A stretch of 64,000 bases of DNA, from positions 156,692,352-156,756,351 of the forward strand of contig OZ038381.1 of assembly GCA_964036045.1 (NCBI GenBank), given 5' to 3'. Made by a program: the position numbers and the translations under genes. Position 1 is the first letter of the stretch; the number at the start of each line of letters is the position of its first letter. The notes under the pieces are model-generated. The model was not told the origin of the DNA and did no database searches. It saw nothing but the letters and a program-made list of their open reading frames with translations. Source of the stretch: Eutreptiella sp. 'Long Island Sound 2002'. Taxonomy: Eukaryota > Euglenozoa > Euglenophyceae > Eutreptiales > Eutreptiaceae. Shown here piece after piece: positions 1 to 64,000 of this stretch.

Positions 1-1262
1 TGGTATGGGGGGCCACGCCCCCCATGGACAGCACAACGCCAGTTACGCCTGCTTTGTTGCCTGCCCAGGGAAGGCAGAGGGACGGAATGAGGCAGAGCGA
101 ACCCCCCGCCCTACAGGCCCCGCCCCGGCCGCACAACCGGGGGGTACGGCGCACGCCCCCCCCCCCTCCCAGCCCGCCCCCCAGCATATGAACGCCACGG
201 ACCCGCCCCGCGGCGCGCGGCCCCCACAGGGACAGAGCAGGGCCCCCACACCCGCACGCCCGCCCCCACAACACGTGGATCGCGGACCCCGACAGCACGC
301 CCAGTGGACGGGCAGTCGGGGGAGGGGGAGCGCATGACCCCAGACGCCCCACGCAACGGTAGAAGGCACCCCCGCCGGGGACGCCCTGCCGCCAGCCCCA
401 CAACCCCAAGCCAAGTAGGGGGGAACCGGGACCGGACCGCCCCCCCCAAAGCTCGCCAGACGGAGCAAGGGACCGGGGCAGGACACGCGGAGGGGCACGG
501 ACCACGTGGAACGGCCCTACCAGCGCCCAGTGCCGGGACCACCCGAGATGCGCACGCCACACCACCCAGCGGGGGGGGGAGCGGACACCGCGAGAGCGCG
601 AGTGCACACACAGGAAAGGGACACACGGTGACTACCGGAAGGGCAACCGGGCCGAGCGCGCGGAACGCACAGACCGCGTGGAATGGCGTACCAGCCAGCG
701 AGGGTAAGGGACACCCGGACGGGACGGCCCGCCACACGCAGCGCGGAACACACGGGGCGGGGAGGGGGAAATGAAAGGGACACGACGCCAGGTGCCGGCC
801 CGAACCCCCCGAACCGGCCGCGAGCGCCGCGCACACACAGACGGGGCACTGCACCCGCCAAGGCAGTAGTGGCGCACAACGCCACGCCCCAACCCCTAGG
901 CTAGGCAGCCTCCGCGCCAGCCCAAGGGAGTCCCACTAGTGACAAGCCAGTAGCACGGGCCCGGCGGCGCCGGCGCCCCGGGCGACCACGCATTAGGGGG
1001 GCGACGCAGTGGCCAAGCGCCCGCAGCCACGGCTGCGAATTGATGCACTGACGGGGGAGTGGCGAAACGGGGACACCGGGGAAGGACGGGGCTCCGAGCT
1101 CTGTGAACCCGGGGGACTCCGCCACCAGGCAGGAGGTGCGTCTTGCAGGGCCCCCCACTAGGACCTGGTGGGGAGGATATCACCTGGCCTGACCAGGTGG
1201 CCCCCCGGGGCCGAAAGGCGTCTAGTACCCGCAAAATCAAACCTCAAACCTCAAACCTCAAA
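1..1262 (+). mobile_element. GC-rich retroposon copy A (3' part)
   Basis: Very GC-rich segment, cut at its 5' side by the window edge. Positions about 405-1262 match, in reverse complement, the non-repeated part of copy C (36503-37380); about 1041-1262 also match copy D (62064-62290). All three end in the same block, containing GCGGGTACTAGACGCC (reverse complement in A), followed by AAACCTC repeats. Positions about 290-405 resemble one unit of the 209-bp array in copy C. Positions about 20-130 resemble copy B near 61760-61870. A shared 3' end with a short-repeat tail next to unrelated flanks suggests target-primed retroposition (inference). Open frames here are composition artefacts and no coding claim is made. 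Confidence 0.7.
1239..1262 (+). repeat. (AAACCTC)n 3' tail of copy A
   Basis: Three perfect AAACCTC heptamers plus AAA close copy A. Equivalent TTTGAGG-type runs close copies C (36503-36523) and D (62064-62086) on the opposite strand. It marks the 3' end of the element and the junction with the gag-like sequence. Confidence 0.75.
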
Positions 1263-2165
1263 GATGCCCTCATTCAGAACGTCGACAAGTTGGATGACAC
1301 CACCTCTAGAATCCTTGAGGACCAGGCCATTTTCGACAACTATCTGAAGACAATTCGATTACATCCAGAGGACTAAGAAGCCAAGTTGGAGAGCATGCTG
1401 GTACAGCAGCAATGGGTGTTGGACAACATGATCAAGTACTTGGGGACAGTCGAGAACAGGATGAGGGAGTTGGAGAAGCGTGGAGGAATTCCAACGCCCG
1501 TCCCAGGACCACGCCCCGACCTGCCCCAGGATCCTGCCCCGGAGTCATTGCTGAGACGGGTGACGACCTTGAGGACAGCGGCAGAAGGAGTGGCGCTCAT
1601 GGAGGGTGCCATGGAGTCGGCGCCCTATGGGCCACCACGGGTTGACCCCTCGCTATTGAGGCACATTCCACTATTTTCGGCAAGTGTCATGCTGGGGGAG
1701 AAGACGCCGGAAAAAGGCTCCGGGACTGGTACGCCCAAGCGGGATGCCCGTAAGGAGACTGTTGAGAGTGACATGAAAAGTCTTCCAGCCACTGGGACGT
1801 TCGACGCCAGGGCTGCCTATGCGGCACGCGTGGACGAAGAAGCCTCGAGGTCAGCGGCTCGCCGAGATGGTTCAAGTGGAGGAGCGGAAGATCCATGGGT
1901 GATGGACCAGCGGTCAGGAATATGGACTATGGGAGGTCCGAGCGTGCAAGAAGCTGAGCCCCGGCCGCGTGACGACATGGAAATCAGGGGTGTATATTCC
2001 CACTCCCCAGGGAAATGGGATTTCGTGAGGAATGCGCCTCGGGGGCGTCATCGCTTCGGATGTTGGGGATGCCGTGAGGCTCGAAGACCTTCGGGGTGTC
2101 AAAAAGTAAGAAAAAGTGTACTTCCCTGCCAAAAGGTAGGCTTTAGTTGTTTTAGTGATGCCTAA
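1263..2165 (+). pseudogene. Gag-like fragment, 5' end removed by copy A
   Basis: One reading frame runs from the copy A tail to a TAA at 2163-2165, broken by a TAA at 1374-1376. The first 80 residues are acidic and helix-prone (for example KLDDTTSRILED and WVLDNMIKYLGTVENRMRELEKR). A proline-rich stretch follows (PTPVPGPRPDLPQDP), then a polar low-complexity tail. This order, coiled coil then Pro-rich linker, resembles the gag N-terminal half of Gypsy-2 (35430-35830). No ATG lies at the start and no capsid core or zinc knuckle is visible. It could also be a fragment of an unrelated coiled-coil gene. From about 2100 the reading becomes unconvincing and the end may be later sequence. Confidence 0.45.
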
Positions 2166-2372
2166 AGGCAAACTACATTTTTATCCTATTATTGGCCTAT
2201 CCAAAAAGGGGTGACAAAACATTTTGACCTATAAAAAAAAGGATTGAACTTTGGACGTTGTGTGGACCCTGACTCCCCCCCACTGATTGGACTTATGCAC
2301 CATTTTCTGGACTGACTGAGGCGCTGACATTAATCCAGAGCCTGCACATCTTTCTATATTTTCTCATGACTG

Positions 2373-2461
2373 CTTAGCTATCTTAGTGGTCTGCACCCTA
2401 GGCGGCTGGGGCATCTCTTTTTGAGAGGTCGTGGGTTCAATTCCCAGTCAGCCTAGCTAAG
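2373..2461 (+). other. tRNA-like hairpin with a pol III B box
   Basis: CTTAGCTA (2373-2380) is exactly complementary to TAGCTAAG (2454-2461). Inside, CTAGGCGGCTGGG pairs imperfectly with CCCAGTCAGCCTAG. GGTTCAATTCC at 2434-2444 matches the RNA polymerase III B-box consensus except A for G at one site, and a 4-bp stem flanks its T-loop-like heptamer. A convincing A box and cloverleaf are missing, so this is not called a tRNA. It may be the head of a tRNA-derived SINE or a chance hairpin. Confidence 0.3.
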
Positions 2462-2556
2462 TAGGAAGATCCCATGTGACATGGCACTGACCTCAGCGCC
2501 ACAAGCCATGCCACCTACTGGACCCAAATCAAAGAGTGCACATCTCTAGATGGCAC

Positions 2557-2563
2557 TATAAAA
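2557..2563 (+). promoter_or_regulatory. TATA box of a presumed LTR
   Basis: TATAAAA lies about 310 bp upstream of a primer-binding-site motif (2874). That spacing suits the U3/R part of an LTR whose second copy is not in the window. Confidence 0.4.
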
Positions 2564-2873
2564 GAGAGAGTGCCCACGTGGGCAATTTTCACATCATTGT
2601 AGGATATTTTCTAGCTATCTTTCCTTAAATCCGTAGTTATTGTGAGTTTCTATGTTGGTACACTATCTGCTTTGACTGCAGCCCTTCATGTTGTGGTTTT
2701 GATCCTGTGGTCCCTTGCCTGCACTGTGGGTACTTGGATTTCTGGTTTGATTTCATCAAAACATTTCTATTTGAAAAACCTGAGCTACACCAAGAAACAG
2801 CAGGAGCAAGCAGAGGCACAAACAAAAACAATATCGTCAAAGCAATCAACAGTGAAAGCTTGTTTTAACTTTC

Positions 2874-2886
2874 TGGTAGCAGAGGC
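2874..2886 (+). other. Retroelement primer-binding site, initiator Met-tRNA type
   Basis: TGGTAGCAGAGGC is identical over 13 nt to the sequence directly after the 5' LTR of Gypsy-1 (10574-10586). It differs by one or two positions from the classic plant initiator-Met site TGGTATCAGAGC. It suggests an LTR ending near 2873. Confidence 0.6.
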
Positions 2887-3219
2887 TTTCAGTCTCTGCG
2901 TGCCTGCAACCCCGTGCAGTGCAACCAGTACGTCGAGACTGAGTACATTTCTGAAGGGCGAAAGAAATACAACCTGGACACCAAGGACACTGCAGAGAAG
3001 ACAGCGCCCTCAGTGGCACGAGCGAAGCCAGCGCCAGCGCCCAAACCTGCTGGTGAACCTGAACCTGAGGAGCCTGTACCTTCAGTGCCCTTAAGTCAGC
3101 TTGGGGCCGATTCCCTGGAGGGCTTGGGAGCTGCCTTCAGTGGTCTGTCGCCACGGGTTTTGAAGCCTGCTCTTACCTCGAACGACCTCATGAATGATGA
3201 ACCACCATGCGTCGATTGA
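2881..3219 (+). pseudogene. Gag leader relic of a third LTR element
   Basis: The frame is open from just inside the primer site to a TGA at 3217-3219, about 112 residues; the first ATG is at 2914. It is rich in Pro, Ala and Glu (KPAPAPKPAGEPEPEEP), with no enzymatic motif. Reading through the primer site into a proline-rich leader repeats the layout of Gypsy-1 (10500-11960), although sequence similarity is weak. The capsid and pol genes that should follow are absent, so this is a remnant. Downstream, 3220-3420 holds nothing I can support. Confidence 0.4.
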
Positions 3220-3420
3220 AAGTGATAAATGTGCACCCTAGGAATGCTTGCACAGACGCAAGCAGCAGATGCCCTGCGTCTGCCTGTAATGCCATTACAT
3301 CATGGTACAATGCCAATTCGTGGCGCTAGTGATTATTCACGTAGGGGTGGAGGTGTAGGCGGTGGTGGCCAAATGGCATGTGCAGCAGTGTACCCATCGC
3401 TTTGGCCCTAAACTTCAGTT

Positions 3421-3819
3421 TTTCAGAGTGAGGCCCGCCAGCTGCGCCACGTGTCATGGCATAGAGATCACAGACAGGTCAGATCTTGCGCATACGGATA
3501 CAATGCGATGACCAGGGACAGGAAAACTGCACCTCTGTAGTCTGGAATGAGCATATTGAGGATTCCATATTGTTTGATGCTATTCAACAACCATTTGAAT
3601 GAAAAGGGTGGTACGAGGGTCACATACGAGTTCGGCCATTCCGTGGTAGTATTCTTTTCACAAAAGGATGGTTTAATGAACAACTCGGTAGCCCGTCACT
3701 TGCAACATTGCCATATGATGTATGGGTTCACACCGCAGGATTTCTGGGCCTCAATACCAAAAATCGTTCTCGGAGACGGTCAGACCCTGAAGACAGAAGA
3801 TTTCGTAAAAGAGAACTGA
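3421..3819 (+). pseudogene. Unrecognised ORF with one in-frame UAG
   Basis: A single frame spans 3421-3819 except for a TAG at 3538-3540. The ATG-led part (3547-3819, 90 residues) has ordinary amino-acid composition, with an aromatic, basic and acidic mix (GHSVVVFFSQKDGLMNN, GFTPQDFWASIPKIVLGDGQ) unlike the low-complexity frames of the GC-rich blocks. I do not recognise the family. It belongs to a stretch of small intermediate-GC frames and may be part of an old virus or element. Confidence 0.35.
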
Positions 3820-3918
3820 TTCCCCCGGCACAGAAGAACTCCTATGGCCTGACAGCCAAGATGCTAGTATCTGCGCCCAGGCAATGACGGAGACAGGCTT
3901 CATCCCACGGCGAAGCCA

Positions 3919-4143
3919 ATGGGCAAATTGTACACGAGTTCACATGTACCACCGGTGCCCAGCATAGGACATTGGAAGAGAGACCAATATTGTCCGGTTA
4001 CCGGTGGCAATTTTAGGAAATCTGTACCGATGTGCATGCGATATGCTTCGGTCCGTCGCTTGGAAGTTTTCGAAAACCCTTGGAAAGATGCTCCGAATTT
4101 TTGGCAGCCAGATCGGGGCCCAAAACGCAACCAATATCGGTAG
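3919..4143 (+). CDS. Small unrecognised ORF
   Basis: 74 codons from ATG to TAG. The product is basic and aromatic (GHWKRDQYCPVTGGNFRKS, EVFENPWKDAPNFWQPDRGP), which looks protein-like rather than random. There is no known motif, signal peptide or membrane segment. An upstream frame around 3860-3918 is open but shifted, so a longer broken gene is possible. Function unknown. Confidence 0.25.
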   Translation: MGKLYTSSHVPPVPSIGHWKRDQYCPVTGGNFRKSVPMCMRYASVRRLEVFENPWKDAPNFWQPDRGPKRNQYR

Positions 4144-4262
4144 GAATGTTCCATGGGCTTCCCAGCCGACCGGCCGGGGGACCTCAGGAGAAAGTTTTCA
4201 GCCCGAACCCAGTGGAATTGGAGAACAGCACGTTGAAGCTAATGTTTGTCTACCCTTTGTCT

Positions 4263-4500
4263 GCTTTGCCTACAAAACTGCATGGAGAACAGTGTGCTCA
4301 AGCTTATGATTGCCTCCCTTTTGTGCTCCTTTGTGAATTTGGACTTTTGCTTTTGACAGGTGCAACGCCAGTTTGATCCTTGGTGGCTGCTTTGCCTACA
4401 AACTTGCATCGAGAACACTGTACTCAAGCTGATGAATGTTTGCCCTTTGTGCCTTATGAAGCTTTGTGCCTGCTTTTGTGGTTTTCTTTTTGCATGTGTG
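4263..4500 (+). repeat. Two imperfect direct repeats, about 126-bp period
   Basis: GCTTTGCCTACAAA at 4263 and 4389 starts two copies of a T-rich module. Both share ...TGCAT-GAGAACA-TGT-CTCAAGCT... and TTTGTGC motifs. There is no coding evidence. The pair sits just upstream of the ORF at 4588 and could be its leader region. Confidence 0.6.
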
Positions 4501-4587
4501 TCGCTTTCTCACCTAGGCCCCTTTGAGTAGACTCACTAATGTATTCCATTTTTGTGCTCCGAACACTTTTTGTCACCTGCAAGAGAC

Positions 4588-4815
4588 ATGTCAAAAAGTC
4601 AAGGCAGTGCCGCTAGTGCCTGGTCTTTGTCCACTCAGGCCCCCCAGCCCGTTCAGCAGCTCCCGGAACCAGATTTGGAGCTTAAGGGCGAGCTCATTGA
4701 CGCGGAGACAGCCAATACCGAAGTTTCTGAACCGGGTGATACACAATCGCGCCTCCAACATGCCCTAGCAGCACTGTGCCTGCGGCATAAGCCGTCAGAG
4801 ACCATTGAACCCTGA
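4588..4815 (+). CDS. Unrecognised ORF, first of an in-frame pair
   Basis: ATG at 4588 follows a T-rich leader and reads 75 residues to TGA (4813-4815). The product is polar and acidic (ELIDAETANTEVSEPGD) with a short helical end (RLQHALAALCLRHKP). The stop is followed at once by ATG of the next ORF in the same frame (TGAATG). The two could be one gene interrupted by a nonsense change, or a stop-start coupled pair. No domain recognised. Confidence 0.35.
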   Translation: MSKSQGSAASAWSLSTQAPQPVQQLPEPDLELKGELIDAETANTEVSEPGDTQSRLQHALAALCLRHKPSETIEP

Positions 4816-5577
4816 ATGCTAAGGGTTTTTTTAGATAGGGTCGTCCCTGATGCATACCGCATCCAGCCGAGGGATATCTTGCTGGCTGTGGTTATGCATA
4901 AGTATTTTTCAATCCCTGTCTTGACGACACGGGAACATGAGACTTCGTACAGTATACATTACAGAAACCTCTGCATTGTTGGTCCGGATCCGAAATACAA
5001 CACGGACCGGACCTTTGCAGAGGAATCTGAAGAGAGGCTGCGTGTACATTACATGTACTTGAAATCAATACTGTCGACACACCCGGACAGTACCATTCGC
5101 GAGTGGACCCAGAGCGATGTAGTTAGTTGGTTGAAAGTGGCCAAGATCAAGAAGCGCTCCAAAAAAGTAGTTACCTGCAACGTGCAGTCCCCCCCCCACC
5201 CTCTCATTATTCATGTTCCGTTCGAGGTTTTGTGGGTTATCATAAACGATGCCTTCTGCGAGTCCCCACATGCAACGATTCACAGCGCCCTCGGAGCCGA
5301 CATCACAGGTGCACATGTGGTAGAGGTTTTCCAGGAAAAGGACGGCTGGCGGGTGTGGGACCAAGCCCCCTCAGGCACGTGGGAAAAGGTGGTTACCCCC
5401 CCCCCCGACGGTGAGGTTTTCAGAACAGACCAGCGACCCACGTACAATGCGCACCGTGTCCTGTGGGGCATTGAGTTTCTTTTGGCCTCAGCCCCCAAAC
5501 CTTCTTCTGAGGGCGCAGCAAAGCGGCAGCGACGTACCATCTTAGGTGCATGGTTGCAGGCCAAGGGTGAGGGCTAG
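4816..5577 (+). CDS. Unrecognised 253-residue protein
   Basis: Open from ATG 4816 to TAG 5575-5577. Composition is normal for a globular protein, with alternating hydrophobic and charged stretches (RIQPRDILLAVVMHKYF, HPLIIHVPFEVLWVIIND, VVEVFQEKDGWRVWDQ) and a basic tail (AAKRQRRTILGAWLQ). I know no matching family. After the UAG (next base G) the same frame stays open about 36 codons into a C-run. A one-base shift there would join it to the ORF at 5625, so 4588-7784 may be remains of one long gene. This is the best-preserved unknown ORF left of Gypsy-1. Confidence 0.45.
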   Translation: MLRVFLDRVVPDAYRIQPRDILLAVVMHKYFSIPVLTTREHETSYSIHYRNLCIVGPDPKYNTDRTFAEESEERLRVHYMYLKSILSTHPDSTIREWTQSDVVSWLKVAKIKKRSKKVVTCNVQSPPHPLIIHVPFEVLWVIINDAFCESPHATIHSALGADITGAHVVEVFQEKDGWRVWDQAPSGTWEKVVTPPPDGEVFRTDQRPTYNAHRVLWGIEFLLASAPKPSSEGAAKRQRRTILGAWLQAKGEG

Positions 5578-5624
5578 GGCCAGGTTGAGACCGCAGAAGC
5601 CCCCCCCCCCCGCGTAAGCTGGGG

Positions 5625-7214
5625 ATGCACTGTGCCGGGTCTTCATCAGCCCTCTTTTTCGCTCTGATGTCTTCCATCTCTGCTGCCCTGGCTGCCCGCG
5701 CCCAGCCACTAGCTCCTGCCGCCGTCCCCATCTCCTCGGGTCCACTGGCCGAACTTGGAAGTGGAAACCCCAGCGCCGGTAGCAGTGCCGGTGCCAGCCA
5801 CCCTTCGCCGGCCACCTCCGCTTTGTGGGAGGCGCCAGCAGTCAGAGGAGCAGCAGGAGCAGCAGCAGCAGGGCCCCCCGCAGCAGTAGAAGATGCGGAG
5901 GACCCCAAGGCCATGCAAGCTGCCCACTGCGCAGCTTTGTTGGCGGCTGTTGCAGCTTTGCAAGTCCAGATGGTGCTTGCACAGCTAAGTAAGAAGACAG
6001 TGTCCTGGTTTGCGGCCGGGGCACGCTACGGGCCAGGGGGGGAGGGGCTGGTGGTGTGGGTCACTCGGGGGGCCGTGACTCCCCGCAAGCAACTGGAGCA
6101 TCGTGCTTCAATTGGGCAGATGCTCCCAAACCTGGCCAAGGTGGTTCTGAACCTGGCCATTTTTGATCGGAGTGTGGCAGTGTGTGGGGAGCTGGGGGTT
6201 CCGGACCAGCCGAGGAAACTGGTCCTCAAGGAGTACCGATCACCAGCTGATCGGTACTCCCAGTTGAAAGGGCAGTTTGAGCAGGCCTGCCAGTCCTTTA
6301 AGAAGGCTGAGAGAGCTGTCCGGGAGGGGATGGGGGGGAAGAGGCAGGGGGGGGCAGGGGGTGACGAGCAGGGAGGGAAAGCTGCGGGCAGCAGCTACTG
6401 CCCAGCACAGAAGGGCAGAGCATCTGCTGGGCCAGATGCAGGGGGCTTGGGAGGAGGCAAAAAAACGCCGCCTCCTTAAGGCCTGCCTCCCCACGATGCC
6501 CCCCGGTACCCCTCCCCCTTTGGGAAATGGGAGGTGACAGGGGGACACCAGGAAGAGCTCCTGCATGGGGTGGGATTTGCAGGGCATCCTGGGGGTTGGG
6601 AGGTGTACGACCTTGCAGCCACGGCTGTCTCAAGGTCGTGCACCCAGAAGCTGAGGGAAAAGCGGGCTTCGGTGAGGATGCACACCGCCCCCGACTCCTG
6701 CAACCGCCACAACTGCATGTATGTGGCGGTTAAGATAATTTTGTGGCACATGAGCCACCCTGTGAGTGTTTGGGACACCCCCCCCGCCCTGAGCCATTTT
6801 GCCATGTGGGGGCGCCAGTGCCGGGAGTCGCTGGACAAAACTCTGGCATGGGCCCGGGTGAAAGGGAACTGGAAGTGCCGCCGCACTGGCTGGGGCCCTG
6901 AGGCCCTGAAAGAGATGAAAGAAGTCTCCGGGCAGTTAGCCCCCGTTGGGGGGGACAAAGGGCCTGTCCCCTTTGCCCCCCTCTCCGGCAACATGGTGCC
7001 CATTGTGGTACTTTTTTGCATCGCGAACCCTGATTCTTGCCCTGCTATCCCGGGTGTGGGTAAGGGGAAAGGGAAGGGGAAGGGGAAGGGGAAGGAAGGG
7101 GGTGAAGGAGGGGGGGTGATTCAGACTCTTCAGACTCTGCCCCAGAGATTGCAGTGGGTAAGGGGAAGGGGAAGGAGAAGGGTAAGGGTAAGGGGAAGGG
7201 GAAGGGGGGGGTGA
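5625..7214 (+). pseudogene. Unrecognised ORF with a local double frameshift
   Basis: The frame from ATG 5625 is open to TAA 6477-6479 and again in the same frame from 6480 to 7214. Between about 6380 and 6530 the more natural reading is in the +1-shifted frame (HLLGQMQGAWEEAKKRRLLK). This suggests an indel in the G-runs near 6330-6360 and a compensating one near 6530. The N-terminal third is Ala/Pro/Ser-rich. The middle is amphipathic and helical (RYSQLKGQFEQACQSFKKAE). The later part holds clustered Cys, His and Trp (DSCNRHNCMYV, MWGRQCRESLDKTLAWARVK). The frame ends in the GK-rich repeat. No family recognised. It may be sequencing-damaged rather than dead. Confidence 0.35.
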
Positions 7215-7345
7215 AGGGGGGGGGTGACTCAGACTGTTCAGACTCTGCCCCAGAGATTGCAGTGGGTAAGGGGACGGGGAAGGAGAAGGGTAGGGGTGGG
7301 GGGAAGGGGATGGGGAAGGGGAAGGAGGAGGTGGTTTTCAGACTC
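7060..7345 (+). repeat. G-rich minisatellite coding Gly-Lys and DSDSSDSAPEIAVG repeats
   Basis: Runs of GGGGAA/GGTAAG alternate with about 45-bp CAGACTCTGCCCCAGAGATTG segments, giving two to three copies of a roughly 110-bp unit. In the frame of 7154 it reads as an acidic DSDCSDSAPEIAVGKG module followed by GKGKGKEKGKG. The G-runs could form G-quadruplexes. Two further copies of a 25-bp motif (ACAGGGGTGAGGAGAGGGC type) lie at about 7370 and 7441. Confidence 0.6.
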
Positions 7346-7424
7346 TGACTCAGACGTGCCGATTTCCTCGACAGGGGTGAGGAGAGGGCAGGTGGCCACT
7401 GAGTCATCTGACTGAGATTCCCAG

Positions 7425-7784
7425 GTGCGTTTTTCCTCCACAGGCGTGAGGAGAGGGCGGGCGGCCCCTGACTCTGGGGCCCCTGCAGGTAAGAGGAGCC
7501 AGAAGTCCAGCCGCAGCCCATATGTAGGCTGGAGTGGCACAGGGCAGGGCACAGACCAGGGGTCACTGCCCCTTCGCATAGTCACACAGGTCAGGACTGT
7601 GCTTGACGATGTGAAGGGGACTGCCCAGGGACCTCGCAATTGGATGAGGTCCTTCCCCCTCATCCACGGGGGTGATTTGGGGCCAGGGGAGTTGATTCTC
7701 CTCATCGTGCCCCCTGATACCAAGGCCAAGGCCTCGCACAAGGCACAGCCTCAGCCTGAGCCTGAGTCTGAGGGGGAGGACTGA
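7425..7784 (+). CDS. Unrecognised ORF, probable C-terminal part of the preceding gene
   Basis: The frame runs to TGA at 7782-7784. It starts inside the repeated FSSTGVRRG segment and continues with normal sequence (RIVTQVRTVLDDVK, DLGPGELILLIVPPD). It ends in a Glu/Pro-rich acidic tail (PQPEPESEGED). An upstream copy of the STGVRRG segment (7365) is in another frame, so the annotated start is only a lower bound. From 7785 to about 8065 I see no coding signal; CTGTTTTCCAG at 8051-8061 resembles a 3' splice site. Confidence 0.3.
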   Translation: MRFSSTGVRRGRAAPDSGAPAGKRSQKSSRSPYVGWSGTGQGTDQGSLPLRIVTQVRTVLDDVKGTAQGPRNWMRSFPLIHGGDLGPGELILLIVPPDTKAKASHKAQPQPEPESEGED

Positions 7785-8067
7785 GGGGGAGGGATATATT
7801 ACCATTCGAGGCACTGAAATGAACTGCTGCTGCACCTGAACTGCCTGTTGGCAGCGATTCATGCTTCCAACCCAGCTGTGCTTGTTGTGCCTGTGGCAGG
7901 GGGCGGATAGTCGAGCACACTTTGGACCCTTGGATCTCCAAACTGGTTGCAGCAATCCTGGCAATTCAAGGTTCTGGTGAAACGTACTGGTTGGGGCTCT
8001 CCATACATGGTTCCCTTGAAACAAAGCAAAACAGTGGCCTACTGCAATCTTCTGTTTTCCAGGCACC

Positions 8068-8493
8068 GTGTTTCACCATGAATTTGTTGTGAACAACCAT
8101 GCTATATGGGTGAAGGGGGAGATCTCCAGGCTGGAGGCATTCGCCAGCATATGCCCTATTCCAGCTGATCAATTCATGGTGTCAGCCTTTGCCATTAACT
8201 TCCCCACGGCCACCCCGTTGCATGCCAAGGACCTAGACCAGCTACAGCGCCCCCCAAGTGGCACCTTCACAGTTGTGCGTAGGTCCCTTGGCCCTTCGCC
8301 TACCACACAGGCCACATCAGTCACCCAAGCACCACAGTGCCAGACTGCTGCACCTGTCTTGAGGGTACAAATACTCCAGCCATCCAAAGAAGCGGGGCGT
8401 GTATCGCTGTCAGCCAAAGGCTCGCTAATACACGGAGACAGGAATCGGAGGCGTTCATTTGGCCCACCATCTGTTCCTTCTGTATTTCTTTAG
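8068..8493 (+). CDS. Unrecognised ORF after a splice-acceptor-like site
   Basis: About 141 codons to TAG 8491-8493. The first 70 residues look globular (HHEFVVNNHAIWVKGEISR, PADQFMVSAFAINF) and the rest is Ser/Thr/Pro-rich. A pyrimidine-rich TTCTGTTTTCCAG sits just upstream in a compatible frame (GTVFHHEF...). This could be a downstream exon of the 4588-7784 gene or an independent fragment. No motif recognised. Confidence 0.3.
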   Translation: MFHHEFVVNNHAIWVKGEISRLEAFASICPIPADQFMVSAFAINFPTATPLHAKDLDQLQRPPSGTFTVVRRSLGPSPTTQATSVTQAPQCQTAAPVLRVQILQPSKEAGRVSLSAKGSLIHGDRNRRRSFGPPSVPSVFL

Positions 8494-9440
8494 GCCACGG
8501 TAGCACACCACCTCCCCGGTCCACTTGGGGTGTTTATACGGGTGGTAGTGTAACATGGGGCGATATCTCTTGTCCTTCTGTGATATTTCTGACGCCTCCT
8601 TCCGAACAAAATCAAACAGCAGACCCCGGCTATACCAGTTTTCCGTTGCATCCTCTGGGTCTCTTGCGGTCACTGAGACGAGCTCATACCAGGTGTCCAC
8701 CTGTTTCGCCGCCCGAACGAACCCTGTTTGCAGCCTCCGATGCAATCTGCATCAACTGACTAAAAGACCGGGCCTCCTCTAGTCCGGAAAGCCACAGTCT
8801 AAGAGGCATAACCGACAACCAACATGAATTTCCGGAGTCTTCTTTCTTAAGCCTCACCGTGTGTACCATATAATGCAGCAGTTTACGCATCAGGGCGGAA
8901 CAACCATTGCCTGTCAATCCAGCTTTCTCGGAACCAAACCTGAGACCGTATTCCGTGGATTCGGTGGAATTCTCGAACACCTTTTGTACGCGTGAATACC
9001 AGCGATGAAAGCGTCCTCGCAGAGTCGCGCAGTGCAATTTCAACATGGTTACCATCGCGTAGCTGACAAATAGTACCTTTCCTCCTTTCGATCTCGGCGC
9101 AATTTCAAAGAATGCCCCCCTTGGTAGAAACGATGAGACTTCACAGGCTCGTATATTCCTGTCCCCCCCATGTCGACGATGATCCAGCTGGTTTCCGACA
9201 CCGCCACACACAAGTGGTAGAACAACCGTGCCGTCTCCACTATCTCATCTGCAAGCGTGGTGCATATGTCCATGCTGCACTTGTCCGCATCCCCTGCCAA
9301 AAGGCATCGCCGTCGGTTGTCGGTACAGCCCAGTGCACCACTCTTCCTGTGCAGCATCTCGCCGGACCCGATGTCCTGTAGTGCCACGTCATCGTTGCCG
9401 TCTCTGGCACCTGCAAATTCATTGATTAGACCGATGGGCT
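8455..9440 (-). pseudogene. Unrecognised minus-strand gene with frameshifts
   Basis: Three overlapping minus-strand frames (9440-9049, 9211-8684, 8745-8455) join into one plausible protein of about 300 residues if two frameshifts are allowed, near 9120 and near 8740. Fragments look globular: LADEIVETARLFYHLCVAVS, GGKVLFVSYAMVTMLKLH, DTWYELVSVTARDPEDATEN, and a basic aromatic C-terminus with HYHPYKHPKW. The stop is at 8455-8457. I could not assign a family. It lies opposite in strand to its neighbours, in a compact block of normal-composition frames, which hints at a degraded virus or large mobile element (inference). Confidence 0.35.
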
Positions 9441-9854
9441 GATGCCCGATATTTTTTACGAAACAATTTCATCGAGTGGGGTTTTCTTTGCACATGCACA
9501 CGAAAATGCACATCTGTACAGGTATACACCCCACACGTCGGTTGCAACACAGAACACACACACACACAAGACACAAATGTTGTGCTATCGCGGCCTCGAT
9601 ATGCCCGAATGCCCCGTGTTTACATGCACAGCCCGTTCGGCCAAGACATAGGATACGCATCACCAGTAGAAATTCCAATGCCGATTTGCCAGAAGTAGAG
9701 AATGATCGTGTGTACGCAAAACCGGTCCTTCAATTCATCTGTGTCGCGATATCTGTCCTGTCCAACAAATAAACATATAAGATGCTTGCCTTCAAACGCG
9801 CAGATTTTATGGACGATGTCACCCGCATGTCCGTTTTTTTTGGAGGATAGAACG

Positions 9855-10229
9855 ATGAGTCCATTGCAAAGGCGACAGAGATCGATCAGACAGCGCCACC
9901 CCAACATGGAGGCATTCCCCAAGGACAAGCGTGTAGATGACTCATGGTACCAGGGACCGGGGCTCCAGTTGGGTATGGATTCGATACCAATAACGACGGG
10001 GTCCGACCACTGCGAACGGTACGCCAAGCTCATAGACGAAAACGAAACCCTAAGTGCCCGACAGAAGCCAAATTGATCACGGATTATCGTCGATCTGTGG
10101 AGGCTCTGTGCACGGAATACATGGGGATCAACCCGACTGCCAACGCGCAAATTGGTAAATCTGTCAAAGATATCTACGGCATGCTGATGGACAAACTCGA
10201 ATCGAAGCTCAAACCAGACCAGCTGTCGG
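9855..10229 (+). pseudogene. Unrecognised helical protein, 5' part, split by Gypsy-1
   Basis: From ATG 9855 the frame gives a basic start (LQRRQRSIRQRHPNM), then DSWYQGPGLQLGMDSIP and a helical stretch (ERYAKLIDENETLSARQ). A shift of frame near 10060 is needed to continue with ITDYRRSVEALCTEYMG and SVKDIYGMLMDKLESKLKP. The last codons at 10226-10229 join, after removal of Gypsy-1 and one target-site copy, to 23318 in frame. I do not recognise it. An overlapping minus-strand frame of 176 codons (9620-10150) was judged the less natural reading. Confidence 0.4.
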
Positions 10230-10573
10230 TGAAGCAGGTCACAACCCTACCCTGGCATTTTACCCCTAAGGGAGCATTATTTGGCCCTATATATGGGATA
10301 TATGAGGGATAGGGTATATCATATTCCATTTCCTTGTTAGGAACATAGGATGTGGGATAGATAAGGCAATCTTGGATGTTTAGTAGTTATATCAATTAGT
10401 GGATGATAGGGTGGATTTCTCATATGTGCATATCAGGTATTTCATTGGCTATGTGTACCATATCTGTTTGCAGGATACCATTCAGTCAACACTATCGTTA
10501 TGTCTTCGGTGCCAAGCAATGTTGCTGCCCATGCCACTGCGACCTCTGCTCCTGACCACCCGGTCTGGTTTCA
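10230..10573 (+). repeat. Gypsy-1 5' LTR
   Basis: 344 bp, TGAAGCAG...GGTTTCA. CCCTATATATGGGATATAT near 10284-10302 is a TATA-like promoter candidate. The ATG of the leader ORF (10500) lies inside the LTR, so transcription must begin upstream of it for that start to be used. Confidence 0.92.
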
Positions 10574-11960
10574 TGGTAGCAGAGGCGAAAATTTTTCGTC
10601 TCTGTTGGGCGTTTGGCATCGCGGAAAGCGATCGGTCCCAGACATCGTGGACCAAATCCAAGTTAAAATCTCTTCCCCGGGAGGGATAGCTGAGGCTGTC
10701 CAGGTCCCCACTCTCAGGACCTCCTCGGCCCTGACCCCATTGACCGGGCAGGGGCCGCAAAAACGGGCCAAGCCCCAAGTGGCTACGAATCCTAAGTTTC
10801 CGAAATCCCCGAATGTTCCCATCGGGGCCCCCCATCCTCGAAATCCAGCTGGTGTACCTGGAATGGTTGGGGGGGAAATAGACGGCCACCCTCAGGGAGC
10901 GATAAGAGGACCACAATCGCCTATTATGGGCTCGGGAACCGTTACTAGCGCCGAGAATCGGGCAGTAATCGACCAATCTACTGGGGTGATCGAGCGTACG
11001 AACGCTGCGCCCTCACGCGCTGCCGACTGGGGTACGATGGCTTCGCCAATGGGGCCTATCGTGGTCGACTCTGGCACTCCTCCGTCTCTAGGGGGGTTGC
11101 CAGAGCCTCAGGTCAGAAAAAACCTGTTTGCGGCAGGGCCCATCAGCCCCATTGTTGACCAACTCGACGCTGAAAACCGTCGAGTCCTCGCGCTCACGCC
11201 TGATCCCCATGGCCATCTGGGTCCGGCTCGAGAGGCCGTGGCCCTGATCCAGCAAGCCCTGTCAGGGACTAGGCAGAAACCCACTGTGGTGGAATCGTCG
11301 CCCACTCCAATGGGTGGATCGCGGCGGTTTCCCTCCCTGGTGGAGGAATCTCCTGCCTTGGGAGCGTATCCCAATCCCCCGAGCGGATTCAGGCTAAATC
11401 CTACGATCATCGAGGAATCCCCCACGCAAATCGAAGAGGATGAGTGTGACCAGTGGTTCACCCTGGCGGTGGAGCAGGGGAACGACGATGAGGAGGAGGA
11501 GATCGGAGTGTTGGAACGTCATGAACTCCATCATTCCCCTATTTCCGTTGCCTCGTCGCCTGCACCTCCTGAACCTATGTCAGGGACCAGGGATCGCCCC
11601 ATGCTTGTGGAAGAATCCCCGGCCCCCCACTACATCACGGTGGAGGACTCTCCGGCCCCTCGGTTCATTGCTGTGGAAGACTCCCCGATGCCTATGAGCG
11701 GCGTCAAAAAACGCCCGTGTCTTGTCGTGGAATCTCCGGAGCCTACGGAGGACCGGGCCGGTACTACATCTCCAGTGCCTATGAGTGGCACGGAAGATCG
11801 TCCATCCCTAGTGGATGATTCTCCGGGAATGCCGAAGGTCAACATTCCGTGCTGGGGGGGAGGGAATCCGGTGGAGGGAGGTTCAGCAACCCTCCCAATA
11901 AACTTGGTCTCCCCCCCCACAAATACATCTCCTACGGAGGACCCCCAATTGCCCAATTAG
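10500..11960 (+). CDS. Gypsy-1 leader ORF A, SP-motif repeat protein
   Basis: 486 codons from an ATG within the LTR to a UAG at 11958-11960. If that ATG is used, the primer site is translated; the next in-frame ATG is at 10864. The product is disordered and Pro/Ser-rich. Its second half repeats a short motif, two aliphatic residues plus acidic residues plus Ser-Pro: VVESSP, LVEESP, IIEESP, TVEDSP, AVEDSP, LVDDSP. Several copies follow PMSG-x-x-x-RP. The same motif continues in ORF B after the UAG, in the same frame, so A and B are probably one polypeptide when the stop is read through. No enzyme domain is seen. It occupies the position of a gag N-terminal extension. Confidence 0.75.
   Translation: MSSVPSNVAAHATATSAPDHPVWFHGSRGENFSSLLGVWHRGKRSVPDIVDQIQVKISSPGGIAEAVQVPTLRTSSALTPLTGQGPQKRAKPQVATNPKFPKSPNVPIGAPHPRNPAGVPGMVGGEIDGHPQGAIRGPQSPIMGSGTVTSAENRAVIDQSTGVIERTNAAPSRAADWGTMASPMGPIVVDSGTPPSLGGLPEPQVRKNLFAAGPISPIVDQLDAENRRVLALTPDPHGHLGPAREAVALIQQALSGTRQKPTVVESSPTPMGGSRRFPSLVEESPALGAYPNPPSGFRLNPTIIEESPTQIEEDECDQWFTLAVEQGNDDEEEEIGVLERHELHHSPISVASSPAPPEPMSGTRDRPMLVEESPAPHYITVEDSPAPRFIAVEDSPMPMSGVKKRPCLVVESPEPTEDRAGTTSPVPMSGTEDRPSLVDDSPGMPKVNIPCWGGGNPVEGGSATLPINLVSPPTNTSPTEDPQLPN
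10574..10586 (+). other. Gypsy-1 primer-binding site
   Basis: TGGTAGCAGAGGC begins directly after the LTR's terminal CA and matches the complement of the 3' end of initiator Met-tRNA with small differences, so minus-strand synthesis is probably primed by that tRNA. Confidence 0.8.
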
Positions 11961-12029
11961 GGGGGGGATCCAGAGGTTGCAACGGGATCGGACCCTGTTT
12001 TTGCTTCCCATCCGAGAACACGATCACCT

Positions 12030-13373
12030 ATGGTGGTTCATGAGTCACCACGGTATATTGTGGTGGACGATTCCCCACCCCCACCGCCGCGACCGAATAC
12101 TGTTGGTCATGTTCCCCCTCCGCCGTCACCCCGCCACCGCCAGGTGGCTTACATCGAGCACGTGCAAGGAATCCCGCACTTGGTTCCGCCATCCAGCGGT
12201 GGGGGTTTGGGGGGGGGACATCCCTCTAGTGGGGGGGCGCCAGCGCCTGTTGCTGCGCGCCCCGCACCCCCGTCTCGCCCTGCGGGGGGGCCCTCTGATC
12301 CCTCCGTGGCAGGGGAGGCTGCTGGGGGGGGCGGTGGTGGGTCATCTCCTCCTCGTGGAGGGGGGGGTCCATCCTTTCGACATTCTGGGGGCCCCACTCC
12401 TACACGGGGGGAGGAAGACCTACAGCACACCTGTGGCTGTCCCCGGTGTGTGGTGCACTACGAAACGTGCATTCAATCTCTGATGGCACAGGTGAAGGAC
12501 CTGCGAACTCAGAACCTGGAGTTGCAGCGATCCCATCAGAAACTTTCTCAGGCAGTAGCCTCTACCGTGGGCATCAGTCAGTCCTACGGGGACCGGATGA
12601 CCCAAATCTTGTCTACATTGGCTAAATTTGACGCGGCGGTTCAGGGCTACCGCCGGGATTCTAAGGTGGTGGAGGCTAGCGTGGCAGATCATCTTAAGAT
12701 GTCCAACGGCAACACGGCTAAGTGCTTTAGCGCAGTGGAGTCGCTCGCAACACGTTACGCCGCCGTTGCATCTAGGATCCATGCGTGGGACCACTGGTAC
12801 TCCACGCCTGCGGAACCCGTTACGGTGGTCCCACCCCCGCCATCGGCGCCTCCGCCCGTTCCTGATCCCACACCGGCGGCGCCTACGGCGCCGATGGGCG
12901 CGCCATCCGGTTCATCCGGTGGTGGGTGTGTCCTTCCTTTCTCCGTCCACCCATCCCACGATTGCATCTACCATCCGAACGCTTGTCCGGATTCGGGGTG
13001 GCTGAGGGGGGGGGAAGAACACCACGAACACACCCACCCCCAAGTACCTACATCGTGGAGGGGAATCGCCGAAAAGCAGAAGGAACGTGCTGTTCCCGAG
13101 TGGAGGGCGACGCCTAAGGGCGAAGAACACCCCACGGAGCCTACGGCCCCGTGGGCCAATGAAGAGGAGAACACCTCTTCGTTGGGGAACATTAATCCCC
13201 TCACGAAAAATGTTTTCACTTCCCCTGGGAAACCTTCGTACACGCCCTCTTATCCTACGGATACGTGTACAGTCTCTCCAGTGAAGGTTGCACCAAGTGC
13301 AAGTGGAGGTGCACCCCAAAACCATGGCTCCCCCTGCTTACCACCCGTACCAAATGCCTATGGTGCAAAATAG
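12030..13373 (+). CDS. Gypsy-1 leader ORF B, coiled-coil gag-like region
   Basis: The frame is the same as ORF A and is open from the codon after the UAG (11961); the first ATG is at 12030. It opens with two more SP motifs (VVHESP, VVDDSP). Long Pro/Gly-rich spacers follow, then a CGCPRC cysteine cluster and a coiled-coil stretch (CIQSLMAQVKDLRTQNLELQ). A second Pro-rich region and a Cys/His-containing segment (HPSHDCIYHPNACPDSGW) come next. It ends at TAG 13371-13373, overlapping the capsid ORF by 50 nt in a different frame. The capsid must therefore be reached by frameshifting, re-initiation or a separate message. Role inferred: gag-associated assembly or leader protein. Confidence 0.7.
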   Translation: MVVHESPRYIVVDDSPPPPPRPNTVGHVPPPPSPRHRQVAYIEHVQGIPHLVPPSSGGGLGGGHPSSGGAPAPVAARPAPPSRPAGGPSDPSVAGEAAGGGGGGSSPPRGGGGPSFRHSGGPTPTRGEEDLQHTCGCPRCVVHYETCIQSLMAQVKDLRTQNLELQRSHQKLSQAVASTVGISQSYGDRMTQILSTLAKFDAAVQGYRRDSKVVEASVADHLKMSNGNTAKCFSAVESLATRYAAVASRIHAWDHWYSTPAEPVTVVPPPPSAPPPVPDPTPAAPTAPMGAPSGSSGGGCVLPFSVHPSHDCIYHPNACPDSGWLRGGEEHHEHTHPQVPTSWRGIAEKQKERAVPEWRATPKGEEHPTEPTAPWANEEENTSSLGNINPLTKNVFTSPGKPSYTPSYPTDTCTVSPVKVAPSASGGAPQNHGSPCLPPVPNAYGAK

Positions 13374-14652
13374 TTACACCAAAGCGGTGGAGGATAGTGA
13401 TATGCCTAAACCGCAATTTAATGGGCAGCTAGAGTGCTACGACGAGTGGGTGGAGAAGCTTCAACAATGGTTGGGGGGGTGTGATCCCATGTACCGAAAG
13501 GCCAACGAGGCAAAAATTATTTTGAGTACCTTGCCCCCATGGGTAAAGGCGATCATCAACGCCCGGGTTGCCGAGGCCACCCACCACACACGCACGGCCC
13601 CCACCCTCAAAGAGTTGTGGGACTTTTTGGAACAACGTTTCCACGAGTATGACCCCTCAAGGGCTGATGAAAGGTGGCGAGCCCTCACCCCCAGGGTGGT
13701 TAAAGGGCAAGTGACCCTCATCGACCTTGAAGACTTCTATGCTCGTTGGCAACGTTTGTTGCCTCTCAGCAATGAGACTCGTCCCCACGTGATCCGGGAG
13801 CAGCTCCTAAGCAAGCTCCCGTGGATCAGGGAGAAGGTCGTCAAGCAAGAGGCTAAGAATAGCCCAGACAGCTATGTGGTGGATTTTAGTGGCCTTGACC
13901 CTTCGCCGGGTCGCGCCCCGTTCGAAAAGGAACTCAGGAAATATAGCGCTCAAGCTTGCACTACGGTTCCTGAGATTGTTTCCTATTCGGGGCCGGGGGT
14001 GATAGTTGACTGCAAAGACCCGGCTCTCCAGGAGTGGATCTTGAAACGCAACAACACACCTCACACACGCGGCTACACTATGAAAGTGGAGCAACGTAGG
14101 CCTCGTTTGAAGCCTGCGGAAATCTACGCCCTTGCCCATAAAAGCGTATCGGAGAGGGAAGCTCTCGAACGCCTCAATAAAGGAGACAAGACGACAGTGA
14201 CGTACACTCATCGCCCTTCTCACAATAAAACCGCGGTGAATGCGGTTAATGCGGAGGCTACGGCGGTCCCTGACACCTCCGAACCCGCTGACACCTCCGT
14301 CAACGCCGTGGGTCACTCTAAACCTCCGGCGAAGAAACCCGTCGACCCCGGGGCTAAACCGCCGGCTACCTTTTGGGTTCCGTGTTCCAAACATTGGAAA
14401 ACACGTAAACAAACGGAGATGGACATGTCTTGGATTGATTGGGGTGCCACCAATACCACCCTTTCGACGTGTAAGCCTAATTCTCCATGCAATGACACTC
14501 ATTGGATCATTGCGGGTAAGTCTGAAGGTGGTAAGCCTAAGGGTGGCGATAAGGGTGGCGGTGGTGATAAGGGTGGTGGTGGTTATAAGGGTGGCGGCGG
14601 CAAGGGTGATAAAGGAGGCAAGGGAGCGCCGAACGGGCGCGGACGTTGGTAG
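13324..14652 (+). CDS. gag: Gypsy-1 Gag (capsid plus basic nucleocapsid)
   Basis: Start chosen at ATG 13324 (ACCATGG context); 442 residues to UAG 14650-14652. After a short Pro/Tyr-rich start comes a retrotransposon capsid-type helical region (PKPQFNGQLECYDEWVEKLQQW, KIILSTLPPWVKAII, LKELWDFLEQRFHEYDP, DLEDFYARWQRLLPL), giving about 13400-14050. The C-terminus lacks a standard CCHC knuckle. Instead it has scattered Cys/His (PCSKHW, CKPNSPCNDTH) and ends in a Gly/Lys/Asp-rich tail (KGGGGDKGGGGYKGGGG), presumably the RNA-binding part. The pol frame continues in phase after the stop, as in readthrough gag-pol genes. Confidence 0.85.
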   Translation: MAPPAYHPYQMPMVQNSYTKAVEDSDMPKPQFNGQLECYDEWVEKLQQWLGGCDPMYRKANEAKIILSTLPPWVKAIINARVAEATHHTRTAPTLKELWDFLEQRFHEYDPSRADERWRALTPRVVKGQVTLIDLEDFYARWQRLLPLSNETRPHVIREQLLSKLPWIREKVVKQEAKNSPDSYVVDFSGLDPSPGRAPFEKELRKYSAQACTTVPEIVSYSGPGVIVDCKDPALQEWILKRNNTPHTRGYTMKVEQRRPRLKPAEIYALAHKSVSEREALERLNKGDKTTVTYTHRPSHNKTAVNAVNAEATAVPDTSEPADTSVNAVGHSKPPAKKPVDPGAKPPATFWVPCSKHWKTRKQTEMDMSWIDWGATNTTLSTCKPNSPCNDTHWIIAGKSEGGKPKGGDKGGGGDKGGGGYKGGGGKGDKGGKGAPNGRGRW

Positions 14653-16068
14653 GAGTGCCCAGAGGCGCCCCCTTCGAAAGAAGAAAACCTCGGGCACCCC
14701 TGTGACGCTACCGTGGCTCTCGTTCCATCGAGAGTCATGAAGGGGCATATAGTGACTAGTGAGATTCCAACCGAACTTTCCGTTCAGGTTGTTCTGCCCA
14801 ATGGAGAACGCAAGGCCCTCCGTGTTTTGGTGGATTTTGGGTGCCAAGCGGTCGCTTTGGCCAACCCCAATGTTTTTGGAGACCAACTCTCCGAAAAATA
14901 TGAATCCCCCCAACGGAGGCGCCTACTCCAAGCCGATATTGAGATGCCTTTGCCAGGGGGGGACGAGCAAATAGACGTCAAAATTCAATTTACGGGGGTT
15001 GTGGATGGTAGTGTTTCACTTCCTCGTGTTGCCCAGTATGGCGTGTCCCCGTACCTTGTCCCGAATTTACCTTGGGATATGGTTTTGGGGCACCCATGGG
15101 GTTACGAACATTGTGTGAGCCATTTTGCCCGTTTCAATTGTTTGTACTCTCACCATCCAGTGCACCCCCGTTTTTGGATTGAGGACTTCCGTGAGGCTCC
15201 ACGAACCGGCAAACCATTTTGGATGAAACCCATTCATGGTAAGGTGTCCCGTCAGTCCGTGTGGGGCCTAACCGTTCCAGTCATTGGGGCGGTCACCCCT
15301 ACGCACCCTACCCCGGCCATTGTGGCTACGCCCCCTGGTGGCGAACCGCCTAACCGTGTTGAGGCCGAGAAACACATATCCTATGCCTTGACCGCTTCCT
15401 CCGTGGCCCCCGTACAGGACCGGGCTTGTGCTTTGGAGCTCGTTGAATTTGCTCCCGAAGCCCTTGCCCGTGATGTTCTACCTACGCGGCGTGATGGGTC
15501 CATGTGGACCCAGTCTGACTATGGCCTCACGCCATATTGGGCCGCACGTGTCAAAAAACAATTTGGCAAAAACCCCGATGTGGATGCCTTCAATAGGGTC
15601 CCAGGTATGGCCCAGGCTACCCGTTGGGTTTCGCCGCTTGAAGATTTCTTTTCCACTCCCGCGGACCCCTCCAAGTTGTATTGGATGTGCCCTCCCTATC
15701 ATCGGTTTTCCGATTGTGTTCGGAAAATTCGGCAAGAAAAACTACGAGCCATCGTCTCAGGGCCGAAGTGGACACATAGGGAGTGGTGGAAACCCCTTAT
15801 GGAAATTACTTTGCAAGGGTACCACCTTCCTGGGCCAGAGACTAAAGCCTGTCTCTATCAGAATGACCACCTCACGCCCCTTCCTCAACGGGGTTGGTCC
15901 ACGGTGGCGCTATACGTGGACGGTGGTATTGCGGAGGAAAATTTGGCGGCCACTAAATGTCATGTGGCCTCCGTTTTGGCACCGGCCGTCTCTAACCCCA
16001 ACACGGATGGCGAGCCGGGCATGACCTCGGAGGAAGAGTCGGAGGATGAAAGGGTGCCTAACCATTAG
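14653..16068 (+). CDS. Gypsy-1 protease and methyltransferase-like module
   Basis: In phase with gag and open from the codon after UAG 14650; first ATG 14737; ends at UAG 16066-16068. A retropepsin-like domain spans about 14760-15180: VLVDFG with the catalytic Asp at 14833, and WDMVLGHPW near 15070 as the C-terminal hydrophobic-Gly motif. The residue after the Asp is Phe instead of Thr/Ser, which is unusual. About 15520-15925 is a second domain: DVDAF (15577), RWVSP, WMCPPY (15682), FSDCVRKIRQEKLRAIV, WTHREWW and VALYVDGG. This resembles the Dam-like N6-adenine methyltransferase region found in DIRS-type retroelements. Gypsy-2 has a homologous domain in the same place. The acidic tail precedes the UAG. 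Confidence 0.75.
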   Translation, partial: ECPEAPPSKEENLGHPCDATVALVPSRVMKGHIVTSEIPTELSVQVVLPNGERKALRVLVDFGCQAVALANPNVFGDQLSEKYESPQRRRLLQADIEMPLPGGDEQIDVKIQFTGVVDGSVSLPRVAQYGVSPYLVPNLPWDMVLGHPWGYEHCVSHFARFNCLYSHHPVHPRFWIEDFREAPRTGKPFWMKPIHGKVSRQSVWGLTVPVIGAVTPTHPTPAIVATPPGGEPPNRVEAEKHISYALTASSVAPVQDRACALELVEFAPEALARDVLPTRRDGSMWTQSDYGLTPYWAARVKKQFGKNPDVDAFNRVPGMAQATRWVSPLEDFFSTPADPSKLYWMCPPYHRFSDCVRKIRQEKLRAIVSGPKWTHREWWKPLMEITLQGYHLPGPETKACLYQNDHLTPLPQRGWSTVALYVDGGIAEENLAATKCHVASVLAPAVSNPNTDGEPGMTSEEESEDERVPNH

Positions 16069-19000
16069 GCTTCGGTGCGCACCCTCACGTATCAGGCGAC
16101 CCAGAAAAAACTCCTCGCACCCGTTACTCTTGATCCTACCCCCGAAGATTTGGAGGCACACGAATGCGTGCGTTCACGCATTGCGAAAATTGAACGAGAG
16201 TTATTGGGTGGGAGGGCCACTACCGTTAAGCTTTACCGAAAACGTAAAGGCGCCACACGATTGTTGGCGGCTTCTCGTGTGGGTGGCGTTGTCACCACCC
16301 AAGAGCCTATTGTGTCTCCGGAGGTGGAGCTCATGAGGAGGCGCATCCTCGCGGACTATGAGCGGGATGTTTTTAGTGGGGAGGTTCGTCTTTGTCCGGG
16401 CCAGGAACACCCTAAGGTCTGTGGTACGGAGCGGTTGGGGTTTGCTAAACTTGACCTATACCCGAACGCCAAACCCAAGTCCGTGAAACCTGTACGGTTG
16501 CTGGGGGAGCGTGCCGCGGCGGAGCAAGAAATAGTGGAGGACTTTTTGGCTCGTGGCTGGATTGAGCCGTGCCCTGCCTCCGAATGGGCGTCGAACGGTT
16601 TCGTTGTGCCCAAGAAAGAGAAGGGAAAATGGCGCCTCGTGGTGGACTACCGCCAACTGAATGAGGCTACCTTGCCCGACGCACACCCCCTCCCCCTCAT
16701 AGAAAACCTGTTGCAAAATCAATCCAAACACAAGATTTTCACTATTGTGGACTTGAGTAAAGGTTTTCATCAAATTCCCCTTCACCCTGAATCCCGGGCT
16801 AAGACCGCCATGAATGTGGCGGGTAAGCGATACCAATGGCGTGTTATGCCTATGGGTATCAAGAATGGGCCCGCTATTTTTCAACGGGTCATGGACCATG
16901 TTTTGCAGGGTTTGGATTGTGCGGACGTATATATTGATGATATCATTATTGGTTCCTCTGGTGCGACGGAGGAGGAGCTATTGGCTAACCACGACCGCGA
17001 CGTGCGTGCCGTGTTGGATGGGCTACCAAAAGAGGAGTTGGTTGCTTCGGTTAGCAAAACCGATTTCTTTGTTCGTTCGGTTGAGTTTTGTGGCCATGTG
17101 TTGGAAAATGGCACACGTCGGCCGGCGCCAGGGAAAATGTTGGCGCTTGAGCGCTGGGACAAACCGGATAATGTTCGGGAGCTCCGGGGGTTCTTGGGGC
17201 TCGCCAACTATTATTCGGGCTATGTCCAAAACTACGCCTCCATAGCTACCCCTTTGATTAATATGTTGAAGGATTTGCCTAAGCACAAGAATGGCAAAAA
17301 GATAGGCCTAACATGGAATGCTTCGGCTAACGAGGCCTTTTTGAAGCTCAAGCGTGCTATTACGGATATTGTTCCCCTCCAACTAGCCGATTGGGATAAG
17401 GACTTTGTCCTCACCCCGGACGCTAGTAATTGGGCGGTGGGGGCGGCCCTACAGCAGGAAGGTCCCGATGGTGCCCTACACCCCCTTGCCTTTTTCTCCC
17501 GCAAATTGTCAGGCAGCCAATTGAATTGGAGCCCTCGGGAGAAAGAATGCTACGCCATAGTGGCGGCGCTTTTAAAATGGCATGGTTGGGTGGGGTACAA
17601 GCGCGTGGAGGTCCGTACGGACCACCGTAGCCTTGAAAACTGGGCTACGGAGGACCTCAAAACCGTCGGGGGTCCCTCTCCACGCCAAGCACGTTGGCAT
17701 GAATTGTTCTCTAAATTCGACCTCCATGTGGTTTACACTCCGGGGCCAGTGAACCCCGTGGGTGATTTCTTGTCCCGTTGGGCTTACCCTGCTAACCCGG
17801 CGTTGGGTGATGTGTCCATACATGGGACGGCCCAAGCGGCCGGGCATGTGCGGGACATGATGGCGGCCGAGAAGGAGGAACTTCTCGCCCGCCCCCTTGT
17901 ATTTAGGGCGGTTGTGGCGCCCGTTGTTACTAGGTCTAAAGCGGCGCCTCGGGCTCAAGGGGCACCCGCGTGTGATCCACCCCCTCTGGCTTCGCCTCCA
18001 GTGGGGGGGGGGACGAAGCAAAAGAGAAACCTTCGGAGACTGGAGCGAATTGTCAAGATAAAAAAATATTGGAAGTCCCACAAGAAGGCAACTCCTATAC
18101 ATGGGGAGGATGCTCCCAATGTTTTTGAGATAAATTCGGCTAAACACTACCCAAATTGTCAACGCTACAAAAAAATGTGGCAAGATGCCTTGAATGGGAG
18201 CTTCCAAGATGGAGTGAGGTTGGTGGATAACAAGCTCGTCCGTAATGGACGGTGGTGTGTTCCTACGCCGCTAGTGCATCGTTTAGTGGCCGAATACCAT
18301 GATGCACTTCACTTAACTACCTCCAGTGTGGAAAAACACTGGAAGGAAATTAACCATGGCGTGGAAGGTGAGGGGTTGTACAAAGCAGTGGAACTGCAAT
18401 GTCAAACGTGTCCCTCATGTGCCATTCACACGCATGACACCAAGCGCAAGCAAGGGTACATGACCCCTATGTCTATACCTATGGAGCCCATGGACTCCAT
18501 AGCGCTTGATGTGTTTCACTACCCTTCCACCTCCCGCGATGGAGAGGTGTATGACCGAATGCTCCTATGTGTATGCCGGCTTTCCGGCTACCTCATCGCG
18601 ATCCCTATTCCTAAACCCCGTCATGAAGACAAGGATGAAGGGCTAACGGGGAGAAGAGCGGCCCATTTGGTAATGGAGCGCTGGGTGGATAGGTTCGGAG
18701 CCCCTCGTGAAATATGCTCCGACCGTGGGCCACAATTTGTGAGCCGATATTTCCAAACCCTTTGTTCTAAGATTGGTGCCCGCTCGACTATGTGTCTCGC
18801 GGGTAGGCACCAAGGTAATGGCAAGGCCGAAAATACTGGCAAGCAGCTAAGGCGTGCCGTTGCTAAAGCCATTACCTTGAAGAAAAAGAAAACTAATTGG
18901 GTAGAGGTTTTGCCCGCCGTTGTACGAGCGTGGTATGAGACTACAGGTCCTTCAGGTTATACACCTAACGAGATTGTGTTTGGTAAACACAACCGTACTA

Positions 19001-19629
19001 AGGGGCCTCCTCTTGCTGAGCCTAAGGGGGTGGCCCAAGACGCCGCTCACTACTTCCAACGGCGTGAGGAGCTTATTGCTCTTGCACGGAGGGCTATAAT
19101 TCAAGTGCAAGAGACAATGGCTCGTAAGTATAATAAGAGTAGGAGGATGTCCCCCAATTTCTCAAAAGGGGACCGCGTATGGGTCCGTCGCCAACGCAAA
19201 AATCTTGGCGATAAGACTTGTCCCTATTGGGATGGGCCCTATGAGGTTGTGGCCAAGAAGGCGCACGACCTCTATGTTCCTCAAGTGGACCAACGGAGGT
19301 TAGTTGACGTTCACGTTGATTGTTGGATGAAAACGGTCCACTCCCCTCGCTCCCCCGTGCCTCTAAATTACACGGAGGAGGTTGCTAGAGTGCCCTTCCA
19401 GTTTGAGGAGGACACCTATAATGTCAAGAAAATATTAAGTCACCGTACTTACCGCAAGAGACTTCTCTTCAAGGTGCGGTGGGAGGGTTATACCAAAGAT
19501 TGGGATACCGAGGAACCTGTTGAAACCTTCTTACCATCCTACAACAAAGTTTGCAGAGATTACTTGCAGAAACAGAATCTCACCAAAGCTGTTGACATCC
19601 TTACCCACCTTGGTGGACCGCTCTCATGA
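16069..19629 (+). CDS. pol: Gypsy-1 Pol: RT, RNase H, integrase, chromodomain
   Basis: In phase with the protease ORF after UAG 16066; 1,186 codons to TGA 19627-19629 with no further stop. Reverse transcriptase: LVVDYRQLN, KGFHQIPL, MPMGIKNGPAIFQ and the catalytic YIDD box (16930-16941). RNase H: TPDASNWAVGA, REKECYA, RTDHRSL. Integrase: an HHCC zinc finger (HDALH...CQTCPSC), then D (18508), D in CSDRGPQF (18721) and E in KAENTGK (18829). The last two are separated by exactly 35 residues, the D,D35E pattern. A chromodomain (YNVKKIL...FKVRWEGY...EEPVE, about 19408-19570) closes the protein and probably steers integration to modified histones. The first ATG (16333) lies upstream of RT, so re-initiation is an alternative to readthrough. 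Confidence 0.93.
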   Translation, partial: ASVRTLTYQATQKKLLAPVTLDPTPEDLEAHECVRSRIAKIERELLGGRATTVKLYRKRKGATRLLAASRVGGVVTTQEPIVSPEVELMRRRILADYERDVFSGEVRLCPGQEHPKVCGTERLGFAKLDLYPNAKPKSVKPVRLLGERAAAEQEIVEDFLARGWIEPCPASEWASNGFVVPKKEKGKWRLVVDYRQLNEATLPDAHPLPLIENLLQNQSKHKIFTIVDLSKGFHQIPLHPESRAKTAMNVAGKRYQWRVMPMGIKNGPAIFQRVMDHVLQGLDCADVYIDDIIIGSSGATEEELLANHDRDVRAVLDGLPKEELVASVSKTDFFVRSVEFCGHVLENGTRRPAPGKMLALERWDKPDNVRELRGFLGLANYYSGYVQNYASIATPLINMLKDLPKHKNGKKIGLTWNASANEAFLKLKRAITDIVPLQLADWDKDFVLTPDASNWAVGAALQQEGPDGALHPLAFFSRKLSGSQLNWSPREKECYAIVAALLKWHGWVGYKRVEVRTDHRSLENWATEDLKTVGGPSPRQARWHELFSKFDLHVVYTPGPVNPVGDFLSRWAYPANPALGDVSIHGTAQAAGHVRDMMAAEKEELLARPLVFRAVVAPVVTRSKAAPRAQGAPACDPPPLASPPVGGGTKQKRNLRRLERIVKIKKYWKSHKKATPIHGEDAPNVFEINSAKHYPNCQRYKKMWQDALNGSFQDGVRLVDNKLVRNGRWCVPTPLVHRLVAEYHDALHLTTSSVEKHWKEINHGVEGEGLYKAVELQCQTCPSCAIHTHDTKRKQGYMTPMSIPMEPMDSIALDVFHYPSTSRDGEVYDRMLLCVCRLSGYLIAIPIPKPRHEDKDEGLTGRRAAHLVMERWVDRFGAPREICSDRGPQFVSRYFQTLCSKIGARSTMCLAGRHQGNGKAENTGKQLRRAVAKAITLKKKKTNWVEVLPAVVRAWYETTGPSGYTPNEIVFGKHNRTKGPPLAEPKGVAQDAAHYFQRREELIALARRAIIQVQETMARKYNKSRRMSPNFSKGDRVWVRRQRKNLGDKTCPYWDGPYEVVAKKAHDLYVPQVDQRRLVDVHVDCWMKTVHSPRSPVPLNYTEEVARVPFQFEEDTYNVKKILSHRTYRKRLLFKVRWEGYTKDWDTEEPVETFLPSYNKVCRDYLQKQNLTKAVDILTHLGGPLS

Positions 19630-20738
19630 GCGTGTCACGAAAAGAAAACCCTAACCAATATGGATATATTATTGTTTGGGGAAGGGAGGAGAGAGCGAGA
19701 AGCGGTGGGAGACAGGAAAGAAGATGTGCATGCACGGCGCGCTCCTCGGTTACAAAAATCCCCAGCGGAGCAGGGCGGTGGGTACCGCAGGTTTACCCCA
19801 CCGTCTACCTCTCTCACCGCTAAATGCTTGAGAGTCCTTGGGGTGGGGTGGCGTGGCATATAGCCTGGGGCGGAAGTGGGACGTGTTCTTTCGGGGGTCT
19901 TAATGCCATTCAAACCCCTATCCTTGCGTCTTACTGGAGCACTCCTACCACCACCAGGACTACTGCCACAAGTCCTGCCCACGATGACGCCCCCCGTCAA
20001 GGGTGCTGACAACCTGGCGAGCAATTCCCGAAGACTCTACCGGGTTGTGCGCATGGTGGTGTTTGCAAGGTTTCGGAGTGCCGCCCCGTACCAAAACCAC
20101 GACCCCACGACCGTCCCTGACCCGTGACCCAAGCCAACGAGCTAAATCATTTGCTCAAAATGGCGAAGGCTTGAAAACTTCGTTGGGTTGGCGGGTACAA
20201 CCAATTTTCCTTTTTTGTGTTTGGGCGTGATAGTTTTCCACCGATTTGCCCTTGTCCACACGAGGGTAGGTATACCAGGTACGAAGTACTCGTGTGGCTC
20301 ACATTACGTGGAAAAAATTTTGTGGCGTGCAAAATTGCCACTACATACGGCGAGGACTTAAGCCTAGAGGGAGGGGTCGTCCTCTACAATACAAGTATTC
20401 TAATATGAGTTGCAATGGGTGCCTTTGCCCCGTCACTGTATGAGTGGGTGGGGTCTTCAAAGGCAGAGAGTGGCGTTGCGGATTTGGGCCGTCTCCGCCG
20501 CCTGGGTATTTGTCCCCGGTGGCTATGCGTGCCCGGGTTGGGAGTGGGTACCCTCCATTGCCATTGCATGGGGCCGCATGCTGGCTGGGTGTGCTCTTCA
20601 TGTCCTTGATGAATTTCGCGGGGGAATTCCTGCCTGCAACGAGAGGGAACAGACAATATGATGAAAAGGGCGAGTGTGCACATGCATATGTTTATGAGAG
20701 AATATGTATATTAATGTTTTCTCTAGAGCTCCCCACGA

Positions 20739-20863
20739 GTGGACTTGGATTTCCACAACACCCGAGGGGTCCTCTATCCCAGCACCCAACCAAACGGGTT
20801 GGGATATGGGCGTGGAATTTTACTTTATAGAGACCCGTGCGTGGACTTGGATTTCCACAACAC
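20739..20863 (+). repeat. 23-bp direct repeat pair containing a hairpin
   Basis: GTGGACTTGGATTTCCAC plus AACAC occurs at 20739-20761 and 20841-20863, identical, 102 bp apart. Each copy can fold (GTGGA/TCCAC). Confidence 0.8.
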
Positions 20864-22787
20864 ACACGAGTCTCTCTGTCCGAGACACACGAGAACCGGG
20901 TGTGCCGGTGGCCAATGGTAGCGTGTGTGTGCGCATGCCATTAATTTAGTTACGGGATTATATGGTTGCCTATTACGTTGGTTATCACCCGCCCCCCGAA
21001 CAAGCAAGACCTAGGTTAACACCTACCTTTGGGGTTTTGTAGCCGTGTGCACCGGTCCAAGTTTACACCCGGAGGTGTAAACATGAACCGTCATACACGG
21101 TGTAGAGGGGTCGGGGGAGTAAAACTCCTTCGGGGCGTGTCATCGTGCCCCCGGGGAGTAGGGTGGGCTGATACACCAGCGGGACCGTACGGGCGACCTC
21201 CCCAATTTGCAACCTGGAGGTGACCCCCTGCGCTACAGCCCGCCGGTGGCACACCCACCGACACAGGTAACACGCGAGCTAACCTAAGTGTTTATACGCA
21301 CGCCCCCAAGACACACACGAACACCAAGCAACAAGGTGTCGTATCTATACACGTGTTCTATTGTGGATATGCTTACTGTTTGCTGTGTGTACGTGAGTAG
21401 TTTGTGGAAGCTCGTGCACGTGCCGTATGTGTGGAGTGCCACCATCACGTGCCCCAAGGCCGCCACCGCGAGACCCACACTCTGTGATGCCCTCCGGGCG
21501 AGTGTGTGCCCCCGGGCCCTGCCAGTGGGTGTGCGCGCACAAGTGTGTCTTGTGTTTGTCGGTGTGCATCGCTCTATTATGTGTATATATGATATATATA
21601 CGTAGTATGGCTCCTAGGTGAGGGGTTAGCAGTGAGGTCAGGTTATTATTACATGGTTATGAGGTTTGTCTATTTAAGTGTGTCTACTCACACCCTCATC
21701 CCATCTCCGTACCTCCTCCTTTACCCTCTATGTGGTGCATCACGTGTGACACACATGCTAAGTTAGACATCCACACGGACACGACCCTTGGCTGAGCCGT
21801 GCCCGTATCGTACAGTCACAACTGTGACTGGTTCATTCATCCTGGTCCGTTCCACTCGATCATTGTTCTTTGGTGTCTGGTCTGTTTGACAAGTGGGCCT
21901 TTGGCTAGGCCTTGTCTCGGTCTTTTACAAGCAAGTAATCAAGCAAGTTTGCATCTTACAAGCAAGAGCTCACTTATTACTACAAGCGTTACGGGCAAGC
22001 ACATCAAGAACATCAAGCACATCAAGCCCTCAAAAACGATCTAAAGCACGTGGGTGCAAGGTGTGGGCATCGTACCCGTGTTTTCGTTTGTGCCTAAATG
22101 ATCGTCGATCATTTACCCTGAGGCCATCGTGACCTCTTTCCTCTACTTAGTGAGCTACCGCGTGCACTGTGGGGCCATCGTGGCCGTGTTTATTAGTGGG
22201 CCTAAGCATGCACAAGACAGAGGCGGGCACAAGACTGTGATGCATCGCAAGGCAACGATATGGCAAGATCACGGTGTTCACTGTTCCAAAGTGTGAAAAA
22301 AGGGCTGTGGTGGCTGTAAGGACTGTTACCACGGTTGCCCCGCGTTGCACTGCGAGACAGGACCGTTAGCCCCCCGTGGTAACATTCCCCTGGCCGAAGG
22401 CCATCAAGTTTTGTTGTGTCCCTTGTGAATGTTTCCCTGGCCTCTATCTCTTTTATCCCTCGTGCTCCCTTGTGCAGGCACAGTCCTACGTTGCTGTTTG
22501 ACACTCCTGTTAATTCTCCTGGCAGTTTTTTCAAAAAGTGAAATTTTTGCACTTTCGCGTCGCACCGCTTCGCATGTACCATTACCTTCAGTTTTGTTGA
22601 AAAGTGTGATTTCACTTTGCCTTTAGTTTTAATTCTTTGAGAAAATTACCTGCCCTTACCTGCTGGACCCCACATGCCTCATGCGACACGCAGGGACGAG
22701 ACTCTACGCGCAACAGCTCGCGATTTCGCCTACTACTTATTGCGGGACCTGCGGGATCCCGTTCGTCAACTTGTGTATTCTGGCGGT

Positions 22788-22864
22788 GGTTCGATTCCCT
22801 CGGATCGGAGCTACTTCAGCGGCCGTGCGGCTGGCTCCGAGATTGCCTGCGTAGGTTCGATTCC
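22788..22864 (+). other. Two pol III B-box-like motifs
   Basis: GGTTCGATTCC, the exact B-box consensus, occurs at 22788-22798 and 22854-22864, 66 bp apart. T-stems are imperfect and no matching acceptor stems or A boxes are visible, so tRNA genes are not called. Possibly tRNA-derived remnants. Confidence 0.3.
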
Positions 22865-22958
22865 CTATGGGAGGGAATCTGCTAACATTTGATTTGCTGC
22901 TGTTTGTGACTGCTAGGTTCCTCTTGGGCATGTACTTCCTGCCGGTGGCAGTCGTTTT

Positions 22959-22969
22959 AAGTGGGGGGA
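22959..22969 (+). other. Gypsy-1 polypurine tract
   Basis: AAGTGGGGGGA directly abuts the 3' LTR (TGAAGC...). It resembles the tract of Gypsy-2 (AAGGAGGGGGG), also directly before TGAAG. Expected primer for plus-strand DNA. Confidence 0.75.
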
Positions 22970-23313
22970 TGAAGCAGATCACAACCCTACCCTGGCATTT
23001 TACCCCTAAGGGAGCATTATTTGGCCCTATATATGGGATATATGTGGGATAGGGTATATCATATTCCATTTCCTTGTTAGGAACATAGGATGTGGGATAG
23101 ATAAGGCAATCTTGTATGTTTAGTAGTTATATCAATTACTGGATGATAGGGTGGATTTCTCATATGTGCATATCAGGTATTTCATTGGCTATGTGTACTA
23201 TATCTGTTTGCAGGATACTATTCAGTCAACACTATCGTTATGTCTTCGGTGCCAAGCAATGTTGCTGCCCATGCCACTGCGACCTCTGCTCCTGACCACC
23301 CGGTCTGGTTTCA
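22970..23313 (+). repeat. Gypsy-1 3' LTR
   Basis: 344 bp. It differs from the 5' LTR at about six positions (for example AGATC/AGGTC, TTGTATG/TTGGATG, TTACTGG/TTAGTGG). It ends in TTTCA followed by the target duplicate TCGG. Confidence 0.92.
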
Positions 23314-23317
23314 TCGG

Positions 23318-23505
23318 CAGTACAGGAGATGGAGTTCACAGAAAAACGCCACGCCTGCCGGGTGTCGTTCGACTGTGATGCAATGAGGGAGCTCACTGGC
23401 AAACTGAACCGGAAAATCATGAATAAGAGCACCACCGACGAATTCGACACCGACACCGAGAACAGTGGTCCGGCGGCGGGGGGCGGTGGTGGTGGTGGCG
23501 GCTAG
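23318..23505 (+). pseudogene. Unrecognised protein, 3' part, split by Gypsy-1
   Basis: Continues the 9855-10229 frame after excision of Gypsy-1 and one TCGG: AVQEMEFTEKRHACRVSFD, then RELTGKLNRKIMN, an acidic linker and a poly-Gly end, to UAG 23503-23505. The stop is followed by G, and the next ORF (ATG 23515) is in the same frame nine bases later. The continuity of a sensible helical sequence across the junction supports the element boundaries. Confidence 0.45.
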
Positions 23506-23514
23506 GGGGCAACC

Positions 23515-24336
23515 ATGAAGCTCATCAGGAGTATCATCAAGCGACTCGTGTACTGGGTCGCCCTTGTGGTGCCCCATGTTATCGCACACCGTATCAGTGA
23601 CCTGTGCTGGGCCATTTTCGGTGCGTACAGAAAGGGGATTGGATCCATTAGGCCATTCATTCGTTGGCTCATATCTGGCGTACTCTTTGCCTCCTTGAAT
23701 TCACCAATCATGTCAAACGCCATACTGCTGATGATGAATCTGGTGAAGATACATCTCTCCGGTACCATCACGCACAAGAACAAAACCACCGAGATTCTCA
23801 AGGGAAAGGATACGCCGGGCCAGTCGACGGAAGCATCCACAATACACGGCGGAGACCTCTCTTTGATCGCAAAGATGATCAAAACGTCATGTGACTCTTA
23901 CTTCGAGTCCTGTTTCCACCAGGTGGCCCTGATACCCATGCATCTGCGAAAGGACATCGAGGAGGTTCTGAACGAGTATGCCCCTTCTAGTTTGCTTGCC
24001 CCAGACGACTTGATACCGATGAAGGAAAACATCAGCGAGGGTGACCTTGATAAGCTGACTGGGGCATGGAAGAAGTCCAAAACCCCTACAGGGATGGCGA
24101 AGCTCGTCCCCACTCTAGGCCTACAGCGCACGTGGTCGATCGCCATACTCCGCCAGATGATTACAGTCGTAGACGCAAGCTGCACGGGAAACAGACTGTC
24201 AGGTGACATTGTAGAGAACACACCCCATATGACAAAGAAGGCGATGCAATCGGCGATAGGCCTACTGAAACACGACGACAAACAACAACAACAACACCCG
24301 CGCGTACTCCTGGTGGGGTACAAACAAGAAACGTAA
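23515..24336 (+). CDS. Unrecognised 273-residue protein with N-terminal hydrophobic segments
   Basis: ATG 23515 to TAA 24334-24336, uninterrupted. The start is basic then hydrophobic (IIKRLVYWVALVVPHVI). A second hydrophobic stretch is near residues 48-76 (FIRWLISGVLFASLNSPIM, AILLMMNLV). The rest is soluble-looking with helical stretches (MHLRKDIEEVLNEYAP, GDLDKLTGAWKKSK) and ends in a Gln run and a basic tail. This could be a membrane-associated protein. I recognise no family. Its spacing and phase with the preceding ORF suggest a compact, virus-like gene arrangement or a single gene with a leaky UAG. Confidence 0.5.
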   Translation: MKLIRSIIKRLVYWVALVVPHVIAHRISDLCWAIFGAYRKGIGSIRPFIRWLISGVLFASLNSPIMSNAILLMMNLVKIHLSGTITHKNKTTEILKGKDTPGQSTEASTIHGGDLSLIAKMIKTSCDSYFESCFHQVALIPMHLRKDIEEVLNEYAPSSLLAPDDLIPMKENISEGDLDKLTGAWKKSKTPTGMAKLVPTLGLQRTWSIAILRQMITVVDASCTGNRLSGDIVENTPHMTKKAMQSAIGLLKHDDKQQQQHPRVLLVGYKQET

Positions 24337-24534
24337 ACTCCAGTAGACAGAACGCAGCGCGCGCGCGTCCTGGTCCGACCGAGCGACTTTGTACACCCCA
24401 ATTTCATCACTTGTGGGACTTACCTGCCCTCTTGGGCTTTCTGCTGTTCCAGGGGCCAGACCCGGTCTCTGTGCCGCCGTGGATACATTGGGGGTTGGCT
24501 GTTTAGGTGGTTTGGGTTTACGATAGTTCACCCA

Positions 24535-26017
24535 ACCAAAAATCGACAGAGTTACAAAACCTTTTTCAAAATCAAAAAAACAGGGTGCAGGTTTTGGGGG
24601 GTTACGACGGCCTGGGTGTCAGCCTGAGTGACCGCCTGAGTGCCCGCCCGGGTGTCAGCCTGAGTACCTACCTCAAAAGCCGCAACCTGTTTTTTTCGCT
24701 TTTAAAAAAGTTTTGTAATTCTGTCCAAAATTCGATCGTGGCCCCTCTTACGATTTTTTTTTGGGACACAAAAAAAAGGTTGCGGCTTTTATAGGGCTAC
24801 CTAAGGTTACCTAAAGTTGCCTAAGGTTACCCCAGAAGCCGCACCCTCTTTTTTTCATTTTGAAACAAATTTTGTAACTCTCTCGAAATTGCACTTGTGG
24901 TCCTATGTACGATTTTTTGCTTGGGTGCAAAAAACAGCGTGCGGATTTTGAGGGGGGTTACCTAAAGTTACCTGACGTTACCTAAGGTTACCTAAAGTTG
25001 TCTAAGGTTACCTAAAATTACCTATCCCAAAAGCTGCACCCTGTTTTTTACATTTTGAAAAAAGTTTTGTAACTCTGTCAAAATTTCACTTGTGGTCCCT
25101 TGTAAGATTTTTTGGTTGGGTGAAAAAAACAGGGTGCGGGTTTTGAGGGGGGTTACCTAAAGTTACCTAAGGTTACCTAAAGCTACCTATCCCAAACTCC
25201 GCACCCTGTTTTTTTCATTTTGAAAAAAGATTTGTAACTCTGTCGAAATTTCACTTGTGGTCCCTTGTACAATTTTTTGCTTTAGTGAAAAAAACAGGGT
25301 GTGGGTTTTGAGGGGGGTTACCTAAAGTTATCTAAGGTTACCTAAAGTTACCTAAAGTTACCTATCCCAAAAGCCGCACCCTGTTTTTTCATTTTGAAAA
25401 ACGTTTTGTAACTATGTGGAAATTCTACTTGTGGTCCCTTGTCCGATTTTTTGCTTGGGTGAAAAAAACAGGGTGCGGGTTTTTCAGGGGGGTTACCTAA
25501 AGTTACCTGAAGTTACCTCAGGTTACCTAAAGATACCTAAGGTTACCTAAAGTTACCTATCCCAAAAAGCCGCACCCTGTTTTTTTCATTTTGAAAAAAG
25601 TTTTGTAACTCTGTTGAAATTTCACTTTTGGTCCCTTGTACAATTTTTTGCTTGAGTTAAAAAAACAGGGTGTGGGTTTTGAGGGGGTTAAATAAAGTTA
25701 CCTAAAGTTACCTAAAGTTACCTATCCCAAACTCCGCACCCTGTTTTTTTCATGTTGAAAAGAGGTTTGTAAATCTGACGAAATTTCACTGGTTGTCCCT
25801 TGTACGATTTTTTGCTTGAGTGAAAAAAACAGGGTGCGGGGTTTGAGGGGGGCTACCTAAAATTACCTGAAGTTACCTAAGGCTACCTAAAGTTACCTAA
25901 GGTTACCTCTCCCAAAAGCCGCACCCTGTTTCATTTTGAAAAAAGCTTTGTAACTCTGTCGAAATTCTACTTGTGGTCCCTTGTACGATTTTTTGCTTGG
26001 GTGGAAAAACCAGGGTG
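24535..26017 (+). repeat. AT-rich hairpin satellite, about eight units of roughly 177 bp
   Basis: GCACCCTG-type unit starts lie at 24682, 24841, 25036, 25201, 25376, 25572, 25736 and 25921 (spacings 159-196 bp). Each unit has an inverted repeat (CCGCACCCTGTTTTTTT ... AAAAAAACAGGGTGCGG) enclosing about 100 bp with TTTTGTAACTCTGT and TTGTGGTCCCTTGTACGATTTTTTGC segments. Units are separated by variable runs of the 10-mer GTTACCTAAA/G. A related segment in opposite orientation starts the array at about 24550. No coding. The array is cut by GC-rich copy B at about 26018. Confidence 0.85.
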
Positions 26018-26420
26018 TCGGTGCGCCCACCCGCACCTATCCCCCCGCCCCTCCAGGACCAGAGGTGCCCACCACAGAGGGCAGGTCCTCTGGCAAGAGC
26101 GCCCGGGCACCCCCCTGCTCCTCCTGGTCGTCGCGACCCGCAGGGACCCGGAGCGGGTCCTGGGGATCACCCCCACCCACCTGCACGGGGCAGCGCCCGT
26201 ACCCCGCCCCGCCCTCCCGGCGCCAGCCGCGCGGGACGGGGTAGACACCTTCCTGCGAACACAGGAGGTCACCGCCGTTACGGGGGTCCACCTAGTGCGG
26301 CTCCCCCCGGCACCACCCGACGACCCCCGGGGGCTCGGGGCCCTGAGCCCCGCCCCAGACTGGGAGCTGTGGCGCGACGTTTGGGCTGCGTGGCTCACCC
26401 GCCTCCCAGCCAAGTGCTGA
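26018..26420 (+). CDS. Small ORF near the 5' end of copy B
   Basis: Open in one frame from the satellite junction to TGA 26418-26420, without an ATG inside copy B. The readable part looks protein-like despite extreme GC: TPLLLLVVATRRDPERVLG, VTAVTGVHLVRLPPAPPDD, DWELWRDVWAAWLTRLP. The Trp-rich end recalls the C-terminal domain of the larger ORF (VLRTVIRAAWP...). Function unknown. A second copy would be needed to prove selection on this frame. Confidence 0.3.
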
Positions 26421-26595
26421 TGGATGGCCGCCGGCCCCCACCCGCAAGGGGATAACGCCACCGCCGGCCCCCCCTCCCCTCCCTCCCTCCCTGCTGCGGA
26501 GCACTGCACAGCACTGCCCACGGCACAACACGGATACACCGGGAGCTGAGGGGGGGGGCACACCTGCCACCACGCATGCCTACCAGGATAACAGG

Positions 26596-28259
26596 ATGTC
26601 GGACTCAGATGGCTCCTCCCAGCAGGACGACCGCCACCACTGCTGGTCCCGCTCCCGCTCCCCCGTCTCCCCAGGATGCGCGGGGGAGACCCTCGCGGAG
26701 CGCGAGGAGCGGCAGCTGGCAGAGGCGGCGGTGCTGGTCGGGCCGCCGGCTGGGCAGCCCGGGGCAGCCTCTGCCGACACCGGGCCGTCCACCCGGGGCC
26801 CTGCGCCAGCCGAGGAGACCACCCCTGCCGCCCAGGCTGCAACCCCTGCCGCCCCGCCCCCGGAGGGGGCCCCAGCGGTGCAGGGGGCTGCAACCGCAGC
26901 CCCAGCAAGCCGTGCCGCCGCCCCGACCGCGGCCCCGGCGCGCCGCCAGCGCGGGGGGAGGCCCCGGCGCGGGCCCCGGGCGCCTCGCCGGGAGCCGCTG
27001 CAGCCGCAGAGCAGAGCAGAGAGGGTGCACCAGGAGCCGAAACCACGGCCCCGGCGAGCCGCGCCACCGCCCCAGCCGGCCACGCCGCGGCCCCCAGCAC
27101 GCTGCGGGCGCGGGGGACAGACCCCGCCCGGGCCCGGAGCGCCTCGCCGGGGGCCGCCGCAGCAGCAGCAGTGGGCAGGGAGGGCGCCAAGTACCGCGCC
27201 CACACAAACCCCAGCCACACTCACGCCAGCCCCCCAAAACCGTTCCCCCCCAAGGCCGCCTTCCCTGCGGGGCGGATGCGGCACGTCCGCCCCCAGGCGC
27301 CCGAGCGTACGCCGCCTGGCGTCACGCTGCCGCAGCTGCGGCGGCAACAGGACGCCCGGCGCGTGATCCAGGAGGGGGGGGACAGCACGCAGGCGGGGCA
27401 GGGTGCCGGCCACGGGAGCGCGGAGCGAGGGGCAGGAGGCGACAGGGGGAGTGCCCAGGGACAAACGCAGGGGGCAGGCCTGGGCGCACACGGCAAGGAG
27501 CGAGGGCGAAAGCGCGGACAAGGTACCGAGGCCAGTGGCAGCGAAGGGGGACAGAGTGCGGGCAGCGGACGGCACGACGCGGGACAAGGAGCCGGGAAAG
27601 GGCAAGGGCACGGGAAGGGCACGCAGGCGCGCGAGCAGGGCGCCAAGGCGGGTGGCCACGGAGCGCGTGGAGTGGAGTGAGGCGCGGTCAGCAAGCGTGG
27701 GCGCAGCAACCGGCATGGACATGGGCATGGGAGGGATACGGGCGCCAGCAGGGCGAGCCAGGGCGCAGGTGACAGGGGGCAGGACCCGCAGCGCGGACAG
27801 GGGGACAAAGGCGTGGGGGCAGGGAAGGGACCCAAGGGCAAGGGCAAGGGCGCCGTGGGCCCTCGGGGACAGACAGGACGGGGCACGGGAGCCGCAGGGG
27901 GAGGGCGGAGCGAAGGGAGGAGGACGGGGGGCGGGGCACCCCCACAGCCGGACGTGCAGCCGGTGCGGTGCATCCCCCCCGGCATCCGACAAATGCCGGC
28001 GCACCACACCCACCACCACCACCACCAGCACCACACCCACCTCTACAACATGGACCCCAACGCCGGAGACCTCATCCCCCCCAAATCCCCCCAACCCCAG
28101 CACCAGCCAGCCCTCCCCGCGCCGAGGGCGGAGCCGGCGCGGATGGCCGCAGCCTCGGCGGCGGGGGGGCGGGACGCGGCGCCGGCGCCGCAGGCACAGG
28201 GGCCGCAGGGGGGGCCGGCGAGGGGGGCAGAGGGAGCCTGGCATTGTGACCTGGACTGG
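26596..28259 (+). pseudogene. GC-rich element ORF, N-terminal and central part, split by Gypsy-2
   Basis: Starts at ATG 26596 (DSDGSSQQDDRHHCWSRSRS, then GETLAEREERQLAEAAVLVG). An Ala/Pro/Arg-rich middle follows, needing one shift of frame around 27000-27200. From there the frame is open to 28259 apart from TGA 27678-27680. The central part is a Gly/Lys/Gln/Arg low-complexity region (GKGPKGKGKGAVG) suited to nucleic-acid binding. It is followed by QPVRCIPPGI and a His-rich tract, both repeated in copy D. The conserved end continues at 60093. It may be an ORF1-like RNA-binding protein (inference); no RT domain was found in any copy here. Confidence 0.45.
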
Positions 28260-31200
28260 TGAAGCGGTACCCAGAACCTATGGCCCATGGCCCAGAGGCC
28301 TATGAGTCGTCACACTCGTGCGGAAGCCGTTGACACTGGGTGTCAGCGGGATATCCCTGCTCTCTAATTTGCGAGATCTGGAACCCGATTCCTAACCATT
28401 AAATCGATGTAGAATTACCATAATTTTACTGTCTTGGTCGATTTTCGGTTATAAATCGGTGAAATACCCGATTTCTACCGCGATTTGTAATTGCCGTGAA
28501 ATCGCCGCCTGTTGTCGCCTGTTCGCGCGCTTTCGTCACTTCTTCGTGGCGAGTTTTGTGATGGACTTTTCTCGAGTACCTTTGAGGTTCCAAAGGAACT
28601 TAAGGGCTGGATGTAGAGGGTTCTTCTTGTACTTTCACGTGGTGTGTTCACCAGAATTCTTCGCCGTTGCGTCTGAGAGAAAATCAGCGCGCAAGCTTGT
28701 CCGTCCATCGCTTGAACTCATGGTCTTCAAGGACCATGAGTTCGGACGGAACCCCACTTTCCCCCCCTTTGCCTTTCATGCATGCCCCTTTCACGTGGGC
28801 ATATCACTTTGCATGGGGAAGAGGGCAATAGGGATGTTTTAGGCAGCCTATGGGTTTCGCAAACCCAAGTCGTTTGCGTGCGCAAACGCTAACTTTGTGG
28901 CCTTGTCAGCATGCACGTTAATGACCGAACACAATGCTTGCAAGACCAAAGGCCCTAGGCCATTCTCGTTTTTCGAGGCAACTCAACGATGGCTTCACAC
29001 AATTCAATGCGTACCAAAACTCATTTTTTGAAAAAAGGCAAATTCTGGTGGAAAATTAGGCCAAAATGGCCAATCCCCCGAGGCTCATACTCGAAGCCTA
29101 TGGGAAGGTGAGCCTTGAACCAAAGCAATATGTAACGTAGAGACCAAGAAGGACATCGTGCATGGCTTGGTTGATTTTGCAACCTTGTCTTCTACTTTCT
29201 ATAATGTCGCCTTGTGAACACGCGTGCCAAACCGCCTTCTTGCACACGCGCTCATATGCAAACACTGATGACATGAGTGGGCGGAGATAATTGAACCATA
29301 GTGTGCATATTTGAGGGCACCTACTATGGGCCTACTCCAAAAATGTTTACTCATATTTTTGTTCCTCAATGACTCAAAGATATGTACATACCAATATCGC
29401 CGATATATGCACTTTTACCCATAAATAATGTGCTTCAAGGATTGGGGTGTTAAAAATGCTTCCATTATGCTTTGAACCCCAACCCTTATTGCAAAGGGGA
29501 AGCAAAGCTTCGGTTTGCATCCATGCAAAAGCCCGAGGCTCACTTCTCTTGTGATACGGAGATACAATTTTTCGAGTGACCACTTTTGGGTGAATTTTGG
29601 CCGTTTTGCCCAGAATGGCCTCAAACCCCGTCTCCCCCTTAATGTTCGGCCCGAGGTTGCGTGCGCCACTTGACCAAGGGTACGGGCGACTCGGAGAGGG
29701 CACAGGAACCGGCATTGAATGGGGTGTTTCCCCATGTGGCCTCTCCTCTTGAAGGGAGAGTTGTGAGTCACCCAATTTGGGGTAAGTTGCCACTCTGCCC
29801 CATTTGTGTGTCACTTTCCCTCCAAGGGGGAAAATAGCTAAAGGCAACTATGAGGGTTGGCAAGTGGCATATATCGGGACCTAAGTCCCATGCATCTATA
29901 GCATCTTTGGTTGGATAAATCCTCGCCGTGGCCATGGAGAAATGGAACCGATTGCGGGCCATTTTGGCCAAGTTTTGCTGTTTTTGCCATTGTATGCCAT
30001 ATTAGAACTGCCATATCTCCATGGGGCAGGGAATCTAGCCAGGAAGAAGATACAATTATTGTAGCATATCACCAAGGGTTGGACACCATCGAGTCTCCGG
30101 TATGCTCCTCCGGCCCATCCGGAGTTATTCAACTTTTGGTGCGATCCATGATCCCCCGCTTTGCACCGCAGGCTGCTTTCTGCCCCATTCGTGTGGTCAT
30201 CCCCTCGGTGAACAGTAAGCAGCCAGTGTGACAGCAAGCCAAATCCCAAGGCATGGGACCAAAAAGGATATTAAGGGTCGTGAATCGAGGCTTGGCGCGA
30301 CGAGATCGCCAAGGTTTCCCACCCTGGACGGTCGCCCGAGACGGCCCATTTTGCCATTTTGGCAGTTGTGGACCCAGTTTGGACTGTCACCACGCTGAAT
30401 GGCATGGAGATCTCTGAGGCCCAAGGGCATGGGAGTCTCCATTGAACTCCGGATGGATTGCATGTGGAACGACAAGTCAGATCTCAAAGCTGGTGTGGAG
30501 ATATACCATTGGGGATACCTTCAAGTTTGGCTCATTTCTGGTAACCAAAATGACCCCCTTTTGGGACCCCAATTTCACCCCCTCGTGTGGTCAATTGGCG
30601 GCCCCATATCTCTGTGCGCATGGGGACCCAAGACCCAACTTCGGGTCGTGCACTTAGATATAGGTCTTAGGTCCTGCCTCCTATCCTGTGAGCAATTGGC
30701 CTTGCCCTGGCCGGGCAAGTCACGCGTGGGAATGACTCCAATTTTGATGATTTTGGCATCATGACCCCACATGGCGAAGCCGTGGCGCCCTGATGCCTGG
30801 GACTCAGTGGGAGCCAGGTTGGGTGAGGGCTCGAAAACGTTCGTACTTCAGGGGTATAGGGTCAGTTGCCTCGTCCCTACCTCTGCCTGGTCCAGAGGAG
30901 GGGTCAATTTTGGAGTTTCTCGAGCTAATATCAGTTTGGGCTGAAACAGCCCATTTTCAGCTACCAACTCCTAGGGGATAATGGCGGGGCCTCATCTCTG
31001 GCTCAGAGGGGGGTTGGGACCTGCCATTAAGGGAGCATGGGCAGTAACTGTCCGTTGGCCTGGGAGCCCCTTGGGTCCCAGGAACTCGTCTGTGGCTGGG
31101 CGGGACACCTTCCCCTATTGGCAGGGTTTCAGGTCCGGACTGAGCAGGGCATGGGTTGTGTTTGAGCCCCTGCCCCTGCCAGCCACTGGGAGCGTCGGAC

Positions 31201-31468
31201 CTGGGATTGGGATATAGGTTGGGACTAAGTGTCCAGTGTCCTGTGATGCCCTTACCCCGGTCCAGTCTTAGCCTCATGTGTACAAATCCTGATGTGTTGC
31301 TGTACATACTTTTGTTCCCTTGTTTCAGAGTGGCAAGGATCCTCAAACGCTTTGTCACATGACACGAGCATGAGGATGCCCCTGTGAGCGCAGTGCTTTG
31401 CCTGCCTGCTTGCTTGTGCGTGTCCGCCGCAGCGTCCCGTGGCCAGGCCCCCCCACGGGAACGCGTCA
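28260..31468 (+). repeat. Gypsy-2 5' LTR (3,209 bp)
   Basis: Exceptionally long LTR with no recognisable gene; short frames on both strands are not shared intact with the 3' copy. It holds a compound hairpin (28701-28749) and an 18-bp palindrome CGTTTGCGTGCGCAAACG (28871-28888), both also present in the 3' LTR. No TGG-type primer site follows its end. Confidence 0.92.
28701..28749 (+). other. Compound hairpin conserved in both Gypsy-2 LTRs
   Basis: GAACTCATGGTC (28714) pairs perfectly with GACCATGAGTTC (28732) around a TTCAAG loop. An outer CCGTCC/GGACGG stem (28701, 28744) closes it with a 7-nt bulge. The 3' LTR copy (about 57320-57368) keeps a 9-10-bp core stem and most of the outer stem despite base changes. 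Confidence 0.7.
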
Positions 31469-31794
31469 AAAGCGTTTCACCACCGCGGAGTTACCCATCC
31501 CTCGCGTGCCACTCGGGGCCACCAACCCCGAGCACCACGGGCTTCGCAGCGCCGCCCGGAGTATCGCCCCGAGCGTCAGCAACAGCGCCGAGTCCGTGAA
31601 GGAGGTGTAGCGACCGGAACTCCAACGTCAGCGAGTTCCTTTAGCCGACCAGTACCGGCCACACTTCCAGCTGCATCACCCACCTCCACAACCACCATCG
31701 GGCTTCTGGGTCCCAGCCCTGTAGATAGAGTGGACCGCAACAACCGCTTCAACAGCCACCCCCCGGACTAGTCCATCGAGGGGAACGGGCGCCG

Positions 31795-33321
31795 ATGGTG
31801 AACTGGCAAGAGGCGGGTAAGACATGGCCGCAACCCCACCCCCATGCTGTGTACCTACTGCGTGGGTTGGTGTGGGGTCAGCACTACCGCCACAGCAACC
31901 CCCAGTGCGAAGGCGGCATGCCCAGGAGCTTCAGGCTCCGCGAGGATATGGGCGCCGACCGCCTGCAGGCAGTGGAAGACTGGCTGCGGGTGGAAGGATA
32001 CGCCTACCGCTTCCGCCAGAAGCGCTGGAGGGTTTGGACCCGCCTGTACCGGCCCGGCGAAGGGCTGCGCCCTGACGGGATTGATGAGGACGAGAACCCC
32101 AAAGAGTACCCGTCGGGCGCTACCATCAACGTCTCTATATGGGACATGTTCGAAAAGAAGTTCTGAAAACCAGGGGACGCGCGTACGCTGCAGGGCGGCC
32201 ACAGCAGGGCGTCCCCTGGGAAGTGGAAGCGATCCGCCGGGGACAAGAAGCGGGACAAGAAATGGCGCGAGTATGAGGAATCCCTGGCCACCAAAGCCGC
32301 CCAAGCCGCGGAGAACGAGACCAAGGGCGGAACCCCAGCCCCCAGCCCCCAACGGGCCAGTGGCGGTCACCACCCCGGCCACACCACCCTTGGCGACTTC
32401 ATTGAAGTCGCCAAGAAGGCCAAGGCCAAGCCCTGTGAACTGCGCCTGAGGAAGTCATGCCCCAGCAGCGACGTGGAATCGGCCCACCATGGGAGGATGC
32501 CGGCCGACGAGGCCAGCTCCAGCAGCAGCGTCGCCCCCGACCAAAGGGACGTGGCCCGCGCCTGCGAGCGTGCCTGCGGGGTGCCCTGCAACCTGCGGGT
32601 TGCCCGGCAACGGGCCACGCAGCAGAACGCTGCCGTGGAGGGCGCCGTCGGCATCGCCCAGCAGGAGGCTGCAGAGTGGGGCCGGGACATGGCCTTCCAT
32701 CCCTCAGCCGTGGCGGCCATTGCGCCCGGAGTCACGGCTGCAGCCGCACTGGAAGCAGCGGCTGCCCGGGTCAGGAGTGAGGTGGCGGCAGCCGCGCAGG
32801 AAGCAGCGGCCGCCCAGGAAGCCCGCCTGGCCCAGGAGGCCATTGTCCGTAAGGAGGCCGAGGTGAAAGCGTTGGCAGAGGCGCTTGCCCAAGAGAGGGC
32901 AAGGAAGGAGGCGGAGGAAAGGGCCCACGCCGAAGCAACGGCCAAGGCCCAAGCGGACGCCGCCAGGAAGGACGCCGTCGAGGCCGCGCGACGGAAGGTT
33001 GCTCAGGAGAGGGCCAAGACGGAGGCGGAGCTGGCAGTGTTAGAAGCTGAAAAGGCTCCGCTGCAGCGGGCTCGGGAGGCTGAGGCTGCCCGTGCCCGAC
33101 AAGAGGCCGAAAGGAGAGCTGCTGCAGCCACGGCCGCCGCAATGGAGGAGGCGGAGGCCAAGCTTCAGCGCGAGACGCCCCCGGGAGGATCCTGAGTGGA
33201 GACCTTTCGGAAGCTCTTCGAAGGAGACGCCTCCTCCAAGATGAAGCTGGACCTGGAGGAGGTCGACACCGGCAGCAGTGGGGACAGTGGCCCCACTACC
33301 CACCGGCGGAGGAAGGGTAAG
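31795..33321 (+). pseudogene. gag: Gypsy-2 Gag, N-terminal part
   Basis: ATG 31795 opens a frame with in-frame TGA at 32164-32166 and 33193-33195. The first block has an ordinary fold-like composition (QAVEDWLRVEGYAYRFRQKRWRVWTRLYRPGEG). A Lys-rich linker follows, then a long Ala/Glu/Arg coiled coil (VRSEVAAAAQEAAAAQEARLAQEA ... EERAHAEATAKAQADAARK type). The second TGA corresponds to an Arg codon AGA in the duplicate copy (34797), so it is a nonsense mutation. The frame then runs into the foreign spacer at 33322. Role: structural gag N-terminal domain, inferred from position before the capsid-like part. Confidence 0.65.
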
Positions 33322-34924
33322 GTAGGTAGGTAGGTCGACTCGGGACTGGGGTTGCCCCGCAGGGGGGACTCACCAAGGGGCTTTTGCTCATCCACCCACG
33401 GCCCTACTGCACGTGCCCCCACAAAGCGGCTCCCCCACATGGGAAAAGGGCGCGGTCACCGCGAGCAGTACCCTACAGTGGGTTCTGCCCAGAGAGGTAA
33501 CCCATGTTCCACCGAAGTCTCACATTCCTCTCTTTCGGGCGGATGATATGTGGGGGAGGGTCCCATCGCACATCCTCATCAACCTCTGGATTCTCGGGCC
33601 CAGGGGCCCGGAGCCAGGCCAAAGGCCCTGTCCTGCAGGCACCCCCACCTGGGTTGGTTTTCAGTAGGCGTGAGGCGACTTGAAGAAGCACGTGCTACGT
33701 GACTCGCATGCCGTGGCGCACACTCACGCCTCCTGACTCGGTCGAGCTTGCGCTCTCCCGGGGGGCCGGGGGTTCGTAGTAGGTCGTTGTGGTTGGTTGG
33801 TCGGTCGTTCAACTGTTCGGCGTAGTTTGTTAATGTTGGTTGGTCGGTTGCGTGATGGTAGAGTCACGTTTTTGTTCGTAGGTATGGTCGTCGGCGGGCG
33901 TGGCGCACCACGGTGTCGCCAACCCGTTGGACGCCGTTCCCGTTTCGACCCGTGCACGCCTGGCTGGTTTGGTGTTGGCCGGCTTGCGTGTGGTCTGTTT
34001 ACGGTCAAGTGGCGGCTGCAGCTGCAGTGTGGTTGGTGCGTGGTTGTCTTGGCCGCCTCATGGTCGGCTTGGTTTGCGTGGGTTCCATTGCGCTGCTGCC
34101 GGTGGTCGTATCGCCGAATGTTGTTTTCTGGTGCCGGCACGTCCGTGTCGGTGCTGGTTAGTTGCGTCTTGGTTTGTCCAAGTGTAGTGTAGTGTAGTTT
34201 GTTATCGTTGGTTGGTCGCGTTCGTAGTGGTAGAGTTGCGGTGTTCTGTTGTGTTTGTGGGTATGGTCGTCGGCGGGAGTGGGGCAGGGACATGGCCTTC
34301 CATCCCTCGGCCGTGGCGGCCATTGCGCCCGGAGTCACGGCTGCAGCCGCACTGGAAGCAGCGGCTGCCCGGGTCAGGAGTGAGGTGGCGGCAGCCGCGC
34401 AGGAAGCGGCGGCCGCCCAGGAAACCCGCCTGGCCCAGGAGGCCATTGTCTGTAAGGAGGCCGAGGTGAAAGCGTTGGAAGAGGCGCTTGCCCAAGAGAT
34501 GGCAAGGAGGGAGGTGGAGGAAAGGGTCCACGCCGAAGCAACGGCCAAGGCCCAAGCGGACGCCGCCAGGAAGGACGCCGTCGAGGCCGCGGGACGGAAG
34601 GTTGCTGAGGAGAGGGCCAAGACGGAGGCAGAGCTGGCAGTGTTAGAAGCTGAAAAGGCTCCGCTGCAGCGGGCTCGGGAGGCTGAGGCTGCCCGTGCCC
34701 GACAAGAGGCTGGAAGGCGAGCTGCTGCAGCCACGGCCGCCGCAATGGAGGAGGCGGAGGCCAAGCTTCAGCGCGAGACGCCCCCGGGAGGATCCAGAGT
34801 GGAGACCCTTCGGAAGCTCTTCGAAGGAGACGCCTCCTCCAAGATGAAGCTGGACCTGGAGGAGGTCGACACCGGCAGCAGTGGGGACAGTGGCCCCACT
34901 ACCCACCGGCGGAGGAAGGGTAAG
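32674..34924 (+). repeat. 648-bp direct duplication inside Gypsy-2 gag
   Basis: 32674-33321 and 34277-34924 are collinear copies of equal length (216 codons), differing at a few percent of positions, from GAGTGGGG to GGGTAAG. They are separated by a 955-bp unrelated spacer (33322-34276). The second copy continues naturally into downstream gag. Confidence 0.88.
33322..34276 (+). other. Foreign spacer between the gag duplicates
   Basis: Starts with (GTAG)n. It contains a roughly 80-bp segment repeated at 33826-33903 and 34196-34285 (GTTTGTTA-TGTTGGTTGGTCG ... GTATGGTCGTCGGCGGG). I see no coding evidence; the long antisense frame (33724-34764) is an artefact of the coiled-coil repeats. It is probably a small unidentified insertion. 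Confidence 0.5.
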
Positions 34925-36502
34925 TGGAAGACCCCTGAGAGGGCACGGAGGCCGGCGCATGGATATCCCCACGACTCCGACCCATTCTTCACTGCTAGCA
35001 ACGGGGACGGAGGAGACCGCCGACATCGCCGAGGAATGGCTGGAGGAGGAGGCGGAGATGTCCCCATGGAGCCGGAGGGTGAGGGTGAGGATCTCCCCTC
35101 TCCCTACCGGAGCTCGGAGTCCACCACGTGCGGGAATGAGACGCCCAGGTGGGGCGACATGGACGAGGATGATGACATGGACTTCGGCTACACCGAGAAG
35201 CCCCCATCCTCGGACCCACCGAAGCGACCCGGCGGAGACCCACCGGGACCCCATGGTGGAGGCCCGCCAGGACCCCCTGGAGGACGTCCACCGGGTGGAC
35301 CCCCGGAGGCGGACCCCCTGGCGGGGGAGGACCCCCTGGACCGGGCGGACCCGGCGGAGGCCCTCCTCGAGGACCCCCTTGAGACCCCGACGGCCCACTG
35401 GGAGAGGCCGACCCGGAGGCCACCTGGCGGTGGATCATCTACCCCCGCAGGAGGGTCCAGGCCCTCGAGCGCGAGGTAGACACGGGCAAAAGCGAGATGA
35501 TCCGCATCGCCAGGGTCGCCGCGGGGGCACAGAAGGATCTGGACATCGCCAGGACGGAAATGGTCAAGATCGCCAAGGTCGCCACCGCCGCCCAGAGGGA
35601 GATGGACATCGCCAGGGGCGAGACCAGGCTGCTGAACAAGGTCATCGACGGCCTGCAGCAGAGGTTGGACAGGCTGGAAGGCGGTGGGAGCGTCAGCAGC
35701 GACCACCCCCCCCTGGAGTCTGGCTTGTCGGACGACAGCTTGGGACCTGGACCAGGTTCGGGCAGAGCCCACGCCCCCGGCGGAGCCCCCAGGAGTCGCC
35801 CCAGCACCAGTGCCCCCTCTCTCAGCCCCCCCTCTCATCACAGCGCGGGCCGCCGTAACGAGCGTGTGCCGCCCGGTAGTGGCAGTGCAGAGTGGCGTGA
35901 CGAGTGGCTCAGTGCGGAGTACCACAACCGCAGTGCTCCACTGCGGACACTGGTACGCCCTCGACGCCCCGCACCAGTCCCAGAGCCGATCCCAATGGCT
36001 GGGGGGCGATACCGTGGACTCAGAGATGAGGTCCCCGGAGGGGACGTGGAGTGGGATGTCGGCGGAGGCGAGGAAGACTTGGAGGAGTTCGGCATTACCC
36101 CGCCGAGTTGTGTACGACGGGAGGCCGCTGAACGCAGCCGCCGGCGCTGTGATGAGGAGGTGTACATGGAGGGAGTACGGCGTGAACATCTAGGTTCGGC
36201 GTACATGGAAGAACCGCGGCGTAGCCACATGAATACTGCGGAGGAGATGGAAGCGGCGGCCGTGGGAGTCTGTGGGGGACGCCGATGGGAACCTCTGTCG
36301 ACCTCGCGGCCGGCGTTCATGGTCTCTAAAGCCGCGGATGCCGCCGTGTGGGGAGACCTGAAGGACATCAAGCCCCCCACGTACGATGGCAACCCCCTCA
36401 ACCTCGACCGCTTTCTGGGGAAGCTGGACGATTGGGGGATGACCGTCACTGAAGACATGGATCCCGCAGAGGCGGAAAAAGATGTCTTCAAACGGTTCAG
36501 GT
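34277..36502 (+). pseudogene. gag: Gypsy-2 Gag, middle part, ending at copy C
   Basis: The duplicate coiled coil reads on past 34924 into an acidic, Pro/Gly-rich region (PPGPHGGGPPGPPGGRPPG). A shift of frame near 35420-35450 gives a second coiled coil (MIRIARVAAGAQKDLDIARTEM...RLLNKVIDGLQQRLDRLE). A disordered stretch follows, then the start of the capsid-like region (LKDIKPPTYDGNPLNLDRFLGKLDDW, ending FKRFR). Copy C interrupts after this; gag resumes at 40383 with WRLPEVLQEL. The PPTYDGN-x-L-x-F-L phrase is typical of Ty3/gypsy capsid N-termini. Confidence 0.7.
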
Positions 36503-39500
36503 TTGACGTTTGAGGTTTGATTTTGCGGGTACTAGACGCCTTTCGGCCCCGGAGGGCCACCTGGTTGGGCAAGGTGATATCCTCCTCACCGGGTCCTAGT
36601 GGGGGGCCCTCCAAGACGCACCTCCTGCCTGGTGGCGGAGTCCCCTGGGTTCACAGGGCTCGGAGCCTCCTCCCTGCCCAGCTTCCCCTCTTTGCCACTC
36701 CCCGGTCAGTGCGTCAATTCGCAGCCGTGGCTGCAGGCGCTTACCCACCGCGTCGCCCCCCTAATGCGTGGTCGCCCGGGACACCGGCGCTGCTGGGCCC
36801 GTGCTACTGGCTTGTCGCCAGTGGGACCCCAGTGGGCTGGCGCGGAGGCTGCCTAGCCCTGGGGCTGGTGCGTGGCGCTATGCGCCACTACTGCCTTGGC
36901 AGGTGCAGTGCCCTGGTCGTGTGTGTGCGGCGCTCACGGCCGGTTCGGGGGGGTTGGGGCCGGTGCCGGGTGTTGTGTCTTCCCTGTTTCCCCCTGCCCG
37001 CCCCGCGGTTCCTGCGCTGTGTGTGGCGGGCCGTTCTGTCTGGGTGTCCCTTATCCTCGCTCGCTGGTACGCCATTCCATGCGGTCTGTGCGTTCCGCGG
37101 GCTCGGTCCGGTTGCCCTTCTGGTTTTCCCCGTGTGTCCTTTGTGTGTGTGTGCGCTCGCGCTCCCGCCGCCTCAGCCCCCCCTCCCCCCCTCCCCGGGT
37201 TGGTGTGGCGTGCGCACCTCGCACGGTCTCGGTGCTGGGCGCTGGTAGAGCCGTTCCACTCTGTCCGTGCCCCTCCGCGTGTCCAGCCTCGGTCCCGTGC
37301 TCCGTTTGGCTTGCTTGGGGGGGGGCAGCCCGGTCCCGTTTCCCCCTACCTGGCTAGGGGCTGCGCGCTCCCCGTGGGGTGGGTGCGGGCGTGGGGACCC
37401 GTCACCAACCCCACTGCGCGCGCTATTCCGAGCTGGCTTTGCGAGCTGGCTTGGCGCGCTGTAGGGGCGGCACGAGGGCGCCCGGGGGGGGGCGCCTCTT
37501 GCCTGGGTGCGGGGGCCCGGGGTCTGGCGCTCTCCCACCCCCGACCTCTCGTCCTTTCGCGCGTGCGGCCGGGGCGCACTACCCACTCACTGTGGGTGTG
37601 GGGGGTGCCGGCGTAGGGACCCGTCACTAACCCGACAGTGCGCGCTCTTGCGAGCTGGCTTTGCGCGCTGTGGCGGCGGCATGAAGGTGCCCGGGGGGGC
37701 CGCCTGTTGCCTGGCTGTGGGGCGTCCGGGGTCGGGCGCTCTCCCACCCCCGACCACTCGCCCTTTCGGGCGTGCGGCCGGGGCCCACTACCCTGTAGCT
37801 GTGGGTGCGGGGGCTGCGGGCGTGGGGACCCGTCAACAACCCCACAGTGCGCGCTCTTGCGAGCTGGCTTTGCACGCTGTGGGGGCGGCATGAGGGTGCC
37901 CGGGGGAGGCGCCTCCTGCCTGGGTGTGGGGCGTCCGGGGTCGGGCGCTCTGCCACCCCCGACCACTCGTCCTTTCGGGCGTGCGGCCGGGGCCCACTAC
38001 CCACTTGCTGTGGGTGCGGGGGTGCAGGCGTGGGGACCCGTCACCAACCCCACAGCGCGCGCTCTTGCGAGCTGGCTTTGCGCGCTGTGGGAGCATCATG
38101 AGGGTGCCGGGGGGAGGCGCCTCCTGCCTGGGTGTGGGGCATCCGGGGTCGGGTGCTCTCCCACCCCCGACCACTCGTCCGTTCCGGCGTGCGGCCGGGG
38201 CCCACTATCCACTGGCTGTGGATGCGGGGGGTGCGGGCACGGGGACCCGTCACCAATCCCACGGCGCGCTCTTGTGAGCTGGCTTTGCGAGCTGAGGGGG
38301 CGGCATGAGGGTGCCCAGGGGCGGCGCCTCTTGCCTGTGTGTGGGGCGTCCGGGGACGGGCGCTCTCCCACCCCCGACCTCTCGTCCCTTCGGGCGTGCG
38401 GCCGGGGCCCACTACCCACTGGCTGTGGGTGCGGGGGCTGCGGGCGTGGGGACCCGTCACCAACCCCACAGCGCGCACTCTTGCGAGCTGGCTTCGCGCA
38501 CTGTGGGGGCGGCACGAGGCTGCGGGGGGGGGGGAGCCTCCTGCCTGGGTGTGGGGCATCCGGGGTCGGGCGCTCTCCCACCCCTGACCACTTGTCCTTT
38601 CAGCCGTGTGGCCGGGGCCCTCTACCCACTGGCTGTGGGTGCGGGGGGTGCGGGCGTGGGGACCCGTCACTAACCCGACAGCGCACGCTCTTGCGAGCTG
38701 GCTTTGCGCGCTGTGGGGGCGCCACGAGGGTGCCCGGGGGGGGCGCCTCTTGCCTGGGTGTGGGGCGTCCGGGGACGTGCGCTCTTCCACCCCTGACCTC
38801 TCGTCCCTTCGGGGTGCGGCCGGGGCCCACTACCCACTGGCTGTGGGTGCGGGGTGTGCGGGCGTGGGGACCCGTCACCAACCCCACAGCGCGCACTCTT
38901 GCGAGCTGGCTTCGCGCACTGTGGGGGCGGCATGAGGGTGCGGGGGGGGGGAGCCTCCTGCCTGGGTGTGGGGCATCCGGGGTCGGGCGCTCTCCCACCC
39001 CTGACCACTTGTCCTTTCAGCCGTGTGGCCGGGGCCCTCTACCCACTGGCTGTGGGTGCGGGGGGTGCGGGCGTGGGGACCCGTCACTAACCCGACAGCG
39101 CACGCTCTTGCGAGCTGGCTTTGCGCGCTGTGGGGGCGCCACGAGGGTGCCCGGGGGGGGCGCCTCTTGCCTGGGTGTGGGGCGTCCGGGGACGTGCGCT
39201 CTTCCACCCCTGACCTCTCGTCCCTTCGGGGTGCGGCCGGGGCCCACTACCCACTGGCTGTGGGTGCGGGGCGTGCGGGCGTGGGGACCCGTCGCAACAC
39301 CCCACAGCGCGCGCTCTTGCGAGCTGGCTTTGCGCGCCGTGGGGGCGGCATGAGGGTGCATGGGGGGGGCGCCTCTTGTCTGGGTGTGGGGCATCCCGGG
39401 CCCGGCGCTCTCCCACCCCCGACCTCTCTTCCGTTCGGGCGTGCGTCCGGGGCCCACTACCCACTGGCTGTGGGTGCGGGGTATGCGGGTGTGGGGACCC

Positions 39501-40374
39501 ATCATCAACCCCACAGCGCGCGCTCTTGCGAGCTGGCTTTGCGCATTGTGGGGGCAGCACGAGGGCGCCTGGGGGGGGCGCCCCTTGCCTGGGTGTGGGG
39601 CGTCCGGGGTCGGACGCTCTCCCACCCCCGACCACTCGTCCTTTCGGGCGTGCGGCCGGGGCCCACTACCCACTGGCTGTGGTCGCGGAGGATGCTGGCG
39701 TCAGGACCCGTCACTAACGCCACAGCACGCGCTCTTGCGAGCTGGCTTTGCGCGCTGTGGGGGCGGCATGAGGGTGCCCGGGGGGGGCGCCTCTTGCCTG
39801 GGTGTTAGGCGTCCGGGGATGGGCGCTCTCCCATCCCCTACCTCTCGTCTGTTCGGGCGTGCGGCCGGGGCCCACTACCCACTGGCTGTGGGTGCGGGCG
39901 GTGCGGGCGTGGGGACCCGTCACCAACCCCACAACGCGCGCTCTTGCGTGCTGTGGGGGCGGCATGAGGGTGCCTGGGGGGGGCGCCTCTTGCCTGGGTG
40001 TGGAGCGTCCGGGGTTGGGCGCTCTCCCATCCCCGACCACTCGTTCTTTCTGGCGTGCGGCCGGGGCCCACTACCCACTAGCTGTGGTTGCGGGGGGTGC
40101 GGGCGTGCAGACCCGTCCACAACCCCACACCGCGCGCTCTTGCGAGCTAGCTTTGCGCGCTGTGGGGGCGGAATGAGGGTGCCCGGGGGGGGCGCCTCTT
40201 GCCTGGTTGTGGGGCGTCCGGGGTCGGGCGCTGTCCCAACCCCGACCACTCGTCCTTTCGGGCGTGCGGCCGGGGCCCACTACCAACCGGCTGTGGGTGC
40301 GGGGGTGCGGGCCTGGGGACCCGTCACCAACCCCACAGCGCGCGCTCTTGCGAGCTGGCTTTGCGCGCTGTGGA
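36503..40374 (-). mobile_element. GC-rich retroposon copy C inserted in Gypsy-2 gag
   Basis: 3.9 kb flanked by an 8-bp duplicate GTTCAGGT (36495-36502, 40375-40382); part of the left copy could also belong to the tail. On the minus strand the 3' end is the (AAACCTC)n-type tail at 36503-36523, preceded by about 860 bp shared with copy A. Upstream lies a 209-bp tandem array (37380-40374) that reaches the 5' junction. It has no terminal inverted repeats and no coding sequence. A short-repeat tail at one end and truncation in an array at the other look like target-primed retroposition with 5' truncation (inference). Its removal restores gag frame FKRFR|WRLPEV. Confidence 0.78.
37380..40374 (-). 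repeat. 209-bp GC-rich tandem array, about 14 units
   Basis: GGACCCGTCAC-type landmarks at 37396, 37616, 37826, 38034, 38243, 38449, 38660, 38868, 39077, 39286, 39496, 39703, 39913, 40110 and 40316 give spacings of 197-220 bp, mostly 206-211. Each unit contains GCGCGCTCTTGCGAGCTGG and GCGTGCGGCCGGGGCCCAC. One divergent unit is visible in copy A (about 290-405). Long open frames through the array are by-products of repetition. Confidence 0.92.
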
Positions 40375-40382
40375 GTTCAGGT

Positions 40383-41407
40383 GGCGCCTGCCGGAGGTGC
40401 TCCAAGAGCTATACTTCGTGGCGACCAAGGAGGGGAAAATCAAGACCCTCAAGGAAGCCAAGAAGTGGCTCAAGGAGCAGGAGCGGGTGGATGCTCCGCA
40501 GGTGGCTGCCAAGCGGTGGAAAGCCATCAAGCTTCAGCATGATGGTCGGGAGATCCACCTACGAGATTGGCGGGACCTCCGGGGGCAATACACCCTCTTC
40601 CGCCGCAACGTGGAGGACTGGAATGAAGGTGACGAGCAGGCCCGCCTGCTCTCCATGCTGCCGGAAGCATGGATCAAGAGAGTCACCAAGGAGGAAGCCA
40701 AGAGAGCCATGTCTAACCACACGGTCAAGATGATGCTCCTCAAGGAGTATCACACAAACGTGGTGGCTTGGACAAAGAAGAACGTGACCCGGGATGTCAA
40801 ACGGCACTCCCTGCGGAACGCCCTCCTCATCACTGTCACGGGCAATCGCGAGAAGACCGCGATGTGGCGCCTTCACGAGTGTGATGTGGGTGGCCAGACC
40901 ATCCTTCTGCAGGCCATCCCGGCGCGGATGAGCTGCGACGAGGTCCTGGAGTGGGTCGGAGCGGAAGTACTCAAAGAGTACCGGAACCTCCACCACACCC
41001 GCGGGTTGAGGCCCGGTGACCGTGACGTCAACTACGTTGGCGAGGGGTCTGGCGGGGAAGCTACCATGGACCTAGCTGGAGCCGATGGCGATGAGACTCT
41101 TGACGACGACGACGACGACCATGAGCCCGCCGAGACGGCCGTTTGTGCTTTCGTGGCCAACAGCCTGAACACGGGGAGCAACCAGGGAAGCTGAAAGCCC
41201 CTGCAGAAGGGTTGGAAGAAGAAGGAGAACAAGGAGCCCCGCCGCGTTGGCGAACCTCCACTGTCCTTTCGAGAGTTCATACGAGCTCACCCCCAGGGTT
41301 GTTTCGTGTGTTATGGGAGGAACAAAGGATTCCACCATGACAACCGGACATGTCCCGTCCACAAGGCCGACACGGAGGCTTACAAGAAGGTGCACGGGTC
41401 GAAATAG
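40383..41407 (+). pseudogene. gag: Gypsy-2 Gag capsid and zinc-knuckle part
   Basis: Resumes the gag frame after copy C: helical capsid sequence (LPEVLQELYFVATKEGK, DWRDLRGQYTLFRRNVEDWNEGDEQARLLSMLPEAWIKRV), then an acidic run (DDDDDDH). A TGA at 41192-41194 precedes a Lys-rich linker and a zinc-knuckle-like motif, CFVCYGRNKGFHHDNRTCPVH (41300 onward). Its Cys-Cys-His-Cys spacing is longer than the usual CX2CX4HX4C. The frame meets UAG at 41405-41407 and continues in phase into protease. This is the same gag-UAG-protease layout as Gypsy-1, though here the next base is C. Confidence 0.75.
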
Positions 41408-42951
41408 CGTGCACCCGCGGGTATCCGGGAGACCAAGGTGGAGGTCACCAAGGACGAGCTCTCCAAGCTGATGTCGGTGGGGACCGAGTTGGCAAAGGAA
41501 ATTCAGGAGATCAAGAGGTCCTGGGTCCCCAAGTCAGACGACAAGAACAAGGACAAGGACAAGAAGGGTAAGAAAGGGTGAAAGAAGAAGAGTGTCAACG
41601 CGGTTGATGCGGAGGAGAGTACCCCTACTACCACAAGCGACGCCCCTCAGCGGAGCCCCTGCAGCCAAGGGCCCCAGCTAGGGCGGTCGCAGGATGGTGT
41701 TGCGGGAAGCGCCACACCATCCCATTCGGGAGACAATGAGCAAAAAGGGATTGCCGGGGGCGGAAGGCCCGGTCCGGCACCCAAGACGAAAGACAGTCGC
41801 ATTGTCAGGATGGGGGCAAGTGAACGCACGAACCCTTGCACCCGTCCATCCTTCGCGACCAAGAACGTGTTTGATGTGCTTCAAGATCTTTCCGAGAGTA
41901 TCGGAGGATCACCCGGACCACAGCTGGATGCTGCAGATGGGCAGCCGGAGCCCATTGTCCACGACCTGCACCAGTCGCTTTTTGAGCTTCTAGAACGACC
42001 GGAGATCCTGAGCTTGCACGCCGTGCGCCGTGTTGGGCGTGAGCGGCAGTTGCACCTTAAGGTCCGTGCCGTATGCGGGGAAGTGGAGAAGGTCTTTGAC
42101 GTGTTGGTCGACACGGGACCTCAGGTCAGCCTGGTCAAGGCTGGCCTACTTCCGCCAGAGTGCTTGACCGACAGTCGGAGGCCTGTCAGGCTGAAGGTGG
42201 CAAATGGCCAGTACATAGTGGGAGGCACAACAGAAGCGGCCATCGGGCTGCAGTTGGTGAACCACCGTGAGCTGGGCCGCCCGGACCTCGGCAAGGAAAT
42301 CCTCCTGCAAGATCGCTTCTACGAGGCCCAGATGGACTGGGATATGATCGTTGGGTACGACTTCATGATGGAGACGGACTCCGGCGTTCTCCCGGCCCAG
42401 GCCTCAATGACCCTGTACCAGGACGACCAGCTCTCGTGGCTTTCGTCACCTGAGCACCATGTGGAGTGCCAATGGATCCACCCGGAACGCAATCAGCTCG
42501 AGGTAGCCGCGCTGGGGACTGAGCCAGCTGGGCCAGCAAACCAGGAGTACGGCGTTATGCCGGAAGTGGCGACGCCAGTGGTTGCGGACCTGGGAGCTTC
42601 GGATCGGGCCCTGGATGCGTTCTCCTCAGGAACCTCCGCCCATCTTCGGGTTTGTGAGAAGTACTGGAGCGCCCAGGACTCCGCGTGGAAGAAGAACTGG
42701 GGTCTGCATCAGGGTTTAATGTGGATGCATTGCCCCCGATGGGACATTCCAAGGGCGGTAGCGAAGATTCGCAAGGACCGACCAAGGCAGTGCTGGTTGT
42801 TCCTATGGGATGCACCGAGGAGGAAAGCACCCGAGATTGGGTGGCCTCACTGACCAACATGACCTTAAACAAGGTCGCCCTACCTGCTGGAGAGAGTGTC
42901 TACCAGGACGCTAAGGGACAGCCCATGCCACCCCAGAGATGGCCAACGTAA
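41408..42951 (+). pseudogene. Gypsy-2 protease and methyltransferase-like domain
   Basis: In phase with gag, with a TGA at 41579-41581 in a Lys-rich stretch. The retropepsin domain has intact VLVDTG (Asp at 42110) and WDMIVGYDF. The following domain aligns by eye with Gypsy-1: LDAF (42611), WMHCPRW (42722) in place of WMCPPYH, then PRAVAKIRKDR. It continues in another frame after about 42785 with AVLVVPMG, TRDWVASL and, past TAA 42949-42951, YVDGG. The catalytic-type PPY is not kept here, so activity is unlikely. Confidence 0.65.
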
Positions 42952-42960
42952 TTTCACTAT

Positions 42961-44570
42961 GTGGATGGGGGCCTTGAGCAGGCCGACACCACGGATTTCG
43001 TGTGTGTCAACCGCATCGTAGCGGAGCCCTGGCGGCAACGCTTTGCGATTTCCCCTGTTGACATCGGAGAATCGGAGGACCTCCTCACTGAAGAGGAGCT
43101 GGACCTGATTCAGGGGTATATGGATCAGCCCTTTCACCACTGGGGAAGCCAGCGTCAGGGCAAGGGCCAGGACAAAGCCTGGTGGGAAGTGGACTCCATC
43201 GTCTTTGGTTCCTATGATGGGGATACCTTTGTAAGGAGGGTGCTGGACAACATCACCAGCCAGGACAAGCCAATCGGCGGGAACCCATCCACCTACGGTG
43301 ACTTGTTCTGAGGCAAGACCAGAGATGGCCCTTTGGGCCACCTGGGGAGACCACCTGAGCCGAAACCATGCGGTGGTACCCCGCAAGTAAGCTCAGTGGT
43401 TCAGGTGCCCGGAAAGGCCAAGGCGGAGTCCGATGAGGGCCCCAAGATCCAGGCATTGAAGGCCAGGCTGAAGCAGAAGTATGGTCATACCTTCTTCAGC
43501 GGAAAGCCTGTACTTCCCCCACCAGTGCGTGGACCGTATGGTGAGGCCAGGATACGGCTGAAGCCGGACCCCCGTGTGTACCGACACCGGGAGTTTGCCC
43601 TGAGGGGCGAGAGGAAGGAGGCCATGGAGAAGATCCTCCGTGAGTTCATCGAGAGGGGCTGGCTTGAGCCGTGCCACTCCGAAAGGGCCTCCCCTTGCTT
43701 CGTCGTACCCAAGAAGGTGGCCGGAGAGTGGCGGCTCGTGGTCGACTACCGCGGCCTAAACGCCCAAACGCAGCATGACAGCTATACGCTGCCCCTCATT
43801 GAGGACATGCTGCAAAAGCAACACCGGCGGAGGATCTTCACGGTGATTGACCTGAAACATGGTTATCATCAGATGCCTCTCGCCGAGGAGTCCCGTGCCT
43901 GCACAGCAAAGAGCACCCCACTTAGACCCCTCCAGTGGAAGCTGATGCCCATGGGCGTTACCAACGGCAATGCGGCTTTTCAGCGGATGCTGGAGAACCT
44001 GCTTGAGCCGGTGCGTGACTGTGCGGACCCCTTTGTGGACAACGTGATCATGGCGTCAGGGAACCCCAGTATGAGCTATGATGAGCTCCTGGAGGCACAT
44101 GAAAGGGACGTCACCAGAGTGCTGGACCTCCTGATTCGGCACAAGCTCACAGGCAGCAGTGACAAGGCCACCATTGCGGTAAGCGAGGTGGTCTCTGCTG
44201 GCCACGTAGTTAGGAACGGGCAGCGGAAGCCCATACCTGGCAAGGTGGCTGCGATTGAGCACTGGGGAAAGCCCAAAACGTTCTCTGAGCTACGGGCGTA
44301 CTTGGGGTTCTGCAACTACTACTCGGGGTATATCAAGATGTATGCCAAGTATGCAGCCCCCATGACGACCATGCTCAAGGGCAACCGAGAGGAGACCAGA
44401 AAGGGGTCCAAGAAGGCTCTGGTCTGGAATGAGGAGTCCGACCGTGCCTTTGAGGGGATGAAGCAGGCGCTGCTATCCGCAGTGGGTCTGCACCTCGTGG
44501 ATCCTGACCGAGGGTTCGTCCTGCGCACTGATGCTTTCGGACTACGCCGTAGGCGCTGTGTTGGAGCAAG
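42961..44570 (+). pseudogene. pol: Gypsy-2 reverse transcriptase
   Basis: One frame with a TGA at 43309-43311. RT motifs are LVVDYRGLN, KHGYHQMPL and MPMGVTNGNAAFQRM. The catalytic box reads FVDN (44032-44043) instead of a YxDD form, so the second Asp is Asn and the enzyme should be inactive. The thumb/connection (AYLGFCNYYSGYI) is typical of Ty3/gypsy. The frame is lost near 44535, where one extra T splits the first RNase H motif (LRTDA|SDYAVGA). Confidence 0.85.
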
Positions 44571-45480
44571 TGCTTGACGATGGGAGGCACGTGCCGGTGG
44601 CCTTCTGGAGCCGAGTCCTGGCGGAAGGCCAGAGACGGACGTGGACGCCCGGAGAAAAGGAGGCGTATGCCATCGTCATGGCTCTCAGGAAATGGGCTGG
44701 GCACATAGCCCTACATCCCGTCACCGTCTGCACCGACCATCAGAGTCTGCAGTCGTGGCACAAAGAGCACGTGGACACCCCCTCTGGTCCCGCCTCCCGA
44801 CGGGCAAGATGGCATGAGACCTTGGCCAAGTTCGACCTCACGGTTGTGTATGTTCCCGGCAAGGACAACACCGTGGCGCACTGTCTCAGTAGGTGGGCCT
44901 ATCCCGCCAGCAAGGGCATGACGGATGTCTCGGCCCATGGCGATGAGGCTGAGACCGCTGAGGCCAAAAGGATCATAGAACTGGAGCGCCTGATGGAGGA
45001 GGAGGGTGTAAAATGCTTCGTCATCATGGCTGCGAATGCCCCCCTCGGAAGGAGGATGGGCAGAGCAGTCAGAGTACTCGCCCCTGAGGGAGCCGAGTCC
45101 AACAAGCACCTCTTCCCGGAATCGTGCCTCTAGAACGACCAGACCGACGACTACGCCAAGTCTGAGGCCTTTGAGGCCGAGTATAGGGCTGTGACCGACC
45201 CTGATGACGGGCAGAAGTGGCCAAAGGGGCTGACCGAAGAGGATGGCAAGCTTTACCGGAATGATAAGCTGCTGGTCCCGGAGTCCCGAGTGCTCGGGCT
45301 GTGTGAGGCTTCGCACCTCCACATGATGCACCCAGGGGTCAGGAAGCAAGCCCTGGATATGCAGCGCCGGTTTGAGATCGACCAGATCGGTCTCTACAAC
45401 GCCATCAGGAAGATCCGGACGGGTTGCTCCGTCTGTCAGGCCTGCAATCCCGATAACCCGAACGTCACGGGGGAAGCCCA
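44571..45480 (+). pseudogene. pol: Gypsy-2 RNase H and integrase zinc finger, cut by the LINE
   Basis: Continues pol in the next frame: YAVGAVLEQ, PGEKEAYAIV and CTDHQSLQSW for RNase H, then the VVYVPGKDNTVAHCLSRWA tether. UAG at 45131-45133 breaks the frame. The integrase HHCC finger follows (HMMHPGVRKQAL...GCSVCQAC, 45320-45450). Coding stops at 45480 in the LINE target site and resumes at 54291-54307 (QWTPVP|DPPMESVPMD). Confidence 0.85.
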
Positions 45481-45495
45481 ATGGACTCCGGTACC
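45480..45495 (+). repeat. LINE target-site duplication (second copy 54291-54306)
   Basis: AATGGACTCCGGTACC (16 bp) is found exactly on both sides of the LINE; the first A merges with the tail. It is part of the Gypsy-2 integrase gene, which becomes continuous when one copy and the LINE are removed. Confidence 0.95.
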
Positions 45496-45634
45496 ACACT
45501 TTCTGAGTGTCTTTTTTTTTTCGATTGACCCTCAGAACTCTTTTGATGGATCCACCAATAGTCCAGGCTATTCGGTGATTTGCAAAAATCCTGGGCTGTT
45601 CAAGTTCTGGGCTGATTCTCAATTCCCTTCGAAT

Positions 45635-45711
45635 TTACCGTCATTTCCTTTGGAGTTACCGTCATTTCCGCTATTTCTATATTGGACAAAACCCGTGTTT
45701 ACCGTCATTTC
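45635..45711 (+). repeat. Three 13-bp direct repeats in the LINE 5' UTR
   Basis: TTACCGTCATTTC occurs at 45635-45647, 45656-45668 and 45699-45711, upstream of the ORF1 ATG (45767). Possible internal-promoter binding sites (inference). Confidence 0.75.
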
Positions 45712-45766
45712 ATACGCTTTGGCATCACATTCCCGAACTTTGAGCATTCACTGTTCACCGCACATC

Positions 45767-48700
45767 ATGTCGTTCTTTGGTCTTGGTTCAAAAAGCAAAC
45801 TGCCAACCATTCCGCTGCCGTCCCCTTTTCCAATCCCAAAAGGCCTCACTTTTGGTGCTGCTCAACTCTTGGCTACGCCAAAAACATCTTGGGAAAATGA
45901 CTACGTCAAATTTGGCACTTACGAAGAAGGTACTCGCATGTTTGACTCAAAACGCTTCATTGCACACTCCAACATACGCCAATTCCTCTACAATAGACAC
46001 TCGTTTGACCGAGATCTAAGGGGCACCGACTTCACCAACGCCTTCAACAACATAGACATCAACAAACAAACTCAACACAGATACCTATCGCCCGTTCTTG
46101 ACTTGTTCATGCACAAAGAGGAGTACATGCCTAAGGTTGCGTTCTACCTTGCACCTCCCATGGACAAAACGGGGTTGCCACCAATGGTGAAAACTTCCAA
46201 ACACTACGTAGAATTGTTGAACAGCCGCTTTGCTTCACCAAGTACTCCAACCCATGGATGGTTCATCACCACGAGCTACGATAGGGAAGTCACTTCCAAG
46301 TCCTACCTTCCCACAATGAATGGTTCTCTCGTTCAAATAAAAGATTTCATCGCCGAGATCCATGTTTTCAAGGAGACCAAAAACCAATTTGCTTTGGTAA
46401 GGAACAACACACCCAACTCTGTCGAAACAAACGGACAATCTCTCCCCGTCGTGGCCCTATGGCTTGATAGCCGTAAAAGCAAAACGGATGAAATTCGATT
46501 CTTTGATGTCAACCTCTACGAACCATCTCTGTCCGAAGCCTTCCAACACGCCCGCATCAACAAATCACCCAACACGGTCAACTCCAAGGTTCGGATTGAC
46601 GTTTCTATCAAGACCCTACGCGCTTTCTACGAAGAATCCAAAGCCCTCAACCCAAAAATCCAGGGAGACTTCTCGCCCACTGGCAATAGAATCATGCCAA
46701 CGGGTTTGAATGGAGCCTTCGGCGGTTTGAGTGACGCGGCTAGCATCAACTCATCCAATGCTTTCTACCCACTAGGAGGAATCCGCAACTTCCGCTCTCC
46801 TCTTGAAGGTTTTGTGAGGTATGATTGGGACCTTCCGCCGCCCTTCGACACCTATCTTCGCAATGCGGTGGTCAACTCCCCGGCGTTTGCCAAAGGAGAC
46901 ATTTTCATCATGCGTATCGATGATCTCCAAAGCCTACGAACATTCCAGGTTGTACCCTCTCGTGATTGCAAATCTCGCAACCCCAATGACAAAGCGGGCG
47001 ACATTTGGTCCATCACAAGGCGGACTTATGCGGCCCACCCACGCTATTGCATGTACGAAGGAGCTCTCATAAAAAACTCAACGAGTCTGCTAGTTACCCT
47101 AGACTACTCGGCGGTACCATGCAAACCTCAAAAAACCCCGCTTCAAACTCTAGCAACAAGATTGTTCCCTGACGATTGCTTCTTGTTATTCAAAGGAACG
47201 GCCGGAGCCATGGTTCCCTTTTGGGATCAAAAACCTCAAGCAGCCTCCCTTGCATCTACGGCTCTCCCCCAAGACAAATGGCCTCTTCCGAAAGACACAG
47301 TTCGCACGCCGAGTGACCCATGCTTAGTTGAAGTTGCCGCTTCGATGACGGAATCTTTTCATTCGGTCAAAATTGTTATGGGCTTGCTAGGGCCCTTTCT
47401 CTCAATAGACAAGGTGATCACGTCATCAAATGTTGCCACTCTATACCAACTCAAATATCAAAAGAGAGACTCGGCTCCATTGGCGCATGGCTCCAGCTAC
47501 CGTGGAATATCTGCACGCTGCCTCGAACCGGACCATGTCACTCGGGAAAAACACCTCAAACCGCACACCGATGAAAAACACCCCAACGACCTCATCGCCA
47601 CTTTCCAATGTGGAGGAACCCTTGGTGCCGGAGCCTTTGTCACCCAACTTATGGAACTCCAAGAGAAACTGGACGCACCGCCCCCGACCCCAAGAGACAA
47701 AATATCCCAATGGAACACGGAAGACAACACGCCTAAGACACCAACACCCGCTGATACCTCCATGGCCTCCCCTCCTTCACCACCCCTTTTTCCTCCCTCA
47801 GGAGCTACGGCACCGGACAACTCCGAGTCAACCTCAAGCACTCCTTGCCCAACCACGTCCGGTCTGTCACCGCCAAGCAACGACCACACTTCGCCCCAAG
47901 CAGAGGTGCATCTTCAAACCAAAGTGGACACGGATGACCAACAACTCCTCACTCTTCTACTCGAAGCACACACCCACAAGCCATACAGCCCAAACATGAA
48001 TAAAGAAGTTGGGAACAAAGCCATCCCAGACTCCCAAAAAGATCACAGTTTCGCCGAAGCCATCAATGTAGATCAAGACCCCACGCCGGAGGAAAGAACC
48101 GACGCCATCGTAGTCGACCACGTTCCTGCGCCTGAGGCGAACTCCGTCTCCGAAGCTATTAATGTAGACCAAGGCCCCCCGCCAGAAGAGAAAGCCGAGA
48201 AAATCGACACCATCGAAGTCGATCACGACCCTCCGCCTGAAGAGAACCCCGAAGCCCCCTACAGAATGCCCCCTGCACATTTCGCTTCTAACAAAGTCCC
48301 CGACGGTCTCGACTACTTTCCAGAACTCTTCAAGGCTGAGGAAGAAGACAGCCTCATTACTCTATTTGATCACCTCCAACCGAATTGGGACACCTCTATG
48401 CATCGACACCTGAAGCACTTTGGCTATGGAATGGGAGCTAATGGCACCGATATCACACGGTTGGAAGACCTACCACCCGAGTTCGAGCCTTACATTGAAA
48501 AAATTCTGCTCCAACTGTCCTCCCGCGGCATTACTATCGATGCTCCAAACCAAGTGACCGTTGCCCGGTACGAGCCTGGTTCAGGCATAGGGGATCATGT
48601 GGATGCCGAAGCGTTGGGCAAATATGTGCTAGACTTGAACCTTAAATGTCCCCTCCCCGTGCACTTTCGCTATAAGAAAAGGGGACATCACTACGTCCAC

Positions 48701-49003
48701 TGGATGGACTCCGGTTCGCTCACATGTTTACGAGGAGAAGCCCGTTGGTCATACTTACATGCAATTCCCAAAACTAGCATGGATGAAGGAAATGGCCAAT
48801 ACACGCAACGAGTTCTCCGATACGCCATGATATTGCGCCATTGCGAAGGCCATGGTTCAAAGTCTGAAGGACGTGCTCATTGGGGCTGGCATAGCCGCCC
48901 CGTCTGCCTCGACCCTTGTGGAATCCCACATGAACACCGTGCCTTTTTTCCCTTCTTCTCCCTCACCCCCAGACTTCAGGCACCTCACTGCGACCGACCT
49001 TGA
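45767..49003 (+). CDS. LINE ORF1 with C-terminal AlkB-like 2-oxoglutarate/Fe(II) dioxygenase
   Basis: The start is the first ATG inside the LINE in this frame (MSFFGLGSK); the frame also happens to be open upstream through the insertion boundary. It is intact to TGA 49001-49003. Residues 1 to about 620 are a large folded-looking region that I do not recognise (for example FDSKRFIAHSNIRQFLY, GFVRYDWDLPPPFDTYL). Residues about 630-830 are Pro/Ser/Thr-rich and contain four repeats of the type AINVDQDPTPEE/AIVVDHVPAPE. Residues about 850-1025 are AlkB-like: NQVTVARYEPGSGIGDHVD with HxD ligands H944 and D946, distal H998 in YLHAIP, and 2-oxoglutarate-binding R1018 and R1024 (RYAMILR). All expected ligands are present, so oxidative demethylation of nucleic acid, perhaps the element's own RNA or cDNA, is plausible. 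Substrate unproven. Confidence 0.88.
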   Translation: MSFFGLGSKSKLPTIPLPSPFPIPKGLTFGAAQLLATPKTSWENDYVKFGTYEEGTRMFDSKRFIAHSNIRQFLYNRHSFDRDLRGTDFTNAFNNIDINKQTQHRYLSPVLDLFMHKEEYMPKVAFYLAPPMDKTGLPPMVKTSKHYVELLNSRFASPSTPTHGWFITTSYDREVTSKSYLPTMNGSLVQIKDFIAEIHVFKETKNQFALVRNNTPNSVETNGQSLPVVALWLDSRKSKTDEIRFFDVNLYEPSLSEAFQHARINKSPNTVNSKVRIDVSIKTLRAFYEESKALNPKIQGDFSPTGNRIMPTGLNGAFGGLSDAASINSSNAFYPLGGIRNFRSPLEGFVRYDWDLPPPFDTYLRNAVVNSPAFAKGDIFIMRIDDLQSLRTFQVVPSRDCKSRNPNDKAGDIWSITRRTYAAHPRYCMYEGALIKNSTSLLVTLDYSAVPCKPQKTPLQTLATRLFPDDCFLLFKGTAGAMVPFWDQKPQAASLASTALPQDKWPLPKDTVRTPSDPCLVEVAASMTESFHSVKIVMGLLGPFLSIDKVITSSNVATLYQLKYQKRDSAPLAHGSSYRGISARCLEPDHVTREKHLKPHTDEKHPNDLIATFQCGGTLGAGAFVTQLMELQEKLDAPPPTPRDKISQWNTEDNTPKTPTPADTSMASPPSPPLFPPSGATAPDNSESTSSTPCPTTSGLSPPSNDHTSPQAEVHLQTKVDTDDQQLLTLLLEAHTHKPYSPNMNKEVGNKAIPDSQKDHSFAEAINVDQDPTPEERTDAIVVDHVPAPEANSVSEAINVDQGPPPEEKAEKIDTIEVDHDPPPEENPEAPYRMPPAHFASNKVPDGLDYFPELFKAEEEDSLITLFDHLQPNWDTSMHRHLKHFGYGMGANGTDITRLEDLPPEFEPYIEKILLQLSSRGITIDAPNQVTVARYEPGSGIGDHVDAEALGKYVLDLNLKCPLPVHFRYKKRGHHYVHWMDSGSLTCLRGEARWSYLHAIPKTSMDEGNGQYTQRVLRYAMILRHCEGHGSKSEGRAHWGWHSRPVCLDPCGIPHEHRAFFPFFSLTPRLQAPHCDRP

Positions 49004-49083
49004 ACCTACCACCCTCCCGTCGGTTGTCACACGCCCCACACATAATTCAAACACTTCTCGACTTGAGCCACCCTCCAACCTAA

Positions 49084-52000
49084 GAACCCCCCCCCCCCCG
49101 TGACAACAAAAATGAAAAAAGGCTACGCTCCGGCAAAGTCACCACCCAGAAAAACCTGATCCACAGCATTCGCGCCGTCAGCCACAGTACAGAAAAGAAG
49201 CCTCCGACCCCCCTTCTTTTGCAACACTTCAAGCAAGGCTTTGAAATTGTTTTCCTTCAAGAACTCAGGAAGAAACCCCTCCTGCCCCACATTTACAACC
49301 AAATAGGTCACAGAGCTGTGATCTTCTGAAACATATCCCCCCACCACGAACACGGGTCCGGTTTAGCCTTCTCTCCCCTCCTCAGCCAGTTCGTCACCCC
49401 TTGCGATAATCCAGACAAAGACGGACTCATCACAGCTGCCCTCCTAACCCTGCCCGGTGCACCACCTCTCCTAGTCGCCTCTGTGTATGCGCCTGCAGGC
49501 GAGGTATGGAGAAGGAAAGTGGAAACCAGCTTACACCCCCTCCTCAAGCAATTTTCAAGCTTTCTGTTGGGGGGTGACTTCAATTGTCTGATTCATCCCG
49601 CCTTGGACAGCCAGGGGCTTCTGAGTGACAATCATTGGCCATGGATCAGACACTCAGCCACGGCCACCCCAACCCTACTAGGCGACACCTAGCGCCTGGC
49701 TAACCCTACAACACGCGAGTTCACCAGGTATCCACAAGGACACCGTACCAGCTCGTCCAGGTTAGACTACATCCTCATTTCCCTGGCCTCACTAGAAAAG
49801 ATGTCCCTTTTGGATGGCAGCATTCACTCAGAGAACTGTGCTACTGATCACCATCCCTCCTCGTGCACCCTTTCTGTTCCCCCCACCCCCTTCCACTCAT
49901 CTACAGTCACCAGACATGTTTTCAGAATACTCAGCAAGTCTGAAATCAGCACGTTCAACGATGCACTGAAAGAAATGTCTGATTGGTGCCAGTCATTTAC
50001 CCCTGTCATCAAAAACACCCCCCTTGCTACGGTCCAAAAGTACACCTCCATGGTCATTCGGGAGCTAAGCGCTCAATACCACAACGCCACAGCCCCCCGC
50101 ATCAAACCCGACTCCCGAGCCGTCAAATCCATTCGCCAAGCGCTAAATGATGTCCCCCCCCCAAACACACCCGCAATTTTCTGCCCGAATGGCACAATTG
50201 AACGATGCAGTCCACCAATCGGATGACACTTACAACAAATCTAAACGGTCAAAAATACACAGGTGCCTCATTCAAAAAACAAACATCAAGAAAACACTCA
50301 AGGAAGCGGCAAACCCAACGGAACATCGAGCATCCTTGTTAAAAGACCCAAACACAGGCAAACTAACAAGTGACACCAAAGGTCTCACCGAAATTTTTTC
50401 CGACACCCTACTCACGCTGGGCGGTCCTCTAAACCGAGGAACTCCTCCAGCATACACCCCAGTGCCCCCCTACCACCACCATCACCCCTACGCCAGAACT
50501 CACATGGCACAGTTTCACCTCCTACCTGCACTCCTGCAGACCCTCTAAGGCGGGTGGCCGAGACTCCACGAATGGATACCTCTTTCACATATCTCCTGAA
50601 CCAGTGAAACGGTTTCTGCTCTCTGTCTGCAACCTTCACCTTACCAACGATATGCCTGATGAGTAGTTGGAAGCCAACGTGGTCTTGCTTTACAAAAAAG
50701 GTCCAACACACAACCCGGTGAACTACAGACCAATCGCCCTCCTCAACACACTCTACAAAATTGTTGCCACTCACGCTGCCAAACACCTATACGAAATTTC
50801 CTCGTTTTATGGCCTGATCCACAAAACCCAGTTCGGGGGCCTCCCCAACCGACGGTGCTCAGATCACATTTTTCAGCTATTAGCTAAATACCAAAACTGC
50901 CCGGCCTCATACAGCCTCTACATAGATTTCAACAAAGTTTTCAACAGTGTCCCTCACGGGTCCCTGTTTCAGACCCTGGAACACTACCGCCTCCCCTCCC
51001 CCCTCATCCGTCTCATCCGAGGGCTATACCGAGCTCCACGCGACTACCCGTTAGTTGACGGCTACACCGGTGCATCACACCTGCAAACCAGAGGCGTCCG
51101 CCAAGGATGTCCCTTGTCAGGGATCCTGTTCGTGTTATATGTGAATGTCTTATTATTCGCTGTCCCTCACCACCTGTCCACTCCCATCACACAACATGAA
51201 TCTAGCCATGCATTTGTGGATGACCTGCTGTATCGCTCTGAATCCTCCCACCGCATAAAAGAGATCCTATCTTTCTACGACTCCAAGGGTCGGGCATGGG
51301 GCCTAGACATCAACCTCAGCAAAACGGAACTCCACAGCATGGGAAAGGCCACTCAAACAACGATCACAGCGCCCTCTCGAAAAAGGTTGTCAACCATCGA
51401 CCCAAAAACCCTCGCCCCCCGGAAGGTATACAAATACCTCGGTGTCTATCTGTTCACAGACCCCGACCCCACCCTCACATATGAACTGGCCAAATCTGAA
51501 ATCACGTCTTTTTCCACTTTCTTGCATCCACTCAACCTCACCCTTTCTGAATATATCCGACTGGTGAACCTCCAACTCATCCCCATTCTCCAATATCGCC
51601 TCATGCCACACCCACTTGAACGATCACAGCTTCGCTCCCTGCAAAACATCACTTGGAAATCATCGCCATTGACCGTGATCCAGAGAAACGCAACCGCATC
51701 TCCAGGTTGGTGTCCAACAAAGACAAATACAATTCCAGACCCCATGGAGGTCTTGACTTGCGCCACTTCCAACACTGCCTAAACATCTCTACTGTCAATG
51801 CGGCCACCCGTTACTTGAACAACGAGGGTCCGGATGAAACCAACCAACTTTTTCGGAAAGCAGCACTCAACGAGGAAACCTCAATGGTCCTAAAGCTGGT
51901 CAGCGACGCCTGTCACAGTCTCCACCTAAATGTCAAAACCACCAGTCCTGAAATCAACACCCCACCCCAACTGCTCCAAAAACATGAACAGGCCTATGTT

Positions 52001-53481
52001 TGATTCACCACTTACTCCAACAACAGAGTTCTAAGTGGGGAAACAAACAACGCCACCAAAATACCGATCTTGGCATCCACAGAGGCATTGTGACTGATAC
52101 CTCCTGCGACCAAGCATCCATTTACTTCCCAGGGGACGACACAACCTTCAGCCTCCTGGGTTCTGAAAACGTCTACACCATTCACCCCCCAGTCATAGCA
52201 GCACCCATCAACATCCTTGGGAACCACTTTCTTCTAATCCCGTCCTACAATGCATGCCCTCCCTTACGTGACAACCCCCCCCCCCCTTTGAACGGGGTCC
52301 TGCTCCAAGCTTCACCAATGGGATACCTATACCAGGTCCACGGTTTACTCCCCCACTCCCTACGAAATGAAGACCTCAAAGCGTGGAACTGCAACACAGC
52401 ATCCCAACTCCTGCAACAGGCCTCCTCCGAGACAACCTGGGTGTACCTAGATGGTTCAGCAGGGCAAGGAGTTTTCGGCTCAGCCGCCACCATCTACAAA
52501 CCCAACGGTACAATCCTGGTTCTGTGCCTCCCATCTCCCTACCACTCCTCTGAGGGATCTGAGTACTGGGCTGGCATTATGTTTTTTCGATGGGTATCCT
52601 CCCTGAACCAACCCATGCAGTGCATTATTCTTGGAGATAACGAGCAAGTGATTCGCACTGCGAACGTCCAATCCTACGTGATGGCATCAAGCTCATCGCA
52701 TGGCACATGGGTTAAGGCTTACTCCTCTCTCCAAGCTCAAATGCCTACATTTGCGTCAACACAATTCGCATGGATTAAAGGACATGCAGGATTTCAGGGG
52801 AATGAATGTTCGGATCTGTTCTCCAAGTGGATTGCATACAGCTCATCATCCTCTCCTGAGTTACTGCCCCCATCCCCCCTGGGAACTGTATCATTCGCTA
52901 GCTTGCCCATCTGTCATCCCCTGACCACCCCTGTATCGAGGGCCCTCTTCTCCCGTCAGCACCACTACAACATCCACGTGCCGTCCAGCTTTTCCTTCTA
53001 CAATCACTCATCGTGGTTCTCCGGACTCCCCTCCAAATGGTCATCAGGCGACATGAATTTTCTTACATATGCATTCCACAACGACTTGACCCCCCGAATT
53101 TGCCACCAATGCTCACAATCACAGCCCCTCGATGTAGCCTGCTTCTTGTCCCATTGCCCCAGCGCTGACCACATTGTGCAAAGCTTCATACATGCGTGGC
53201 CTGCGCCCTTCAACCAGATAGCAAGCATCTGGTGGGCCCAGTGCTCCCACCCAGGGGACAAACGAAATTTCGTCAAAGTTCTGGTGCCCTCCACCCTGTA
53301 CGAAGCCATGACTACACCCACTCCAGGCGAAACACACCCCCAGCGCGTTTTAGCTTTTAAAAATGCACTCCCCCAGCGCCAACGACAGTTAAAGGACGCT
53401 CTATCCAAAGCACTCACCTGGCTAGCCGAAGATCCCCCCCCCCCTTCCACGCCCCCCCCCCCCCAAGGTCCCAACACCTGA
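49084..53481 (+). pseudogene. LINE ORF2: endonuclease, reverse transcriptase, RNase H (broken)
   Basis: Endonuclease (AP/EEP type): FEIVFLQELR, VYAPAGE, GDFN (49573-49584), SRLDYILIS (49756 onward) and ATDHHP; stops TGA 49327 and TAG 49690. The frame shifts in a C-run near 50155. The linker ends in LKDPNTGKLTSD. TAG 50664-50666 falls where Trp would be usual (DE*LEANVVLLYKKG). RT: NYRPIALLN, LYIDFNKVFNSVPH, RGVRQGCPLSGILF and an intact catalytic FVDD box (51213-51224), then NLSKTE and YKYLGVYL. Shifts near 51650 and 52000 lead to an RNase H domain with D52450 (YLDGSAG), E52561, D52636, H52783 and D52813 (nucleotide positions). Stops and shifts make it non-functional as assembled. Those in homopolymers could be sequence errors. 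Confidence 0.88.
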
Positions 53482-53618
53482 AGCCAACCATACAGCACCT
53501 ACAGCACGTCTCACACCCCACCGGCGCACAGCGATTACCACTATCCCCTGCCTCCAGACCACCTGCCAGACTCAGTCCAGCCCCCCCCCTCAAAAAAGCC
53601 ACGCACCCACAAAAAAAA

Positions 53619-53828
53619 ATGCCCATGCGCCCCAAACAACCACCCACGAAACGCAGCCGGGACACTGAGGACCCTCGACCACGCAAAACACGTAGTGACA
53701 CCTACGCCCCCAAACAGGTGGCACCCCCCCAACCCCCCAGCGCTGACAGTTCCAACCGACGGATTACAGATTTCTTCCGAGCTCCAGCCCCCCCCCCCCG
53801 CCTCCGGCCGATCCGCCTCCATCAGTGA
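53619..53828 (+). CDS. Small basic ORF with PIP-box-like RRITDFF, LINE 3' region
   Basis: 69 codons from ATG 53619. The first half is strongly basic and NLS-like (KQPPTKRSRDTEDPRPRKTR). Later, SSNRRITDFFRAP resembles a PCNA-interacting peptide (Qxx[ILM]xx[FY][FY]) but lacks the leading Gln. It may be a separate ORF or the displaced C-terminus of ORF2, since C-runs at 53430-53465 and 53580-53590 could hide frame errors. Human L1 ORF2p also carries a PIP box, in a different place. Confidence 0.35.
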   Translation: MPMRPKQPPTKRSRDTEDPRPRKTRSDTYAPKQVAPPQPPSADSSNRRITDFFRAPAPPPRLRPIRLHQ

Positions 53829-54290
53829 GTTCGACAACAGAGTCTTTTTCACCCCCCCCCCATCGATTGCCCTACCCCCCCTCAACATTCTGTTTCTTCT
53901 CGGCCGAACACAGAGTGAACCCCGTCCTCACTTCCCAGTACTTCTGATTTGATCGAACACTTGAGTAAGCCTCGGCTGATTTCGTCCACGCCTCACGTCT
54001 GACCACGCCTCACACCACAACGCCTCCATCCCTCCCCTCGATCCTGATCTCATTTTGTTAATCCGCCAGTCCTATGTGCAACTAACCAGGCACCCACACG
54101 GGCGCGTGCCAAGGCAACCTAGTTCTCTGCAACCCTACCCATCCATGACAGGGTGAGTTCCGAGGTTCTTCCATGGCTACAACCCTCACATAGTGCTAGG
54201 GAGAGCCAAGCACATTTGTCTATACGTATCACTCTGATTGAGGGCTGTGTCCCTGTCCGGACATTAAAGTGGCTGTACAATGCAAAAAAA
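53829..54290 (+). other. LINE 3' UTR and tail
   Basis: No ORF of note. It ends GGCTGTACAATGC followed by an A run of 8-9 nt that merges into the target duplication. Confidence 0.7.
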
Positions 54291-54306
54291 AATGGACTCC
54301 GGTACC

Positions 54307-55500
54307 GGACCCGCCCATGGAGAGCGTGCCCATGGACGTCTTCTCCATGCCCGTAATACACATTGGCAAGGAGACCTTTGACTGTGTGGTCCTGTGTGTG
54401 GACCGCCACAGCGGCTACGTAGTGGCCGTTCCGGCACGCAATAAGGGGTTGCTAGCCAAGGAGGTGGCAGTCATGATGATCCGTCGTGACGTGATATTGG
54501 CTGACCGTCTTTGGCATCCCCCGTACCATTTGCAGTGACCGAGGACCCCAGTTTACTGGCGGCTGGTTCAAGGCCATGTGTTCCCTCATGGGGATACGTC
54601 ATGCCAAGAGCGTCGCCTACCTGAGCCGGTCCAATGGCCGGGCTGAAGTGGCTGGAAGGCAACTGTTCGAGAAGCTGCGCAAGATTCACCTCGCGAACCC
54701 ACGTCAAAACTGGTTTGAGGAGATGTGGCCTGCCCTAAAGGTCCATCATGACACCCTCACTCCGGGTGGGTTGTCCCCTCACCAGATATTGTTCGGCAGG
54801 GACCCCCTGGGTCGGGGACTTCCCTTGTCGGGTGGTGGTATGGCCATGGACGCCAAGGAATTCTTTGCGCGGCAGGAGGCAACGGCGCGGGACATCCGCC
54901 AGCAGCTCGAGAAGGAGCATGCCGTGCGTCAGAAGTCCGCCCCGAACTCAACAGGGCAAAAGTTCAGGGGCACCCATGGACACCCACCGCACCAAAACCT
55001 GGTTCACACCCGGAGTAGTGGTCTGCAGGATTGGTGAGGACACCTACCGCATCATTGTGGGTCACGGACAGTTCCGGGAGCGCAAGGAGAGTCAACTCCG
55101 TGTGCGGGAACCCGACCTCCGTGGCCAACATGTGTCCCTGGACTACACCGCACATGAGGCTGATTCGGACGACGACTACGCTGAGCAGGACGACTATACC
55201 GTCGAGAAGATCGTGGCCCAGCGCTTGAACGCCTCAGCACCCGGAGGCCTGGAGTTCAAGGTTCGTTGGCGAGGCTATGGGCCGTCCCACGACACCTGGG
55301 AACCCGCCTCCTTGTTTGTTCCGCGGATTAACACTCCCTTCATGCACTACATCCGCAAGCACAAGACCAAGCTCCATGTCTCGGACTTGGCAGCACTCAC
55401 CCGGGCGATTGCAGCCAGAGGGGCCGGATCACCGCCCTGGGCTCTCCCCTTTGGGCATCGCTGGACTTTCCAGTGTGAATTCGGAATCCACGCTCCATGA
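54307..55500 (+). pseudogene. pol: Gypsy-2 integrase core and chromodomain
   Basis: Resumes integrase after the LINE: PMDVFSMP and VVLCVDRHSGYVVAVPA (first catalytic Asp region). After a frameshift near 54505 comes TICSDRGPQF (Asp at 54537) and GRAEVAG (Glu at 54645), again exactly 35 residues apart (D,D35E). A further shift near 54960 leads to the C-terminal domain and a chromodomain, DYTVEKIVAQRL...FKVRWRGYGPSHDTWEP (about 55190-55360). It ends at TGA 55498-55500. All catalytic residues survive, though the frame does not. Confidence 0.88.
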
Positions 55501-56867
55501 CATTGCAAAGCATATCATTGCAGTTTGAAGGAGCGCAGCAAACATTGTCCGTAAGCATTTTCCTGCTGACATTCCCCTGACGGGCGCGGGCATGCTTGGA
55601 CGGCCATACCCCCCCTGCTGAATTCGTTGGAAACCAGGGCGGATGGCTCCCCTTCATTATCCCAGATTGAGGCCTTACAGCCCATACGACGTTGCGCAAT
55701 GGATGTCGCTGTCATGGGCATTGCAATTTCTGGGTATGTGGTCTGGTCCCATGGCACTTGCGGGATCCAGACCGGTCTATGTGTGTCTGCAGACTATATA
55801 TGGCCTGAACTCAGGCGTTTTTCTGTCCAACCTCCTGCATATGCCTTACCCTAACCGGGGCTTGGTTTGGCACTCTGTCCACAGTATGTTTACACGCCTA
55901 TTTACCCCTTTATTGCTTATTTTTCTGTTCTCCAGGATATGTGCATCTGTATGTTGGGTGTTATTGGCCCATCCCTGAAGTATGGACCGTTTTGCCCCAG
56001 AGGGGACACGAAGGCGCCCTGAGTCGCCGTGTACATGCTCTTACATAAGATCCAGCCTGGACCACTACCTAAGTACAGATTGTCATGTTTGAGTGCCCGT
56101 GATACCGTGTGCCCTAGTGGCTGTGTGTGCTGAGATCCTGATGGCGCCAGGCGGGAAGCCCAGTTGCCTGACTACACTCCCGGCGGTCCGCCACTGTCAG
56201 TCCCGGTGTGAGCCTACCGACTCGCAGACGCACTTGCAGTCGGGTGGCGACCTCCGGTGTCCTGACCTCGGTCAGTCTGCCTGGGAAACTGGTGGTTTGA
56301 GGAGTCGACGCCTCCGCCCAGACTGCATGCGGACTCCCCCATGCATGGCCTTCGTGGTAATGGGGCGAGGGAAAAGACGGCCTTGATGCCCGATCCCTTC
56401 TGGACTCGCATCGTGGATATGGACATGGTGCCCCCAAGGGAAGCCCCGTGGGGACTCCCCCCCAGCCTGCGGCCTTGGGAAGCCTGGGGTATCCTGATGG
56501 ATCTTTGTGGTCGCTTTCGACCCGCGGGACCACCTCGGTCGTCGTGTGGCGCCTATGTTGGCCGTGTATGCCACTACCACTGTGGTGGGGACCGTTGCAG
56601 CCGGCACTGGGTGCGCCTGGTATGGGTTAACGGGTCCTTTGGATGCCGAACAGTTGCCGCCAGGACCCGAGGGTTGATACTCAATACCATACTTGCAGTT
56701 ACAGACACCTACAGCATCATACCTGTCTTACCGTGGGATTGTAATGGGCAACCTAACCCGCAAATCGGCCTGAAGTGAGGATGTGACGCCCCCCCCCCCT
56801 TCAGGGGATGGTCCTGGGTACCCGCTGCCATGCTTGGGTGTTATCGAGCCCCCTCAGGGTTTGCTCT
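55501..56867 (+). other. Gypsy-2 3' non-coding region
   Basis: 1.4 kb between the chromodomain end and the polypurine tract. Short frames only; no motif, repeat or RNA gene seen. Its presence parallels the longer 3' region of Gypsy-1. Confidence 0.6.
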
Positions 56868-56878
56868 AAGGAGGGGGG
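56868..56878 (+). other. Gypsy-2 polypurine tract
   Basis: AAGGAGGGGGG directly precedes the 3' LTR start TGAAGTGG. Confidence 0.75.
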
Positions 56879-59800
56879 TGAAGTGGTACCCAGAACCTAT
56901 GGCCCATGGCCCAGAGGCCTGTGAGCCGTCACACCCGTGCGGAAGCCGTTGACACCGGCTGTCAGCGGGATATCCCTGTTTTCTAATCCGCGAGATCTGG
57001 AACCCGATCCCTAACCATTTAATCGATGTAGAATTACCATAATTTTACTGTCTCGGTGGATTTTCGGTTAGAAATCGGTGAAATACCCGATTTCTACCGC
57101 GATTACTAATTGCTGTCAAATCGCCGCCTGTTGTGGCCTGTTCGCGCGCTTTTGTCGCTTCTCCGTGGCGAGTTTTGTGATGGACTTTTCTTCAGTACCT
57201 TTGAGGTTCTCAAGGAACTTAAGCGCTGGATCTAGAGGGTTTTTCTTGTACTTTCATGTGGTATGTTAACCAGAATTTTTCGCCGTTGCGTCTGAGAGAA
57301 AATCAGCGCGAAAGCTTTTCCGTCGATCGCTCGAACTCATGGCTCTCAAGGACCATGAGTTGGGACGGAACCCCACATTCCCCCCCTATGTCGTTCATGC
57401 ATGCCCCTTTCACGTGGGCATATCACTCTGCGTGGGGAAGAGGGCAATAGGGATGTTTTAGGCAGCCTATGGGTTTCGCAAACCCAAGTCGTTTGCGTGC
57501 GCAAACGCTGACTTTGTGGCCTTGTGAGCATGCACGTTAATAACCGAACACAATGCTCACAAGACCAAATGCCCTAGGGCATTTTCATTTTTCGAGCCCA
57601 CTCAACGATGGCTCCACACAATTCAATGCGTACCAAAACTCATTTTTTGAAAAAGGGCAAATTCTGGTGGAAAATTAGGCCAAAATGGCCAATCCCCCGA
57701 GGCTCGTACTCGAAGCCTTTGGGGAGCTGAACCTTGAATCAAGGCAATATGTAAAGTAGAGTTCAAGAATGACATCGTGCATGGCTTGGTTGATTTTTGC
57801 AACCTTGTCTTTCATTTATCTAATGTCTCCTTGTGAGCACGCGTGCCAAACCGCCTCCTTGCACACGCGCTCATATGCAAACACTAATGACATGAGTGGG
57901 CGGAGACAATCTAACCATAGTGTGCATATTTGAAGGCACCTACTATGGGCCTACTTCAAAAATGTTTACTCATATTTTTGTTCCTCAATGACCCAAAGAT
58001 ATGTACATACCAATATCGCCGATTTATGCAGTTTTACCCATAAAGAGTGTGCTTCAAGGATTGGGGTGTTAAAAATGCTTCCATGATGCTTTGAACCCCA
58101 ACCCTTATTGCAAAGGGGAAGCAAAGCTTCGGTTTGCATCCATTCAAAAGCCCGAGGCTCACTTCTCTTGTGATACGGAGATACGATTTTTCGAGTGACC
58201 ACTTTTGGGTGAATTTTGGCCGTTTTGCCCAGAATGGCCACAAACCCCGTCTCCCCCTTAATGTTCGGGCCGAGGTTGCGTGCGCCACTTGACTAAGGCT
58301 AAGGGCGATTCTGAGAGGGCACATAAACCCGCATCGAATGGGGTGTTTCCCCATGTGGCCTCTCCTCTTGAAGGGAGAGTTGTGAGTCACCCAATTTGGG
58401 GTATGTTGCCATTCTGCCCCATTTGTGTGTCACTTTCCCTCCAAGGGGGAAAATAGCTAAAGGCAACTATGAGGGTTGGCAATTGGCATATATTGGGAAC
58501 TGAGTCCCATGCATCCATTGCATCTTTGGTTGGATGGATCCTCGCCGTGGCCATGGAGATATGCAATCACGATTGCGGGCCATTTTGGCCAAATTTCACT
58601 GTTTTTGCCATTGTATGCCATATTAGAACTGCCATATCTCCATGGGGCAGGATACCTAGCCAAGAAGAAGTGGCATTTTTTGTAGCAGAGTACCAAGGGC
58701 TGAACACCATTGAGTCTTGTGTTTGCTCCTCTGGTCCATTCGGAGTGATTCAACTTTTGGTGCGATCCATGATCCCCCCCTTTGCACCGCATGCTGCTTT
58801 CTGCCCCATCCGTGTGGTCATCCCCTCGGTGAACAGTAAGCAGCCAGTGTGACAGCAAGCCAAATCCCAAGGCATGGGAGGAAAGCAGATATCAAGGGTC
58901 GTGAATCGAGGCTTGGCCCGACGAGATCGCAAAGTTTTTGTACCCTGGACGGTCGCCGGGGACGGCCAATTTTGCCATTTTGGCAGTTGTGGACCTAGTT
59001 TGGACTGTCACCACGCCGAGTGGCATGGAGATCTTTGACAGCCAAGAGCATGGGAGTCTCCATTGAACTCCGGGTGGATTGCATGTGGAACAGCGAGTCC
59101 GATCTCCAAGCCGGCGTGGAGATATACCATTGGGGATACCTCCAATTTTGGCTCATTTTGGGTAACCAAAATGACCCCCTTTTGGGACCCCAATTTCACC
59201 CCCCCGTGTGGTCAGTTGGCGGCCCCATATCTCTTTGTCCATGGGGACCCGGACCTAATTTCAGATCGTGCACATAGATATGGGTCCTGGGTCTTGCCTC
59301 CTATCCTGTGAGCCATTGGCCTTGCCCTGGCCGAGCGAGCCACCCGTGGGAATGACCCCAATTTTGATGATCTTGGCATCATGACCCCACATGGCGAAGC
59401 CGTGGCGCCCTGATGCCGGGGACTCAGTGGGAGCCAGGTTGGGTGAGGGCTCCACAAAGTTCGTACTTGAGGGGTATAGGGTCAGTTGCCTGGTCCCTAC
59501 CTCTGCCTGGTCCAGAGGAGGGGTCAATTTTGGAGTTTCTCGAGCTAATATCAGTTTTGGCTGAAACAGCCAACTTTCAGCTACCAACTCCTAGGGGATA
59601 TTGGCGGGGCTTTATCTCTGTCTCAGAAGGGGGTTGCGACCTGCCATTAAGGGAGCATGGGGAGCGACTGTTGGTTAGCCTTGGAGCCCCTTGATTTGCA
59701 GGAACTCGCCCGTGGCTGGGCGGGACACCCTCCCCTATTGGCAGGGTTCCAGGGTCCGAACTGAGCAGGGCATGGGTTGTGTTTGAGCCCCTGCCCCTGC

Positions 59801-60088
59801 CAGCCACTGAGAGGGTCGGACCTGGGATTGGATATAGGTTGGGACTAAGTGTCTAGTGTCCTGTGATGCCCTTGACCCAGTCCAGTCTTAGCCCCATGTG
59901 TACATATCCTGATGTGTTGCTGTACATACTTTTGTTCTCTTGTTTCAGAGTGGCAAGGATCCTGAAACGCTTTGTCACATGACATGAGCATGAAGATGCC
60001 CCTGTGAGCGCAGTGCTTTGCCTGCCTGCTTGCTTGTGCGTGTCCGCCGCAGCGTCCCGTGGCCAGGCCCCCCCATGGGAACGCGTCA
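56879..60088 (+). repeat. Gypsy-2 3' LTR (3,210 bp)
   Basis: Collinear with 28260-31468 end to end. Sequence similarity stops exactly at GCGTCA, after which the target copy CTGG and copy B resume. The 18-bp palindrome is kept at 57490-57507. Confidence 0.92.
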
Positions 60089-60092
60089 CTGG

Positions 60093-60497
60093 GACACGGT
60101 CCCAGACCCCCTGGGGGGTGAGGCCCTCCCCCTAGTGGTGGAAGTGTACGGACTGAGCTGGGCCTGCTCGGGGACCACCAGGGGGATGAGGAACCGGCCC
60201 TTCGATGCCGTGCTCCTCCGAAGGGACGGTGGGAACTGGCAGGTGCCCCCGGGGGGATGGTCGGCCCCGGAGGACCACGAGAGGGTCCTCCGGACGGTGA
60301 TTCGGGCGGCGTGGCCCGGCAGGGAGCCGACGTGGCCGAACTTCCTGGAGGGGGGGGCGGTGCTCCGCATCACCGACGCGGATGCCAACAACTGGCTCCC
60401 CCGGGCTTTGCGCAACGCCCTCATCCACTGGCGCTACCGCCGGCGGAACCCGCCACCGCTGCAGCCCCAGCCCCCACACAAGCGACGACGCAAGTGA
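60093..60497 (+). pseudogene. GC-rich element ORF, conserved C-terminal domain (copy B)
   Basis: About 134 residues in phase with 28259 once one CTGG duplicate is removed. Segments: TVPDPLGGEALPLVVEVYG, RPFDAVLLRRDGGNWQVPPGG, PEDHERVLRTVIRAAWP, GGAVLRITDADANNWLPRAL and a basic end PPHKRRRK, stop TGA 60495-60497. Copy D encodes the same domain, roughly four-fifths identical by eye with no indel in the core, so it was a real protein. VLLRRDGGNWQVPPGGW recalls the start of a Nudix fold, but the REUXEE helix residues are missing. Nudix relationship is only a guess. Confidence 0.6.
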
Positions 60498-62063
60498 CGG
60501 CCGCGCCCCATCAGCCCAGGCGATGGGCGCGGGGGGGGGGGGGGGCAGGTGACAGTGCCGCGGGACGCCCCCCCCGGCGGAGCTGGGCCTACCGACCCAC
60601 ACCCCCCCCACTGTACAGTGCGGCGAAGGGGCGCGCGCCACCTCCAGTGGGAGGGAGGACGGGGGCACCGAGCACGAGGGGGGGCCCACTGCCCCGCAGC
60701 CCGCTAACCGCTGACCGCTGACCCGAACCACCGCCCCCAGTACTCACTGCCCCCCCCCCCCTCCGGCCAGCCGGCACCGCGCGGCGACGGCGGGGAGAGC
60801 GGGGGACCCGAGCGAGGGCCTGCGCGAGGGTCCGGCACCCAAGGGTTAGGGGGAGGCGAGGGAAGAGTGCGCCCCCCGTGTCAGCGGGTGGCCCCCCGGG
60901 ACCAGAACCACCAGGCCACCCCCCGCGGCCGTCGGGGGGCGGCGCCAGGGGGCCATGGGGGGGACAGCGGGGAACCCCCCCTCCCCCATTCCTCCCCCCC
61001 CCCCCCCAAGCCCGTGGGCGGCCGGGAGCCGGCCAGAGAGACTGCGGCCTTGCACCCCCCCGGAGGGGCCGCTGCACCCAGGGGTGGGACGCCACAGCCG
61101 CGGCGAGCGCAGCCGCGCGCCAAGCGCCCCCGGTCGGCCGCCCGCTCACTCCCGCACTGCCCGCTGCCGGCCGGCGGCTCTGCGCCAGCGCCGTGGGCCG
61201 CAACAGCACGGCGGCGCCCGGGAAAGCGCAGACGAGGCAGCCCGCCTTGATGCACGCCTGAGGAAGGCAGGGGAGGGGGCCGTAGAGAGGAAACCTCCCC
61301 TGCTCCCCCCCCCACACTCACCCACCGGCGGCCGACCGGACCGCGCCTGGCGCCCACGACCGCCCCGCAACCCGTGTATACCCAGGGGGGGTGCGCCGGA
61401 GAAGAAGGGGGACAGGGCTGAGGGCCACAGGCCGCCCCCCAGGACAGGGGAGAGGGGAACAGCGGCGCGGCCCCCTCCTCCCCTCTCCCTCCCATTCCCC
61501 CCCAGGCCTGCGGGCCACGGGGGCGCCGGCCCTAACCCCACCCGCGGCCGAGGGGGCATCCCCCGTCCCCCAGAAGGGATCGTGACGCCCGGGGTGGGAA
61601 GCAGCTGGACGCCACACGCCGTGCACCCCCGCGCCCCCCACTGCCTGCCCCTGCGGGGGTCGCGGCAGGCGGGCGAACCCGCACCAGCGAGCAAGAACGG
61701 CGCACGGGCCACGCCCGGGGGCGGCACACGACAACGAACCGGAGCAGTAAGGGGTCCGCGCCCCCATGACCCGAGTGTCGCCAATAACGCCCGCAATGTT
61801 GCCCACCAAGGGAGGGCAGAGGGACGGACCGAGGCAACACGACCCCCCGGCCCCCCGCCCCCCTCGCCACCCCCCCGGAGGGGCGGCTCACGGGCCGCCC
61901 CCCCCCCCTTGCCAGGCTGGCCCGCCGGCGCCAGGCCGCACCCGGCGCCCGGGGCTGCCCCACGACTCCAACCGAACGCATACACCTGGAGGGGATGCGA
62001 CGGCGACGAAAGGGGGGCTCGGCAGAGGGCCGCAGGCCGCCCCCCACAGAGGGGGAGGAGGTT
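60093..62063 (+). mobile_element. GC-rich element copy B, 3' portion
   Basis: Continuation of 26018-28259. After the ORF end (60497) come about 1.5 kb of G- and C-run-rich non-coding sequence. Positions about 60500-60960 match copy D (reverse complement of about 62860-63250). Positions about 61760-61870 match the start of copy A. It stops where the tail of copy D begins (62064). No monomer array and no (AAACCTC)n end of its own are visible, so copy D may have inserted into it or truncated it. Long frames here are compositional. Confidence 0.65.
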
Positions 62064-64000
62064 TGAGGTTCGAGGTTTGATTTTGCGGGTACTAGACGCC
62101 TTTCGGCCCCGGGGGGCCACCTGGTTGGGCCAGGTGATATCCTCCCCACCGGGTCCTAGTGGGGGGCCCTCCAAGACGCACCTCCTGCCTGGTGGCGGAG
62201 TCCCCCGGGTTCACAGAGCTCGGAGCCCCGTCCTTCCCCGGCTTCCGCGTTTCGCCACTCCCCGGTCAGTGCATCAATTCGGGCGGGGGGGGACCATCCC
62301 CCCTGCCTCGGGGGGTGGGGGCCGGGGCCCCCGCGGCTTGCGGGCCGGTGCCGGGGCGGGGGGGGGGGGTGTCGCGCCGCGGCCTCCCTGCTCTCCTTCC
62401 GGGCGGCGGCCTGCGGTACTCCATCCTGGCCCCCTCCGTGTCGCCGGCGCGTTCCCTTCCGGCGTGCGCGTGCGGTCGGGGCTGAAGTGCCGCCCCGGGG
62501 TGGGGGGGGGTGAGGGGCGGCCCGTGGACCGCTCCCCCGGGGGCCTCAGCAGACCTGAACCCCCCCTCTGTCATCCCTGTGTGAACTGTGGTTACGGGAG
62601 GGTCATGTGGGGCGCGGCCTCCTTCCTGTTCTGTTGTGCGCGGTGCTCCGGCACGCCGGTGTGGGTTCGCGGGAGCAGGTCCAGCCGCCGTTCCCCTTAC
62701 CGCGTCGCCGTCCCTTCTGGGGGGTGGGCGCCCCCCCGGCCCTGAGGGGGGGAGGGCCGCGCCTGTGGCTCCCCAGCTGGGCTGGGTGCGGGGGGGGGGG
62801 GGGGGGGTGCCTCCCCGCCCGCTCTCGGGCCTGTGTGGGAGGGGGGGGGGGGAGTGGGGGGGGCCCTTTGGTCCCTTGGCGACGCCTCCTGACGGCCGGG
62901 GGGGGGGGGGGGGCGGCATGGCAGTCCTGGCCCCGGGGGCCAGCCATCGGCTGGGGGGTCGCGCCCTTCCCCCGCCCCCCTCTACCTAGAGCCGGATCCT
63001 CGTGCAGGCCCTCGCTGGGGCCCCTCGTCCCCACGGCCGTTGTCGCGTGGCGCTGGCCGGCCGGGGGTGGCCGTGAGGATTAGCGGTCAGTGGTTAGCGG
63101 GCTGCGGGGCAGCAGGTTCTCCCCCGCGCTCGTTGTCTCCGCACTCCCTCCCGCGGGAGGTGGCACGCTCTCTTGCGTCGTGCCGTACCGTGGGGGGGGC
63201 GTGGGTCGGGGGGCCCAGCCCCCCCCCCCACTCTCTTTTATCCGCCTTCTGGGCCATCACCTGCGCCGCCGCTTGTGTGGGGGCTGGGGCTGTCGCGGCG
63301 GCGGGTTGTGCCGGCGGTAGCGCCAGTGGGCGAGGGCGCTGCGCAAAGCCCGGGGGAGCCAGTTGTTGGCGTCCGCATCCGTGATGCGGAGCACTGCTCC
63401 CCCTTCCAGGAAGGCCGGCCACGTCGGCTCCCTGTCGGGCCACGCCGCCCGGATCACTGACCTGAGGACCCTCTCATGGTCCTCTGGGGCTGCCCACCGC
63501 CCCGGGGGTGCCTCTCGGTTTCCTCCGTCTCTCCGGAGGAGCACGGCATCCAAGGGCCGGTTCCTCGACCTCCTGGGCGTCCCCTGGTTGGCCCAGCACA
63601 ACCACCCGTACACCTCCCCCACCAGGGGGAGGGTCTCCTCCCCCAGAGGGTCCGGGACCGTGCCCCAGTCCCGGTCCCATGGCCGGCTCTCCTCTGCCCC
63701 CCGTGCCGCCCCCCCCTGCTGCCCCTGTGCCTGCGGCGCCGATGCCGCGCCCTGCCCCCCCTCCGCCGAGGCCATCCGCGCCGGTTCCGCCCTCGGCGCG
63801 GGGGGGGCTGGCTGGTGCTGGGGTCGTGGGGGTTTGGGGGGGGACGAGTTGCCGGCGTCAGGGTCGATGTTGTAGAGGTGGTGGTGGTGGTGGTGGTGGT
63901 GGTGGTGGTGGGTGTGGTGCGCCGGCATCTGTTGGATGCCGGGGGGGATGCACCTCACCGGCTGCACGTCCGGCTGCGGGGGCGCCCCGCCCTCTGCCCC
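62064..64000 (-). mobile_element. GC-rich retroposon copy D (5' end beyond window)
   Basis: Minus-strand copy. From the right edge it runs through the conserved ORF (64000-63257) and a GC-rich non-coding region to the family's shared 3' end (62290-62064) and a TTTGAGG-type tail (AAACCTC on its own strand). It is shared with copies A and C for the last about 225 bp and with copy B for the ORF and about 400 bp after it. It lacks the 209-bp array. A (GGT)n run at 63880-63910 encodes the His tract. Confidence 0.72.
63257..64000 (-). CDS. GC-rich element ORF, C-terminal half (copy D, partial)
   Basis: Open from the window edge to TGA at 63259-63257 with no stop or shift; the N-terminus lies outside. 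Order: QPDVQPVRCIPPGI, HTHHHHH-type tract, Pro/Gln/Ala-rich linker, then the conserved domain (DAVLLRRDGGN, PEDHERVLRSVIRAAWP, GGAVLRITDADANNWLPRAL) and basic tail PPHKRRRR. Two residues differ where copy B has WQ (RE here), and PPGRW replaces PPGGW. The frame is intact here, unlike in B. Function unknown; nucleic-acid binding is likely from the basic tail. Confidence 0.6.
   Translation of the reverse strand, partial: GAEGGAPPQPDVQPVRCIPPGIQQMPAHHTHHHHHHHHHHHLYNIDPDAGNSSPPKPPRPQHQPAPPAPRAEPARMASAEGGQGAASAPQAQGQQGGAARGAEESRPWDRDWGTVPDPLGEETLPLVGEVYGWLCWANQGTPRRSRNRPLDAVLLRRDGGNREAPPGRWAAPEDHERVLRSVIRAAWPDREPTWPAFLEGGAVLRITDADANNWLPRALRSALAHWRYRRHNPPPRQPQPPHKRRRR

Follow-up and report, generated by a model that had tools for sequence, protein, structure and literature searches.

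Ty3/Gypsy elements of the orchid Phalaenopsis were described as a retrotransposon family retaining an AlkB dioxygenase; in the cited part of that report, the AlkB protein is encoded by a separate ORF, is of the ALKBH5 type, was recently acquired, exhibited m6A demethylase activity in vitro, and was proposed to act on the cognate TE RNA or on host RNA (PMC9289625). The same part names plant RNA viruses with AlkB in the Alphaflexiviridae, Betaflexiviridae, and Closteroviridae (PMC9289625), which resemble the present case in being mobile RNA-based genomes with AlkB, but are RNA viruses. An RNA-directed enzyme gained and kept by a LINE was described for insect elements with virus-like SF1 RNA helicases in Jockey ORF1 and TRAS ORF2, a helicase instead of a dioxygenase (PMC5563155, in the part cited), and an esterase domain, likewise an enzyme in non-LTR ORF1 but an unrelated one, was described in a LINE (PMC3905857, in the part cited). 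As regards AlkB in a LINE, no report was found among the literature matches listed, compared by title and start of abstract; Repbase lay outside this search, and an earlier report is possible.

The locus analysed here lies in a 64,000-nucleotide stretch of DNA, hereafter the window, and is a LINE of one of at least five diverged families (V, W, X, Y, and Z) that carry many AlkB copies in the 2.28-Gb source genome. Unlike the Phalaenopsis elements, these are non-LTR LINEs, the AlkB is fused to ORF1 in four of the five families, and it is old and ALKBH8-type by sequence: the joint AlkB profile of the five families matched the m6A eraser ALKBH5 at 1.1e-7, versus 1.5e-32 for ALKBH8. The features of the insertion and its ORF1 are as follows.

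45480 to 45495, + strand: left copy of the target site duplication, exact 16-bp match
45496 to 54290, + strand: LINE insertion of family W, 8,795 bp with a short 3' A-tail, from the target site duplication and empty-site reconstruction
45767 to 48856, + strand: ORF1 at its family-typical length of 1,030 codons (gag-like region, linker, and AlkB), from the open frame and the codon-1031 stop elsewhere
45767 to 47686, + strand: gag-like region of ORF1, residues 1-640, from homology to ORF1 of X, Y, and V, and to Z by profile
48296 to 48856, + strand: AlkB domain, residues 844-1030, from PF13532, ALKBH8 (4.3e-10), and the five-family profile (1.5e-32)
48596 to 48604, + strand: Fe(II)-binding HxD, H944 and D946
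48758 to 48760, + strand: H998, the distal Fe(II) ligand, unchanged in all six rows of the five-family alignment
48818 to 48838, + strand: R1018-x5-R1024 signature, likewise unchanged in all six rows of that alignment
48857 to 49003, + strand: read-through tail of 48 extra residues after loss of the stop codon, from comparison with other copies
54291 to 54306, + strand: right copy of the target site duplication, exact 16-bp match

The perfect 16-bp duplication claimed in the sequence-only reading was thus found on both sides. When the flanks of the LINE were joined, a Ty3 integrase frame reopened across the junction as one frame; the insertion site lies within a Ty3 pol gene. No LTR pair was seen, and the LINE had no match to itself or to the rest of the window. 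With its target site duplication, its 3' A-tail, and no LTRs, the insertion has the structure of an APE-type non-LTR element. A sister copy elsewhere in the genome (L076) was 96.4% identical over LINE positions 1-8250. L1-type LINEs (LINE-1 ORF2 protein, PDB 8sxt) share the APE-RT ORF2, the target site duplication, and the A-tail, whereas the elements studied here have an RNase H, a different gag-like ORF1, and the AlkB.

ORF1 had been taken for an intact, uninterrupted frame of 1,078 residues. The frame from 45767 to 49003 indeed starts with ATG and is open for 1,078 codons; however, codon 1031, a sense codon in the window, was a stop in all 19 other copies in which it was read, namely the 18 family W members L036-L053 and their 70% relative L054. 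The last 48 residues are thus read-through, residues 1-1030 are the family-typical ORF1, and "intact" was too strong. The assignment of a full-length AlkB domain under selection to the LINE held nevertheless. H944, D946, H998, R1018, and R1024 were all found where they had been placed, and of the N-x6-Y segment cited with them (N928 to Y935), Y935 proved to be the conserved cofactor tyrosine, but the asparagine position of the N-x-Y motif is occupied by Ala933.

As regards the identity of the domain, PF13532 (2OG-FeII_Oxy_2) matched W at residues 893-1007 with an E-value of 7e-10 and 39.9 bits, above the curated cut-off of 31.2, which bore out the AlkB call; in the other families scanned, X reached 53.2 bits, Y 45.3, and a Z locus (C12:6442499) 50.8. 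Taken singly, each of the five families had ALKBH8 (PDB 3thp/3tht) as its best match among solved AlkB domains, and the joint profile further matched Ofd2 at 4e-18 and a solved DNA N6-methyladenine demethylase at 2e-12. A mis-called domain is ruled out by the PF13532 match and the joint profile match to ALKBH8. Neither of the two AlkB proteins compared with NCBIfam was assigned to a family, the IMG/VR scans found no relative of the LINE AlkB domain, and the gag-like region (residues 1-640) matched no Pfam family above cut-off. The dinoflagellate spliced leader did not occur in the window when up to 3 mismatches were allowed. The AlphaFold2 models (pLDDT 44 for the AlkB domain and 27 for the gag-like region) were unusable, and neither they nor the Foldseek search with the AlkB model, which gave no match at E<=0.001, were used as evidence; the fold call thus rests on sequence profiles.

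The search of the genome for further copies revealed the same domain in different contexts. In X, Y, and V (V from one locus), ORF1 comprises a gag-like region and the AlkB, and ORF2 encodes APE-RT-RNase H; W has the same layout, with ORF2 decayed in both full copies read. In Z, the AlkB is a separate, third ORF following ORF2 (one locus read). Among 20 loci (11 of X and 9 of Y) selected because they contain AlkB together with a long open frame, the gag-like region was present in 20 of 20, and APE and RT in 19 of 20. The gag-like region of Z matched that of the other families with an hhalign probability of 97.4% (E 1.2e-11), versus at most 0.2% for three Z shuffles. The AlkB was kept although its position varies, terminal in ORF1 in four families and an independent ORF in Z, which argues against passive linkage. 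Between families, the AlkB domains are 25-38% identical. V groups with W in the AlkB tree (93/96), and W groups with X in the RT tree (94/92). P0009 was identical to the window at 29 of 93 linker positions and 130 of 187 AlkB positions. Since six V copies on six contigs were identical across the AlkB domain, V has spread recently.

The dN/dS of the AlkB domain was computed on copies chosen for open frames or absence of stops. The 19 W copies gave 0.237, with 1.05 in the shifted-frame control; X gave 0.216 and Y 0.262, and for gag the values were 0.200 in X and 0.287 in Y. For the V subfamilies, synonymous sites were saturated (pS 0.75-0.78) with pN of 0.17-0.27; within V1, dN/dS was 0.339 at very low divergence. 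As judged from these ratios, the AlkB is under purifying selection in the LINE families, and it is almost certainly a real, selected part of the element.

AlkB enzymes normally oxidise chemical marks on RNA or DNA, and the conservation of the domain across diverged LINE families, at least five in number, suggests that these elements may edit nucleic-acid marks to aid their own copying. We propose that the ORF1 protein, like L1 ORF1p, would coat the element RNA within the retrotransposition particle and would thereby keep a 2OG/Fe(II) dioxygenase close to the template. The enzyme, which is probably catalytically active in at least some families, would then oxidise base marks that stall reverse transcription or expose the RNA to host control, the candidates being m1A, m3C, m6A, or a uridine mark, and the template would be left readable. 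Such delivery of an ALKBH8-like dioxygenase to the RNA of the element itself is the likeliest reading, and we give it an even chance; the case for that RNA as the main target is likewise evenly balanced. Repair of the RNA template or erasure of m1A or m6A, suggested in the sequence-only reading, would be possible uses, but the best solved match in each family is ALKBH8 and not ALKBH5. Erasure of m6A would not necessarily benefit a LINE, because L1 is aided by m6A and suppressed by the eraser ALKBH5, as stated in the cited part of PMC7873242. More broadly, and a little short of even confidence, an ALKBH8-type dioxygenase may be a core module of an ancient LINE lineage, on a par with gag, endonuclease, and reverse transcriptase, having been retained through deep divergence, moved between the ORF1 end and ORF3, been retooled to HxE in the recently spreading V, and edited template marks in the particle. 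If so, RNA repair or mark erasure would be built into target-primed reverse transcription. LINE control by RNA marks has been studied mostly through host enzymes; here, the elements themselves supply an eraser-superfamily enzyme, in several diverged LINE families of a single genome that include a recently amplified one.

The enzyme could otherwise act in trans on host RNA, either oxidising a tRNA wobble uridine or removing marks from host transcripts, and tune translation or silencing for the element, which we consider unlikely. ALKBH8 hydroxylates tRNA wobble uridine, and the closeness of all five families to it, singly and in the joint profile, would be consistent with such action, as would the separate AlkB ORF of Z, whose protein may work away from the particle. 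However, sequence nearness does not settle the substrate, and fusion to the gag-like ORF1 in four of five families speaks against it. Moreover, ALKBH8 carries RRM and methyltransferase domains, whereas no Pfam match to either was found in ORF1 of W (E<=0.1) or of X and Y (E<=0.01).

An AlkB fold idle in catalysis, retained as an RNA-binding or assembly part of the ORF1 protein, appears quite improbable to us. The AlkB 2OG-binding motif is N-x-Y; its first position holds Asn in X, but Leu in Z and Ala in the other three families, so that the LINE proteins mostly differ from ALKBH8 here and the residue is replaced in four of five families. In the HMMER alignment, this asparagine is also missing from the S. 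pombe match (5yl6, P8A3.02c). The Fe(II) triad is HxD...H in W, X, Y, and Z, but HxE...H in 21 of 21 V copies read, which could likewise fit an idle fold. Nevertheless, both iron histidines, the 2OG tyrosine, and both arginines were invariant in the six rows representing the five families, despite their low identity, and the carboxylate ligand was kept in 6 of 6 rows and in all 21 V copies. With the variable asparagine left outside the test, five of six catalytic positions fell among the 15 invariant columns of 156 (chance 2.4e-5). Clavaminate-synthase-like oxygenases, moreover, function with an HxE triad. One arginine of R-x5-R was lost in 2 of 20 W copies and 1 of 21 V copies, and H944 was altered in 3 of the 12 database relatives covering the position (P0006, P0008, and P0012), which may be dead copies. 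The HxD/HxE split is a natural experiment on the metal site.

Action on DNA, by which the AlkB would clear the element's cDNA or genomic copies of N6-methyladenine or alkyl damage and so counter silencing, seems more doubtful still. In mouse cells, Alkbh1 loss raised N6-mA on the 5' ends of young L1 and also gave other repressive marks and nearby-gene silencing, according to the cited part of PMC4982230, and the solved DNA N6-methyladenine demethylase was among the profile matches; however, ALKBH8 and Ofd2 scored far better.

That a single copy recently picked up a host AlkB gene by chance, or that the domain was called wrongly, is almost negligible as an explanation: a capture could fit the window copy taken alone, but it is ruled out by the many copies in at least five families with old synonymous divergence, and by the window domain having no match (E<=1e-5) in L001-L008, the eight genomic loci that score highest for PF13532.

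The remainder of the window LINE is its ORF2, which had been read as decayed and is so, with three stops and four frame changes in total.

49165 to 50425, + strand: decayed endonuclease (APE) part of ORF2, with stops at 49327 and 49690 and one frame change, matching the open ORF2 of L011
50667 to 51779, + strand: reverse transcriptase segment of ORF2, with frame changes on both sides, RVT_1 5.6e-31
52000 to 53478, + strand: RNase H and C-terminal segment of ORF2 in a different frame, matched by loci of X, Y, Z, and V

The third stop, at 50664, lies immediately upstream of the reverse transcriptase segment. Because of these lesions and the lost ORF1 stop codon, the window copy is a dead family W member of an old LINE lineage. 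L011 holds Exo_endo_phos, RVT_1, and RNase_H in one frame of 1,584 codons; in the window, RVT_1 is present, the APE remains are recognised by their match to L011, and RNase_H reached an E-value of 0.00023 and 21.8 bits, under the curated cut-off of 25.8. Comparison of the window reverse transcriptase with GTDB gave nothing informative; its best solved matches were 8c8j, an RNA-directed DNA polymerase, and the LINE-1 ORF2 protein 8sxt.

The sequence-only reading had placed in the window a LINE bounded by a perfect 16-bp target duplication, with an uninterrupted 1,078-residue ORF1 ending in an AlkB-type dioxygenase and a decayed ORF2. The element and its first frame are located as follows.

45496-54290, + strand: LINE, with an exact 16-bp duplication on both flanks
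45767-49003, + strand: ORF1, open reading frame (start at 45767, frame open through 49003)

The duplication was confirmed, and deleting the LINE in a reconstruction from the flanks rejoined a single open integrase frame of the interrupted Ty3 element. The ORF1 frame was open over 45767-49003, as claimed; however, codon 1031, a sense codon in the window, was a stop in 19/19 other copies read (18 from the window's own family, W, and one 70% relative). Thus, the family-typical end of ORF1 is 48856, and the final 48 residues represent read-through after loss of the stop codon. A stop likewise followed residue 1030 in all six database relatives reaching this end in frame. The decay of ORF2 was evident against the open ORF2 of the genomic copy L011: the window ORF2 matched it in five segments of alternating frames, which amounts to four frame changes, and contained stops at 49327, 49690, and 50664. 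The copy closest to the window LINE, L076 (96.4% across LINE positions 1-8250), retained the ORF1 stop and matched the L011 ORF2 in three segments, i.e., with two frame changes. In contrast to the Ty3 DNA on either side, the LINE strand (45496-54290) was rich in C (33%) and poor in G (18%).

The dioxygenase assignment held in a profile search, in which Pfam PF13532 matched residues 893-1007 (7e-10). The best solved structure for the window AlkB was ALKBH8 (4.3e-10, and 4.6e-13 when W was aligned with its ~70% relatives in ten rows and this alignment served as the query). The alignment to S. pombe P8A3.02c (5yl6), which we take to be Ofd2, extended through the R-x5-R end. H944, D946, H998, R1018, and R1024 were all found at the positions originally named, and the Asn position of the N-x-Y motif was occupied by Ala933.

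The 2.28-Gb source genome was then searched. A first look with PF13532 yielded 1,107 candidates, and 150 of these were scored; the matches listed were all over the cut-off, and many lay within open frames of 900-1,160 codons. The window domain gave 1,486 candidates (150 scored), and the matches listed included a set with 50-100% identity, a single row at 39%, and a further group of 22 rows at 32-35%. Twenty stretches of 9.9 kb, taken from the listed PF13532 matches for having AlkB and a long open frame, belonged to two further LINE families, X (11) and Y (9). A gag-like region accompanied AlkB, itself a selection criterion, in 20/20 of them, APE and RT were present in 19/20, and an RNase H region in 17/20; among the 20, no ORF2 match was found in L022, and L023 held RT only as a partial piece. 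Counted from the chosen ATG, the L011 ORF1 comprised 916 aa; its ORF2 frame of 1,584 codons encoded endonuclease, RT, and RNase H. Family V, with one full locus (L055), had an 857-aa ORF1 of gag and AlkB, and its ORF2 frame stayed open up to the stretch edge; six V copies on six contigs were identical across 525 bp. In family Z (one locus, L035 and L034), all frames were open: an ORF1 of 671 aa, an ORF2 frame of 1,794 codons, and AlkB in a separate third frame of 365 codons (L034 1780-2874) overlapping the end of the ORF2 frame. The Z ORF1 was homologous to the gag-like regions of the other families (hhalign 97.4%; three shuffles <=0.2%).

Between the five families, identity was 25-38% for AlkB and 41-49% for RT. 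Six rows were aligned, with L054, the 70% relative, as a second W-type row; 15 of the 156 full columns were invariant, among them Y935, H944, H998, R1018, and R1024. Position 946 was D or E, and the N-x-Y Asn position was variable. Moreover, H-x-E replaced HxD as the iron ligand in all 21 V copies read (L055-L075, three subfamilies; 21 of the 22 listed V rows), which kept the distal His in 21/21, R1018 in 20/21, R1024 in 21/21, and the Tyr in 20/21. Against solved structures, the joint profile matched ALKBH8 (1.5e-32), Ofd2 (4e-18), ALKBH6 (6e-17), ALKBH7 (8e-13), a DNA N6-mA demethylase (2e-12), and ALKBH5 (1.1e-7).

In an AlkB tree that also included seven other genomic loci, the LINE domains fell on one side together with L031, an exon-like frame (support 88/91), a grouping that is suggestive only. 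L031 is multicopy, with two copies ~6 kb apart, and joined the family Z AlkB (88/88). L001, the one of the seven loci compared with structures, had as its nearest matches 5xeg (from the 2OG-Fe oxygenase family) and bacterial AlkB rather than ALKBH8. The AlkB tree paired V with W (93/96), whereas the RT tree paired W with X (94/92); domains may therefore have been exchanged between families.

The dN/dS check proposed in the sequence-only reading came out in its favour. As NG86 means over pairs, the ratio for W AlkB was 0.237 (19 copies, 171 pairs; the window and 18 listed W rows selected for no stops, L054 omitted), and a shifted-frame control gave 1.054. For pairs with dS >0.02, AlkB, gag, and linker gave 0.216, 0.200, and 0.282 in family X and 0.262, 0.287, and 0.362 in family Y. 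The V1 AlkB ratio was 0.339 at very low divergence; in V1-V2, V1-V3, and V2-V3, synonymous sites were saturated, with pN of 0.17-0.27. Selecting copies for absent stops or for long frames, as was done here, favours good copies, though on its own it does not depress missense change. Among 20 W-type sequences (the window, 18 W copies, and L054), H944, D946, and H998 were kept in 20/20, and R1018 and R1024 were each missing in one.

All 19 protein-database relatives came from one source (ena). The AlkB part as query retrieved P0001, a 605-aa protein with 86% identity that stands for a cluster of 106 sequences; the gag part retrieved P0001, P0002, which loses frame upstream of AlkB, and P0003, which is truncated; the domain alone retrieved 16 clusters. 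One relative, P0009, was identical to the window at 29/93 linker and 130/187 AlkB-domain positions. H944 was kept in 9/12 covering relatives (N, Y, and C in P0006, P0008, and P0012), and, where covered, D946 was kept in 12/12, H998 in 8/8, R1018 in 7/7, and R1024 in 6/6.

The L1 ORF1p packages its own RNA. By analogy, the ORF1p of AlkB-bearing LINEs may package the element's RNA, and an AlkB at its end would be positioned on the RNA template. In the simplest role, the putative enzyme would oxidise marks that block the reverse transcriptase or recruit host control. ALKBH8 itself hydroxylates a wobble uridine. L1 is aided by m6A and suppressed by ALKBH5 (PMC7873242). Both points call for caution over which mark would be oxidised. 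Retrotransposon AlkB is already known from orchid Ty3 elements, where it is described as ALKBH5-type and active in vitro (PMC9289625), and enzymes within LINE proteins are known from helicases (PMC5563155). No earlier report of AlkB in a LINE was found in the literature searched, and its presence in LINEs thus appears to be new here.

Other features were also recorded. The window contained Ty3-type element frames at 10410-19626, distinct from the Ty3 element split by the LINE, and the frame at 16069-19623 matched RT, RNase H, integrase, and chromodomain. A tandem array of a 209-bp unit (~14 copies, 87% matches) occupied 37439-40373, and a nested array of 10-bp GTTACCTAAA-type units within ~165-195 bp units occupied 24798-26017. 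In the family Z stretch L034, positions 7219-8001 formed an open frame, which we take to resemble a MULE/FAR1-type transposase.
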